DNA from: Jaapia argillacea MUCL 33604
Taxonomy: Eukaryota > Basidiomycota > Agaricomycetes > Jaapiales > Jaapiaceae
Direction: 5' to 3'
Length of the DNA: 64,000 nucleotides
NCBI GenBank assembly: GCA_000697665.1
Contig: KL197714.1
Span: 786,728 to 850,727, forward strand
Under the pieces are notes generated by a model, which worked only from the letters and a program-made list of their open reading frames with translations, did not search any database and was not told the DNA's origin. Numbering within the stretch: position 1 is the first letter of the stretch; each line of letters begins with the position of its first letter. Positions 1 through 64,000 of this stretch are shown piece after piece. The position numbers and the translations under genes are program-made.

Positions 1-2453
1 CTCCTATTTCGCATGACAGCACAGAGGAAGGCGGAAGGTGGCGGGAGAGGTTAAGAAAAGATACAGGCAGGGATGTAAGCGAGCAAGGAGTGCAAAAGAA
101 ACCTGGGTGGAGATATTATATTAGGACATCAGGAGCTATCAGGAGGTGTGTGCGATGTGAAACGCCAACCTGTGGGGTTCTGAGGAAAGCTCGAAAGAAA
201 GTTCTTGTGTGACCAGATTCCGGGACTCAGGACTGAACCATCCTCATTAGGCATATGCCGCCGGGATCAACGAAAGGCTATCTTGTGCCCTCCTGTCGCC
301 ATGAAAACTAGTCTGTAACCGTCTCTCTCCCCGCAAATTATTCAAATGCTTCCTCCACCTCAACCGTCGTCGTTTAATTTCACCAAAAAAGTGGAAAAAT
401 ATCTTGCAACCACTCTGTTGCAAGCCACCTGTTTCGGCGTTGTGCCCGCGCGCATGGCTACCAATATTACCAGTTTATCATTCCGATAGGGAAACGAAAC
501 GAAACCCCAAGAACCAAATCGTCGGCTGTTTATCGGATTACCGATGACAGCCCTGTAAGCACGTAGCGTCATGATCTGCTTTCTGCATCCACAACCAGGA
601 ACTTCATCCCTGCGCATCGAATTTTGGTGGGGTCGTGATCCATGGAAGAAAATTGGTACCGGTGAGCACGCCAGCCCTTACTGAGCCCTCGCTGCGATGT
701 GGTCTGAGATCTGACACGCGAGGAAAATGATTCGGGCAGCTGTAGGCAGCAACGTCACCGACTCAGTACAACGTCCGACTACAAATTGCCAGGCACTCAG
801 CGACATCGGCTGGTAGACGTCAATAATAGTGAGATCAGCTCCTCAGATCTCCTGCTCCCGAAAATTACTTTGTGGTCACTTCCCTTCTCTCGCTTGGCCT
901 GTCTCATGGTCAGCTCAGGGTCCCCCTCATCGAGGCTCCTTTTGAGTACTGACGATAATTGAGTGATGATCAAGGGGCTTACTCACATGACTTCGTTTAT
1001 TCCCTTCCTCCTGGTCAACCCCACCCGTGGCGGATTTTGCAAAATTCCATCCACCATCCCTGAAATCCAAATCATCTCGGGTTACCAGTCGTCTGCCCGG
1101 CTGCTCCACCGCCCGTATGGTGGTCTCATTTACTCACACAAGGTCACCGATGCGCCCCTTACCTCATACACTCGCACAAGTGATGGTACTCGATATCCTG
1201 AGCCTTCTTCCGTCCCGTTCCACTCCTTCCCTTGCCCTGCCTACCAACAAAATCTGCCTCCGGTTTTGAGACTTCCCTCTGGCATTCTTCCCTTCCTGTG
1301 GCAGATATACTTATTGTGGGATGGGAAAGCCTTCCCATCACCTATTGGCCCCGCCATGTGCTGGCTATTTTTTGCGTCTTGCTCAATGCCGGCCCGCTTC
1401 TCGTCGACCTCCGTTCTATCGTGGCCATTCGAAAGCTCGAAATATTCGTACTAAACCCGGTGAACGCCCGCTTTCATCAGACCTAGTCAAATACGAGTAA
1501 GTATCGCGTTCCGTTCTCAAGGGCATGGCGCTTGCTAACTCAGAGTAAGGAACCCCCCAACCGATTGTGGCCCTGGTCATCTCCCCCGTCAGGCCCAGAT
1601 GACTGATCTGAACACCCCCTTCCCATCGAAGGGTTCCTCGTGGTTCAATCAGACATACTCTGCGTTTCAGGACAAGATGGCCCAAACCTATGGTCTCGCG
1701 TGACGAGTATTGCAGGTGGTCCATTGACTTGGCACCGGTCACAATGCTGGAGCTTGCTTCGTAATCTTACGAACACCCGCCCTTCGAAGCTTGTTTGTGT
1801 CCCTCTGCCTACCTAATAATCTTACTTGCGTACTAATCCCGTCGCACACTCTCCACCACTCAGAATCGTCTTGGCCTCAAATTATTCCCAATATCACACG
1901 GAGCGGATGCCCTGACCGTCTGCTTGCCCTGTTGGGACCGGTAGGCGCCTTAATTAACGAATTCCCATGCCCTTGTGACTCTGCTGGGAGGTTTAACTTT
2001 TTGGCTGTCGAATTCGATGGACACTAGATGCCCTGGACAATCTCTTGCCATCGGCTTAAGTGTCCAACATTAAATTTTGGACGGTGTGTATGGCAAACCT
2101 TGCTCGAATAACGATATTCTTTTTAACCTTACGTGATCTATTCGGTGGCTTCTCTTGCCTGTGAGACTATATGCGAGCCCCTGCAAGATACGGGCGGCTG
2201 AAAAAGACGCCACTTATGTACGTGCACAGGTTTCCCTTCGATGTTGATGTCGAATCTCAAGGCTTACGGCGTGCTGCAGAACTCGTTTACGTGTCGAGGA
2301 AAGTTCGCTGAACCTTGAAGTCAGTCAGGATTTGCGCGGCGGCCGTCAACTTCCTTCCGTCTTCCTTCCCCTCTAACTGCTACCTATTGGCAACTCCTTG
2401 ACGTGCCTCGAGGTCGCCAAGCCCTTCCTCGACCCTTCCTTTCCCTTCAACTT
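1..2453. other. Region without a supported gene
   Basis: I see no convincing gene here. Open frames are short and resemble no family. One plus-strand frame near 1232-1486 has a hydrophobic stretch (about residues 25-65) that could be a membrane-protein exon, but I could not join it to flanking exons. The last 110 bases before 2454 are pyrimidine-rich on the plus strand, as fungal promoters often are. Confidence 0.4.
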
Positions 2454-2637
2454 ATGTCTGGTGCCGATTCTAAGGTGAGACATCCTTGAATCGGGGGGAA
2501 GAACTTGAGCTCAGATTCAACCCATCACGTTGGTCAGTCGCCCCGACACGCCACTTGTGATCCCTTCTCAAGTCAATAGTTCAGGGCAGCTACTAGAAGG
2601 TACCATTGAAGACAGTCACGACAACAACAACCCCTAG
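2454..2637 (+). CDS. Possible small two-exon protein, 47 aa
   Basis: An ATG at 2454 opens a seven-codon exon (2454-2474) followed by a GTGAGA donor and a 40-base intron ending in CAG at 2514. Exon 2 (2515-2637) continues in frame to TAG. The predicted peptide starts MSGADSKIQPITLV and ends in an Asn-rich tail (DNNNP). A pyrimidine-rich stretch lies just upstream, and the gene would be convergent with the hydrolase gene ending at 2662. I do not recognise the peptide and see no domain. A chance open frame of this size is quite possible, so this is a candidate only; a transcript or a conserved orthologue would be needed to accept it. Confidence 0.22.
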
Positions 2638-2661
2638 CGTTACAAACAGCGATATCCCAGC

Positions 2662-4231
2662 CTAAGTCAAATTATGGCACCATTCGCTGACTGTAGTCGC
2701 GACCCGTTCCACGAACTGGTCGTACTGCAGGTTCATATTTCGCATAAACAATCCACAATGGGCCTCTACCTCATCCTTGGACCCGGCGATGGGAACGTTT
2801 TCCCACTTGTGTTTAGCTGTCGCGTGCAATGTCCCAGGCAGTACGATGAAGTGCCTCCGATGAGGTCGGTGCTTTTCCTTCTTGACCTTCTCCAGTTTCT
2901 TCATCTCCTCCTCCAGGACTTTCGCCAGTTTCCTTTGTCGCTTCTGCTCGTCTCGGAACTCTCGCTTCGTTAGCGGGCCTTCCAATTTCTCTTCCTCCGC
3001 CTGTGGCGATTTCTTATCTGAGGGGGATAAGTTCAATGTGCTCATCGAAAACGACTCCGTCCCCGAGCCACTAATGTACACCCGCGTCTCCTCATCTATT
3101 GCCTTCGTATCCTTCACCGCAGCTTCACCCACATTTGTCATGGAGATCCATTCTGCATCATGTTCTGACCCATTATCACCATCAATACGATCGTGAACTG
3201 GCGCATTGGTCCAGTAGTTCACCCAAAGGCCATCCCAGGTCTCGAGTTTGCGGTATCGATCAAGCAAGTCAACGGGATCGAACATACACTGGCCGAATTG
3301 GAAATGCTCGACGATCCACCGTTGCATGGCGCTGATCGGATCCTCCGAGTGTTTTTGCAAAAATTTAACAAATGGATCGTCGGCGTGCTTTGAAATGAAA
3401 TTAACAGACTTGACGAGGAAATTGGGCGATGACGAGGGGGGTGAATGTGGAGAGGAAAGCGACGCCGGTGCTGATTGCGAGTGGGGCAGTGTGGTCTGCG
3501 ACGGCGTCTGATTCGGATCTGTGAGATTTGCACCTCGTTGGATGACTAGGAGAGGGGGTGAGATGGACCGCACTCACCTGTCGAGTAGGAGGGTGGTCGG
3601 GAATTCAATGCTCCGGGAGATGGCATTGGTGAAGGCTGATTACGATCGTCTCCCAAAACATCAGGATGGATCATGGTAACCTGTGCATGGTTATTCATGT
3701 CCTTCTCGCTCTTTCTCTTGTCATCTCCAGGGAAAAGCGATGCCAAACCGCTGATCACAACATGCGGGTGCATTCCGAGATATGGAACATCGAATGCAAT
3801 GATGCCTCTAACTCGTCGCGATTGCTTCAAGGTCTTGTCTGTTGCGGCATCCACAGCGAGGAGACCGCCCATTGAGTGCGCTAATAGGATTATAGGACCC
3901 GGTGGGAGTGTTTCCAACCTATCGATAAGCAGCAAAGTGCACTTAGCAACTTCCATCCATGGAGAAGGCCTCTGTTACTCACCATCCCAGGAAGTTCTTG
4001 GCCACATAACCTATCGGCTTGCGACTCTTATAGGTTGGATAAAGGCAAGATTGTAAAGCGACATTCGATGGCAATTTCTTCGATACGCTGTTGTGGAGAT
4101 CCGTTGGGAACGCCTGGAACGATGTTTGATCGCCTTGAAGAGTTGAAGTTGAGTGAAATGGATCGTAAAGACGACACACCTCTGAATCCGTGGACGTAGA
4201 TAAGGTGCAATGTCTGCTCTTCGTTGGCCAT
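2662..4231 (-). CDS. Alpha/beta hydrolase (lipase/esterase-like), 475 aa
   Basis: Probable serine hydrolase of the alpha/beta fold; the substrate is unknown. Four exons fit in phase: 4180-4231, 3983-4133, 3578-3918 and 2662-3545. The protein opens MANEEQTLHLIYVHGFRG, giving the oxyanion-side HGF motif at residues 14-16. The nucleophile elbow is AHSMGG with Ser about residue 83, so the usual first Gly of GxSxG is Ala, a variant known in some lipases. A Ser/Pro-rich linker and a Lys/Glu-rich helix near residues 385-410 follow; the C-terminal DEVEAHCGLF probably carries the catalytic His. No signal peptide is seen, so it is probably intracellular. The third intron has two in-phase acceptors (before 3545, or 33 bases later), changing 11 residues. 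Its 5' end faces the 3' end of the LARP-like gene. Confidence 0.8.
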
Positions 4232-4869
4232 ATCCTTTCAGATAACAATATATTCTGGCTTCAAGTGCCCTTCCTTGATGGGACCCTCTGGAAAGAGCTC
4301 CCACTGGCAGTGATCCACTCGGCTTATTGGGAAAGTGCGTATTTGGAAGCAAAACCACTGGTGCTTGGATGAAACTGGCAGAAGTCGTGGGGAGGTCCTA
4401 GCAGTTGAAAGATGACGCATCGTTGTGTTGGGATGATTGGGAGCGATGAGAACGTTTCTGGCTCATCAGACCTGATTCGATGGGATAGGCAGCTTCATTG
4501 ACGTTGATGGCCCAGCTCGAGAACGCAGCAGCGGGTGAAATAAACCGCAATAGGCAGATAGAAAAGACGACAGGAAAAGACAGTATGATAGCGCTTCGTG
4601 ATACAACAGGGTAAGTGATGAAAAGGGGGATTCGGAGAGACTACAGGGCCGAAATCGAGACATGATGAGATACGAGGCGACGCGCAAAATGTATGTACTA
4701 TGGACAGGGGGAAGGATGTTGTGACAAGTAAGGGCAAAAGTAGTCCGGCAAGAGGTCAGCTCTGGAGGCGGCTGATATGGAGGTGGGGTACAAGACCAGT
4801 GATGATATGTCGAACGAGGACGAGGAGAGAAGAGGTCGGAAGCTGAGGACAGTCGATCGAAAGAGTTGG
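4232..4869. other. Intergenic region upstream of the hydrolase gene
   Basis: This 638-base stretch lies between the start of the hydrolase gene and the stop codon of the La-motif gene, both on the minus strand. It should hold the La-motif gene's 3' UTR and the hydrolase promoter. Short open frames here have no family resemblance. Confidence 0.5.
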
Positions 4870-7800
4870 CTAAGCTGTTTGGGGCTCCGTACCCCACGGG
4901 GCATGCGCCTCGTGCCCCAACACAAAGACAACATCTTCCTCATCCTCATCTTCCAAGTCTCCTTCTCCCTCTCCCTCGGGGTATTGTCCATGCTCTTGCT
5001 CGATTTCGGCTTCTGTCGTACCTCGATATGGAGGTTCTGAGTTCTCCGCCGCATGTATCCCAGTTTGATACTCAAAAACACTCCGAGGAGCTCCTGGCAA
5101 TACAAACTGCCTCCACTGGCCACCGCTCATGCGAACCCACTCATCCTGCACCTCAACCAGCTTCGAGAGCGATAAGACTTCTCTCACGAGACGCAGGTCC
5201 ATAGTCAGTTGCTTGATCCGGTTGAAGGATGCAATCAGGGTGATCGAAATCCATCCTTGTGAATCCATCTAGTTGACAATATCCAAAGAAAGAGATCAGA
5301 AGTCAAGGTTAGGCAGGATGTAAGACTTCGCGTACCTGCTGGCGAAGATAAAAGTCTTGTGCCATATTCTGCGCGCTCATATAATATTCGAGTTGACCAA
5401 GGAGGTAATACCTCGTGTGGTCCAACGGGTAGTCTAACGGTGAGAGCGGTACGGGAAGCGGCGGCGGAGGTTGTGCTGGTGAAGGAGCTGACTGTGCAGG
5501 GGGAAACGGTACCGGATGGTATGCTTCATAAGCGGGAATATAAGTGACCATCGGCAACGGAGGGGCGTAGTAGGTGGTTGCGTTTTCAGGTGGCAGGACC
5601 TGAAGGTGAGGGGGAGGTGTTACGGTGAACGGTGGCGGCCGAGGTGGCTGCTGGAAACCACGTCCAAAGCCGCGAGGGGCGTAGCCTCTTCCACCAAACC
5701 CACGGCCCCTACTCCTTCCTCCACCTCTATCATATCCAAAGTTCGGATAATAGGGATTCGATGGCCGCCTTGGCCGCCCATTGAAGTCTTGGTCTCGATC
5801 CCGGTCCCTGGCCTCCTGTTCCCTGGCCTCCCTCCCTCTATCCACTCGACCCTGATCCCTGGCCTGCCTTGTGATAACAGGGCCGTATCCTGTTCCACTC
5901 ATTGGACCGAACCCATAACCGAAATCCTTCACTTCCCATTCATCCGGTTCGACCCTGGCCTCTGGCGTTATGGGGGCGGATGCGCGGTAAGGATAAGGCG
6001 GTGGCAGGACTATACTCACAGGGGTGCCTACCAATGGCCCAGGGGATCCACCAGATGCAAGGACTGGTGTTGTGATTGTGCCCGGAGTTGGAGATATCCG
6101 GGGTAACTGTTGCAACCCTGATCCTGGAGATGAAATAGCACTGGCTTGTGAAGGGGGCGGGAGGGTGCTATCCGCCTCACGCGCACTGGTGGTACCGAAC
6201 TCCCATTTTGCCTCGGGGCCCGTCAGATCGATGAGGCTACGTGTGTCCATCTTCATCTCCTTGATCTCCTCCAATGGCCGAACTGCGTCGTCAGTAACAT
6301 CCGACACAAATCTCCCAGGTGCAGTCTCCACTCGCCGTCGAGCCTTGGACCGTGTGCGTGACCGAGGATGTGATGGGCCAAACTCCCCTGGAGCGACACC
6401 GACGGAGAAAGTCTTGGAAGGTTTCTCATCAACTTCTTTGCGACCTCCACTTGTGGCAGACCCCCCGTTCCCACCTGTGCTCCCATCCAGATCCAAACCC
6501 AGACTGCTCGGCTCTATCACACGTTCCCGAGCAGCCGAAAACCGTGCGGGACTAGGACTCGCACTACCGCTAAGGCTACCGAACTCCACACTTCTCGTCC
6601 TTCGGCCTCGTTCTGGTTCAACTTCACCGACATCTTTTGATTGATTGACGGAGGCAGGGAGAACCAATCCAACATCTCGGTACCCAGCAACAGCCTCAGA
6701 TTCGTCAGGAGGTGGTGGTCGGACCATCATAGTCGGAGGTGGAAGATTGGCTGAAGCAACCTGATCAGTGGAGGTAGGATTATGTCTATATGCGTCGTCA
6801 CTCGGATGAAGGATTCGGTAAGGTACGGGTTGAGGCTGCTCTTGCCCGTTAGGATTCCAATATGCATATGGCTGTCCATAACCATAAATGTATGGTGGAT
6901 AAACAGGGTATGGTGGTGCGCCTTGATACCCATGTTGCCCAGGTGCTGGAGGGAGAGCATGAGGGGATGGATTAGGATATCCATTTGGGATTGGAACAAG
7001 GTAAGGGTTATGGGCTGGGGAACCGGACAGAGGGTAAGGATGAAGCCGCGGACTTTGACCAGGCTGAGTTGACGGGGGCAAGATAGCTGATTGGGGCTGG
7101 GAATAGTACCCTGAAATCTTTTCGTCAGAACCCTGGGGAAAGGTGATGGGCTGCATCATTGGCAGAGCTTGAGGTACGAATACTTGTGGGGAGGCCGCCC
7201 TCGACGATCTCCTCGTGATATTCACGACATCCGCACTAGGCCCACTACCACCAGCACTCTCTTCTTGCAAGCGTCTGCCGCCCCGAACACTCAGACGGGG
7301 ACTAGAGTGGACACTACCCGCTCGACTCTGCGCTTGCGAGTGGGAAACAGAATGTGATACAGACGCACGAGCTGAGTGAACTCGGCTATGAGGCTGGGAA
7401 GCTTGAACAGAACCTGAACCTGAGGCTGCTGACGAAGGTTGACCGCTTCTTGATTTATGAATGCTGCTAAAATGAGATTGTTGGTTTCTTGGAGGGTGAC
7501 TTCGATTAGAAGACCGAAGGGCAGCGTCAGCAGCGGCGCGAAGTTCTTCCGGAGGTATGGGCTCCCATTTCGGTTTTCCACCTGAAGTCGGAACAAAGAT
7601 ATGAGGAGAACATAGCTCAATCGTCAGTCTTTTCCTGTAGAAACTTGTGGCCGAAGGGGATGCCCTACGAGGTGGGGAACTGTGAATGGAAGAGGAAACG
7701 CACCCTTCTTTGGTGGAGTCGCCACAGGCTGAACTACCTCGCCGTCTTTCGTCTCGTTAGAGCCTTTGTCATTCGAAGTTTGACCATTGCTTTGTGTGAG

Positions 7801-8673
7801 AACAGGCGACGTATTTGCCTTGCCAACCTCTGGCCAACTCTCAGCGTCCTCCGCTGGTGGTGGCGGTGGTGCCACGATGGTGGGTTGTGATGCGACTATC
7901 CGCGGGCGAACAACAAACGGGTCGTCTTCTGGAGGAGGTACAGGAGGTGCTGGGTGAGAACCATTCGAGAGCAACAATGACCTCGTAGTTTGTCGAGGGG
8001 AAGTTGATGCAGACTTGAGCTGCGGGTCGAGTGAAGATGAGTGAGACTTGAATAAGACCGCCTCACGATCCTCTGCGGGTGTTGGGGCAGTTCCGTTCGT
8101 GGTCTGAGATTTTGAAGCCTGTATTGGCGGTGGCGGGCGGGTCTGTGCTCGGGCCTGAGCCATCTGTTCCATACGGGCATTCCATACGTTATAAGCGGGT
8201 TTCTGGGGTGATGTTCTGGCGGATGGTGACGGTGTACCCTTCCCAAGGACTGCCTCGTCATTGTCAGCCACGTCAGCGGCAAGAGATGAGGCCTTTAAGC
8301 CTTCGGCTGGGTCCATCGATAGTGATGAGGGTGATGGGGGTCTTGTTTGCGGTCGTGTGAGGACGACGGAAGAGTTTGGTGTAAGGTCAACGCTCGGAGA
8401 TGGCGATGAAGACTTGGATGCAGTGGAAGCGGATGTTGTAACCGTTCCGGTCGTAGAAGTGCTGGCAATGGGTGAAGGGGCGGTGGCGGGGTTGATGTTA
8501 GACTTTGCTGCGGCATTTTGATGCTGGATAGGCTGGTGCAACGAAGCAACTGATTTCGGAGCAGGAGGCTTGATGTTTTGAGCCGTCCCTTTCTTTGCGC
8601 GTTCAGCGTATGAAAGCGGCGCCGTTTTGGAGTCATACGATGACTGCGACGGTGGCGCCGTCGAAGAGACCAT
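4870..8673 (-). CDS. La-motif RNA-binding protein, LARP1/Sro9-Slf1-like, 1204 aa
   Basis: Likely cytoplasmic RNA-binding protein acting in mRNA stability or translation, as for LARP1 and yeast Sro9/Slf1. Three exons join in phase: 7704-8673, 5336-7581 and 4870-5268. The start at 8673 opens MVSSTAPPSQSSYDSKTAPL. The first 1000 residues are low-complexity Ser/Pro/Gln/Gly-rich. A short SWPEVGKA motif lies near residue 280, and an Arg/Gly-rich box near 940-970. The La motif runs from about 1040 to 1125 (YYLLGQLEYYMSAQNMAQDF, then GWISITLIASFNRIKQL) and is split by the second intron exactly between LRQQ and MDSQ. The tail is acidic. The metazoan-type DM15 repeats after the La motif are absent, as in yeast homologues. 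The 122-base first intron is long for this window. Confidence 0.88.
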
Positions 8674-9149
8674 TTTTCGACGATTGTCGGTGCTGATGGA
8701 GGGCGAAAGTGCAGATCAAGGATGAGAACGATGATGGCCGGCGACCCAAGATGAAATGTGGATGAGAAATCTACCAAAACTCCAGAGAAAGGCGAACAAA
8801 GCAGATATCTAAACCTCTGAGAGAGACTGCAGATGGAAGAAAGACAAAATTAAAGGCAGTGAGGGAAGGACGACGAGGTATACAAAGAGGCTGGATGACG
8901 GGCGGTCACAAGTCAAAGGTCAAAGATGTGGCAACGCGGTGCCGCGACCACCTGAGCCTCTTGATTCTTCCCTTCATCTGCTGGGACTTGCTAATACGGT
9001 TAATGTCCGTACAATCATCCTGGGCTCCGGAACGACATAGAATGTTTCCCCGTGTTAAGCTCGAACGCACAGTAAGTCTCGGGTATCATTTAGTAATCGG
9101 CAGCCAGGAGAACAAGCATTTTTCAAAGCTTTAGGCCTTCAACAGCCCT
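8674..9149. other. Intergenic region upstream of the La-motif gene
   Basis: About 480 bases between two minus-strand genes; it should hold the La-motif gene promoter and the 3' UTR of the next gene. No further gene is seen. Confidence 0.5.
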
Positions 9150-10837
9150 TCAAGGAATTCTCCACATCGCAATCCCACCCCTCTCCTTGTCCACCTCTTT
9201 CTTCACTTCCTTACTTTCACCACTTCTAACAGCTGCGGCGACCAACAACGTTAACGCGTCTCTGACCGCACCATTCTTTGCCTCCAAAGTTTCAACCTCA
9301 GGCTCTCCGCCCTCACCCCCATCTGCGCTCGGCAATACCACCCTATCCCAGTCTACACACAGGTCCAAATACTCATAGAGGACTCTCACAATACCCCTGA
9401 ATTTATCACCCACCCCATTCCCACCACCATTGACATCTTGATCATCTGGCGGCAACTCTACTTTCCACAACTCTTCTAATGTCAGGGTATCCCAGGCAAT
9501 CAGCGGTGCTCCCACTTTCACGGGAACGACTATTGCTGGACATCCGTTCAACAATTGATAGTTGATCACGCTTTCACTCGGTCGGGCGCTCGTTGTCCAG
9601 AACGTTCGGTGTGGCTTGATTCCTAGAACAAGAAGGGCAAGGCGTCGGGGAGTTGGTGGAATCGGTAAGGGAGCGAGGTGAGGTTCTGGGGAAGGTGTAC
9701 GGGATCGCGTGAACATGTTGGACAGGCTCGGTACGTTGATGGAGAGGGAGCTGTGATGCTTCAACTCTTCCACTGGCTGAGGTGGTGGGGGAGGTGGAGG
9801 ATTGGCAAGCGTGATGACGGACGCTGACTCTGCTAAAAGTGTTTCTCCGACTTTGTAATCCCCTGAATGAAGTGCCTGGCTTCAGAATTGGACAACAAAG
9901 CATAGAATCAACTCGCGAACCCGATAAGAACGGTCCATGACAGAACACCACGTCTGGCTTCATACTTCTCGGAATGATAGGCCTACGGCCACTGGCGAAT
10001 AGATAGGGAGACAACCACCCCTTCTCAATCGCCAGATAATCCTTGACGGTGGCGAATAAGGAACTGTCTCTGCAACAGCGAATATGCGTTCAGTCCCAAA
10101 ATTAATCGCGACTCAGAAGGACACTTACTTGTGAACACTACTCCTAAAGAACCCTAAGCACGCATCCTCGATTGTATGCTTGTATTTCAAGGTAATCAAG
10201 AGGGTCTTGATACCTGTAGTCTCCAGTCTCTTCGAGTGGATGGGTATAGTGTGCTTGATGGCATGATCTAGGAGTAAATCGTTCGCAGCCTTGGTGGTCA
10301 ATTCAAAGCCCGTATGAAGGCCTATCTCAACGAGGATTGTGTCTCCCAAAGTCGACACAACAGTGTCCGAGATGGGACCCATGACTGGTGCCGCAATCAC
10401 AGCTGTACCTCCCTGTCCAAGTCCCGATACAACGTGAGTGCCAGTGGGGTAACAGAGGACTGATAAACAGAGCACACCGTGGCTGCTATCACAACATGAA
10501 CAGCAAGATCCCTGAATCGGATACAGGGTAGGAGCAAAGGAGACGAATCTCCCCACTGTTCATGTGAGCTTCCGGCACTCGAGGTTGTGTAGGCCTACTT
10601 ACAGGTGAGAGACAAATCACTCCCGTTCCCGCTGCACGCAAGGACTCATACGACGACATAACAATCCTCCCCGTCATCGACTGGATTGATATTGTCAATC
10701 AGAACTCCAGTACATCTGGGACCAGGTATGAGACTCACCCCGACGAGTTTTCTGACGATCCATGGGGCCTTCTTCTCCTCCTCTGACAAGTGAATAGAGG
10801 CAGGATCTACGGGACCCAAAGCAGACGCTTCGCTCAT
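9150..10837 (-). CDS. Uncharacterised conserved-looking fungal protein, multi-exon
   Basis: I do not recognise the family. Splicing gives a consistent model: exon 1 10739-10837 (MSEASALGPVDPASIHLSEE), exon 2 10603-10680, an exon from about 10557 with one internal intron, an exon ending near 10132 at SSVHK, an exon carrying GWLSPYLFASGRRPII, and the final exon ending at 9150. The donor near 9925 (GTTCGC) and acceptor before GDYKVGE fit in phase. A Gly/Ala/Val stretch (GGTAVIAAPVMGP) resembles a hydrophobic or glycine-zipper segment but is not a clear transmembrane helix. A run of seven prolines precedes the C-terminal domain, which holds LLNGCPAIVVPVKVGAPLIA and LEELWKVELPPD. No signal peptide is visible. 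The intron around 10410-10490 is the least certain part. Confidence 0.6.
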
Positions 10838-11123
10838 TCCTCGAACGTCCCGTCAAGGAGGACACCAAGATACTTAGATAAGAGAAGGTTTCTGTAGGCC
10901 GATCCAGTCATGATAAGTAATTTGATGGATGGATGGTGATAGCAACTGCCAAGACTCCGGCACAGCTTCAAGTCAATCGTCAACCAGTACGAAGTGTATT
11001 ATGGAGCGAACGCAGACTCAACAAGGAATGAACACAAAAACTGACATTGGAAGTGGAAGCACTCATAATCCATCCTACATACCAAGAAATCCGAGCAAAT
11101 GGAAAGCAGAGAAAGGGCAACAA

Positions 11124-13474
11124 TCAGAACAGCTCATCATCAACATGCTTGTAATTCTTCGACTGATCCCAATACCCCGCCAACTTCGTGCCCAGAACCT
11201 CCTTCGCGGACGAGTCCGTCGGACAACTCTTCGGCTTGAAGTTACTGAACACCCTATCCCGAATATCTCCCTCCCACACCAAGTCACACCTATTATCATC
11301 CAAAGGGATAACTTCCTCCGGTTCCTCTGGCACCACAGCTTTGGCCTTCCCTTTACCGCCATCTTCATCTTCTCCATCCTCGCCGTCAGCGTCGGCCTCG
11401 TCGACACCGCGAGCGCGAGCAGTTTCGGTCCAGACGATACGATGAAGCATCAAACGCTTGTAGTTCCGAACAAACTTGGGGGCTCCTTCTACATAAACCA
11501 TGGAGAAGGATGGGTGGAAGATGCAGACGCCCGTCAGATTCATCTGCTCCGCATTCTTGCGTACTTTGAATCGATGCGAGGGGTCCGAAAGAGTTTTGAC
11601 CCTGACGAAGGCTGAGATCAGTGTCTTCGAAATGAGCGCAGGTGAAGAAAAACGTACTTGAAAACAGCAGCACAAAGCCCCTTCTTTTCCTCCTCAGCCT
11701 TCTTGGTCTCGATCTTCTCTCTCCTCTGTTCATCAGTCAACTTCCGCTCGGAGTTCATCTTCTCGTGCTGATGCTTGCGTATGGCCACTTCTCTGCGTAC
11801 CCGGGCCTCGACCTTGGTCGGGTCTTGGACGGCGTCGGACGTTAGTACTTTCATCAAGTTGGCGAGTCGTACTAGGGGGAGAGGTATGTCAGCATATGAG
11901 TTTATGAGGAGTGAACGAAATTAGACCTTTTGGCGCATCAGGCGGGATTAAACCCATTCGGATACGGTCCCTCTTGTCTTGCAATTCCGCCTGTCGTCGC
12001 TGCTTCCTCATCTTCTTTTGCTCCTGTAATATCCGTAATGAGACATGATAGTGCAAAGTATCAGAAGAGATATCAGACCTTTTTGGTAAGTTTAAGGGGT
12101 TTGAGGACCGCCTTATTCTTATCGGCGGGTGCGGGTATGGGAATTGGATGCTGAATGTAAAGGGTGACCGGCGAGTTGGAGTTCCGGATGTTCAGGTGCT
12201 CTACACCCATGAGCAAATCGTCATAGGATTTATTCGGCAACAACGCAACATCCCACCACTCGGCGTCGGGAGGAGCATCACGCTGTGAAAGATTATCAGC
12301 ATTCTCCACCAATGCAGCTCAGGTTGGAGACGACATACCCGAATATTTTTCTCGAGAGTCTCAAATTCGGTGTCCAATCCCGCCTTACGTGCACTCTCAG
12401 CAATCCTCTGCTTGAGTTCTTCAAGCTGAGCATCTTGTCTCAGTTGGTTGCCCAAGGCGACGTACTTGCCCTTCTGGTTGAACCTGAAGTTTCGCCCGAC
12501 GCGCTCTTTCGGAGCACCATCGAAGAGGCCATCCTTTGGCGTTGGGGCAGAGGCGTACGGATTAGACTTGGTTTCTGTGATAGGCATCGGCGTGGGCGCA
12601 GGTGGTGGGGTGGGAGCATTACGGATGTTGGCCTGGACCAAAGGTGAGCGTCCAATGACGATCCTTCCTGTAAGAAACTCACCTTGATCGTCGCAAACTT
12701 TGGCTGCATGGGTTTGTAACGATCCTTTTTGGATTGAGGCGCACTTGGAGCGCTATCCAACAACAGTGGATGAGCAGCCATCTTCAGGCCCGCACCCTGC
12801 TGAGCTGGCTCGGCAGGACGGTTCTTCTTCGTTTGTGGAAGGGTCTATGAGAACCATAGTTAGTTGAGGAGCCAATGATAATGAAAGGCAGCAATACCAT
12901 GTACGGATTATCCTTTACGGCGAGCTTCGTCTGGGCATCTGCAACTCGGCGCTTAGCTTCTGCGACTCGGCGAGCGAGGTCTGGATCCAGAGCGGGGGAT
13001 GGTGAATGAGAGCTGGCCCCGGAGGTGGGAGTGGCAATTGCAGGGGTTGAAGCAGCGGGAGTAGTGGGGGCTGAAGGGCGAGGAGTCGGAGTGACATTGA
13101 GACTGCCCTTCTGACTCATAGCAGCCAGTTTGGCAGCAATCTCTTGTCGCTTCTTAAGGACTTCCGCAGACAGCTGTACGACTTGGATCAGTCAAGACTC
13201 AGTTTGAGACACTCTGCAGACTCACTGATGGACTTCCACTACCTCCGTTGGATGACGTCTGAGGGTGCAAGAAGAGTTATAGAGAAGAAGTCAGAAGGAT
13301 TGCAAAGATGATATTCACCTTGGAAAGAGAAGAAACTGGGACTCACAGTATCGCTACAGGAGAAAGACAGTCAGCTATGACCAGTTTAGATAAAGATAAT
13401 AGGTGGACTGACCTCCTCATCTTCTTCGCCACTGGGCTGTCGCCGTTCTCCAACTGCCGTTTCCTGTCAGTCAT
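11124..13474 (-). CDS. PRP3: U4/U6 small nuclear ribonucleoprotein Prp3
   Basis: Component of the U4/U6-U5 tri-snRNP that binds U4/U6 snRNA in the nucleus and is needed for spliceosome activation. The start at 13474 gives MTDRKRQLENGDSPVAKKMR with a likely nuclear-localisation cluster, then several tiny exons (one encodes only SDT) before LSAEVLKKRQEIAAKLAAM. The central Prp3 domain includes PPDAEWWDVALLPNKSYDDL, LYIQHPIPIPAP and the basic helix VEARVRREVAIRKHQHEKM. The C-terminal DUF1115-type domain has LTGVCIFHPSFSMVYVEG, RLMLHRIVWTE, CDLVWEGDIRDRVFSNFK and a final YWDQSKNYKHVDDELF. A Glu/Asp-rich insert sits inside that domain. All expected blocks are present in order, so it looks complete. 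It is divergent from the mitochondrial L16 gene with only 117 bases between the start codons, suggesting a shared promoter. Confidence 0.92.
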
Positions 13475-13591
13475 GGCGTTCAGCTGGTCGTCGTCGCAGT
13501 TGTTCGTGGCGCTGAGGCAAACAGCAACGTCTGTGACTGTGCGTTGTGGTGACTTTCATATGGTCACACTCGGGTCACTGCTGTTTCTCTT
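13475..13591. promoter_or_regulatory. Divergent promoter between PRP3 and MRPL16
   Basis: Only 117 bases separate the ATG of PRP3 (minus, 13474) and that of MRPL16 (plus, 13592), so promoters of both must overlap or reach into the opposite 5' region. No clear TATA box is visible. The shared promoter is inferred from the spacing alone. Confidence 0.5.
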
Positions 13592-14431
13592 ATGTTTTCT
13601 TTTCTAACTTCGCCGTCCGTCTTAGCTGCCTTTCGGCCAACACTCGGTACTGCTCGAGCTGGCCCTTCGCCTGTCTTCAATGGTGGTGCTGTCAGGTTTC
13701 GTGCACAGCTCGCACCGCGAAAAGTCAAATTCATCAAGCGACACAAGGGTGTCATCCCGATCCCCATCGGAGGCTCCACCAAGGGAACAACACTTGCATT
13801 TGGCGAATGGGGCATACGAATAAAAGGTCCAGGAGTACGCTTGACCGCGAAACAACTGACCACTGCGGAGGAGGTTATAAAGAGGAAGATTAAGGTGGTC
13901 AAGGGCGCAAAGATATACTTGAGAGTCTTCCCCGATATTCCCGTTTGCATAAAGGTGTGTGGTCACCGGAGCGGAAACCCTTATAATAGCTGACACTGAC
14001 CGTGATGCCAGGGTAACGAAACACGTATGGGTAAAGGGAAGGGAACCTTCGAGTTCTGGGCAACACGGTCAGCGCAGTCTTTCGTGTCGTACGTGTTGAT
14101 TCTCATCGTCTCCATTGCAGAGTGCCGACAGGACGTGTCATCTTCGAGATTGGAGGACCTCCGATTCGAGAAGAGTTAGCCCGAGAAGGTCTGGTGCAAT
14201 GTACTCCATCCTACTCGTGTCTTTGCTGAGTTTTCCATCGCATCAGCCCTTCGTCAGGCAAGTAACCGGCTGCCAACAAAGATGGAGTTCATCAATCGCA
14301 GTGCTTTACCTCGTCTTGGCAATTTGTTGATTACACCCGACATGCCGATGCTCCCCGGGACAACGGCAGTTGTTCGTCAGCCTCCCCCTCCCATTCTTGA
14401 AGAACAACCTGGTTTGGGGGCATCATCGTAG
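13592..14431 (+). CDS. MRPL16: Mitochondrial large-subunit ribosomal protein uL16 (L16), 223 aa
   Basis: Structural protein of the mitochondrial large ribosomal subunit, near the tRNA and peptidyl-transferase region. Four exons: 13592-13954, 14012-14067, 14121-14188 and 14247-14431, all in phase. An N-terminal targeting-like stretch (MFSFLTSPSVLAAFRPTLG) precedes the L16 fold. Family hallmarks are PRKVKFIKRHKGVIPIPIGG, GEWGIRIKGPGVRLTAKQL, RMGKGKGTFEFWATR (the conserved MGKGKG loop), VIFEIGG and ALRQASNRLPTKMEFI. The length and motif order match fungal MRPL16. The upstream neighbour is PRP3 in head-to-head arrangement. Confidence 0.93.
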
Positions 14432-15007
14432 ACATAATCGTAGACAAGCTGTTTCTTACATACATTAGCACACCGACAAACTTGCCAATGTCCACGAATG
14501 TTCTCTCAGTCTTCTATGTCTAGATTGCCCACTACTCAGACTCGGACTTGCCAGAACTGCTAGATAACAACATATATTCCGCAGGGCTGGCTTTATCTTG
14601 AGCCGGAGAACTCTTCTAAGTCTGCTTGACGTTCTCGCCTCCAGTTCAAGTCCTCTATCTATCTCTCACATGCACCCATACTTCAGGCTAGACCGAGCAC
14701 ATATGAGCAATGACTCCCTCGGAACGGTACCTACTTACCAAAGATCTTATGAAAGTTATCGAAACGACTCTCGAACCTAGCAGCGATAATCAATGTCGTA
14801 GAGGTGAGTTGGCCGTTTGTAGGACTTGTCGCAGTATCTCATGACCTGACCCATGGTTTACGCACCAGCCCAGCCCATTCCTCCTGTCATCGACTGGATG
14901 ACGTGCCCTCATCATGTCTCGGTATAAAGTTATGGGGAACTGCTTGATCTTCCGCCAGGAGTCCCTCCTCCATATCATCCCATCCCTACTGCAGTTACCC
15001 CGTCGCT
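14432..15007. other. Intergenic region between MRPL16 and the glutamate decarboxylase gene
   Basis: About 576 bases holding the MRPL16 3' UTR and the promoter of the next plus-strand gene. Short frames in it have no family resemblance. Confidence 0.5.
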
Positions 15008-17335
15008 ATGCCGCTCTCTAGACACAGTGAGTTATCATCCCTTCTCCTTGAATCGGATGATGGACGATTGTGTATCATCACAGTCAACGCCGACGAGATC
15101 ATTGAGAAATCCAAGGATCATCCTCATCGGAAACACTCCAGTTCCTTCAACATCTCTCAACACCAATCCTGGTTCCGCGATGAAGAAGGGGCTGGAGTAC
15201 CAAAGTACACCATACCTGAATCCGGGATTAACTCCAAGGCTGCATACCAAGTGAGTGGATCCTCGTATGTCCAGTCGCCCATAAGTCCTTACTCATTTCA
15301 TATAGCTCATTCATGACGAGACACTTCTGGACGGGAATCCCACATTGAACCTTGCATCGTAAGTTTGGTTTCCATCCCGGGAGCTAATACTGACCGATAG
15401 ATCCTCAGTTTCGTTCACACGTGGATGCCTGTTGAGGGAGAGAAGCTAATCATGGAGAACATCAACAAGAACGCAGTCGACCTCGATGAGTATCCCGCTA
15501 CGCAGATCATCCACAACCGTTGCATCTCAATGAGTGCGTGCCCTGTAACCCCCTCCCTCGTGCAAACACTTAACACGCTCGTTCACGTAGTCGCCGATTT
15601 GTGGAAGGCACCGAAAGATAGTAAGGTGATTGGCACCGCGACATGTGGGTCATCCGAAGCCATCATGCTCGGCGGTCTCGCCATGAAAAAGAACTGGCAA
15701 GAGAAGAGGAAAGCTGCTGGCAAAGACTACTTCCATCCTAATATCGTGTTCGGTGCGAACGCCCAAGTTGCTCTGGAAAAGTTTGCTCGGTACGTCAAAC
15801 AAATCCTCCCAAGGAACTTCACACTTACCCCTCTCATTTTGACAGGTACTGGGACGTTGAAGCTCGTCTCGTCCCTGTTCGAGCACACACTGACTTCGTG
15901 ATGGACCCTAAGGACGCCTTGCAATTCATCGACGAGGACACGATTGGAGTCATTGTTATCTTTGGGAGTACCTACACCGGTCATTTTGAAGACGTCAAGC
16001 AAATGTCTGACCTACGTATGAACTACATTCGTCTCATCCTTCGCCCGAACCCTACTGAGCTATTTATCTGATTGTTAGTTGACGATTTACACTCGCGGAC
16101 CGGACTTGATATACCGATCCACGTTGACGCTGCATCCGGTGGCTTTTTTGCGCCATTTGCCTACCCCAACCACCAGTGGGCCTTTGATGTTCCTCGTGTC
16201 CAATCAATCAACGCGTCCGGCCATAAATTCGGATTGGTCTACGCTGGACTCGGTTGGGTTTTATGGAAGGATGAGAACATGCTACATAAGGATCTTATCT
16301 TCGAACTGCGTACGTCTTCGCTGTGACTCCGATCTAACAGAAAACTCACCTTCATCGATACAGATTACCTAGGGAGCACCGAGTACTCGTTTACGCTCAA
16401 CTTTTCCAAACCTGCATACCCCATTCTTGCTCAAATGTTCAATTTCTTGAACCTGGGCATGGATGGTTACACGAGAATCTCTCGAAAAAGTCTCAGGAAT
16501 GCGAGGTTGTTGAGTCGTGCTCTCGAACACACTTATTTCCATGTAAGCTCCGTTCATCGTGACTTATCAACGGCCTAAGACTAGTAACTAGGTTCTGAGT
16601 CACATTCACCGGCCAGCCAACGGGAGTAGCCTCATGGAAAAGGTGAAAGAGACCGTTCAACAGATCGAAGATCAAGTGGAGGGAAGTGACGACCCAACTT
16701 CCTACAAAATGGGCTTGCCTGTCGTGTCTTTCCGGTCCGTCATCACGTCCTGGTCCATCGACCATTTGCTTAGAGACGCAGATTCAAGGATGAAATTAAG
16801 GAACAATATCCTCATCTCCAACAAGGGTGGATACAAGTAGATCTCGCCCATTTTTTCCCGTTAATTTGCATCTCATTCACCCACGCAGGCGATGCTCAGA
16901 ACGAAAGGATGGATTGTTCCTAACTACAACGCTCCGAAAAATGAGGAAAAAACCGAACTTCTTCGAGTTGTTGGTGCGTATTTCAGCCGCCGTCTGACTG
17001 CTGCAGCTTACCCCTCCCCAGTGAGAGAAAGTCTCAGTGGGGATCTCGTCGAACGGCTTATCGTTGATATCCTCGACATCACAGACGCCCTTACCAGTAC
17101 GTTGCCCCTTTATCCCACTCTCCATATATTATTCTAGCGTGTCTCTGCGGAGCATTAACACCGATATGTTGTGTTGATAGGTGAAACCGACACTTCCATC
17201 ATGATGGGAAGTGCCACGGCGTACCGGGGTATTCACCAGCCTGACAAGGAGCACGGTCGACCTGATAGTGGAAACTTTGGAGCTGCAAAGGGAGTCGAAA
17301 AGATGGGACAATCGGGGTGGGCCAAGCAATGTTGA
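15008..17335 (+). CDS. GAD1: Glutamate decarboxylase (PLP-dependent)
   Basis: Converts L-glutamate to GABA and CO2 in the cytosol, the entry step of the GABA shunt. The first exon is tiny (MPLSRH plus one base); a 53-base intron then joins to [20 protein letters not shown]. Later exons give [37 protein letters not shown] (PLP phosphate-binding region), [12 protein letters not shown] (Asp that pairs with the PLP ring nitrogen), and [18 protein letters not shown], whose Lys in GHKFG forms the Schiff base. The C-terminus ([14 protein letters not shown]) resembles other fungal GADs. I count about ten exons. All key residues are present, so it looks functional. It converges on the S-adenosylhomocysteine hydrolase gene. 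Confidence 0.93.
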
Positions 17336-17776
17336 CCTAACCAACCGAGCACTGATTGCAAGAGATTCGCCGCTGCTGAGTTCGCCGGTCATGGGTTGTG
17401 AAGATATTTGTTCGACCACGTAGATCGGTAGATAATCTTCTTCTCGAATTGGAATTCTTCACCCTGGGCGACTCAGAGGTTCAAGGTGCGATCAAGCGCA
17501 ATGCGTTATATGCGTGTAATACTTTACAGATGTGTCTGCAATCCATCAACTAAATCTCCCCCTCAGTGGCGGACAACGTGGCCAGAGGCACAACCCAAGT
17601 CCCACTGACCTCCTCCTCGTCCACGACCAAGAGCGTTGAAACTCCTTTTAATCCAACTACCGTCGCCACCAGAAGGGACGTTAAAGATCCCATTCTCCCG
17701 TTGTGTTTTGTGGTGAGGGCGCGTTGAGGCCGTCGACGTCATGGACGTCTAATAATTAGGGAGAATGAGGTTTCGC
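17336..17776. other. Intergenic region between convergent genes
   Basis: About 440 bases between the stop codons of the convergent GAD and S-adenosylhomocysteine hydrolase genes; it should hold both 3' UTRs. No gene is seen. Confidence 0.5.
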
Positions 17777-19630
<1,854 letters not shown>

Positions 19631-19846
19631 AGTGAAAATTGGGACGGGGGCAAGGGAGTTGGTGGAGGAAAAGAAAGAGGGTGAGACGATTTCAGATGGA
19701 AATTGAGGGCAGCTTTTTATCAGTTCAGACACGTGGGATTCGCCTGCCGCTTCGGATGCTTCCTTCTTGCTTCCCTCCTTGATACCTCCACCTCGCTTTC
19801 AGTCAGTCGGATTTAGGACGGACTGCAAAGCTCACCCGTGTCCTAA
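19631..19846. promoter_or_regulatory. Divergent promoter between SAH1 and the SOM1-like gene
   Basis: 216 bases separate the two start codons. The region contains CT-rich tracts but no TATA box that I can see. A shared promoter is inferred from the head-to-head spacing. Confidence 0.4.
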
Positions 19847-20273
19847 ATGTCCCAATCGGATGTGCCATCAGGCAAGAAATGTCGAATCGCTGAGATTGTG
19901 CAGTACACTTGTGAGCTGGAGAACCAGGAATCAGGTTCCCCGCAGGTTCATTGCTTTCCGATCCCAAGAATTTTTAGAATGTGAGCCTCCGGTTCCCCCA
20001 AAGATCGCTACTCTGTCACTAATTCCACCTTCTGTACATCATAGATGTCCCGGTAGACCAGCGGTTGAAATCACGAAACTGGTCAACGTCAATATGAGGA
20101 CTGGCGAGGTCGACATTCCCCCAGAAACCAGGTCGGATCGCAGTCTTGTTTGAGGCTCTCAGGATATGCTGAACTCCACCGTTCTACCTCCCAGCCAAAA
20201 TTTACCCAAGGCAAAGCCATGGCGAGATATCATTCGATACGACCAGCCATTGGAACAGCAAACCGATCAATAG
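19847..20273 (+). CDS. SOM1: Som1-like mitochondrial inner membrane peptidase subunit, 99 aa
   Basis: Small Cys-rich protein resembling Som1, the partner of Imp1/Imp2 in the inner membrane peptidase that trims intermembrane-space proteins. Three exons in phase: 19847-19980, 20045-20131 and 20195-20273. The pattern CRIAEIVQYTCELE, then VHCFPIPRIFRIC, matches my recollection of yeast Som1 (CRLKELVQWEC, then VCSPFKRLFEHC): same four cysteines and the same spacing of the VQ and RxF residues. The basidiomycete form continues with GRPAVEITKLVNVN and ends in KPWRDIIRYDQP. The start was chosen at the first ATG before the Cys block. If the last donor is not used, reading runs on to a stop at 20152, but the spliced tail is the better protein. 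The assignment rests on motif matching, not a database search. Confidence 0.75.
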
Positions 20274-20537
20274 TCTTCGGAAGCGTTTCCTCGCTCTCTC
20301 GTTGCATGGCAATCGTTCCAGGCGCAGATGCGATTCTTGTCATATTATATGACATCCGTCTGCCTAGTGCTCCGCCTCCGGTTCAAGCTGGCGGTGCTCG
20401 AAACAATTAACAATACGTAAATCCTTTTCCGACGAACTCTGTCAATATATATTGTGATGAGATGTTGCAATACAGTTTAGCTGTGTGCTACGTGAGCTGA
20501 TAATAAATACGTGTCTACCCTAGTACCCTACATCCGT
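20274..20537. other. Intergenic region between convergent genes
   Basis: 264 bases, AT-richer toward the right, between the convergent SOM1-like gene and the minus-strand gene ending at 20538; likely 3' UTRs. Confidence 0.4.
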
Positions 20538-21641
20538 TTATCGACGTTCATCACTTTTCACTTTGCGAGCAGAAGAGGCGGCTGCGTTCCGCGCCTTAGC
20601 CTCCCAGACCTGGTGTCCCTCGCCTTCTACCCACCCTCCGGTGGTTGGATCCCTCTCGAAATCACCATCCCGATACCCATACCGTTGCTGAAGCAAGCGG
20701 AGTAAAGGGTTACGCAACGCAGGGTCCATACGGACGCTATCTCCTGGAAGATAACCGCCGACTTCATGGCGGGCGAGGCTTTCCTCGAACAGGGCCTCCT
20801 CGTAGGTGCAGCCACAGTTCATATACCCGGGTGGCGCTCCTCTTGGGGGATAAAGCCGTCTCTCCCGTCGGGAATCATGCCACGAACAAAGCGCGTTCCC
20901 CGCTCGATTGAGGGAGCAAAACATCCTGATGCGAGTGTCTGTCCGTGCTCTCAAGGATGCTTCAAACGAGGGTGAAGAAGGTGCAGACTCGGCTCCGGTG
21001 GATGAACTCGGGGAACTATGGGCTGTGGCTGAGTTGGCACTCTCCAACTCCCTCACCCGGTTTCGTAGGTGTCGAATCTCCGCCACCAGCTGCTCTCTGC
21101 TGGGCTGCGATGAGCGGCTACTTGATGGAGCGAAGTCGGGAGGTACTTGTGCCGAGTGTGCCGAGTGCGACGACGTGTACGCGTTCCCCGACATAGAATA
21201 AGAGTGTCCAGGTGCGGTGGAGCGAGACCTCTGGACTGGGTCATACACTTGGCCAGAGTAAGAGGAAAGTAGGGCGGCGGGATCGGAGGGCATCTGCATA
21301 TTGGGATATGAAGGTTGAGCGTAGCCATATGCCGAGTATTGTTCCTCGGTATTCGGCGCAACGAACATCTCCGGAGACGGCATCGAAGGAGGTGCCCCAT
21401 GAATCGGCCCAGAAAGGCCGTCAAATCCCTGCCCAATCTGTGATTGTGAACTAACGCGTTGGTTCCAAGAAGCCCTGAGGTGGGATTGAGGGTCAATTGT
21501 CAAGGTTAGCCTGGGTGAGGGTACATACTGTCCGGGATGCGAAGATATGTGAGTGGCACCCATCGCCCCGCTCAAGCTTGACGTTGAGGATGAAGACGGC
21601 CTGGGGTTTACAGGGGGTTGCTGCGATTGACGGCGATGCAT
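20538..21641 (-). CDS. Conserved fungal protein of unknown function with Cys/Trp-rich C-terminal domain
   Basis: No function is known to me, but the C-terminal block looks like a domain I associate with many basidiomycete proteins. Exons 21529-21641 and 20538-21474 join across a 54-base intron (GTATGT donor, CAG acceptor) so that SSHPGQ continues ASWNQRVSSQ; reading through without splicing also stays open and adds 18 residues. The N-terminal 220 residues are Ser/Pro/Gln-rich and probably disordered. A short predicted coiled coil (QLVAEIRHLRNRVRELESAN) lies in the middle. The C-terminal domain holds MFCSLNRAGNALCSWHDSRR, PPGYMNCGCTYEEALFEESL and LLRLLQQRYGYRDGDFERDP; its four Cys and the His could bind metal. 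The coiled coil plus this domain suggests a nuclear or regulatory role, which is inference. Confidence 0.75.
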   Translation of the reverse strand: MHRRQSQQPPVNPRPSSSSTSSLSGAMGATHISSHPGQYVPSPRLTLTIDPQSHLRASWNQRVSSQSQIGQGFDGLSGPIHGAPPSMPSPEMFVAPNTEEQYSAYGYAQPSYPNMQMPSDPAALLSSYSGQVYDPVQRSRSTAPGHSYSMSGNAYTSSHSAHSAQVPPDFAPSSSRSSQPSREQLVAEIRHLRNRVRELESANSATAHSSPSSSTGAESAPSSPSFEASLRARTDTRIRMFCSLNRAGNALCSWHDSRRERRLYPPRGAPPGYMNCGCTYEEALFEESLARHEVGGYLPGDSVRMDPALRNPLLRLLQQRYGYRDGDFERDPTTGGWVEGEGHQVWEAKARNAAASSARKVKSDERR

Positions 21642-23383
21642 CCTGTATAACGAAGAACAGCTTGGTCAAGTCACGATTCTTTATCGGTATCAGAGTGGGG
21701 GACTCACCTCGAACAAATATTTCGGAAATGTCGTCGATGACACAAGGACCCAGAGTATGATAATATCTGAGAGGGATTTGATGTCCGGTGAGGAAACATG
21801 GGCTCTTGGGGTGAGGTTTATACAGGAGGGGAGGGTTGAATTAGCGCGCATGGCTGTGCAGCTTCAAGAAAGGCAAGTTCGCCCAATTGTCCCACATAGA
21901 TGGTAGGAATAAAGGCGTTCAGTTGTGCAGATGCGCGGATATCAAAATTGTGACGACGTGGAAGTACCCATCACCATGCCTTGACATCCCAAGAAAGACT
22001 TGATGGACTGTGAGCCTGTGATTAGTCCGAGAGATGAGGCTATCCTCACCTTTATCACTTTGGGAAAGTATCGCAAAAGAATTATTGCATGGGGCCTGAT
22101 CAAATTTCGTTAAGCGCAGACGTGATACAGACCAACTGTACGAGTTGACTCGATGGGTGTGCACAAACGCAAGCAGGGTAGGATTAGAGACCACTCTCCG
22201 CGGGGATAGTGGACTCCATGGTCCATCGCGAGGGGCTGCTTGTTTCAACTGACACGGCCTGCTGCTGGGTCATGGAGGTATCATCTTCGTCGTGTTGACC
22301 TGAGAAGCAACTGAAGTGCCATTGAAAATCCTAGAAAGGGAATCGCTTCGCCATTTGCGGTGGTGAGAAACTTTGACACAGCCTCAAGGACCTACCGAAA
22401 ACAAAACAAAGTCTTTCTGTCCTTGTCACTGACTTGGTCATATTACAATCTTGACTCTCTGCTCTCCCATCACATCCATACGCCCATTCCCAGTTCGACA
22501 GGTGAATGAGACAGTGACGACCCTAAATTTCTGCGTGAAGACATCTGCCCCATCATGTTGGCTTGATCCTATTGATGATTCCCATCGCCAGTGGGATTGC
22601 CTTGGGGTCAGCCTTGATAATATAAGGACGTCATCTATTCCACTCTCCGACCGCTGGGCCGCGCCGGTTATGAGAGGAGTACGAAAATTATCAAAAGGTG
22701 GGCTTGGGGTTTCCGTCGACAATGCTATGTCGTGACGGCAGGCATTGCGAAGGCCTGTGGTATCTGGAAATTCTCTCGGACAAACGTCCGCGGTCACGAA
22801 ATGGTTTCGCTTCTGCCATTCATCATATATCCCGTACCATCGGGGATGCTATGGTTTCGCAGGTCCTGTTTGTTCTCGAGAGTGTTGTGGTCAGCGGGAG
22901 CGTCGAGGGAGTTCCGTGTTCGACGCAATGATCTGCCACGTCTAACGCCGTATGAAGGGTCGATCCTCCCGAGAGGGCCCAAAGTAGGACTCATCATGGT
23001 GATACCCACGGCATCTTGTACGGGGATCTATGATTAGGTCGGTCATCATGATTAGATTGACGCCGCAGCCGAACTGAGGTGAGATGCTGGCTCAGGTTAG
23101 GAGCATCAACCATCACCTGGAACCCCATTGAGTTGAACACCTTCGATGAGTGGTATGAATAACCTAGCCATGCTGTGATGAACCGTGGCGTCCACGGGAT
23201 CCGTTGCATGGGCCCGACTTCCAAAGTTCCGAGTTTTGAGAGTGGGTCCTGTGATCCGTTCACAATAGCCGTTGAATCGGAGGACTGCCACCGAATGCAA
23301 AATTACCAAGTGACTTCGAACGGGCCCAGGGAAAGGCACAAAAGATTTGCATGATCGGGCGATATGAGGGATACAATTGATGA
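21642..23383. other. Region without a supported gene
   Basis: About 1.7 kb. Open frames on both strands are under 120 codons, overlap each other and show no family resemblance. I saw no retroelement or transposase motif. It may hold the promoter of the 21641 gene, a non-coding transcript, or a decayed gene. Confidence 0.35.
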
Positions 23384-24390
23384 TTACGAAGCGTAAGAAT
23401 ATTTTCCCCCCTTCTCGAGGGCCTACGAAACACAACTATCAGAGCCTAAATAAGGAATAATGAAACCGTAAGACAAACCCTCTTGTACGCCGGCCTGAAA
23501 TGTCCTGGTTAACTCCGACGATAGCTATGTACAGCAACCTCAACAGAGCTCACCTCTCATCAATCCGCTTGACATATTGTTCGGTCAGTGGACCGATGCT
23601 CCCACTTCCCCCTCGGGATTGTAACGCTTCGAGGGGAAACGACATCATGAAATCGGCGGCGGTCGGGTGGTCGCCACCCGCTAACCAGTCACCACCTCTC
23701 TCCAGATGTGCCTCAATCTTCAACGCGGAGATCAGAACGGGGAAGTGTGAACAATCTGAAAGTCCCACGAACAAACTTGCAGTGATTCTTGATTCCTGGA
23801 TCTATCAGGTGTGCAGCGAGGCCACCGAAGATGGGCTTGAGTAAAGGCCTCAACAATAATGGCGCTTTCTGGGGTATGAGGGTGAACATGAGCTTGTTGA
23901 CGAGGAGCGGCATGAGTGATCCCTCTGCGTAGTGGACAACTGTGGTGGGAAGGTGGATTTCATGAAGATTCAGGTCAAGACGGACACTCACAATAGAAAT
24001 TGTCCAGCTTGCCAGTCTCCGGCGGGTCTGCGCGACCATTCCCATATTTCTGGATGATATACTCTAGGAACAAATTGTCAGGAAAGATTTTCAGTCATAG
24101 TGAACTCGCGGAATGCCCACCGATAATGGCGCCACTCTCTGCTAAAGTAACATCACCATCTGTGATGACAGGTGCCTTTCCCAACGGATGTAGGTCGCGA
24201 TATTCGTCTGGGGCTAGCATTTCCGGGGTACGGTGGTATAATTTCAATTCATAAGGTAACTCCAATTCCTCCTAATCATCGATTTTCAAAGTGGTCACAA
24301 ACGCTAGATGAAGGAGACGGACCAACAGCCATAAGATTCTCTGAGAACGAGAATGTTCAGGTGGTGCAAAACCAGGTTCGAGCGTTTATC
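23384..24390 (-). CDS. Glutathione S-transferase (N-terminus uncertain)
   Basis: Cytosolic-type glutathione transferase: thioredoxin-like N-domain, helical C-domain. Spliced blocks run SRSQRILWLL, EELELPYELKLYHRTPEML, DLHPLGKAPVITDGDVTLAE followed by SGAIIG (the E-S pair that binds glutathione's gamma-glutamate), YIIQKYGNGRADPPETGKLD, HYAEGSLMPLLVNKL, HLERGGDWLAGGDHPTAADF (N-capping motif of the C-domain), RIDERPAYKR and a last mini-exon ALEKGGKYSYAS ending at 23384. The expected start region, a HHLN motif just before SRSQ, is readable near 24350 but in a frame shifted by one base from SRSQ. So either the first exon is spliced in a way I could not resolve, or there is a one-base error or true frameshift. 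The right-hand boundary is therefore approximate. Two donors are the unusual GTCCGT and GTTTGT types. Confidence 0.78.
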
Positions 24391-24399
24391 TGGATGTGA

Positions 24400-25109
24400 C
24401 TACCGGAGATGGTAGTCATCACTGACCGCCACAGAAATGATGGTTACGAGGGACGAGGCGTACCATGGAATGGAGGAAAGATGCACGGTAAGACATTACC
24501 TTCAACACTTAGGCTAATCGTGCCAATATCATAGACGCACCACCCGTAGCTTCATCATGTGTAACCTCGTCGGTGGGTTCGTGCTGAACCAAGTCTCCCA
24601 AGTCAGATTCCATGGTGGGTGGTGTAGGGAAAGGGAGCCGAGGTTTGACTGGTGTCTCCTAGTGAACAGGACCTCATTCAGGCCAAGGGCGGACACGATG
24701 TATGTATGGAGTGCAGATTGCGGCCACGTGTGTGACGATTGGCGAACGGAATGATCTTGAGTTCGAAAGATGGGGTGGCTCGGAAACGCTTTGACAACAG
24801 AGCACTAGACATGGCAACGAAGGTTCCGACGTGTTTGCCTCAAGGAAGCCAAAAGAAAACAACGAGGCAAAGAACTTATTGTGGGCTGGGCATTATGAAA
24901 GGAATGATTGACTTTAGAAATGGACCGTTATGGTGGTCGCAGTTGCCTTTCAAAGCCAGCGTACCACCCAATTCTGGCGTGGGAATCCCTAATATCGCGT
25001 CAATCAAAAGAAGGACAAATAGTCGCGTCCCCCAATAAAGCGACGCGCCTATTGCGCTCTGCATTCCTCCCAACGAAAATCCCCCCACCACCTCATCACT
25101 GTCGCTAGA
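24400..25109. other. Intergenic region between the GST and SNF2 genes
   Basis: About 700 bases between divergent genes, so it should hold both promoters and possibly the unresolved first exon of the GST gene on the left. No other gene is seen. Confidence 0.4.
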
Positions 25110-28100
25110 ATGGCCAGCTCTGAATTCTCAGAGGACCTCTTGATTCTTGCGAAACAACATCTTGGCCTCCCCGCCTACGCTTCAGTAAGTCGCGTCAATT
25201 CCGCCTACGGGCCGGTGATGTCAAAAGAGAAGTTTGGTAAGTCGGTGTCTCACGAGCTCTTGTCTTCTTTGCACAGGCCGCATCAGTACCGCAAGCCTAT
25301 TTAGTAGAGTTGAAGAGGCATCAAGCATTCTATCCCCATGACACGAACGTATGTTCTGACGGTCCAGGACGTGGATTGAATGCTGATCGTCCCTCTACGC
25401 GTAGTTTCGCCTTGAGCTCCAACCCGGTAGAGGGCGTGAGTCGATTGTTCCAGGATTCATGCGAAAGTAATTATCACTGACGCTCTTTTCCAAGTGGGAG
25501 TCGTTACTTGCCTCGAGCAGGGATGCGAAAACATCAAGATACCCCTCGCCGCTCGCATTGGCAAAGCTGATGGCGGTAAGGCTGACGGTCTGGGGTCTCT
25601 GACGGCATATAGAGTGGGTTTAACTCGAATTATGTCGTACACCTTCCTGACACCTCGACTAGTCACATGTGGTGGACCACGCCAGCCACATGAGGAACCG
25701 CCACATGCGCGTGAAAGCTGAGCAGATGGCAAAAAAATCAGGGAGTGGTCATAGCGTGAGTCCTTGTGAATGTCAACCGAGTATATGCGTGAATAGTTTC
25801 TATGTAGGTTGCATCTGTTTCGGGAATGAGTAGAACTGCCTCCCAAACACCCAGGCGCAGCCTCCTCACTACCCTTGATAATACTTTTGGTCCCCCACCA
25901 AGTTCGTCACCTGTTTCATCGACTAGTAGGGCCCGCGGCCTTCCGAGCAGTAGTCCCATCGTCAAAAGGGAACCTGTGCGAGCGGTAATTCCCTTCAAAC
26001 GGCCTTCCATTTCCTATGATGTCAAGTCGGAGGATGAAGACTCCGATGTATCGCTGTTTCCGTTGGCTTCCTCCTCCCCGCCCTCTGCGAAGAAGCTCAA
26101 ATTTGAAGAGACAAAGCCTTTTGGTAACCCGCGAATTGCCAGCTCTCCCTCCAAGCCACCACGCCTTCCGGATCACACCCCAGCGGTCGACGTTGACGAC
26201 ACTCGCGCAAAGCTAATTGAGGTCCAGTCGAAGATTGGCACCGTCCAGCTTACACTGACGCGGCTTAGGCGAAAGAAGAAGCCGAGTCGAGCCGACTTCA
26301 CTCGTATAGCGAACCTGGCGTTGAGTTTGGCCCAACTCCAGAGAGAAAAGGAGCGGTACAACGCCCTGATACCCTCCGCTGCTCCAAAGCCAACGAAGGT
26401 AGAAGCTAAACCGTTGCACCCTCAGCATCATGGCGTCCTCGCTCCACAAATGGTAGCCTCTGGCTCAAATAGTCGACTTCCTCCGGCCTTTGGGACAAGC
26501 CTATCTTCTCCCACCATCAAACCCTTGCAGGCGCCAAAGTTACTAACCTCAGGAATTGTGAAGATGGACCTCGATGAATACAACCCCTTAGACGATTCGG
26601 AAGACGAGAACGTGCCGCCGGGAGCCCTTATACCTTACTTTGCACCTGCCGCAAAGGCGGATGAGTACGTTGCATCTTTTTGCATCGGTGCGAAGCCTGA
26701 CATTCCTTGGTGGTAGCATCGAGAAGTTCCTCATCGCAGCCGGAAATGCTGAACAGTTTGATGGAAACCAGAGCGTCGATAAAGCCCTCGAGAAGCTCCA
26801 TCTACAGAATTTGTTTGAGCCTCTACCAGGTATGCAAGTCGCACTTATGCCTCATCAAGCCATTGGAGTGGCGTGGATGTTGGAGAAAGAAAAAGGTAGG
26901 GACAAGGGTGGGTGTCTGAGTGACGAAATGGGTCTCGGGAAGGTGAGCTATCTTGTTATCCATGACGTATAAATACTGAGCCAGCTCGTTTGCCTGGTAG
27001 ACTATTCAGATGTATGAGGATATTGTTATGTCCGTGGAATCGACGCACTGACCATTTTTTTTCAGGATTGCTGTCATGGTCTCGAATCGTTCTGATGACC
27101 CCCGGACGAAGACGAACCTGATCGTCGCACCCCTTGCCCTTCTCGACCAGTGGAAACTCGAAATTGAGATGAAGACAAATCTCGACCTGCAGATTCTGAT
27201 CTATCATGGTAGCATCATCAGCCCCCCCTCAGTGATGATTGAAACTGATGATAGACGATACTCAGGCTCCAGCAGGCCAAGGAAAAAGGCGGATTTGATG
27301 AAATACGATGTGATCCTCACTACTTTCCAGGTAAGGTTGCTGAATCGGTTTGTACCCGGTGTCGATATTTGACGGTTGTTTGTAGACACTAGCGCATCAG
27401 TGGCCCGACGAGGAAGCTCGTTTGAAGGAGAAGACGAAGAAGCGTAGGAAGAAGAAAAAGGATGATTTCATCACCAGCGACTCGGAAGCCGATGAACCCA
27501 AGCCAAGGAAAGGGAGGAAGACAGAACGTGAGTCGATCACAAAATCATCCAAGTATATTTTCTCAAACAGTCGTTTGTAGTTGGCATCCTCTTCCAGATC
27601 GATGTGAGTGGCGGTTCCCGCTATTTTGCACGCATTCCTGACTATTTCCTCAGTGGCATCGAGTCATACTCGACGAGGTACAAAATATTCGCAATAAGAT
27701 GACCCGTGAGCTTCGTTGGGGATTTACACTCCGATCGTCATGCTGATGAGATAACGCAGGAGTGTCTCGGGCGGTTACCCATGTCAATGCCAAGTATCGA
27801 TGGTGGTGAGTCTCCCGTCTCGTAATTCCGTGTTCTCGAAGCCTAAGATTTCTTTCCTAGCTTGACTGGCACCCCCATCATTAACGGCCTTTGTGATGCC
27901 TACCCATATCTTCGCTTCCTACAGGTTTGTTTCTGGTGATCTCAGGCGATATTGGATTCTCACCAATCATTAGATTCGTCCTTGGTACGAGTGGGAATAT
28001 TTCAACTCTCACATCGCTTGCTACGAGAAGAAGAATCCTTCTTTAGCCACAAACAAACTGCAAGTTGTTTTCGCTTCAACGCTGTTGCGCCGCAAGAAGG

Positions 28101-30373
28101 ATTCTATGTTGGATGGCAAACGTCTTGTGGAGCTTCCGGAGAAAGATGTTCAACTTTGCAAGCTGGAGTTCTCCGAAGAAGAACGCGCAATCTACAAGAT
28201 GGTGGAGGTCAAGAGCCAGGCGACTTTTAATCGCTACTTACGAGCTGGCGTTGTCCTGAAGTGAGCAAGCGTCTATGGTACCCCAACGATTCACGCGGCT
28301 GATGACAATTTCCCTAGGAACTATCATCAAGGTGCCTCCCTTGTCGTCACATCCTTGGATGCGTTTTCCTGACCATATCTATGATAGTGCTTGTTCTACT
28401 GTTGCGTCTTCGCCAGATATGTTCTCACCCGTCCCTCATCTACGAAGAGGGGGACGGGTATATCAACCCGGATGGGTCCGACGATCGCTCATCTTTGGAG
28501 GCTCGCATGGTCCTGACCCGTGCCTCTCAACTAGTCGGCGGTGACTTTGTTTTGAAAATGAAGGCCAAGTTGAAGGAATCTGCTCTCCGTCGGATGGATG
28601 CCGAAAAAGCGGTAAGGCTTACCATCCCATGTCGTTGAAACCGACTGATTTGAGCTCGCTAGTCTCCCGATGCAACTGTGGAAGATGACGAGTGTCCCAT
28701 TTGCTTCGACGTGTTCACCGACGCTTGTGTCACCTCTTGTACCCACGTTTTTTGCCGTGAATGTATCAGTGAGTTGGACCCATCGCATCCGCTGTCGACG
28801 CTGAATAACCTTGTCAATAGTGGATGTTGTTAATGCAGCGCCTGCTGTTGACGATGCGAACGAACCTGTGCGATTTAAAGAGAACCAACACCCTTGTCAG
28901 TACCCTGATCCCGATGGATTCACCTTTACTGATGCCAATTAGGCCCGACCTGCCGCACACCCATCTCTGAGGAAAATGTTTTCCCGCTGAAGGCTTTCGA
29001 ACCGTCGACCGCCGAACTTGCTCAGGCCAAAGGTGGTTCTAGCAAGATCCAAGATACGGACGAAGAGATGGCCGACGTTTCGGAGCTTCTGACGAAGAAG
29101 GCTGGTAAGGGGAAGAGGAAGAAACCCGTTCCGAAGAAAAGGCGCCGGGCCGTTGACTCTGAGGATGACTCTGAGGAGGATGACGACGAAGACGAGGGCG
29201 ACGACATGAGCGACTTCATTGTTGAGAGTGACGAGGACGAGGAAGAGAAGGATGCCCGCCGTGCTCTCAAGAAGAGATTATCTAAGGGGAAGGGTCGCGC
29301 CATCGTCCTCGATTGCGACGAGGATGATGATATCATCTGTGGCAAGCCGAAGGACAAGCCCCAACCAACTCGACAACAGGACGGACAGATTATGCTCATG
29401 TCCAAGTTCTTGCCATCCACGAAGATGAAGGTGAGCAGCCGCGTCGCCACTTTCGTGATCTATTTGTTGAGTTTTATATGGTAGTTTATGATGGAGAGTT
29501 TGAAGAAGAATGCAAAGGAGAACCCCGAAGAAAAGGTGATCCAATTCTACCAACACCGTTACCATCGACTCAATTCCTCCCGTCTCGCAGACCCTTATCA
29601 TCTCACAATGGACTCAATGTCTCTCGCTCGTATCAAACTATCTTGAGGAGGAAGGTATCCTCCACGTTAAGTACGTCGATCTCCTTACTTTTTCCCCCGC
29701 ATCCTCTAACTCGCTGTTGCCTCCAGATATCAAGGTGATATGAATCGTGCCAAGAGGGACCAAGCCGTGCGCGTGTTCATGTCCAAGGACAAGGCAACGG
29801 TCATGCTTATGTCTCTCAAATGTGGGGGTGTTGGTCTCAACTTGACCCGTGCCAACCGTATGTTCCGCTACGTTCCCCCTCTGCTTCATTCGTGATCACT
29901 TAGCGTTATGTATGTAGGAGTCATCTCGTTGGACTTGGGTTGGAGTGAGGCGGTGGAGAGCCAAGCGTTTGATCGAGTGCATCGTCTTGGACAAATGAGG
30001 GATGTCGTCGTTCAGCGGTTGGTTGTCTCAGATACAGTCGAAGATAGGGTGTTGGCTCTTCAGGAACGAAAGGTTAGTTATGCGTTCCTCTTTTTGCCTT
30101 GAGATGGTGAGTTGACATTGTTTCCTCGAAATAGAGGAATCTCGCAGATGGATCCCTGGGGGAAGGAAGTGGAAAGAAGATCGGTCGTAGGTGTTCATTA
30201 TTTCTTCTGACCGACTTCAGCTCAATGGATCCATGTATCTTTCATAGGGTTGAGTGTTCGCGAACTGGCAAACTGTATGATGTTCTGCCCTGTTGTTTCC
30301 CTTGATTTGCCACTGACCCTTTTGTTTTACAGTGTTCGGATTGGATCACCGAGGTCGTCTGCTCAACGCTTAA
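25110..30373 (+). CDS. SNF2-family ATPase with embedded RING finger (Rad5/Rad16/Uls1 group)
   Basis: Nuclear DNA translocase and probable ubiquitin ligase. A RING between the two helicase lobes is the mark of Rad5, Rad16, Uls1 and HLTF. The start at 25110 gives MASSEFSEDLLILAKQHLGL; a possible zinc finger follows (VVTCLEQGCENIK, then HMRNRHMRVK, a C-x4-C and H-x4-H pair), then a Ser/Pro-rich region. Lobe 1: MPHQAIGVAWMLEKEKGRD, DEMGLGKTIQ (Walker A), LIVAPLALLDQW, ILDEVQNIRN (DEVQ instead of the common DEAH), CLTGTPIING. RING: CPICFDVFTDACVTSCTHVF, then CPTCRTPI. A long acidic/Lys-rich linker precedes lobe 2: LIISQWTQCLSLV, GGVGLNLTRAN, AFDRVHRLGQ. The end is ELANLFGLDHRGRLLNA. No HIRAN domain is seen, favouring Uls1/Rad16 over Rad5. 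It has many exons, one of only 11 bases. Fusion of the N-terminal finger exons to the helicase is the least certain part of the model. Confidence 0.87.
27001..27011 (+). other. 11-base micro-exon inside helicase motif I of the SNF2 gene
   Basis: The exon before it ends at 26942 with GLGK and a GTGAGC donor. ACTATTCAGAT at 27001-27011 is preceded by TAG and followed by GTATGA; the next exon begins at 27066 after TTCAG. Joined, they read GLGKTIQMIAVMV, the expected continuation of Walker A. Skipping the micro-exon would shift the frame, so it is needed for a working ATPase. Confidence 0.8.
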
Positions 30374-30910
30374 AGGAGTCGACCCGCTCAAATCCACTGT
30401 CCTGCCCCTGGCACTCGGTTATGCGCTCCCTACATTATTCATGAACGTCCAGTTCCAGTTTTTATGCCTTGTGATGCTTGGGGTTGTGCTTTATTATCCT
30501 GTTGTTTTTGCCCCTCTCATTTGCTAGTGCATCCCCCCTTCTATCTCTCTCAACGGATTTAGATTAGATTCATACCCTATTCATTCCTAGGTTATCCCGT
30601 GCTCTTTTGCACTGTACTTTATCGTCGTAGCACGGTGTGTTCTATTGTTCTGATGCTCTCCAATATGCTTCTTGTCGTGCACACTGCGAGGTCATGTTAT
30701 GATCTAGAAACTGTCGCTGAAGTCCAACGAGAGCGCCTCGCAATACTTATTACGGTTTGAACCTGGGGCGAGAGGCAATTTGGAGGGGACTCGGATTCGG
30801 AACAAGCGCTGAGATATGGAGTGCAACAGAGGATAGATTTCGATATATTTCCACATAAATAACCAGCGAAGGAGTGCTGTTGGGTAGTCCGAAGTGTAGA
30901 TCCACCTCGG
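30374..30910. other. Intergenic region between convergent genes
   Basis: About 540 T-rich bases between the convergent SNF2 and ribosome recycling factor genes; probably two 3' UTRs. No gene is seen. Confidence 0.45.
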
Positions 30911-31979
30911 TTACTTGGCCCCCGTCGTCTTCTTGAAAGCCGCCAAAACTTTGTCGACATCAGCGATGAACTTGTCGGTCAATTTTTGGAGCTGGGAGTG
31001 AGATTAGAGATCAGTATTCGCAGTAACGACGTACGAAGACGTATGCGAAGAAGGCAAAGGATGTAACGACGTCGAGACACGTACCTCTTCAACCTCCTTA
31101 CTATGTTTCCCATGCCCACTGGCCTTGACGCCCGTTTGGTGATGTTTGCGGATTTGGACGCGGGCATCTTCAGCTTGGCGGAGGGCTGTTGTGTAGAGTG
31201 CTGTTCGTGCTTCTATTGTTGGCCTGTCGCGGTTCATCAGTTGAGGAATAAGAATTGGAACGGAAGGAGAAGAGGGGGTAAGGCTTACTTGGGGATTGGT
31301 ATCCTCAGAGTGCGACTGTCTTGTCGCTGAGGGGTGATATGAGGTAGTTTGGCGTCGTAGATTGCGCTTTCGACGGCTTTAAGGGTCTACTAATGCGTGT
31401 TGAGGACACAGTCAGTAAAACTTCTCGCAGTGATAAGAGCAAAGAAAAATCACTCACATCCTCTTCAAACACGGTGACCAATAACATGGACCCATCCTTA
31501 ACCCCAACAGTGGCGACCTCGTCCAACCTTACCTTCCCCTCCGCTCCTTTCAAGCTAACCCTGACAGGGTCCAACAAACTAGGAACGACCCTCCCACTAG
31601 ACCTACTCTCCATACCCGCGACTTCTTTCTTAAACCAATCCAAAACGGTAGTCATCCCGGTTTGGGTAGAAACATAGGCGCGTGTAGCGTGGAAGGACTG
31701 AGAAGCGGGGATTAGGGAGTCTGTTGAAATTAGTTGGTGGGCGCGGTGTTTGGAGTGCGAGGAGGGTTCGTCGATGTCTCGGTGGGGTGTTTCGTCGTCA
31801 TCGTCGTTGTGTTTGGATTTCTTGTGTGAATAATCTTTGTCTTTTTTACTGTGTTTGGAGGCGAAAGAGCGGGTTTGGAAGGGGTGGAGGGGGGTGGATG
31901 AGGTGGAAAGGAGGGAGAGAAGGGGAGGTGGTGGTGGCAGGGAACGGGTGCGGGTGAGCGCGTGTCTGAAGAGGGACAT
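30911..31979 (-). CDS. RRF1: Mitochondrial ribosome recycling factor, 279 aa
   Basis: Splits post-termination ribosomes into subunits in the mitochondrial matrix. Four exons in phase: 31458-31979, 31289-31386, 31085-31223 and 30911-30991. The N-terminus (MSLFRHALTRTRSLPPP and onward) is rich in Arg/Ser/Pro without acidic residues, typical of a targeting peptide, followed by a Lys/His/Asp-rich spacer. The RRF domain includes GRVVPSLLDPVRVSLKGAEG, VATVGVKDGSMLLVTVFEED, TLKAVESAIYDAKLP, and IPIPKPTIEARTAL, the equivalent of the bacterial PPLTEERR hinge. The last helix is LQKLTDKFIADVDKVLAAF. Length is normal for fungal homologues. Confidence 0.9.
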
Positions 31980-32975
31980 GGTCTTTTCTGGTGGTGTCCT
32001 CTACGACGCGACTCGGAGGGCTCGGAGGACGCGTTCAGCTAAAATTGGAACATGAAAATGGGCGTGGGTAGTTATTTCCGCCTTGAGACGAGGTTCACAA
32101 CTTGCTATCGTACTTGACCAATCAATCGCTGTTCGCTGCTCTGATGCACCACCTCTGGTACTGGAATGTCATTTGGCGAGCCTGGTGGAAACTGCTATTC
32201 AAAATGTAGCAGGAACTCGATTTCTCTGATTTTCTTCTGGGGCGATGTCAACATATACTGTATTCACAGGGAACGTTGCGGCGTCTCGCGTTCATAACAA
32301 GCTGCCTGCACCCTGTTGGTGATCATCGCTTTGGTGGCAGTGATTGTGCTCCTTTGCTCGGTTTACCACCGTTAAGATTCATTAGATTTGAGGACCCACT
32401 ACCAGTTTAATCGATCACTGCTCGGGGCTCAGCGCTCAACATGCCGCGATGCTGTATACGGGACCGAATAGAAGCGCAGTACTGGGAGACCTTGGATGTG
32501 AGTTTCCGATATCACGTTGTCCATTCAATCATCTAAACATGGCTACTAATTTCCGTCGCTGGGCCGATGCACATCATGCAAATAGGCCCTACGAATGGGT
32601 AGTGGGACTCTCCAGTATGCTTTGGATGCACCATGCACTTCCCTCCCGGCTATGCCTCATGACGCTCGGCTCCATTCTCCCTCCCGCGACTTGGGGTGTC
32701 TTTAACAAGTCAAGTTTCATGCCTTAATTTCCCTGTTCGTATCATAGATCTCCTCTTCTCAATCGAGGACTGAGTTGGTGAGTATAACTAGGCTTTCCTC
32801 CTTGGGTTTAGGGTCTGACGCACTCAAACATTCAAGGGTTTTTCTTTCCAAACAAGCTCAACAAACTCAGAGCAATCTGGCATATAAGCTGTAATGGGAG
32901 CGCAATAACCTACTTGCCAAACGTGCGCCTCCCCCTTTTGTGAAACAACCATGAGCCTTTTCCATGCCTATCTGA
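31980..32975. other. Region without a supported gene
   Basis: About 1 kb upstream of the recycling factor gene, holding its promoter. A plus-strand frame at 32449-32727 (92 codons) has no family resemblance; it could be a first exon of the following hypothetical gene, but I could not connect it. Confidence 0.35.
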
Positions 32976-32990
32976 AAAACGTCAGTTCCA

Positions 32991-33818
32991 TTGCCCTCCC
33001 CTAACTTTATACAACTCACAAGGCCCCCTTTCCAGAGCGTGGATGACGCGACGTTGCGTTATGTCATGACCTTCGCCTCTCGCGAAGTTGCCGACGAGTG
33101 GTGGCGAATCGTCTCTACTCCTCCAAGTCCATACACCAAGACAATTACCCGAATCTCCCCTCAATTCTACACTCACAAAAACGATCCACTCCTCGTTTGC
33201 GACTTCTTCTGTGGGCGCTACCACGAGGCTACTCCTCCGTTTTTAGGACGCATGTTTTTCACGACGTTGAACCGGTCGGATTTGGGTGATGGTTTGGCCA
33301 TCATCCCACCAATTGATATCGCCGATCACGTCAGCGGGAATTGGTGAGTCACTTTGCATACTTGCAAGATGATGGAGCCAGTGACCGAATCGCTATGGCT
33401 GCCTTGCGTAAAGGTTTTACATCCGCTCCAAAGCTGAACCTCGCAGATATTGGTATTGTCCAGCGGCGGGTGTACGTGGGTGCACTGTATGCCCGCATCC
33501 CAGCGAACCTGCTTGCAATCGGGTACACACCCCCGCGACAAACGTACCAGGTTCTGCATCTAAATCCAAGGTGACATCTTCGATAATGGGAAGATCATGA
33601 TCAGGAGCGACCAAATCTCCATTTCAACTTCTATCTCCCGTTTCGTTTCGTTTGAGGACGATTCGAGTTGTCTTGTTCTCTCGGAGAAACGAAGTGATAT
33701 CCGATTTGGTGATTTTGGAGATGGATTTAGGAAATGTGAAAGTGGGGATGGTGTGGATGTCGTTAGGGTGGTTCCTGGTGGAAGTGGAGAAGGAGGCGAA
33801 GTTTGGGAATTGGTCTGA
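32991..33818 (+). CDS. Hypothetical protein, gene model incomplete
   Basis: I do not recognise the family. Two stretches look like real coding sequence in compatible style: an upstream frame (about 32976-33345) reading VDDATLRYVMTFASREVADE, PQFYTHKNDPLLVCDFFCGR and DGLAIIPPIDIADHVSGNW, and a downstream frame (about 33560-33818) reading FDNGKIMIRSDQISIS and ending GGEVWELV. The segment between them (33346-33555) is open in one frame, but I could not find splice sites that clearly join all three. No ATG lies in the first frame before 33063, so the true start is probably in an unseen upstream exon. Alternating hydrophobic residues suggest beta-strands, but this is a weak impression. It may be intact with unusual introns or may be decaying. 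Confidence 0.38.
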
Positions 33819-34263
33819 TTCGATGTTTCGTGTTGGGATTATCGAGTGTCACTTTCACAGAGAAATCAGAAATCATCACACTGAAATCTCATATGGTCGC
33901 ATAAATCAGCTCGGTTCAAACCTCGCTTCGTCTCCGGGAACAAGTTCTACATCTCAGAGGGGGTTGGTGGAAACTGTCCCAAGCAATCGTTGGGGTTAGG
34001 TTTTCCATTCCTTGTGCGCGGAAGAAGCTTTGTGTAACAAATAACTGAGTCGATTTCGGCTGGTGATTTCCACAAGTGCTTTAGCTGGTTTTCGGAGGTA
34101 TAGTGACGGATGAGTGGGTCCATGATGGGGATTATACTTACCGAATATCTAGGAGTATGCTACAACACAACTTTCTATACACATCCAACGTTCGTCTATT
34201 CATTCGTCCAATTTATCCTCCATGCCCTAACCCCTCCCACCTCTCCTCACCCTCTCCCCACGC
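33819..34263. other. Intergenic region between convergent genes
   Basis: About 445 bases between the hypothetical plus-strand gene and the stop codon of the carrier gene. No gene is seen. Confidence 0.4.
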
Positions 34264-35537
34264 TCAACCAAACCTCCTACTCAACCCATCATAAATCAAG
34301 AAAATAATCGCACTACTTGGTATACTCCTTGCAACCGTGATCCCACAACCCGCATACAAACCTTTCAACCCCTGTTTCCTATACAACTCAACAAACGTCC
34401 CGAAAAAAGTTGGTCTTCGACTCGTCGACGACGAAGTAATTTGACCACGAGGTCGGAGTTCTTCTTCAGTTTGGATGGTTGATTTGACGGTGTCTGCCGG
34501 GAAGAGAGCTAAATTGTACATCCCTCCTGCAAATGCACCTGATAGAGCAGATTCCCAAGCGGCCAAGTCTCTCCTTTTCTTCTTCTCTATACCATCATCA
34601 CTCGTGCCAGGGGAAGATGTCGCCTCGCCAGGGTTCAAAGCTATTAAACCTCGTGCGAAAGCTTCTTTCGTAGCGAACCAAGCTGCCCCACCTCCCGTTT
34701 CTCGAATGAAAGTACCGGTTTGACCGAGCCACAGGCCTCGTATACCCGTCTGGCGGATTATGGAGGTTAGGAGGGTTATAGGGCCCGGGAGGTTGTGGGG
34801 TATTGTGGGCGATGCTGAGAGTGAGGGCGAGATGAGCATCTGGACTTGCATTTTGCATTTTATTAACTCGATTGGTGTTCTAACAATCAAAAGTGTGAGT
34901 TCAGAGGGAGAAGGAAGGGAGATGTGGGAAGACGGACAAGATGAAACTGGTTATGGCGCCTGCACCTGCACCTGCCAATGCTAATTCTGGCAATGAGAGG
35001 TCGACTTGGGTGGAGTTGTGGCGAAAAGTTCGGATTAGGTTTTGGAGTTCTCTATAGGAGAGGAAGAGGGATGCGTTTTCGGCCATTGCTCCTACTATAG
35101 GTGCTGGGAGACCCTGAAACCATGTAAATGGGAAGGATAAAAGGGAGACATAGTGTCAGCGTTTGGCATTCAATTTCGTGTGTAATAAATGGGGTAAGGA
35201 TCGAGTTGAAGGAACGCGGGGGTGTAGAAAAGTAGAATGAAGAGATGGACAGAAGACTAACGCGATATAACCCTCGAACACCTTCCTTCCTCCAAGTCTG
35301 CTCCAAACAATCAATCGGCCCACTAAACCTAGCCTTCTCATCCAACACCTGTGCTTGCAACCGGACCTTACATAGGTCGAAGGGATGTTCGAAGAATTTC
35401 GAAGCTATGCCAGCTGTAGAACCAAATGCGATGTCTTTTAGGGCGCGGCCGAATGGGGTGTCGAGGAAGGGGAGGGAGGGATGAGATGATGGGGGGTGTG
35501 GGCTGGTGATGGGGAGGGCAGCGTCTGAGAGGGACAT
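34264..35537 (-). CDS. ORT1: Mitochondrial carrier protein, ornithine carrier (ARG11/ORT1)-like
   Basis: Inner-membrane solute carrier, probably exchanging ornithine for protons and/or citrulline for arginine synthesis. Three exons in phase: exon 1 from 35537 ends GVRGLYR; exon 2 reads GLPAPIVGAMAENASLFLSY through ITSF; exon 3 begins LTPIELIKCKMQVQM and ends SSAIIFLIYDGLSRRFG at 34264. The three carrier signatures are present, one per repeat: HPFDLCKVRLQAQ, TPIELIKCKMQVQ and FPADTVKSTIQT. The second has Glu instead of Asp (P-I-E), as I recall for ARG11/ORT1 members. An insert of about 25 residues rich in Ser/Glu/Lys lies between the fifth and sixth helices' matrix segments. The second intron uses a GTCCGT donor. 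It is the last housekeeping gene before the repeat array, whose first unit begins about 40 bases upstream of its start codon. Confidence 0.85.
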
Positions 35538-35579
35538 CTTGGTGGTGAAGTTGGTAGGTGGTGGTGGGGAGAGGAAGGG

Positions 35580-36000
35580 GGGCTATTGCATGGTCGTGCG
35601 AGGGAGTTTTGAGGAGGAGCTGTAACGCTCGGATGCTGCGAAGTGCTCAGGTGGACGGAGATGAGGGAAGCAACATGATCCGTTCAAAAATGTTGGCACG
35701 TGGTTATCGCCACATGGTTCGGCTTGCGATCCCACCTCCGATCTCGACATGAGACTACAGTACTGTAAGTGTTACAGACACAACGATTGATGAATAGATG
35801 AATACAAAGCAAGATAACAGCGCCAGCAGTGTTCCACAAAGTTAGATAACATACACTCAACCACCACCACCAGAAGTCAGATCCAAGAGCCAGAAAGTTA
35901 GACAGTTCGGTCATACAGCGACAAAGCATGGGTGGAAGGACATAGTATGCGAAAGAAATAGAGCGACGTGGCGATAGAAGCCATCGAAGGAGGACGAGTG
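35580..36000. repeat. Array repeat R1, copy a
   Basis: First copy of a 0.3-0.4 kb repeat found at the downstream end of every family X gene. Shared landmarks are GCATGGTCGT, GAGGAGGAGCTGTAAC, GCGAAGTGCTCAGG, CGACATGAGACTA, GATGAATACAAAGCAAGATA, GTTAGATAACATACA and AGCGACAAAGCATGGG. Copies diverge by scattered substitutions and small indels, so the duplications are not very recent. Confidence 0.85.
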
Positions 36001-36016
36001 TGGGGACAAGATATTC

Positions 36017-37412
36017 TCATTTTTGAGATCGATGGAATCGACCCCGTGGCGAATGGATCGACGAACCTGTCGTCTGGGGGAACTGGGTTGACCGATTGTC
36101 CTGTAGGATCGTATTCATATAAAAATGTGGAAGCATAATGAAAATAACGACATACAGATGTCTTCCCCATCCCACGAGCTCGGCCATACACAGGAGGCCT
36201 TCGGTCAAACGAATTGGTGTAAGAGGATCTCGGGGTGCCCGGCAAGCGGGAATGCTGTATCGTGGACGGATGTAGATAAACTGTCGCTATTGGGATCCTG
36301 GAGGAAGCGAAGAAGGGCGGTGGCCTTACGCTATAGCGCTGTCTGGTAGGGTGAGGAGTTATTCTGAATCCTGGAGGTACGAAACTACTCCTTGGCTTCA
36401 GCGAAGAAACCTGTCGAGGAGCCGAGGGCAAGTTGTACGATGGCCTAGCCCTATCAGGAACACTTTTGATCCTAAGCAGTATTGCAGGTGGATAAGTAAC
36501 GAGTGGTGTGCATACGAAGAGCAGTCGCTCACCTTGAAGAAGTCGTTCGTACACCTAGGTGACCAGTGGTCCCAAGAGCTGGTGGAGTCAACGGGACTGT
36601 TGGGCTAACTGAGTGGTCTTGCTGGATACGTTTATGATCCAACGACGCGGGTGACCCTGGTTGAATCAAACTAGTCGAATCGAAGCTGCTTCGGCACCTC
36701 ACGCAATAGCCAAGAAATTGACTGTTTCCTCCGATATGAGAGGGGTTGGCGCTGACAAGGGTTGTGGTGTCATATTCCACGTCCGGCCATGATATCGCCG
36801 TGAGTGATGAGTGGGGAGAGTCCAAGGATAAATCATCGTCGTTCACCGAATGATGTTCTACGACTCCCTGCGACGGATCCTGCCACAGCCACATTGGGCT
36901 GGTCAGGCTGACATTCGATACATTGAAGTGTTGGGACACTCACGATTTCTCGATCGTTGTCGGAATTGTCAACTGATTCGAACTCTCTCTCCAATGCGCT
37001 CAACAACAGAGACACAAGTCCATGGGATGCTTCACCGATGAGTGCTTTTGCATGAGCGCCAATTTCACGAAGATGATAAATCGCCGCATCTCCTCGAATA
37101 CTCTCGTGGGCGACTGGCAACAAAGAATTTGAGTCAACGACGGTCAATATTAATGGACCACCTGAAACGACACAGACCTGCTGAGGGAGTTGTAACTGCG
37201 GGTGCCCTAGACGCGCTGACACTGTCGACTTGGAAAGAGTGACCACGAGGGAGTTGTGGATGTGGCGGATTAGAGGTGGGCGCGCTCAACTGTGGGGGAG
37301 AGGAAGAGGACTCGTGGGAACGTCGTGGGGTCGTTGGCTCGAGAAACCTGTGCATTTGATGGTAAAGTATTCGATAAGCTTTATGGGGCGTGGGAACGGT
37401 GAAATCTCCCAT
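36017..37412 (-). CDS. Family X protein, copy X1, 380 aa (unrecognised family)
   Basis: I do not recognise this family. The best copy shows a clean five-exon model: 37178-37412, 36944-37113, 36533-36879, 36156-36462 and 36017-36100, all GT-AG, all phases matching, 1143 bases with no internal stop. Residues 1-78 are Pro/Ser-rich (PTSNPPHPQLPRG). Residues 79-135 look helical (VAHESIRGDAAIYHLREIG, then AHAKALIGEASHGLVSLLL). Residues 136-250 are acidic then Ser/Thr-rich with a CxxC pair at about 194/197 (YCVRC). Residues 251-353 are Arg/Pro/Ser-rich, ending GRARGMGKTS, and the last exon gives DNRSTQFPQTTGSSIHSPRG. No signal peptide or membrane segment is visible. Four paralogues follow on the same strand. 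The preserved frame across exons suggests it was under selection; function unknown. Confidence 0.65.
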
Positions 37413-37462
37413 ATCGGGCACTTTTGCGCGCGCTTATGAAGATTAGTAAGCAAGAATCACTC

Positions 37463-37523
37463 ACATAAGGTTCATTGCGCTGCATGGTGCAGAGCATTGC
37501 TCTGCACACCGTGAACCTTATGT
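37463..37523. repeat. 61-bp nested inverted repeat (possible MITE or hairpin)
   Basis: The ends ACATAAGGTTCA (37463-37474) and TGAACCTTATGT (37512-37523) are perfect 12-base inverted copies. Inside them GTGCAGAGCA (37487-37496) and TGCTCTGCAC (37498-37507) form a second perfect 10-base stem with a one-base loop. A smaller CGAAG/CTTCG hairpin follows near 37550. The structure lies just upstream of X1. Confidence 0.8.
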
Positions 37524-37654
37524 ATGCCGTGGGAGACTAAGCATGCCGAAGCTCGCTTCGCGCCGTCAGTTAATTAAATAATTACTACAGTAACTTATAA
37601 CTCCCAGTCGATCACTGCCCCTCCCACCTCTCTTCATCCCTTGCCCTTCCCCCC

Positions 37655-37966
37655 CCATCCATCTTCGACCACAGTTCCCGGCGGGGAGCAGTCACTACCC
37701 TGGAGACAACTGCGATAGGGAAAGTGATACACATGCATTGTGATTTATTTCATGGCTTCACAAATCAGTTTAGGAGGATTTATGAACATGATACGACTCA
37801 GAGGGCACGTAGTCTGGTTTGGTCATGTGAGATAGAGGATGAATGGGTTAGGGATGGTGAGGATGAGAAGGGTGAGGAGAGGGAATTGAAGTTGGATGTT
37901 GAATCTGTAGATGAGAGGGGGATGAGAGCTGAGTGTTCCGGCTCCTGGACCCAGCTCGAAACATAG
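37655..37966 (+). pseudogene. Fragment 2 of the small fungal gene whose intact copy is at 51291
   Basis: Matches the middle of the intact gene: AGTGATACACATGCATTG, GAACATGATACGACTCAGAG, TCTGGTTTGGTCATGTGAG, and the acidic run GDGEDEKGEERELKLDVESV. The start and the second exon are missing. It breaks off right after the block GSWTQLET, corresponding to PGPSLKHA of the intact copy, and is followed directly by transporter sequence, so it is the left part of a chimeric duplicated unit. Confidence 0.8.
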
Positions 37967-38014
37967 GATGAGCGATCAAAATTGCGAAGATGATTATCCC
38001 GCACCTCACCGCAG

Positions 38015-38895
38015 TGCCCTTGCTGGACGAGAAAGGCGTCTCTCTGAGATTGATGGAGTCCCCTTCTCGTGGGTTATCACAACCGTGCATCGTCCCTTAT
38101 GTTTATTTGTGAACGTTAGGCGGTTTCACGCCCCGACCTGTTTAGTAGCGGGGGTCGGGCTCTTCACCGGCACGTACGATATCTTCGCGGTTGGAATCGC
38201 TGTCACTATGATCGGCTATGTATACAGCGATCAGCTCGAGTGAGTGCCGGACTCTTTTTCGGAGGGTCACCCGCTCTCTCGCGCCTTGACATATCGCCAG
38301 GAGTTTGGGATCAAGTTTAGCTCCCGTTCAGCAGCAGCTGTTTATCTCCCCCTTCTAGGGCGCCACGCCGGTCGACCAGCAATTTTTTGGTTGGCTTGCG
38401 GACAGCCTTGTTCATAAGCGAATGTATATGTATGTACATCCCTTTGTCTGTGTCCCTGCCACCGTAGGCGGGTGAAGATGGCGTCGAGCTAATCATCACC
38501 AGGATTGCCACCTTTGGGCAATCGATGTCCACATCAGGACTCGCCATGAGCATTGTGGATGTGGTTATGGTGTAGTCTGGCGTTTCGTAGTAGGTTCCCT
38601 ACCAGACGTTGCCGTCCATAAGAAGTATTAATCCGTGTAGTCGGGAGTTGGATTGGGGGTGACCTCCCGTCGAGCGCGATCATCTCCGAATTCGCTACGG
38701 TCGGCCTACGCGGTAAACTCATGATTGCCGTTTTTGCTTTCCAAGGATGGGGAAATCTCCTTGGTTGCGCTGACTGCTTACAATTGCAAGGACTCCATCA
38801 TCGGCGATAGCATGCCTGCTCTCAGCCACGTGAATTATCTATGGCATCGGTTTAGGCTGTATCCCATGCGCATTGGCCATATATTTTCCCGTGGT
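38015..38895 (+). pseudogene. PHO84-like phosphate transporter pseudogene, copy A (N-terminal half)
   Basis: Remains of a major-facilitator inorganic phosphate:proton symporter. Recognisable blocks in order: EIDGVPFSW, LVAGVGLFTGTYDIFAVGIA (first membrane helix, compare VGFFTDAYDIFAINIA), ATPVDQQFFGWLAD with KRMY (the conserved loop between helices 2 and 3), ATFGQSMSTSGLAMSIV, AIISEFATVGLRGKLMIAV followed by FAFQGWGN, and a DSIIGD block. The reading frame is broken several times and VWRF carries a stop. The copy ends after the block equivalent to helix 6, at the junction with repeat R1; the C-terminal half of the transporter is absent in all four copies. Confidence 0.82.
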
Positions 38896-39225
38896 ATGTT
38901 GCGAAGTGCTCAGGCGGACGGCGCGAAGGATGAGGGAAGCAACGCCATCTGTTCGAAAAAGTCGGCACGTTGTTAGGTTTTCGGTCTCACCTCCGATCGC
39001 GACATGAGACTGCAAGGGTAGCAGGCACAACAATTGTTGAATAGATGAATACAAGCACGATAACGGCAACAGCGGTGTTCCACGAAGTTAGATAACATAC
39101 ACTCAACCAGCAACAGTAGAGGCGAGATCCAAGGGCCAGAATGTTACAGTTCGGTGATACAGCGACAAAGCATGTACATGTATGCGAAAGAAATAGAGCG
39201 AGGCGATGAAAAGAAATCATCGAAA
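38895..39225. repeat. Array repeat R1, copy b
   Basis: Starts TGTTGCGAAGTGCTCAGG directly after the transporter remnant and shares with copy a CACCTCCGATCGCGACATGAG, the GATGAATACAAGCA stretch, GTTAGATAACATACACTCAA and AGCGACAAAGCATG. Confidence 0.85.
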
Positions 39226-39253
39226 GACGATGACTACGGAGACGCGGTAATTC

Positions 39254-40556
39254 TCATTTTGGAGATCTACGGGGGTGTCGATCGCGCGATAGCGAATGGA
39301 TCGATGAACCTGTTGTCTGGGAGGAGTGGGATGACCGATTGTCCTGAAAAATATCATTCATATAAATAGGTGAGATATTGAAAATAGCGGCATACAGATG
39401 TCTTCCCCATCCCACGAGCTCGGCCATACACAGGAGGCCTTCGGTCAAACGGACTGGTGTCAGAGGACCCTGGAGTGCCTGACGAGCGGGTATGCTGTAT
39501 CATGGACGGACGTTGATAAAATGTCGCTATTGGGATCCTGGAGGAAGCGACGGGCGGTGGCCTTACGCTATAGTGCTGTCCGGTAGGGCGAGGAGGATTT
39601 CTGTATCCCGGACGTACGAAGGTATTCCTAGGCTTCGATGAAGAAGCCTGTCGAGAAGCCGATGGCATATCGACAGGGAGGGAATTGTACGATGGAATGC
39701 CTCGATGGGGGAATCTCGTGACTCTAAGTAGTATTGCAGGCTGGTAAACAACGGGTGGTATGGATAGGAAGACCAGTCACTCACTTGGCAGGAGTCGTGG
39801 GCATACACTTGCGATCCGACGACCTGGATGACCCTGACTGAACCGAACTGGTCGAATCGAAGCTCCTCTGGCAGGCTACGCAATAGTCGAGAGATTGTTC
39901 GCTCCCTCCGATACGCACAAGGTCGGGAGAGGGGTTGCCACTGACAAGGCTTGTGGTGTCACCTTCCGTGTCCAGGTATAGAGAAGATGGGGTGGGAGAA
40001 GGCGGATATGATATCGTCGTGAGTGATGATCGGGGAGAGTCCAAGAAGAAATCATCGTCGTTCACCGAACGATGTTCTGCGACTCCATGCGATGGATCCT
40101 GCCACAGCCATATTGGGCTGGTCAGGTCGATATTCGACACATCGAAACTCCGGGACACTCACGATTTCCCGATCATTGTGGGCCTTGTCAAATGTTTTGA
40201 TCACACTCTCTAATATACCCAATGACAGAGAAGCAAATCCGCGGGATGCTTCATCGATGAGTGCTTTCGTATGAGAGCCGATTTCCCGAAGATGATAAAT
40301 CGCTGCATCTCCTCGAATACTCTCGTGGGCGACTGGCAAGAACGAATTAGAATCAACAACGGGAACTATTAATGGGCTCCTTGAAACGAGACCGACCTTT
40401 TGAGGGAGTTGTAACCACCTGTGCCCTCGACGCACTGACACAATCGGCGGAGAGACAACGAGGAAGTTGTGGATGTGGTGGGTTGGAGGTTGGCGCTCTC
40501 AGCTGTGAGCCGTGGGAATGTTGTGGCCAGACGGGTGACCTGTGCTCAGCCAACAT
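39254..40556 (-). CDS. Family X protein, copy X2
   Basis: Second copy with the same exon plan as X1. The start at 40556 gives MLAEHRSPVWPQHSHGSQL; exon 2 carries VAHESIRGDAAIYHLREIG; exon 3 carries DPSHGVAEHRSVNDDD and the CxxC pair as YCVACQRSF; exon 4 reads FPHRGIPSYNSLPVDMPSAS through GRARGMGKTS; the 51-base last intron leads to DNRSSHSSQTTGSSIHSLSR and a stop at 39254. Exon 3 has about 13 extra residues (PPSPTPSSLYLD) relative to X1. All frames are open as far as I could follow. The start differs from X1: the first exons align only from the PTSNPPHPQLPR block onward. Confidence 0.6.
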
Positions 40557-40599
40557 TCGATACGATTTCGAATGAGATATGAAAAGGCGTAGCCAGGTC

Positions 40600-41117
40600 G
40601 AGACTCGGTCTGGAACGGTCCATTGACGCAGGGTTTCGCCGACGTTCCCACGCGATCCCCTTCACTTCTCATGCATCCCTCCACGCTCAAAACACAACTA
40701 CGTAGTGATACTATCATTTCCCTACTTGTGCAAAACTTTTCATCAAATGCGTATATCACGGCAACAAACAATCCTGAGCCATTCTGGTTTGGTATACAAG
40801 TACAATGATATCTTCTCCCTTATATCCATATTTTACCTGATTTATTCATCGTGAGGAATGAGCGTCGGGCACCGACCGAGACGACGACTCTGAAATGTGG
40901 CGGCGCGCGGGATATGCAATATTTCTCCGCGCGTGACAATCCGTGACTCAAGCAGGCCAATGTCACGAAATCGTCACGCAGATTGGCAGGGAGTTTCGTC
41001 CATCCTCTATTATCAGTGCCTTCTACATCTTGCAGGGAGCCGGAGAAATTTGCATTAGTATTTAATTAGGGTGCATATTTGAATCCCAAAAGCACGAGAC
41101 GAGAGGCTGAGAGGATC
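40600..41117. other. Array spacer, left of the assembly gap
   Basis: Contains GACGCAGGGTTTCGCCGAC near 40625, also found at 45000 upstream of X3, so it belongs to the array unit. No gene is seen. Confidence 0.5.
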
Positions 41118-41500
41118 NNNNNNNNNNNNNNNNNNNNNNNNNNNNNNNNNNNNNNNNNNNNNNNNNNNNNNNNNNNNNNNNNNNNNNNNNNNNNNNNNNN
41201 NNNNNNNNNNNNNNNNNNNNNNNNNNNNNNNNNNNNNNNNNNNNNNNNNNNNNNNNNNNNNNNNNNNNNNNNNNNNNNNNNNNNNNNNNNNNNNNNNNNN
41301 NNNNNNNNNNNNNNNNNNNNNNNNNNNNNNNNNNNNNNNNNNNNNNNNNNNNNNNNNNNNNNNNNNNNNNNNNNNNNNNNNNNNNNNNNNNNNNNNNNNN
41401 NNNNNNNNNNNNNNNNNNNNNNNNNNNNNNNNNNNNNNNNNNNNNNNNNNNNNNNNNNNNNNNNNNNNNNNNNNNNNNNNNNNNNNNNNNNNNNNNNNNN
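41118..41500. other. Assembly gap (383 N)
   Basis: A run of 383 undetermined bases. Any open frames crossing it are artefacts. The true length is unknown; the gap falls inside the repeat array, where assembly is difficult. Confidence 0.99.
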
Positions 41501-42140
41501 CCCATTCTACAACCACTTCATCCTTTCATAATCGGACTTCATAATCCTATTTTTAAAGTAGGAAAATAGTCTCCTGAATTTTTGGAGAGGCATCTGATGT
41601 CTGTGGAAACCACAAATTGTGTTTTGCACATGTTGCGCGTTTTGCACAAGTAGGGAACCGATAGTACACGTACACGGAGATTCATTTACAGCGCCTTTCA
41701 TCGCTTTGCGGAAAATTTGAAATTTCGTTTTCCTTTAAGCCACAAGGAGGACCGTGAGATGAGTCCTAGGACGTCTCCCAACCATGTCCCCGAGACCAGT
41801 CCTTGACACATGTCGCCAATTTGGGCAACTGTGGCGTATCAACGCTAAATGGTACCCATTGTGAACGACGCGCTTGGTGACAAAACCATATAATTTTGGA
41901 GTGCACAGTTGGTCCCCAAGAGGCACTTCTACTGTCTGCAGTTGTGTAAACGACTCCAAAATGCTCCGGAGAGAAATTACAGTCCATTCCCGCTCTAAGA
42001 GGGTTCGGACAAACCCGACACGACACGCGAAGTCCATCAAAGGCTTGAGGCCCAGAGCTGCGGAAAAATGTCGGTCGCGGACTCAGACTCGTGAAACGGG
42101 AAAACAAGAAAACGTGGATTCCGCATACTCTTGAAAAGCG
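41501..42140. other. Unassigned sequence right of the gap
   Basis: About 640 bases that do not match the other array units and show no family resemblance on either strand. A minus-strand frame of 113 codons (41766-42107) and an overlapping one of 101 codons are open but unconvincing. It may be the end of an element whose other end lies left of the gap. Confidence 0.4.
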
Positions 42141-42149
42141 CTATAATAG

Positions 42150-42345
42150 TTTCGCACTTCAATTCAAGAGGAATTATGAACATGATACAGCTCAGAGGGC
42201 ACATACTTTGGTTTTGTTATGTGAGGCAGGGGATTGTGAGGATGAGAAGGGTGAGGAGAGGAATTGAAGTCGGAACCTGTCGATGAGAGTCAGAGCAGAG
42301 CTGTGAGTGTTCCGACTCCTGGACCGAGCTTGAAACATAGGATAA
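42150..42345 (+). pseudogene. Fragment 3 of the small fungal gene whose intact copy is at 51291
   Basis: Shares TTCAATTCAAGAGGAATTAT, ATGATACAGCTCAGAGGGCA, GGATGAGAAGGGTGAGGAGA and CTCCTGGACCGAGCTTGAAA with the intact copy. It ends at the same point as fragment 2 and passes into transporter sequence. It is shorter and more decayed than fragment 2. Confidence 0.75.
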
Positions 42346-42414
42346 GCGACCACAGTTGTCAAGATGATTATCCAGCACCTCACCCCAGATCCTTCGTTCT
42401 GAACGAGAAAAGTG

Positions 42415-43310
42415 TTCTCTGAGATTGATGGAGCCCCCTTCTCGCGGGTTATCAAAACCGCGCATCGTCCCTCACATTTATTCTTGAACGCTGAGTGGTT
42501 TCGTATTAAGATTTGCTTACTTAGTAGTAGGGGGTCGGGTTGTTCACGGACGTATACAAAATCTTCGCAGTTGGAATCAGTGTCACTGTGATCGAGTATG
42601 TATATGGAGCAGCCAGCTCGAGTGAGTGTCGGACCCTTCTTTCTTTGCCCACGAATGGTTGAGGAGAGCCACCCGCACTCTCGGCCTTGGCATCTCGCCA
42701 GGAGCTCGGAATCAAGGTTAGCTCCCTTTCTGCAGCAGCTATTCATCTCCACTGAGCCTCCTTCTAGGTGGCCACACCGGTTGAAAACCTCAGCCAGCTA
42801 TTTTTTGGTTGGCTCGCGGACGTCCTTGGTCCTAAGCGAATGCGTATGTCGGTACATGCCTTCGTCTGTGTCCCTGCCCACCGTAGGCGGGTGAAGCTAA
42901 TCAACACGAGGTCTGCCACCTTTGGGCAAGCAATGTCCACATCAGGACTCGCCATCAGCATTGTGGGTGCGGTTTATGGTGTGGTCTGGCGTTTCGTAGT
43001 AGGTTTCCTACCAATATTTCCAGCCTTAAGCCAGTATTATAATCCATGTGGATGGGAGTTCGAATTGAGAGTGACGGCCTGTTGAGCGTGATCGTCTCCT
43101 CCGAATTCACCGCGGTCGGCCTAGGTCGTAAACTCATGGTGGCCGTTTTTGCTTTCCAAGGATTGGGGAATCTCTGGTTGCGCTGGCTGCTTACAAGGAC
43201 TCCATCATCGACGACACAACGCCCGCTCTCAACCATGTGAATTATCTATGGCGCCTTGTCCTCAGTTCAGGCTGTATCCCATGTGTATTGGCTAGATACC
43301 TTCGCCTGGT
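42415..43310 (+). pseudogene. PHO84-like phosphate transporter pseudogene, copy B (N-terminal half)
   Basis: Same truncated transporter as copy A with partly better preservation: ATPVENLSQLFFGWLADVLG, KRMRM, SATFGQAMSTSGLAISIVGA followed by VYGVVWRFVVG, SSEFTAVGLGRKLMVAVFAF, DSI with NHVNYLWRLVLSSGCIPCVL (helix 6 region). Frames are broken between blocks and the first helix is poor. It stops at the same R1 junction as copy A. Confidence 0.82.
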
Positions 43311-43660
43311 ATGCTGCGAAGCGCTCAGGCGGACGACGCGAAGGATAAGGGAAGCAACCCGGTCCGTTCGAAAAAGTCGGCACGTCGTTGGGTTTTCGAT
43401 CTCACCTACGATCGCGACATAGGACTACCGTAAGTGTAGGGGGCGCGATGATGGATGAATAAATAGATACAAAGCAAGATAACGGCGACAGCGGTGTTCC
43501 ACGAGGAAGTTAGATAAAATACACACAACCAGCGGTAGTGAAGGCGAGAGCCAGAATGTTAGACAGTTTGATCATCCAGCGACAAAGCATGGGCGGATGG
43601 ATACGATGTGCGAAAGAAACGGAGCGACGTGGTGAATCGAAGTCATCGAAAGAGGACGAG
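43311..43660. repeat. Array repeat R1, copy c
   Basis: Begins TATGCTGCGAAGCGCTCAGG after the transporter remnant; shares CACCTACGATCGCGACATAG, ATACAAAGCAAGATAACGGC, GGTGTTCCACGAG and AGCGACAAAGCATGGGCGG with the other copies. Confidence 0.85.
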
Positions 43661-43679
43661 TGTCGGGACGAGGACATTC

Positions 43680-44962
43680 TCATTTTGGAGATCGACGGGG
43701 GTGTCGACCGCGTGATGACGAATGGATCGATGAACCTGTTCTCTGGGAGGAGTGGGGTGACCGATTGTCCTGAAAAATATCATTTATATAAAGAGGTGGG
43801 GACATTGAAAATAGCGACAAACAGATGTATTCCCCGTCTCACGAGCTCCACTATACCCAGGAGGCCTCCGGTTAAACGGATTGCTGTAAGAGGACCTTGG
43901 GTTGCCCGACAAGCGGGAATACTGTATCGTGGACGGATGTAGATAAGATGTCGCTATTGGGATCCTGGAGGAAGCGAAGGGCGGTGGCCTTGCACTATGG
44001 TGCTGTCCGGTAGGGCGAGGAGGATTTCTGTATCCTGGAGGTACGAAGGTATTCCTCTGCTTCAACGAATAAGCCTGTCGAGAAGCCGATGGCATATCAA
44101 CAGGAAGGGAATTGTGCGATGGAATAGCTCGATCGGGGAATCTTGTGACTCTAAGTATTATTACAGGTGGGTAAATAACGGTGGGTATGGATAGGAGGAC
44201 CAGTCACTCACTTAGCAGGAGTCGTGGGCATACGCTTGCGATCCGACGACCTGGATGACCCAGACTGAATCGAACTGGTCGAATCGAAGCTCCTCTGGCA
44301 GGCTACACAATAGTCGAGAGATTGTTCGCTCCCTCCAATACGCACAAGGTCGGGAGAGGGATTGACACTGACGAGGCTTGTGGTGTCACCTTCCGTGTCC
44401 AGGTATAGAGAAGATGGGGTGGGAGAAGGCGGATATGATATCGTCGTGAGTGATGATCGGGGAGAGTCCAAGAAGAAATCATCGTCGTTCACTGAATGAT
44501 ATTCTGCGACTCCCTGCGACGGATCCTGCCACAGCCACAGTAAGCTGGTCAGGTTGACATTCGGCGCATTGAAGTGTTGGGACACTCACGATTTCCCGAT
44601 CATTGTGAGAATTGTCAAATGTTTTGATCACATTCTCTAATATACCCAACGACAGAGAAGCAAATCTTCGGGATGCTTCACCGATGAGTGCTTTCGTATG
44701 AGCGCCAATTTCCCGAAGATGATAAGTCGCTGCATCTCCTCGAATACCATCGTGGGCGACTGGCAACAACGAGTTTCAGTCAACGACCGACAATATTAAT
44801 GAACTACTTGAAACGAAACCGACCTTCTGAGGGAGTTGTGACAACCGATGCCCTCGACGCACTGACACGATCAGCGGAGAGACAACGAGGAAGTTGTGGA
44901 TGTGGTGGATTGGAGGTTGGGTGTGAGCTGTGGGAATGTTGTGGCCCGTGCTCAGCCAGCAT
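43680..44962 (-). CDS. Family X protein, copy X3
   Basis: Third copy. The start at 44962 gives MLAEHGPQHSHSSHPTSNPP. Exon 2 carries HDGIRGDAATYHLREIGAH, exon 3 YCVACQRSF and the same PPSPTPSSLYLD insert as X2, exon 4 FPDRAIPSHNSLPVDMPSAS and a GARETGNTS end where X1 and X2 have GARxxGKTS, and the last exon DNRSPHSSQRTGSSIHSSSR with a stop at 43680. X2 and X3 are closest to each other: both share the exon 3 insert and the MLAEH start. The donor of the last intron reads GTTTGT rather than GTATGT, so use of that intron is a little less sure. Confidence 0.58.
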
Positions 44963-45034
44963 TCGATACGATTGACGCGCAGCCTGGAAGGGTCGAATGA
45001 CGCAGGGTTTCGCCGACATTTCAGCGCGATCCAT

Positions 45035-45387
45035 GTCTACCGTCCAAGTAAGTTCGGATCAATCCCCTTCTCCTTTTCAGGTAAGCGGATCGCGATATGG
45101 GAAAGACATTCGGGCTCCGCACACTTGCTCACGCGTGGGCACGGAAGTGCTTGCTCCGAACCTACTTACGATCTATGAGAGTTTGCCGACAGCCGTGGAT
45201 AGTGTGTAGATGGACTGATGCTTGCCGCCGCTACGGTGGGTTTGTGCGTTTGCTCTCTGAGTGGAACTGCTATCTTGATCATGATCATATGTGTTGTGTC
45301 AAAAGTTCAAGTACGAAGTCCTTCCCTTCCAAACATTACACTCCAGGACCCTCCATCTGCCTGAATCGAAATCGCTACCTCATCACA
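45035..45387. other. Array spacer upstream of fragment 4
   Basis: No gene. The right end (GTGTCAAAAGTTCAAGTACGA and onward) matches sequence upstream of the intact gene near 51015, showing that the 5' flank of that gene was duplicated as well. Confidence 0.55.
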
Positions 45388-45487
45388 ATGCCTCGTAATC
45401 TCTATCACTCGTCCCTATTCTCCGCGCATTGGGGCCTCTTCATCCTGTACCCCGTTTCTCTCTTGCATCCCTCCATGACCACAGTTC
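45388..45487 (+). pseudogene. Fragment 4 of the small fungal gene whose intact copy is at 51291
   Basis: Holds the start region, MPRNLYHSSLFSAHWGLFIL, equivalent to the start of the intact copy (MPRSVYLLVYHSPLFPAHWG). It breaks off after TTVQ and joins transporter sequence at once, so this unit lost the middle of the gene that fragments 2 and 3 keep. Confidence 0.8.
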
Positions 45488-46010
45488 AGGTGTCGCGTTC
45501 TCTCTGAGATCGACGGAACCCCCTTCTCGTGGGTTATCACAACCGTGTATCGCCCCTTCATATTTATGGTGAAAGTAGGTGGTTTCATATCAAGATCTAC
45601 TTAGTGGCAGGAGCTCGGGATCAAGGTTAGCTCCCATTCTGCAGCAGCTGTTTATCACCACAGAGCCTCTCCTTCTAGGTGGCCACACCGGTTGAAAATC
45701 TACTCGGCCGGCCAGTTTTCGGTTGGCTTGCGCACGTCCTTGGCCGTAAGGGAATGTATATGTCTCTACATCCCTTCATCTACCCCTGCTCACCATAGGC
45801 GGGTGAAGATGGCGTCGAGCTAATCATCACCAAGTCCGCTACGTTTGGGCAAGCAATGTCTGCCTAAGGACCCGCCATTGAGCGTTGTGGTCCGGCGTTT
45901 CATAGTAGGTTTCCTACCAAACATTGTCGTCCATGACAAGTATTGATCCATGTAGATGGAAGTTGGAATTGGGGGTGACCGCCCGTTGAGCGCGATCATC
46001 CACTGCATGG
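45488..46010 (+). pseudogene. PHO84-like phosphate transporter pseudogene, copy C (shortened)
   Basis: Keeps the EIDGTPFSW block, then passes directly to the helix 2-3 region (GGHTG at the old splice site, FGWLAHVLG); the first membrane helix is deleted. Weak traces of the later blocks follow to about 46000. It ends where repeat R1 copy d starts. More decayed than copies A and B. Confidence 0.7.
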
Positions 46011-46360
46011 TCGTACGAGGGATTTTTGAGGAGGAGCTGTAACACTTGGATGTTGCGAAGTGCTCAGGCGGACAGAGCTAAGGTTGAGGGCAGCAACATA
46101 ATTCGTTCCAAAAAGTCGGTGCGTGGATGGGCTTTCGATCCCAAGATCTCACCAGACACAACAATTGATGAATAAATGAATACAAAGCAAGATAACAGCG
46201 ACAGCGGGTTTCGACGAGTTAGATAACATACAGTACACTCAAGTAGTAGTCGTGAGGCGAGGTCCAATAGCCAGAATGTTAGACAGTTCGATCATACAGT
46301 GACAAAGCATAGGTAGAAGGACATAGTACGCGAAAGAAATAGTGCGACGTGCCGAATAGA
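46000..46360. repeat. Array repeat R1, copy d
   Basis: Begins with CTGCATGGTCGTACGAGGGA, shared with copies a and f, and continues with GATGTTGCGAAGTGCTCAGG, ATACAAAGCAAGATAACAGC, ACATACAGTACACTCAA and CAGTGACAAAGCATAGG. Copies d and e share the extra ACAGT in ACATACAGTACAC, which groups them. Confidence 0.85.
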
Positions 46361-46570
46361 CATTGACAGAGGACTGTGGTGAGGAGAAAATCCTCATTTT
46401 TGAGATCTATGGCGGGTGTCGCGTGATAGTGAATGGATGGGTGGACCTGTCGCCTGGGCTGACCGATGGTCCTGTAAGATCGTTTTGTAGGAAAAATGTG
46501 GGGGCATATGCAATATAACGACATACAGATATGTTCCCCATCCAGTGAGTTTGGCCCAGGGCACCTTCGG

Positions 46571-47700
46571 TCAAATGAATTGGTGTAAGAGGGATGCTGG
46601 GGTGCCCGTCAAGCGGGAATGTTCTATCGTGGGCGGATGTCGATAAGATGTCCCGATCGTGATCCTGGAGGGAGCGGAGGTTGGCTGCCTTACGCTATAA
46701 TGTTGTCCGGTAGGACGAGGAACGACTCCAGCGCCTGGGGGTACGACGCTATTTCTAGGCGTCAAGGAAGAAGCCCATCGGGAATCTGAGGGCGTGTTGG
46801 CGGGTGGGGAGTTGTAGGATGGCGTAGCTTGATCGGAAACGTTTACGATCCTAAGTAATATTGCAGGTGGGTTCCCGGCGAGCGGTATGGATAAGAAGTC
46901 GTTAACTCGACTAGGAGCCGTTGGCATACATGGGCGATCGTTGGTCCCAACGGACGGATTCCATGTGACCGTCGCGTTGACCGAGTGGTCTTGCTGGCTA
47001 CGCGTACCATCTGACGACCTGGATGACCCTGACTGAATCGAACAGGTCCGATTAAAACTCCTCCGGCAGGTCGCACAATAGCAAAGAGATTGACTGTTTC
47101 CCCCAATATACGCAACGTTCGTAGAGGAGTTGACACTGAAAAGCCTTGTGGTGTCATGTTCCACGTCCGGCCATGATATCGCCGTGACTGATGACCGGGG
47201 AGAATCCAGGGGTAAATCATCGTCATTCACTGTATGATGTTCTGCAACTCCTTGCGACGGATCCTGCCGCAGCCGCAGTGGGGTGGTCAGGATGATATTC
47301 GACACATCGAAGTGTTGGGATGCTCACGATCTCCCGATCATTGTCGGAATTGTCAACAGTATTGACCACTCTCCCTAATATGCCCAACAACAGGGAGGCA
47401 AATCCACGGGATGCTTTACCGATGAATGCTTTTGTGTGAGTGCCAATTTCCCGAAGATGATAAGTCGCTGCATCTCCTTGAATACTCTCGTGGGTGACTG
47501 CCAAGAACGAATTCGAGTCAACGACGGTCAATATTAATGGACTACCTGAAACGACACTCACCTGCTGAGGAAGTTGTGACTACCGATGCCCTAGACGCAC
47601 CGACACTGTCAGCTTGGAAAGAGTGACAACGAGGAGATTGTGGATGAGGCGGATTGTAGGCGGGCTCATTCAACTGTGGGGGAGCGGTTGAGCCGTGGGA
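46571..47700 (-). pseudogene. Family X, copy X4 (5'-truncated, altered C-terminus)
   Basis: Exon 2 is recognisable (THESIQGDAATYHLREIGTH), as are exon 3 (DPSQGVAEHHTVNDDDLPLD, YCATCRRSF) and exon 4 (QHYSVRQPTSAPSRITIGTS). Relative to X1-X3, one extra base just before the SLLHQF block shifts the frame, so the protein would end HQFI at 46571 and lose GRARGMGKTS and the last exon. Upstream, the first exon is open (PAYNPPHPQSPRC) but has no start codon: it is cut at about 47700 by retroelement RNase H sequence. The sequence between exons 3 and 4 is also open in frame. Probably a non-functional or altered copy. Confidence 0.65.
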
Positions 47701-47930
47701 ATCTGACATCGTCATCTACTCCGATGGATCGGGCCTCAACAACGCAATTGGCGGGGCAGCAGTTGTCTTTCAGGAGAAAGGGCGAGAATCAGGGGAGCAT
47801 CTTCAGTACTGCCTCGGTGAGGCAGATGACCACACGGTTTTTGAAGGTGAACTAGTAGGAGCAATGCTAAGTTCCACCTCATTCACAAATTTCGCACTGC
47901 CCGATCCGTTTTCATTGGCATAGATAAACA
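47700..47930 (+). mobile_element. Retroelement RNase H fragment (fossil)
   Basis: About 230 bases resembling the RNase H domain of a fungal retroelement, most like those of non-LTR (LINE, Tad-like) elements: YSDGSGLNNAIGGAAVVF carries the first catalytic Asp in its YxDGS setting, and DDHTVFEGELVGAMLS the Glu block. It is broken and no other part of the element is present. It begins exactly where X4 sequence stops and ends where repeat R1 copy e begins. Assignment to LINE rather than another retroelement class is inference. Confidence 0.7.
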
Positions 47931-47944
47931 GAGTCGGCGCTAAG

Positions 47945-48260
47945 GATGAGGGGTTGGGATTTCGATCTCACCTCCGATCGCGACATGAGACTACCGGAAG
48001 TGTATCACTGCAGAAACAATGATGGATGAATAAATAGATACAAAGCAAGATAACAGCGACAGCGGCGTTTCGACGATTTAGACAACATACAGTACACTCA
48101 ACTAGCAGTAGCGAGGCGAGATCCAATAGCCAGAATGTTAGATAGTTCGGTCATATAGCGACATAGCATGGGTGGAAGGACATAATATGCGAAAGAAATA
48201 GTGAGACGTGCCGAATAGAAAACATCGAAAGAGGACTCTGGTGACGAGAAAACTCTGATC
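47945..48260. repeat. Array repeat R1, copy e
   Basis: Lacks the first 60 or so bases of the repeat, being joined to the retroelement fragment, and starts at the block GATTTCGATCTCACCTCCGA. It shares ATACAAAGCAAGATAACAGC, CATACAGTACACTCAACTAG and GCATGGGTGGAAGGACATA with the other copies. Confidence 0.85.
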
Positions 48261-48431
48261 TATGCGGGGTGTCGCATGATAGCGAATGGATCGATGAACC
48301 TGTCGCCTGGGTTGACCGATTGTCCTGTAAGATCATTTTGTCGGAAAACTTGGGGGGAGGGGGGGCATATGAAATATAACAACATACAGATGTGTTCCTC
48401 ATCCCGCGAGCTCGGCCCAGCAGGCCTTCAG

Positions 48432-49600
48432 TCAAACGAATTGGTGTAAGAGGGATGCTGGGGTGCCTGCCAAGCGAGAATGCTCTATCGTGGGCGGATA
48501 TCGATAAGATGTCCCGATTGTGATCCTGGAAGGAGTGGATGGTGGCTGCCTGACGCTATAATGTTGTCCGGTAGTATGAGGAATGATTCTAGCTACCGGA
48601 GGTACGACGCTATTGCTAGGCGTCAAGGAAGAAGCCCGTCGAGAACCTGAGGGCATATCGACTGTTGGGGAGTTGTAGGATGGCGTTGCTTGATCGGGAA
48701 AGTTTGCGATCCTAAGTAGTATTGCAGGTGGGTTCCCAACGAGCGGTATGGATAGGATGATTGGTCACTCACCCAGGAGCCGTGGGTAGACATGGGCCAC
48801 TGGTTGTCCCAGCAGATGGAGTCAATGTGGCCGTTGGGTTGACTGAGCGGTCTTGCTGGCTATGCGCATGATCCGACGACCTGGATGACCCTGACTGAAT
48901 TGAACTGGTCCAAATAAGACTCCTCCGGCAGGTCACACAGTACGCAAGAGATTGACTATTTCCTCCGATGTGCGCAACGTTCGTAGAGGAGTTGACACCG
49001 AAAAGCCTTGTGGTGTCATGTTCCACGTCCGACCATGTTATCGCCGTGACTGATGACCGGGGGGAGTCTAAAGGTAAATCATCGTCGTTCAATGTATAAT
49101 GTTCTGCACCTCCTTGTGATGGATCCTGCGACAGCCGCAGTGGGGCGGTCAGGTTGATTTTCGACACATCGAAGTGTTGGGACGCTCACGATTTCTCGAT
49201 CATTGTCGGAATTGTCAACAGTATTGACCACTCTCCCTAAGGTGCCCAACAACAGGGAGGCAAATCCACGGGATGCTTTACCGATGAGTGATTTTGTATG
49301 AGCGCCAATTTTCCCAAGGTGATAAGTCTTCGTATCTCCTCGTAGACTCTGGTTGGCAGCTTGCAAGAACGAATTTGGGTCAACTCAACGACGATACCCG
49401 GACGACTTGAAATGACACCCACCTTCAGAAGGAGTTGTAACCACCAGTGCCCTAGATGTACTGGCACTATCAGCATGCAAGGAGTGGCGACGATGTTGTA
49501 GATGTGGCGGGTTGGAGGTGCTTGCGTTCAGTTGTGGAGAGGAGTCGTGGGAATGTTGTGGTGTCGTTGGCCAGGCCAATCGCCTTTGGTTGGGCGGCAT
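48432..49600 (-). CDS. Family X protein, copy X5 (altered C-terminus)
   Basis: Fifth copy. The start at 49600 gives MPPNQRRLAWPTTPQHSHDS. Exon 2 is more divergent (NQSLRGDTKTYHLGKIGAH); exon 3 carries DPSQGGAEHYTLNDDDLPLD and YCVTCRRSL; exon 4 MPSGSRRASSLTPSNSVVPP and SRITIGTSYRYPPTIEHSR. It shares with X4 the one-base insertion that makes the protein end HQFV, so X4 and X5 descend from one copy after that change. The old last-exon sequence (DNRSTQATGSSIHSLS) can still be seen downstream near 48300 but is out of frame. Whether the shortened protein is made is unknown. Confidence 0.5.
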
Positions 49601-49609
49601 TTTACCTCG

Positions 49610-49860
49610 GCCTGTGAGGGATCCAATAGCAAATCGAATCAGAGCGTGGGAAGATAATGAGTGCGGTCATGATCAGGTAGGTTTGATCGTTCGTCTGATT
49701 ATATAATATTACCAAAAGTAGAAATTTGTGATGGCCTGAGAACTCCCCAAGCGATTACCATGGAGGTCAATTCCCACAGACGTTCCGGGAGCCATGGTCT
49801 ATGAGCGGGTCCCGTGTTTGGGGGACCAGAGACTGAAACCGGTCCGACTCTTTCTGTTTA
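49610..49860. other. Array spacer between X5 and transporter copy D
   Basis: About 250 bases with no gene. No fragment of the small fungal gene is recognisable here, unlike the corresponding place in the other units. Confidence 0.5.
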
Positions 49861-49864
49861 CCTT

Positions 49865-50690
49865 TATGTTAAGATCTGCTACGTAGCGGGGGGACGAGGG
49901 GTCGGTTTCTTAACGGATGTATCATATCTTCGCAGTTGGAATAGCTGTCACTATGGTCGGATATGTATATGGAACCAGCTCGAGTGAGTGCCCGATTCTT
50001 TTCTCTTCCCCTGCCCACGAATGGTTGAGGAGCGTCACCCGCTCTCTCGTGCCTTAACATATCCCCAGAAGCTCAGGACCCCACCAAGGTTACCTCCCAT
50101 TCTTCAGCAGCTGTTTATCTCCCTGAGCCTCCCCTGCTAGGTGGTCACACCGGTTGAAAACGTAGTTGGCCAGCTATTTTCTGGTTGGCTCATGGACGTC
50201 CTTGTACATCCCTTTGTCTGTGTCCCTGCTCACCATAGGCGGGTGAAGATGACATCGAGTCAATCATCACCATGGCCGTCACCTTTGGCAAGCAATGTCC
50301 GGATCAGGACCCGCCACTGAGCATTGTGGGTGCGATTGTGGTCTTGCGTTTCATAGTAGGTTTCCTACCAAATGTTATCGCCCATAACAAATATTAATTC
50401 ATGTAGACGGGAGTTGGAGTTGGGGATGACCGCCCGCTGAGTGAGATCATCTCCTCCGAGTTCGCTGCGGTCGGCCTTTGTGGTAAACTCATGATGGCTG
50501 TCTTTGCTTTCGAAGGGTGGGGAAATCTCTTTGGTTGTGCTGACTACTTACATGGACTTCATCATTAGCGACACAATGCCTACTCTCAACCACGTGGTCC
50601 GTACAGTATATGGCGCCTGGTCATTGGGTTGGACTGTATTCCATCCGCATCCGCCATATATAGTGGGAGAGGAAAGGGAGTATTGCATGG
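49865..50690 (+). pseudogene. PHO84-like phosphate transporter pseudogene, copy D (N-terminal half)
   Basis: Traces in order: helix 1 region around 49900-49980 (FAVGIAVTMVGYVYG after allowing frame breaks), VTPVENVVGQLFSGWL around 50140, FGKQCPDQ near 50290, and a region equivalent to SSEFAAVGLCGKLMMAVFAF near 50457. Several frame breaks and small deletions. It ends before the short R1 copy f, like its relatives. Confidence 0.75.
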
Positions 50691-50760
50691 TCGTGCGAGG
50701 GATTTTTGAGGAGGAGCTGTAACGCTTGGACGCTGCAAAGTGTTCATTCGGACGGAGCTG
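50690..50760. repeat. Array repeat R1, copy f (start only)
   Basis: Only the first 70 bases remain: GCATGGTCGTGCGAGGGA, GAGGAGGAGCTGTAACGCTT and CTGCAAAGTG with GGACGGAGCTGAGG. The sequence then departs from the other copies. No family X gene follows, so this marks the right edge of the array. Confidence 0.8.
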
Positions 50761-51290
50761 AGGAAATATGAATCCCTTCACCGAGCCACGAACTTGAACC
50801 CCGTTGGGCACTCTGGAATCTCAGCTGTGTCTGCTGTCCTCTATCCCATTTTGCGTTTCGTACCAAACGCCTCATACTTTTCATTCCAACATTTCAAGGG
50901 CTCACTTTGAGCGAACGATCAGTTCCTACGCTGATTGGTTGAGCAGGGGCTTCAGACTTCGAGAGCACGTCGGTTGGAATGCGAAATTCAGGTTATCTGA
51001 ACTGGCTGTATGCCTTGTCAAAGTTCAAGTACGAATTTTGATACTTGTGTTGGCATCCCCTCAATAAACTCACTTCGGAACAGCGTAAATCTCAGTCCTC
51101 TGCAGACGTTAATCGAGATCTCCGGACCTCGGTCTCACAACGGCGCAAAATGGCCTGCTCAAGCGCCCACGAACACCCATCCAAGGCGCTTGTTTAGAGT
51201 TCGTTGATCCCGGTCACCAGCCCTTCCCTTAAGAACATCAAACAGAAGGATCCTCCTGCCTTCCTCTGAATCGGAACCGCAACCCTCACA
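50761..51290. other. 5' flank of the intact small fungal gene
   Basis: About 530 bases. The part around 51015-51060 and 51230-51290 is related to sequence upstream of fragment 4. It should contain the promoter of the gene at 51291. No TATA box is obvious. Confidence 0.5.
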
Positions 51291-51888
51291 ATGCCTCGTA
51301 GTGTCTACCTCCTCGTCTATCACTCACCCTTATTCCCCGCACATTGGGGCCTCTTCATCCCTTACCCCGTTTCCCTCTTGCATCCCTCCACGGCCACAGT
51401 TCCCGATGACGAGGGGTCACCCTCTCAAAAGACAGCGATCGGGAAAGTGATACATGTACATGGCGATTCGTTCAATGGCTTCGCACATCAATTCAAGAGG
51501 AATTATGAACATGATACGACTCAGAGGGCACATAGTTTGGTTTGGTTGTGTGAGGTAGGGGATGAATGGGTTGGGGATGGGGAGGACGAGAAGGGTGACG
51601 AGAGGGAATTGAAGTTGGATGTTGAGCCTGTCGACGAAATTGAGAGGAGAGCTTTGAGTGTTCCGGCTCCTGGACCGAGCTTGAAACATGCGGGGAATCT
51701 AGGAGGGGTGCGTTATTCGTTAATTCTTGCTTGTGTTTGGGGTGTTGACTGAGTTTCGGTCCTAGGGAAAGAAAGTGGAGATCAAGAATTGTCAGACTTG
51801 GCTTCGTGATTTTGTGCAAGTTTTGGTCGAAGAAGGTATATTTCCGAGTTCGGCTCTCGCTGCTTTGGATGCTGCTCCGAAGAATTGA
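51291..51888 (+). CDS. Small conserved fungal protein (DUF6914-like, tentative), 179 aa
   Basis: Exons 51291-51707 and 51766-51888 join in phase over a 58-base intron. The protein begins MPRSVYLLVYHSPLFPAHWG, continues HVHGDSFNGFAHQFKRNY, an acidic stretch (VGDGEDEKGDERELKLDV), PAPGPSLKHAGN, and ends in VEIKNCQTWLRDFVQVLVEE and GIFPSSALAALDAAPKN. This N-terminal motif plus KNCQTW tail is a pattern I recall from uncharacterised fungal proteins; the DUF number is from memory and unverified. No signal peptide is expected. It is the only intact copy; three partial copies lie in the array to the left, so it is the likely source, or the survivor, of the duplicated segment. Confidence 0.72.
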
Positions 51889-52652
51889 GTGGAGGCTGCG
51901 GCTTTCAGGGTTTCTGAAGAGTGCGACTGAGCTGCTGGTGGCCTTGTTCTCTTCGGCTTTGAGAGTTGGTGTTGAGGTTCCTCGGTTAAGTATTGGGGTT
52001 GTTATGGGACCTCCCGACTATCCGACAAGCAGGTGTGGTCCGTGTTCTTCCTCTAACGTTGAACTTGCTGACTTTCCTAATCTTTTGTTGTGAATAGTGA
52101 ATGGACTTATCGCAACTGTCGTATTACGCCACAATCTTCATTACCGCAACAATGCTCGTTGCTCGGGTGGAAGTCACGTGGGGGTGATACACGAGGCCCA
52201 TCAATTCCATGTATCCGGAAGGCGCCAAACTCCAAACCTCGTGTTTCTCCATACGTGGCCATGCCCTTGCACACTTTGCAATCTGTGGACTGATGAGGGG
52301 TCTCTCCGTGCTCTAAGTCGGCAACACTCTCCGACCGGTGAAGTGTGATTGGATCGAGTGACGCGGAGAGTTCAGCAAGACGTCATTTCCAATCACCTCA
52401 ACGCTTTGCCTCGAGGCATCGCAGCACCTGTCAACATTTTTAGGATCTGCGGCGGGTTGCTTGCCTGCTTGCTCCGCGCTTTGTTGCATCACCCTGGCTT
52501 GACCTTGTTGCGCTGTGACCTCCTCTGGTGTACGATATTAGAGAGTCGGTTGGGGCTGGTTTCACCGACATCTTTGCTTCTCCAACCATCCTTACTCGCC
52601 ACACAAACGACTTCAACGACTGGATTGAACGTATACGCTTCCTCGCTAAAAG
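51889..52652. other. Intergenic region before the GH16 cluster
   Basis: About 760 bases; the first part is likely 3' UTR, the last part the promoter of GH16-A. Short frames here show no family resemblance. Confidence 0.45.
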
Positions 52653-54299
52653 ATGAATCTTAGCATGCTGCTGCTCGTCTTTTTGTCCTCGCTTTTCTCC
52701 AATGCTGCCTCATACAGCCTGGTCCGATCTTACTCCGGCCAGACCTTCTTCGATGATTGGGATTTCTATGGGTATTGGGACAATCTCACCTTAGGTGAGT
52801 TCATCATGCGGGGCTTCCTTACCATCCCACATCACCCTCTCATCTCAACTGACACCGTTTGGAATAGGTGATGTGTGGTGGCTAAATCGGAGCGATGCCA
52901 TGACACAAGGTCTGGCTTACATCAATGACGCTGGGAGGGCGGTCATCAAGGTGGTCAATTCGTCGAATGTACCGTTCAATCAGAAGCGGAACACTGTACG
53001 TCTCCTCTTGCGTTGTGTGGGTTCTGTGTGATTTTGATGTGGCGCGTGACGTAGGTGCGAATCACGACGCAAGATTCGTATGGTGTGGGGAGTTTGTGGA
53101 TCCTCGACGCAGTGCATCTTCCCTATGGTTGTTCGGTACGCTTTTCCCTCTCCCATAAATCATCGCTCTTGGCAGCTTCTTGACCTCGCTCATTTGTAGG
53201 TCTGGCCATCTTTCTGGACTAAAGGCATCCTCTGGCCTAACGACGGCGTAAGTCATCGCCACTTCCACCACACTTCATCATCGCTCACCCAAGCCCCTTA
53301 GGAAATCGACATCATAGAAGCTGTGAATATCATGCCAGCCAACCAAATGGCCCTGCACACCCTTACTGGATGCACTCACCCCAACACAACCAACGAAGTG
53401 GGAGCTTATCTTGAGGCTGATTGTTCGAGCTCTGCGGGGTGTACTGTTGGTGAAACGAAAGCGAATAGTTTCAATGCTGGGTTCGCGGCGGCTGGTGGAG
53501 GTGTTTGGGCGACGCAGTTTGATGTCTCTGGTATCTTGTGAGTCACGTCGATCTTTGCGACAATTCGTTTTAGAATTCTCATTTTGTTTCCGTTGGCAGC
53601 ATCTGGTTTTGGAGTGTAAGTTTTGAGTCCCGTCAACATTTCGCCCCACTAATCACCTTGATGCCATCCAAAAGCGCGCAAACGTACCCGCTTCCATCTC
53701 GCAAGCAACGAATACCTCGGCGATCACTGATTTATCACAATGGGGTCCACCTTCCGCTAGTTATCCTGCGTCTACTTGCAACATCACCGAGTTCTTTGGA
53801 CCCCAACAATTAGTGCTTGATATCACGCTCTGTGGAATCTGGTGCGTCCCTCGTTGCTTTTGGGGATGTCTGGTTCTGATCATCAGCGATAGGGCTGGTA
53901 TCGGGCCCGTGTATAACGCTACGTGCGGAAGCTCTGGTCCCACGGGACTTTGTGTATGTCTTCCATTCTCTCGAAAGTACGCAACGCAAACTCATTACTC
54001 CATCCTCATTGTGGGTTTAGTATCAAGACAACGTAGTAGGCGCTGGAAGCCCGAAATACGACAATGCATATTTTGAGATCAACTACGTACGAGCGTATGC
54101 AACCGGGGCTGCTGTCCCTACGCCACCTGCAGCTGCGGCTGACAATGCACCGTCCGCGACAACGACGGTCAACGGGTCAGGAGGACTGAAAGGCTCCGGG
54201 AGCCAGAGATTGGATGCGGGGAGGTCGTGGAGTCTCGGTATCTTTTGCGCTGTGCAGGTTCTGGCGGGGATGATCCTGGGTGGGTATATGCTGTGGTAA
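52653..54299 (+). CDS. Secreted GH16 beta-glucanase, GH16-A
   Basis: Endo-beta-1,3(4)-glucanase-like enzyme of glycoside hydrolase family 16, acting on laminarin-type or cell-wall glucans. A signal peptide (MNLSMLLLVFLSSLFSNAAS) is followed by YSLVRSYSGQTFFDDWDFYG. The core has VRITTQDSYGVGSLWILDAV, LPYGCSVWPSFWTKGILWP, and the active site EIDIIEAVN, where the first Glu is the nucleophile and the last the acid/base. ALHTLTGCTH and GGGVWATQFD follow. The C-terminus has an Ala/Ser/Thr-rich linker and a final hydrophobic helix (LGIFCAVQVLAGMILGGYML), suggesting a membrane or GPI anchor. Seven or more introns; one lies directly before EIDIIE and is absent in the three paralogues. It is the most divergent of the four. 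Confidence 0.9.
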
Positions 54300-55714
54300 C
54301 GACTGTCTAGCGGGTGAGGAGCTCCCATCGATCTGACGATTTCTATTTTATGAACTTGGTCGTGGTTTGGGCGTGGTTTATGCCGTGGTCCGAGACATTT
54401 TACACTATGCCTGCTGGTACTTTGTAGATCTTGTATCGATTAGTTCGTTCTATCTCTGCATGTATAGCCGCAATGAGCTCTTGAATACATATACTTAGAG
54501 TCGTGGTTGGTTTGATGCGTGTTTGTGAGTTGAGTTGGTCGCGTGGGCTGTAAAACTGAGCTTCCGAAGTTCCACCATCATGAAGCTGTTCCCGACATTA
54601 CCTCTTACCTCGTGTAAAGTTGCTAGCTCTTTCTTCTTCTTCCCATGGTGCCCTGCTGGCTTGGCTCTGAGAAATACTCGTTCTCCGGGGCCGTGCTCAC
54701 GATCTCACGGCCTGCTTCTGTTCTATATCCACTGAGCCATCATCGGCGACTTCGCCGCATGGTACCACAAGCATAGAACCAAGAAGTCGCAGCTCCGTGA
54801 CCACGAGTTCCGTCCTCGACGGCACCTTGAGTATTTGGACTATAGCCATCACCTACGGGAGAACAACGAAGTATCATTGGTGCCGTATGTCGGGGAGGTC
54901 GGTGAGTAAATCTGTCTTTATCAGTCTATCCTGCCCGGCTTGCCGACATGGACGACTAGGATGAGAAACGTTGCTGTCAATCTCCGTGGACACCGGTTCG
55001 AATGTGGGCTTATTTGACCGTCGCAGAACATCTAATGGCAGGAGCGACACAGTCGATAATATCGTTAGGCATTGTGTGGAAATTGCTCGGGACCAACATC
55101 TGCCCCCACGAGGGACTCCGACATCAGTCTTTGGCGTCCTTGTTCTCCAGCCGTCTGGAGTTAGACTTGAGCTGACAGGCACCTGCCAGATAAAAGTTCA
55201 TGAGCAATCAAGCCGGGAAGGAGGGTTCCATTGAAGTATTCGCACAGGTTTTCTTCGCTATCCACTCCTGTATACTGATGCTAAACGTCGTCGCCGAAGG
55301 CAGACTTCAGACCAGGATTACACAGGTGCTGGGTTTGCATTCTCTGACAATGCCAGGCCAGTTGTGCGCCTGCACGTGATCGCGATATCGCAAGCCCCTA
55401 AACGCGTCCGTGGGAAAGCCATCCATCTGCATCGTGTTCTGGTCCTCTCATGTCAAATCTCGGCCCCCCATTGGCCGCAACCTTCCATGTCTATCGCTGA
55501 TGTCCGAATAGGCGCTCTGGCCTCCGTTGCGGTCTGCTCTCCGCATGGAGGCGGTCAGTTTGGTTGTTGCTGGGAATGAAACCGGGTAACATACCTATTT
55601 TTCGCTCCTTGCTCTGACTTGCCTGTGCTATAAGTTCCAAGACTAGCGACCACTCGTTTCCCTGTCTGTTATAACTATTGACCACCGACTGACTTCAAAA
55701 TCGTCGCGACGACC
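54300..55714. other. Region between GH16-A and GH16-B
   Basis: About 1.4 kb. A plus-strand stretch at 54737-54910 reads GDFAAWYHKHRTKKSQLRDH and VSLVPYVGEVG, in a style that could be a fragment of a host gene; I cannot name it. The rest shows nothing. The right end holds the GH16-B promoter. Confidence 0.4.
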
Positions 55715-57317
55715 ATGACCTGGGGCCTTCTTTTCGTTTCTCTTTCTCTGACTGCTGTTTCTTGGGCTCAGCCTGCTCCACCATATTCGCTTGTTAGAGA
55801 GTATTCTGGTCAGACCTTCTTCAATGGTTGGGACTTCTATGGGAATGAAGACAATCTCACGTGGGGTGAGTGTTTTGAACGACTTCTGCGGTGACGAAGA
55901 GGTGTTAAATTGAGGATGACGCAGGTAATGTGAGCTACCTCGATGCCTCCGATGCCGCTTCCCAAAAATTGGCTTATATCAACGACGCTGGGCGAGCCAT
56001 CATCAAAGTGGACAACACGACGAATGTCGTCTCCGGAAACCTCAGGAATTCCGTGCGTCCTCCTTGGTCAAAAATAGTGTCCTCTCTCTAAAACTGAAAA
56101 ATGCGACACGCTTTACAGGTGCGGATCACCACTCAGCAATCGTACGGGTTCGGAAGCATGTGGATTTTGGATGTCACGCATTTGCCATACGGTTGTTCGG
56201 TAAGATCCTTTCTGTATTCTCGTCCTCTTCCCATCACCTCTTGACCTATATCACCCTGTCACACACAGGTATGGCCAGCATACTGGACGAAAGGCCCTCT
56301 CTGGCCCGACGATGGCGAGATTGATATCATGGAGGCTATTAACTTGATGACTGCCAATGAAGGAGCCCTTCACACGTTGGAAGGATGCACAATTTCCCCT
56401 GCCGTGAATTCGACGTTAGAGTTGGGTAACATTGGTTCGACCGATTGTTCGACTGGGTCCGGATGTGTTATTGGGGAGTCCAAGGCGAATAGCTATGGAA
56501 CGACGTTTAACACAGCTGGGGGAGGTGTTTGGGCTACTTCGTTCGACTTGACGGGTATTTAGTGAGTCACGTCGTGTTGCCTGCCAGGTTCTGAATCTCA
56601 CGATCCTCTCAGTATGTGGTTCTGGAGTGTCAGTCAATTCCACTCGGCTCGGCTCGACTCCTTCTTGTTAGCTTACCCTCTTATGGTCTCTCTAGCGAGC
56701 GGATATACCTGCTTCTATCACATCTTTGACTTCGACGTCTCCTCTTGGTTCCATTGCAGACTGGGGAACACCTTCTATGGTCTGGCCTTCTTCCAGTTGC
56801 AACATGCCAACATTCTTCGGGGAGCAGCAGATTATCCTCGATATCACTCTTTGTGGCGTTTGGTTGGTTTCTTCATTTATTCTCGAGGTAATTATTGATT
56901 TTCCTTTGCAGGGCTGGCGTTCCTGGAATCTACCAATCCACTTGTGCCGGCGTCGGAACCACCGGAATATGCGTCCGTACTCACCCCTTCTCCTGCATTC
57001 AACGCGTTAATCTTTTCGAACAGTACAATGACTCAGTCATAGGACCTGGTAGCCCTCGATTCGACGAAGCCTACTTTGAGATCAACTACCTTCGAACCTA
57101 CACAAACAATGTAACCACCCAAGCCTCGATATCTGCATCTCCCACTGCTGCCAGTGCAAATGGGCCAATTGCCACCACACTCACTTTGACTTACACCCCG
57201 GGAGCAACGACGAAATCAGGCGCTGGTGAGGCGTTGTGGAAGATTAATCGAGGGACAAGTCTTTTCGCGGGGTTAGTGGGGGTGGGCGTTTTGTTAGGCG
57301 TTCAGCTGGTATTATAA
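55715..57317 (+). CDS. Secreted GH16 beta-glucanase, GH16-B
   Basis: Paralogue of GH16-A with the same layout. Signal peptide MTWGLLFVSLSLTAVSWAQP, then YSLVREYSGQTFFNGWDFYG, NVSYLDASDAASQKLAYIND, VRITTQQSYGFGSMWILDVT, LPYGCSVWPAYWTKGPLWPD and the active site EIDIMEAINLM (Met in place of the second Ile, a substitution common in the family). ALHTLEGCTISP and GGGVWATSFDLTG follow. A Thr/Ser-rich linker and a hydrophobic C-terminal helix (LFAGLVGVGVLLGVQLVL) end the protein at 57317. Unlike GH16-A there is no intron before the catalytic motif. Confidence 0.9.
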
Positions 57318-58604
57318 GGGTGATAGTGATTGAGTATTTAGGGTTGGTGATTGGAGTGACGACGTTTGGACGATCGGTCATTCGTTTTGGTTACTGACTT
57401 TACGAACTTTGTTTGGACTTTCTGAGACTCTTTTGATACCATGTATGTTACGACTGTTGTGTGTAGACTTTAATGACGACTGAGAACGGACACCCCGTAG
57501 TAGTACTTAGTACGAGTGATGTTAACTTCCTAGGGCTTACGGTTGGGATCTTGGCGCGGATGTACTTAGTGCAGTTCTTCTGCGATTCGACACCTGTTCC
57601 CTCTAGAGACTCGCACCCATCGGCAAAGTGCTACCAGGTGATGCTGTGGCATGTGCATTTGCCGTGAAACCCCGACATAAAATCCCGAGAGGTATTCCGA
57701 CGTTGTTCCCTCTCTCATCCACTTACCATTACCACGGAACTCCATCTCTCCCTGCACTTCTCTTGCCCAAGCGAGCGGCTGCGACGTTTCATGGCCAGTG
57801 GCTCTCTTGGTGACTTCAAGTTAACACGGCCTCGTCGATGGACGATTACCAAATAACGATCAGTGAGGCCGTTCAATCCGGTTTGATGATACTCGATCCT
57901 TGCGTATCTTGTGGCGTTGTGTCACGCACGCCGAGAGTATGAAGAACCAGTACCAGAGTAAATCAGGTCTCTGCAAGGCTCCCAGCATTTGTGCAGGCAG
58001 TACTTAGCTGAAGCCTCGTTATCGTTGTGGCTGAACTTTGATGCACTGCCAACGCCACGATCAAACAGGAACGTACCTGTCCTAATGCAGTCATCATGGG
58101 CGCCCTCCGCCTTTCCCATCCACGATCCTGATGATCCCCATACAGCCCGAACAGTGTTGATGTTGATGATTTGCTCCAGTGCACAGCTTCGAAATCCTCC
58201 TGGATCACGCATTCCTTTGCAACACGATTTGAACACTAGTGCTTCGCCAAGCGTCGATACGCGTTATCTATCCAATTGACTTGGTACGTACGTTCCATGC
58301 CTCATCCTGATTGGACATTTTTTTTATGAACCAAGATTTTGTGATGTGCCTCGCTTTGGGCATGCACCGTAGCGAAGCTTCCAAGCTTCTGGGCGCAATC
58401 ATGCATTCTGAGTGGATGGCGATGCAATGGGCGTTCGACTTTTTGGGACTTGTCCATTCCAGGACAAGATGAAGCCCGAAACTTTATACCTTGACCTTCC
58501 ACCCAGTCCTTGCCGTTTATATAGGCAGAAGGAAACTTTGTGGTTGTCAGGCTCGACGTTCCCCCCTCATTTTCCTTCTGTGCCTCCAGTCTCCAGGTTC
58601 GGTC
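57318..58604. other. Region between GH16-B and GH16-C
   Basis: About 1.3 kb with no supported gene. The right end contains a TATA-like box for GH16-C. A minus-strand frame of 104 codons at 57922-58236 is open but resembles nothing. Confidence 0.45.
58516..58525 (+). promoter_or_regulatory. TATA-like box of GH16-C
   Basis: TTTATATAGG lies 80-89 bases upstream of the GH16-C start codon, a suitable distance for a fungal TATA element. A pyrimidine-rich stretch (58556-58595) between it and the ATG is a likely transcription start region. Assignment rests on sequence and distance only. Confidence 0.45.
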
Positions 58605-60217
58605 ATGATTTGCGGTCTGCTGCTCTCCGCGCTCTCTGTCGTTTCAGTCTCATGGGCTCAGCCTGCGCCTCCCTATGAACTCGTCCGCGACTACTCTGGT
58701 CAAACATTCTTTAACGGTTGGGATTTCTTTGGGTTCAGGGATAATCTTACCTGGGGTGCGCATTCTCTGAAAGCTTTTTCAATGTCCTTGTCTAAGTGCG
58801 ATGCCTTGGGACGTAGGCAACGTAACCTACGTGGACGCACCCACCGCAGCGTCCGATAAGTTGGCGTACGTCAACGACGCTGGAAAAGTAATTCTCAAAG
58901 TAGATAACACGACAACTGTGGCCTCGGGCGACTCGAGAAATTCGGCATGTGGCTGGTTCCTCCTTCGTCCCGTCCGTCGCTGACGATTTGTAACAATGTT
59001 CAGGTTCGCATTACCACCCACGCCAGCTACGGTTTGGGGAGTATGTGGATTTTCGATGTTTCCCACTTACCCTATGGATGCTCCGTTCGTACTTCCACCA
59101 CTTCACCTGATACTTTGCTCAAATATTGCTATACAGGTGTGGCCGGCATACTGGAGCAAAGGTCCTGTCTGGCCTGATGATGGCGAAATTGACATCATTG
59201 AAGCAGTGAACTTAATGCAGAACAACGAAGGAGCTCTTCACACACTCGAAGGATGCACTCACTCCGCAACTTCCAATCCTGCTCTGGAATTGGGCCAAGT
59301 ATCAGAGACAGATTGTTCAACCCCGGCAGGCTGCGTCGTCACGGAGTCCAAACCCAACAGCTATGGACCGACCTTCAATGCTGCTGGAGGTGGCGTTTGG
59401 GCTACTTCTTTCGACGCGACCGGCGTCTAGTGCGTACCATGTCCTTGTCATCAGTTATGTCGACATACACTGACATGCCCAACTTGTTCTTAGCATCTGG
59501 TTTTGGAGTGTAAGACAAATGTAATCATTCTCGTCTTTTCAATCACTGACATCGTTACCTTCTTTCTCAGCGCCCCGATGTTCCGAAATCTATCACGTCG
59601 CTGACATCAACATCTCCCCTTGGTTCCGTGTCTGATTGGGGTGTCCCATCCATGGCTTGGCCCGCAATTAATTGCAACATTCCAAAGTACTTCACCGACC
59701 AACAAATTGTCCTTGACATAACACTCTGTGGAGGATGGTAAGAGCTTGGTGTCTCCGAAGGAATCTGTTCCAACCATGCATTGACATCCCTTGTCATCGT
59801 CTTAGGGCTGGAATTGATGCTGTGTATTCATCCACTTGCGGTACTGCTGGTCCCACTGGGTTATGTGTGCGTACCCAATCATTCCTTCCTGCCAACGAGT
59901 CCCTGACTGCCTGAATTCGTTAGTACAATGACTCGATCGTGGGAGCTGGTAGCAAGTTCGACCAAGCCTACTTCGAGATCAACTATCTTCGAACGTACAC
60001 CAACAACGCGTCCACCTTCTCGTCCATCTCCGCCGCTGCCGCTGCCTCGACCACCGGCGGTAATGCTGCTGCTTCGACTGCTATCGCGACCAGTAGCTCG
60101 ACTCACACTGCCTCGAAATCCGGCGCCGAGGGACCATGGAAGGTTTCGCAGGGCACCCTGTTGTCGGTCGGTATGGCCTTGATTACATTGGTTGCTGGGG
60201 GTCAGATCATCTTGTAG
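58605..60217 (+). CDS. Secreted GH16 beta-glucanase, GH16-C
   Basis: Third tandem paralogue. Signal peptide MICGLLLSALSVVSVSWAQP, then YELVRDYSGQTFFNGWDFFG, GNVTYVDAPTAASDKLAYVN, VRITTHASYGLGSMWIFDVS, LPYGCSVWPAYWSKGPVWPD and active site EIDIIEAVNLM. ALHTLEGCTH, GGGVWATSFDATG, a WFWS block and TLCGGWAG follow; YNDSIVGAGSKFDQAYFEIN precedes a Ser/Ala/Thr linker and the hydrophobic tail LLSVGMALITLVAGGQIIL. The first intron (after the NLTWG codon) joins G to NVTYV in phase. The last exon is convergent with GH16-D. Confidence 0.9.
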
Positions 60218-60706
60218 GGCGGTGAGTTGTGGCAACTGCCAGGGACAGACTTGCGTTTCGAATGATGGACTACTATTATTCCTTCTTTTGCGGATTTTTT
60301 CTGCAGCTGAGACTTTTGATACCCTGCATTGACTCTTACACCCCACATAATGTTGATAGACAGTCAGAGCAGGACGACGATTACGAAGGACATGACCCCG
60401 CTCGGACTTAGTACTAATAACGTTCTGCAAAATGTTTGTGCGATTGTCAGTTTTGATAATGTCATTCCGCTTGTTCGATGATGCAAAAACCATTGTCATT
60501 TCTACCGGTCTACGTGGGTAGGCCTCGGACACGAACGAGTGCTACGAGTGTCTAAATTGTCGATGAGTCCTGGGTGAGTCATAAATACATTCAGTCAGTC
60601 CATCAAGGATCGTAAAGAGCATAAGAGTCAGTTCAATGTCAAAAGTCAGATGCGCGTGCGACGCCGAAAAAAATGAATGTCCATCCATAGTCCCGCCAAA
60701 CCTGAT
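60218..60706. other. Intergenic region between convergent GH16-C and GH16-D
   Basis: About 490 bases between two stop codons; both 3' UTRs are expected here. No gene is seen. Confidence 0.5.
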
Positions 60707-62309
60707 CTACCAGACGAGTTCTCCACTAACCAACAAACCCACCAAAACCATCCCCACGGAAAGTAGGGTTCCATGCGAAACCTGCCAACCGTTCCTGGGT
60801 GCGGCCGACTTGGCGGTTACGGTAGCGGACGCCTCGCTCGATGATGTTGCAGCACCTTGACCATATGCTGTCGAAGAGGGTGACGCGGATATCGACGCGA
60901 TGACGGATGCATTGTTGGTATACGCCCTGAGGAAGTTGATCTCGAAGTATGCTTGGTCAAACTTGCTACCCGCGCCGACGACGGAATCGTTGTACTTAAC
61001 GATAAGGATGGAAATGATTAGTTCCAGTGATGGATAGGCGTGATAACGTGGAAACATACACATATGCCAGTAGGGCCTGTTGTTCCGCAATCTGCGGTAT
61101 ACACGCCAGGGATTCCAGCCCTGGACATCCGAGTCAGAAAGTTGAGGGGATGTAGTCGATGAAGACTTACCAGCCACCACAAAGAGTGATATCGATGACG
61201 ACCTGCTGAGGAGTGAAGAATTTCGGGATCTCACAAGTGGCGGATGTGAATGCCATCGAAGGAGTGCCCCAGTCTGATATGTCCGTAAGCGGGGATGTTG
61301 AAGTTAACGCTGTCACTGAAGCTGGGACATTGGGACGCTAGATTCAGATCTCAGTAAAGGAGTCGACGCTTCTTCGAATATTCAAGGCTTACGCTCCAAA
61401 ACCAGATGCTACATGGTACAAAGTCAATGGACAGAACGAATCGAACGAGGGAGTTGCGCTTACAAGATACCAGTGGCATCAAACGAAGTTGCCCAAACCC
61501 CACCACTTGCATTATTAAAGAGAGGCCCGAAACTATCCGGCTTGGACTCCGCAACAGTGCATCCATTGGGAGTCGAACAATCTACCACTGAAGGAACTCC
61601 CAACTCTTGAGAGGTGTTGACGGTAAGAGGGTGTGTACATCCCGGAGATGTATGAAGCTCAGCGCCGTTGGTTTGCTGCAAGTTGACGCCTTCAATGATG
61701 TCGATTTCGCCATTATCAGGCCAGACGGGGCCTTTTGTCCAATATGCCGGCCATACCTTTGATGTAGAGGTTAGGGTAAGTAATTGATCCAAAGATAGTT
61801 GGAGAAAGTGCGCACGGAGCAACCCCAAGGGAGATGGGTGACGTCGAAGAGCCATAAACTACCCAAGCTGTACGACGTTTGGGTGGTGATTCGAACCTGC
61901 ATCAGGAACGCATGTTTAGCGAGAGTTTCCCAGTACACTCCTCCAAAGAAATACATACAGAGTTCCTCAGATCGCCACTCGCGACGGTCGTAGTGTTATC
62001 CACTTTGATTATCACACGTCCTGAATCTTCAACATAGGCCAACTTTTGGGAGGTAGCAACCTGTTCCGTGACATAAGTGACGTTACCTGGAAAGCATCAA
62101 AGCCCTGATCAGGGGGGTCATCACAACGAGAGACAAGACCGAGACTCACCCCAAGTGAGGTTATCGTAAGACCCAAAAAAGTCCCATCCATTGAAGAAAG
62201 TCTGGCCAGAGTAGTCCCTGATGAGCTGGTACGGAGGCGAGGGCTGCGCAACGGTGACCGGAGACACAACAGAGAGCGCGAAGAGAACCAATGCAGCGAA
62301 CATGGCCAT
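60707..62309 (-). CDS. Secreted GH16 beta-glucanase, GH16-D (inverted copy)
   Basis: Fourth paralogue, on the opposite strand. I chose the ATG at 62309 because it gives a clean signal peptide (MAMFAALVLFALSVVSPVTV); an upstream ATG at 62408 would put 33 poorly hydrophobic residues before it. Blocks: YQLIRDYSGQTFFNGWDFFG, KLAYVEDSGRVIIKVDNTTT, VRITTQTSYSLGSLWLFDVT, LPWGCSVWPAYWTKGPVWPD with active site EIDIIEGVNLQ, ELHTSPGCTH, GGVWATSFDATG, TLCGGWAGIPGVYTADCG, DSVVGAGSKFDQAYFEINFL and the hydrophobic tail LLSVGMVLVGLLVSGELVW. It is closest to GH16-C by the N-terminus and the SKFDQAYFEIN block, so it probably arose by inverted duplication of C or its ancestor. Confidence 0.9.
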
Positions 62310-64000
62310 TGACGGTTTCCCGACGAGACAATCAACGAACGAGGATGTGGGAGATGAACAAGCCCTACAAGCGCCCAACGTCGTCCCGTCCGCAAACTTA
62401 TGAAACAAGGAACCAGAAAGTCAGAGTTAGAACGAAGCGCAAGAATAAGTATGGACTAGCTCTTTATCGGTTGGCCTCATTATGTACCCCCCAACCTAAA
62501 TCGCCCAGAGAACGCCGAGCGATCGGGACTAACATCCTGGATGTGTCCGGGGAAGAGAAGGTCGTGATTAACCGCCTCATGTTCAATGGCAAGGCGATAC
62601 AATGATAGCGCGAAACAATGGCTGTGCTTGATATTGAACTATTCAGTCACGTGCACTTCAATGAGAGATACAGATAAGCAGCTGCTGACGGACGAAACAA
62701 GGACGAGGAGGACACACCCATATGCGCAGAGGTATTCAGAGAATTGGGCGTTCCTGATTGTACGACATCGTACCTCGTTGTAGAACAAAGATAGTCCCGA
62801 CTATTTATATCATTACATCTGGCCCGGAATCAGCGTTAAGCTCGAACGAGATGATTGATGGGGAAGGATCATCGCACAAAACCCGCAGCCGAGGTTAAGG
62901 GTGTTACATTTATATGCACAGGTATGGGAAAGGGGCTCTATATAGTACACCCGGGCGCTGGGGGGAGGCAAGTCACTTACACCATGAGGCAGTCGGAAAG
63001 CGGAAGAAACTTACCGCCAGGCTTGTTCTGATTCCCTCTCAAAAGTCTACATCAACCGGATCGGGACCCTTCAATTTCATGCCAGACACCAAGAGCGATT
63101 GCCAAGAACAGACTTCCGCTTTTGACGCACAGTCACCAGCTTGGCGATCTGCATTGCGCTACAAGACATGTAGGAGGGAGATCGTCGTAGCCATAACACG
63201 CAATGCCCAGATGATGGTTTAAGAAACGCCGACGAGGGCATTCGTAGGACACCTCCACGAGTAGAACCCAGAGAAAGCGATCGAAGAATGGAAGCCGCAA
63301 AGCAAGTTTTCCGATGAAACTGCTCTGGGGAGGTGTTTCCTTCGTAGTTGTGAGAGGATAAGCGTCGCGTTGATGGTTGCTATTTTACAAGGCGATGATG
63401 AGAAATAAGGACTGAACAAATAGGTACGATGAAATGCTTACAGGTATCCCGTCGGTTGCTAGTGGCCGTCACCGCCAATCTACGTCCTTCACGAACCCTA
63501 GCACGTGACATCTGCAAGTGACTCTGCAATGGCATGGGACAAGGTTTGTGCGGAAGAAGATCAGAGTGGCGCAAATATCCAAAGATCCTGGGTTGTGTGA
63601 ACCTGAAGGGGTTGCGAAGGCAGGCGGAATGCATAGGTAGCAGTCGTGAGGCCAACTCCATTGTCAAGGAACGCGAAACGTACCCAGCAGGGATACTCTC
63701 CTCGTTTCCAGGATACATGCAGAGTCCAACTTGCAGTAGAATCTTTACGTTCGTGATCAAGCCTGACCAGTTATCCAACACTCCGAATAATGAGACAGGG
63801 TATGCTCCGAATGGGGCCGGTTGGGGTAGTTCGACGGAGCAAAACCGATATTTGGAGATGGTCTCAAAGGTCAAACATATTGACCCTTCCTAGGTCCGTC
63901 CATCTGGTAGGATGAAAAAACACGGTGCTAGGAGGGCGCAGACTCCTAGGTCACAATGAGCATCGAGTGTCCGCCATGGCACGTGGATGCGTATCAGCCG
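62310..64000. other. Region without a supported gene
   Basis: About 1.7 kb at the right edge. The left end is the GH16-D promoter. TATATAG-type sequences occur near 62938 but no gene follows that I can support. Frames of 119 codons (plus, 63534-63893) and 164 codons (minus, 63380-63874) overlap each other and resemble no family; one may belong to a gene continuing beyond the window. Confidence 0.35.

Follow-up and report, generated by a model that had tools for sequence, protein, structure and literature searches.

The stretch from 35,567 to 51,689 of the 64,000-nucleotide window is a tandem array with a piece-to-piece identity of 70-87%, and it probably originated when a host segment, blk-X-sg', was duplicated in tandem with a templated insertion of a transporter piece, T', and was then amplified, gene X being kept by selection. 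The array copies had one single orientation throughout, and array-internal BLAST comparisons gave E-values down to 0.0, far beyond chance. Chance or an assembly artefact as the source was ruled out, because the copies are 13-30% divergent and the flanks contain gene families. Amplification appears to have led to about six units, at positions A to F. In unit A, blk-X directly adjoined a mitochondrial carrier gene, and both sg' and T' were absent in front of it; unit D had the order sg'-T'-X with internal deletions, unit E was X without the other pieces, and unit F was T'-blk followed by the intact small gene sg, with X gone. The first-pass annotation had described one chimeric unit recurring in the same order and orientation; the parts, their order and their orientation are real, but the full sg'-T'-X series was found only in units B and C. 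The repeat R1 of that annotation was taken here as the 3' flank of X.

The two ends of the array were informative about the native locus. On the left lies the carrier gene (mtC, 34264-35537, minus strand, start codon at 35537), with Pfam Mito_carr matches in the open reading frames at 34267-34890 and 35055-35537. The block upstream of it, blk (35567-35650), forms the native boundary of the duplicated segment on its left side, and by sequence match it recurs in shortened form in unit D (46004-46060) and again in unit F, where 50665-50766 comprises blk and an R1 stub with 87.4% identity to 35567-35669, X itself being lost. On the right lies the intact sg (51291-51888, plus strand), whose hand-spliced two-exon product matched DUF6540 (PF20174) in Pfam with E=4e-30 and 105 bits, against a curated cut-off of 27; the breakpoint falls after 51689. 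Three sg' fragments were found on the plus strand: B (37630-37964; 80.6% identity to 51351-51689), C (42145-42338; 79.6% to intact sg) and D (45317-45487; 75.3% to 51219-51402), the last being a 5' part that includes 72 bp of sequence preceding the sg start. The edges of the duplication, 35567 and 51689, are constant, the host segment repeats in direct orientation, and the sequence just outside is non-recurring: mtC sequence left of blk had no array match at E<=0.1, apart from the 27-bp overlap of the query itself with the target, and nothing similar to sg sequence past 51689 was found elsewhere in the array at the same threshold.

On the left, mtC passes into blk-X of unit A without a break, and on the right sg is whole. 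From these two ends we infer a native order of mtC(-), blk, X(-) and sg(+), in which X and sg appear to be native neighbours between the carrier gene and intact sg, so that the duplicated segment would be blk, X and the first part of sg, and only T' would be foreign. This departs from the proposal that three unrelated gene pieces were joined as a chimeric unit and subsequently amplified. The series sg'-T'-X in units B and C is exactly what such a joining would leave, and yet at the array ends blk-X and sg are continuous with intact flanking genes, and the blk of units D and F corresponds to the sequence upstream of the carrier gene on the left, which makes the proposal very unlikely; of the four parts T' alone looks ectopic, and the other three look native. 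Since X has been lost from unit F, X beside an intact sg is seen in no undamaged copy. Among the units, the X-sg intergenic region was almost unalignable, the only homology found being 45288-45317 against 51009-51035, which was equalled by 1 of 200 shuffles.

The nearest source of T' in the genome is the 5' half of a gene on contig C3 (1661622 to about 1662684), which is still in place and apparently full-length. The product of this donor, hand-spliced to 520 residues, matched Sugar_tr with E=6.9e-49 over residues 46-513 (Pfam Sugar_tr/MFS); we take it to be PHO84-like, the name given in the first-pass annotation, and its phosphate specificity is putative. The T' fragments, all on the plus strand, were found in units B (37965-38890; 83.2% identity to the C3 gene), C (42339-43310; 80.9%), D (45499-46000; with internal deletions, 83.6% over 505 aligned bases) and F (49898-50661; 5' part missing, 81.2%). 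They thus occupy four of the five seams between the unit positions and neither of the two native ends, where no match to T' was detected at E<=0.1; at the fifth seam, between D and E, a retroelement relic stands instead of sg'-T'. All donor introns but one are kept in T', indicating that it is a DNA copy and ruling out a retrocopy origin. A 78-bp deletion between TCTCT repeats, which takes the missing intron and some exon sequence, is common to the fragments of B, C and F and absent from the C3 gene, so these three derive from one founder. The lost intron is probably ancestral, because the protein matches of paralogues on C3 and C12 are interrupted at the same place, in the way expected of an intron.

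Junctions had been claimed to be identical in each unit. That between sg' and T' was the same in B and C, two of the three units with both pieces, but unit D is deleted across it; the transporter end was constant within about 10 bp in B, C and F, but was cut shorter in D. The junction of T' with X was not constant: before 'GCGAAGTGCTCAGG', A, D and F have additional blk sequence of up to about 80 bp (less in D), the greater part of it being absent from B and C. The shared junctions, together with the common 78-bp deletion, nevertheless bore out the suggestion of a single founding rearrangement followed by tandem amplification.

In T', copy-to-copy identity was 77.8-81.8%, compared with 80.9-83.6% to the C3 gene, and the tree was near star-like with weak internal support (63), which fits a capture shortly before amplification. 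The tree cannot order capture and duplication, and this leaves room for a rather unlikely origin in two steps, in which X-sg' was duplicated by ordinary end joining or unequal exchange, T' was caught afterwards where the first seam had broken, and amplification followed. The final anatomy would be identical. Two independent accidents at one point would however be needed, and T' fills the space between the sg and blk edges, leaving room for no more than a few filler bases; both speak against this origin, and capture and duplication would more probably have been one event, presumably by replicative template switching. Microhomology at the switch points, judged by eye on alignments of junctions that are eroded, did not exceed 2-3 bp.

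Under this single-event origin, the native locus mtC(-)-blk-X(-)-sg(+) would have been under replication or break repair when synthesis departed from sg close to where the first exon of that gene ends. About 1.06 kb of the PHO84-like gene, from 3 bp before its ATG, would then have been copied from the C3 gene or its ancestor, before synthesis switched back to blk, upstream of X, and went through X and sg a second time. This would have left blk-X-sg' duplicated in direct tandem, with T' filling the seam, and unequal exchange would then have raised the unit number to about six. Later, sg' and T' would have decayed, X would have been lost from the last unit, and repeats and a retroelement relic would have landed in the array, while selection on X kept its copies open.

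This anatomy resembles known systems. A donor in place, an insert confined to seams and direct repeats with constant edges are features that it shares with templated insertions and FoSTeS/MMBIR. As in the cycles of templated insertions described by PCAWG (PMC7025897), a host segment is re-replicated in tandem with a copy of a distant locus in between and the donor in place; those are described as somatic events in human cancer, whereas the array is fixed in an assembled genome, old, and amplified to about six units. It also resembles yeast MMIR (Payen et al. 2008, PMC2518615), in which template switching gives tandem segmental duplications with chimeric ORFs at the seams. In the yeast replication-based duplications as described there, however, the seams join two sites directly via repeats, microhomology or low-complexity DNA, whereas here a third-locus piece of about 1 kb lies between the joined sites. 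Human FoSTeS/MMBIR clustered copy-number variants (PMC6258378) likewise contain, at their junctions, inserts that were copied from other places and show little microhomology, although the inserts of stated size are of 8-52 bases, against about 1 kb here. Templated-insertion events in these sources were described from tumours (PMC7025897) and human patients (PMC6258378). The mechanism is already known, and the array is a clear old example; it would be an old and fixed case of templated insertion in a fungal genome, with its steps still readable. A literature search without the organism name found nothing on this locus. The array is most likely what remains of an accident of copying, not a designed three-part unit, and illustrates that a seemingly designed chimeric unit can come from one such accident.

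Gene X lies on the minus strand in five copies: A (35640-37355 with its R1 3' flank), B (38896-40567 with R1), C (43311-44973 with R1), D (46050-47701) and E (47952-49571). Copy A has coding exons at 37178-37355, 36944-37113, 36533-36879 and 35898-36471, with 422 amino acids open. In unit F, no match to X of A, D or E was found past the R1 stub within 50767-51218. X was open over most of its length in all five copies, with B, C and E stopping short of the end of A, and in D an open frame of 250 amino acids takes in exon 3, what used to be intron 3, and a portion of exon 4. The core contained no in-frame stops in A, B, C and D and one in E, compared with 2.3-3.3 expected per copy under neutral simulation, and in none of 3000 simulations were A to D all free of stops. 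Indels in the core exons were all multiples of 3, except for one +1/-5 pair common to D and E. In T', 24 of 36 exon indels relative to the C3 gene were not multiples of 3 (19 of 31 without five truncations), indels common to several copies being counted more than once.

The X copies are 13-26% apart, and the event is therefore old. Their pairwise dN/dS was 0.48-0.61, below the neutral simulation (P<0.05) in 7 of 10 pairs. As proof of selection this ratio alone was set aside as too weak: neutral medians were 0.74-0.78 with a transition bias of 4, although a lower bias, as counted at X noncoding sites in four pairs, would raise the neutral dN/dS, and the broken T' pairs, at 0.51-0.74, share part of the X range. 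Protein-level constraint on X is therefore weak. Open frames and indel lengths are the better evidence, and by these X seems to be the only gene kept alive, its copies held open by selection; X is presumably expressed and useful. In agreement, X had been singled out as the part that stayed open, and four of the five copies are stop-free in the core, whereas sg' and T' are evidently decaying. With broken passengers beside an open gene, the array is a natural setting in which to compare neutral decay with selection. A bolder version, which we regard as doubtful, is that one template-switching accident gave at the same time the extra X and a fusion joining the first exon of sg in frame to the transporter start codon, and that selection on a fast-changing orphan X kept the array open over a very long period while the passengers rotted; if true, each passenger would act as an internal neutral clock, recording how old a tandem array is and how it turns over.

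Relatives of X are present on contig C4, and neither sg nor T' accompanied them in the 50 kb compared. This goes part of the way towards an outcome that the first-pass annotation had named as refuting its proposal, and X therefore forms a small family of its own that did not arise from the chimera. Copy A had no Pfam match at E<=1, and a C4 relative gave mono-CXXC at E=0.018, under the cut-off. The single-sequence AlphaFold model of the 250-amino-acid frame of copy D had a mean pLDDT of 33, so no statement on the fold is made. A search of X against a phage collection, of little value here, returned no match.

The occurrence of X on another contig, and of interspersed repeats and a retroelement relic in the array, could suggest that X is the gene of a mobile element which carried captured host fragments along as it spread. 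This is most improbable: exon 2 of X was found at at least 10 places in the genome among the matches listed, all in two clusters, and all array copies share a single orientation. Moreover, the interspersed repeats sit between units and appear more recent than them, being up to 95-100% identical to the best of their other copies. One of them (40709-41666) encloses the assembly gap at 41118-41500; a second (41684-42150) abuts sg' of unit C and is 92-95% identical to copies on C1 (two), C28 and C50, weaker copies existing too. The relic, at the expected sg'-T' site of the D/E seam (47708-47869, plus strand), is RNase H-like (Pfam RNase_H E=0.14, below the cut-off), with at least four relatives in the genome among the matches listed (best E 6.9e-8). 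Extra units concealed in the assembly gap are unlikely, because the gap lies inside a repeat whose collinear flanks are 57-67 bp apart in six other copies; it probably hides about 60 bp and not a unit.

Finally, singleton substitutions in T' were C>T 33, T>C 32, G>A 28 and A>G 27. RIP/MIP-type mutation was unsupported, as C>T was without strong excess and GC was about 51% outside the gap. C>T or G>A changes affected 18 of 150 CpG sites and 43 of 674 other C/G sites, indicating that CpG sites were about twice as mutable.

Self-comparison of the window (C6:786728-850727, in a genome of 43.7 Mb whose gene style points to a probable basidiomycete) revealed a tandem array spanning 35,567-51,689. 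Its left neighbour is mtC, a mitochondrial carrier gene on the minus strand that starts at 35537; an immediately upstream block of about 80 bp (blk) leads from it into copy A of the orphan gene X. This is followed, from left to right, by a small-gene fragment (sg'), a transporter fragment (T') and X copy B; two interspersed repeats with an assembly gap; sg', T' and X copy C; sg', T', blk and X copy D, a unit that deletions have shortened; the relic of a retroelement; X copy E; T' and blk of unit F; and the intact small gene, sg. Further copies of the block separate T' from the X side at 46004, where blk is shortened, and at 50665. The first-pass annotation was mostly right in what it observed and partly right in its interpretation. 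Self-comparison and alignments bore out the fixed orientation that it reported, with X always on the minus strand and sg' and T' always on the plus strand. The constant order was found in B and C (sg'-T'-X) and in D, with blk before X, but not in A, which lacks sg' and T', in E, which is X alone, or in F, which has no X.

The sg gene at the right end is complete and encodes a DUF6540 protein (Pfam); PMC10318531 counts DUF6540 as one of the papain-like families that have a CHH triad. At E ≤ 0.1, the later part of sg had no match elsewhere in the array, the mtC sequence beyond blk did not recur in it, except for the query's own 27-bp overlap, and T' had no match at either native end. These results indicate that the repeated segment is blk-X-sg', with T' at the seams between copies. 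Instead of the three unrelated gene pieces proposed earlier, the unit would thus comprise one native segment, which looks like it was cut from a single contiguous locus, and one captured filler. This anatomy equals the definition of a templated-insertion cycle in PMC7025897, in which several copied segments form a string that leads back to the host chromosome, where a host segment is replicated again. In such a cycle, the transporter piece from contig C3 would have been captured as filler at a seam and the native blk-X-sg' re-replicated; T' may also have been captured later, at the first seam, and the final anatomy would be identical. The nearest experimental model for the array comes from PMC2518615: segmental duplications in yeast that arise by template switching and carry chimeric ORFs at their seams. 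Events of this kind are already known, and the array is of moderate interest as an old, amplified, still readable case.

T' matched the 5' half of a PHO84-like gene on C3 (1661622 to about 1662684); spliced by hand, the product of that gene carries Sugar_tr over residues 46-513 of 520. T' starts 3 bp before the ATG of this gene and ends after the sixth helix, as numbered in the first-pass annotation. All introns of the C3 gene but one are present in T'; the 78 bp between TCTCT repeats that hold this intron are missing from B, C and F alike, and D is deleted there. The match is likewise interrupted here in the transporter paralogs on C3 and C12, so the deletion is probably derived and would mark a single founder. 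Outside T', the only array match of the C3 gene was a weak one of 33 bp (E=0.023), taken as chance. In B and C, reading continues in frame from sg' into T', which has a one-in-three chance, and frameshifts before or after the junction break both copies today. Four PHO84-like genes were found, at C3:1661622-1669209 and 1710577-1712653 and at C12:251373-253181, two of them neighbours on C3; C74 and other parts of C12 gave weaker matches.

T' copies were 77.8-81.8% identical to one another and 80.9-83.6% to C3, and their tree was near a star (internal support 63; T' branches 0.09-0.15, C3 branch 0.08). The X copies were 74.2-86.6% identical, and their tree grouped B with C and D with E (support 100 each), leaving A apart; most of blk is likewise missing from both B and C. 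These divergences, groupings and common loss indicate that the array is old, with at least one second round of copying. Between copies B and C, X windows around 39.8-40.1 kb were 95-97% identical, as against 79-92% in the other windows of X, which may mark a conversion tract.

In copy A (422 aa) and in c4a (396 aa), a relative on contig C4, X is split into four exons by GT-AG introns. Copy A had no Pfam match and is Ser- and Pro-rich (15.4% and 11.6%). Over a common core (285-315 codons compared), A-D and c4a contain no stop, E one and the second C4 relative, c4b, two. Neutral simulation, with the root and two internal branch lengths set approximately, predicted 2.3-3.3 stops per array copy, and A-D were all stop-free in 0/3000 runs. 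Core exon indels in the 10 pairs were multiples of three, except for a +1/-5 pair dividing D and E from A, B and C (6/10 pairs); in T' exons, 24 of 36 indels were not (19/31 without five truncations). The retained frames suggest that the array persisted through selection on X, in line with the earlier proposal that the amplification may have been kept for X. At the protein level, however, constraint is weak judging from dN/dS, which was 0.48-0.61 in all 10 X pairs (in 7 of them lower than neutral simulation gives, P<0.05), a range overlapping that of the six T' pairs (0.51-0.74; interval reaching 1 in five). In copy D (46571-47323), the donor site of intron 3 is lost, and the intron, now 60 bases without a stop, reads through in frame and appears to have become coding sequence.

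X exon 2 had at least 10 matches across the genome (E ≤ 0.1), five in the array and five in a C4 cluster, and the 50 kb of C4 that were compared matched the array in X only. This cluster (C4:579053-595387) holds two X relatives, 83% identical to each other, one with two core stops, together with a duplicated block of three X-like genes that are more distant.

Both sides of the assembly gap matched the same interspersed repeat. In six other copies with both flanks found, these lie 57-67 bp apart, so the 383 N probably replace some 60 bp, and a hidden unit need not be assumed. Several contigs carry close copies of the two interspersed repeats at 40709-42150, with identity reaching 100% at C10:909465-909873, and the repeats are probably recently active elements. 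The relic at 47708-47869 is an RNase H-like retroelement fragment with relatives on C13, C30, C40 and C56. To the right of the array, self-comparison showed related genes in tandem at 52731-59265 (short matches of 58-81 bp, 73-81% identity), which resemble GH16-type secreted glycosidases.
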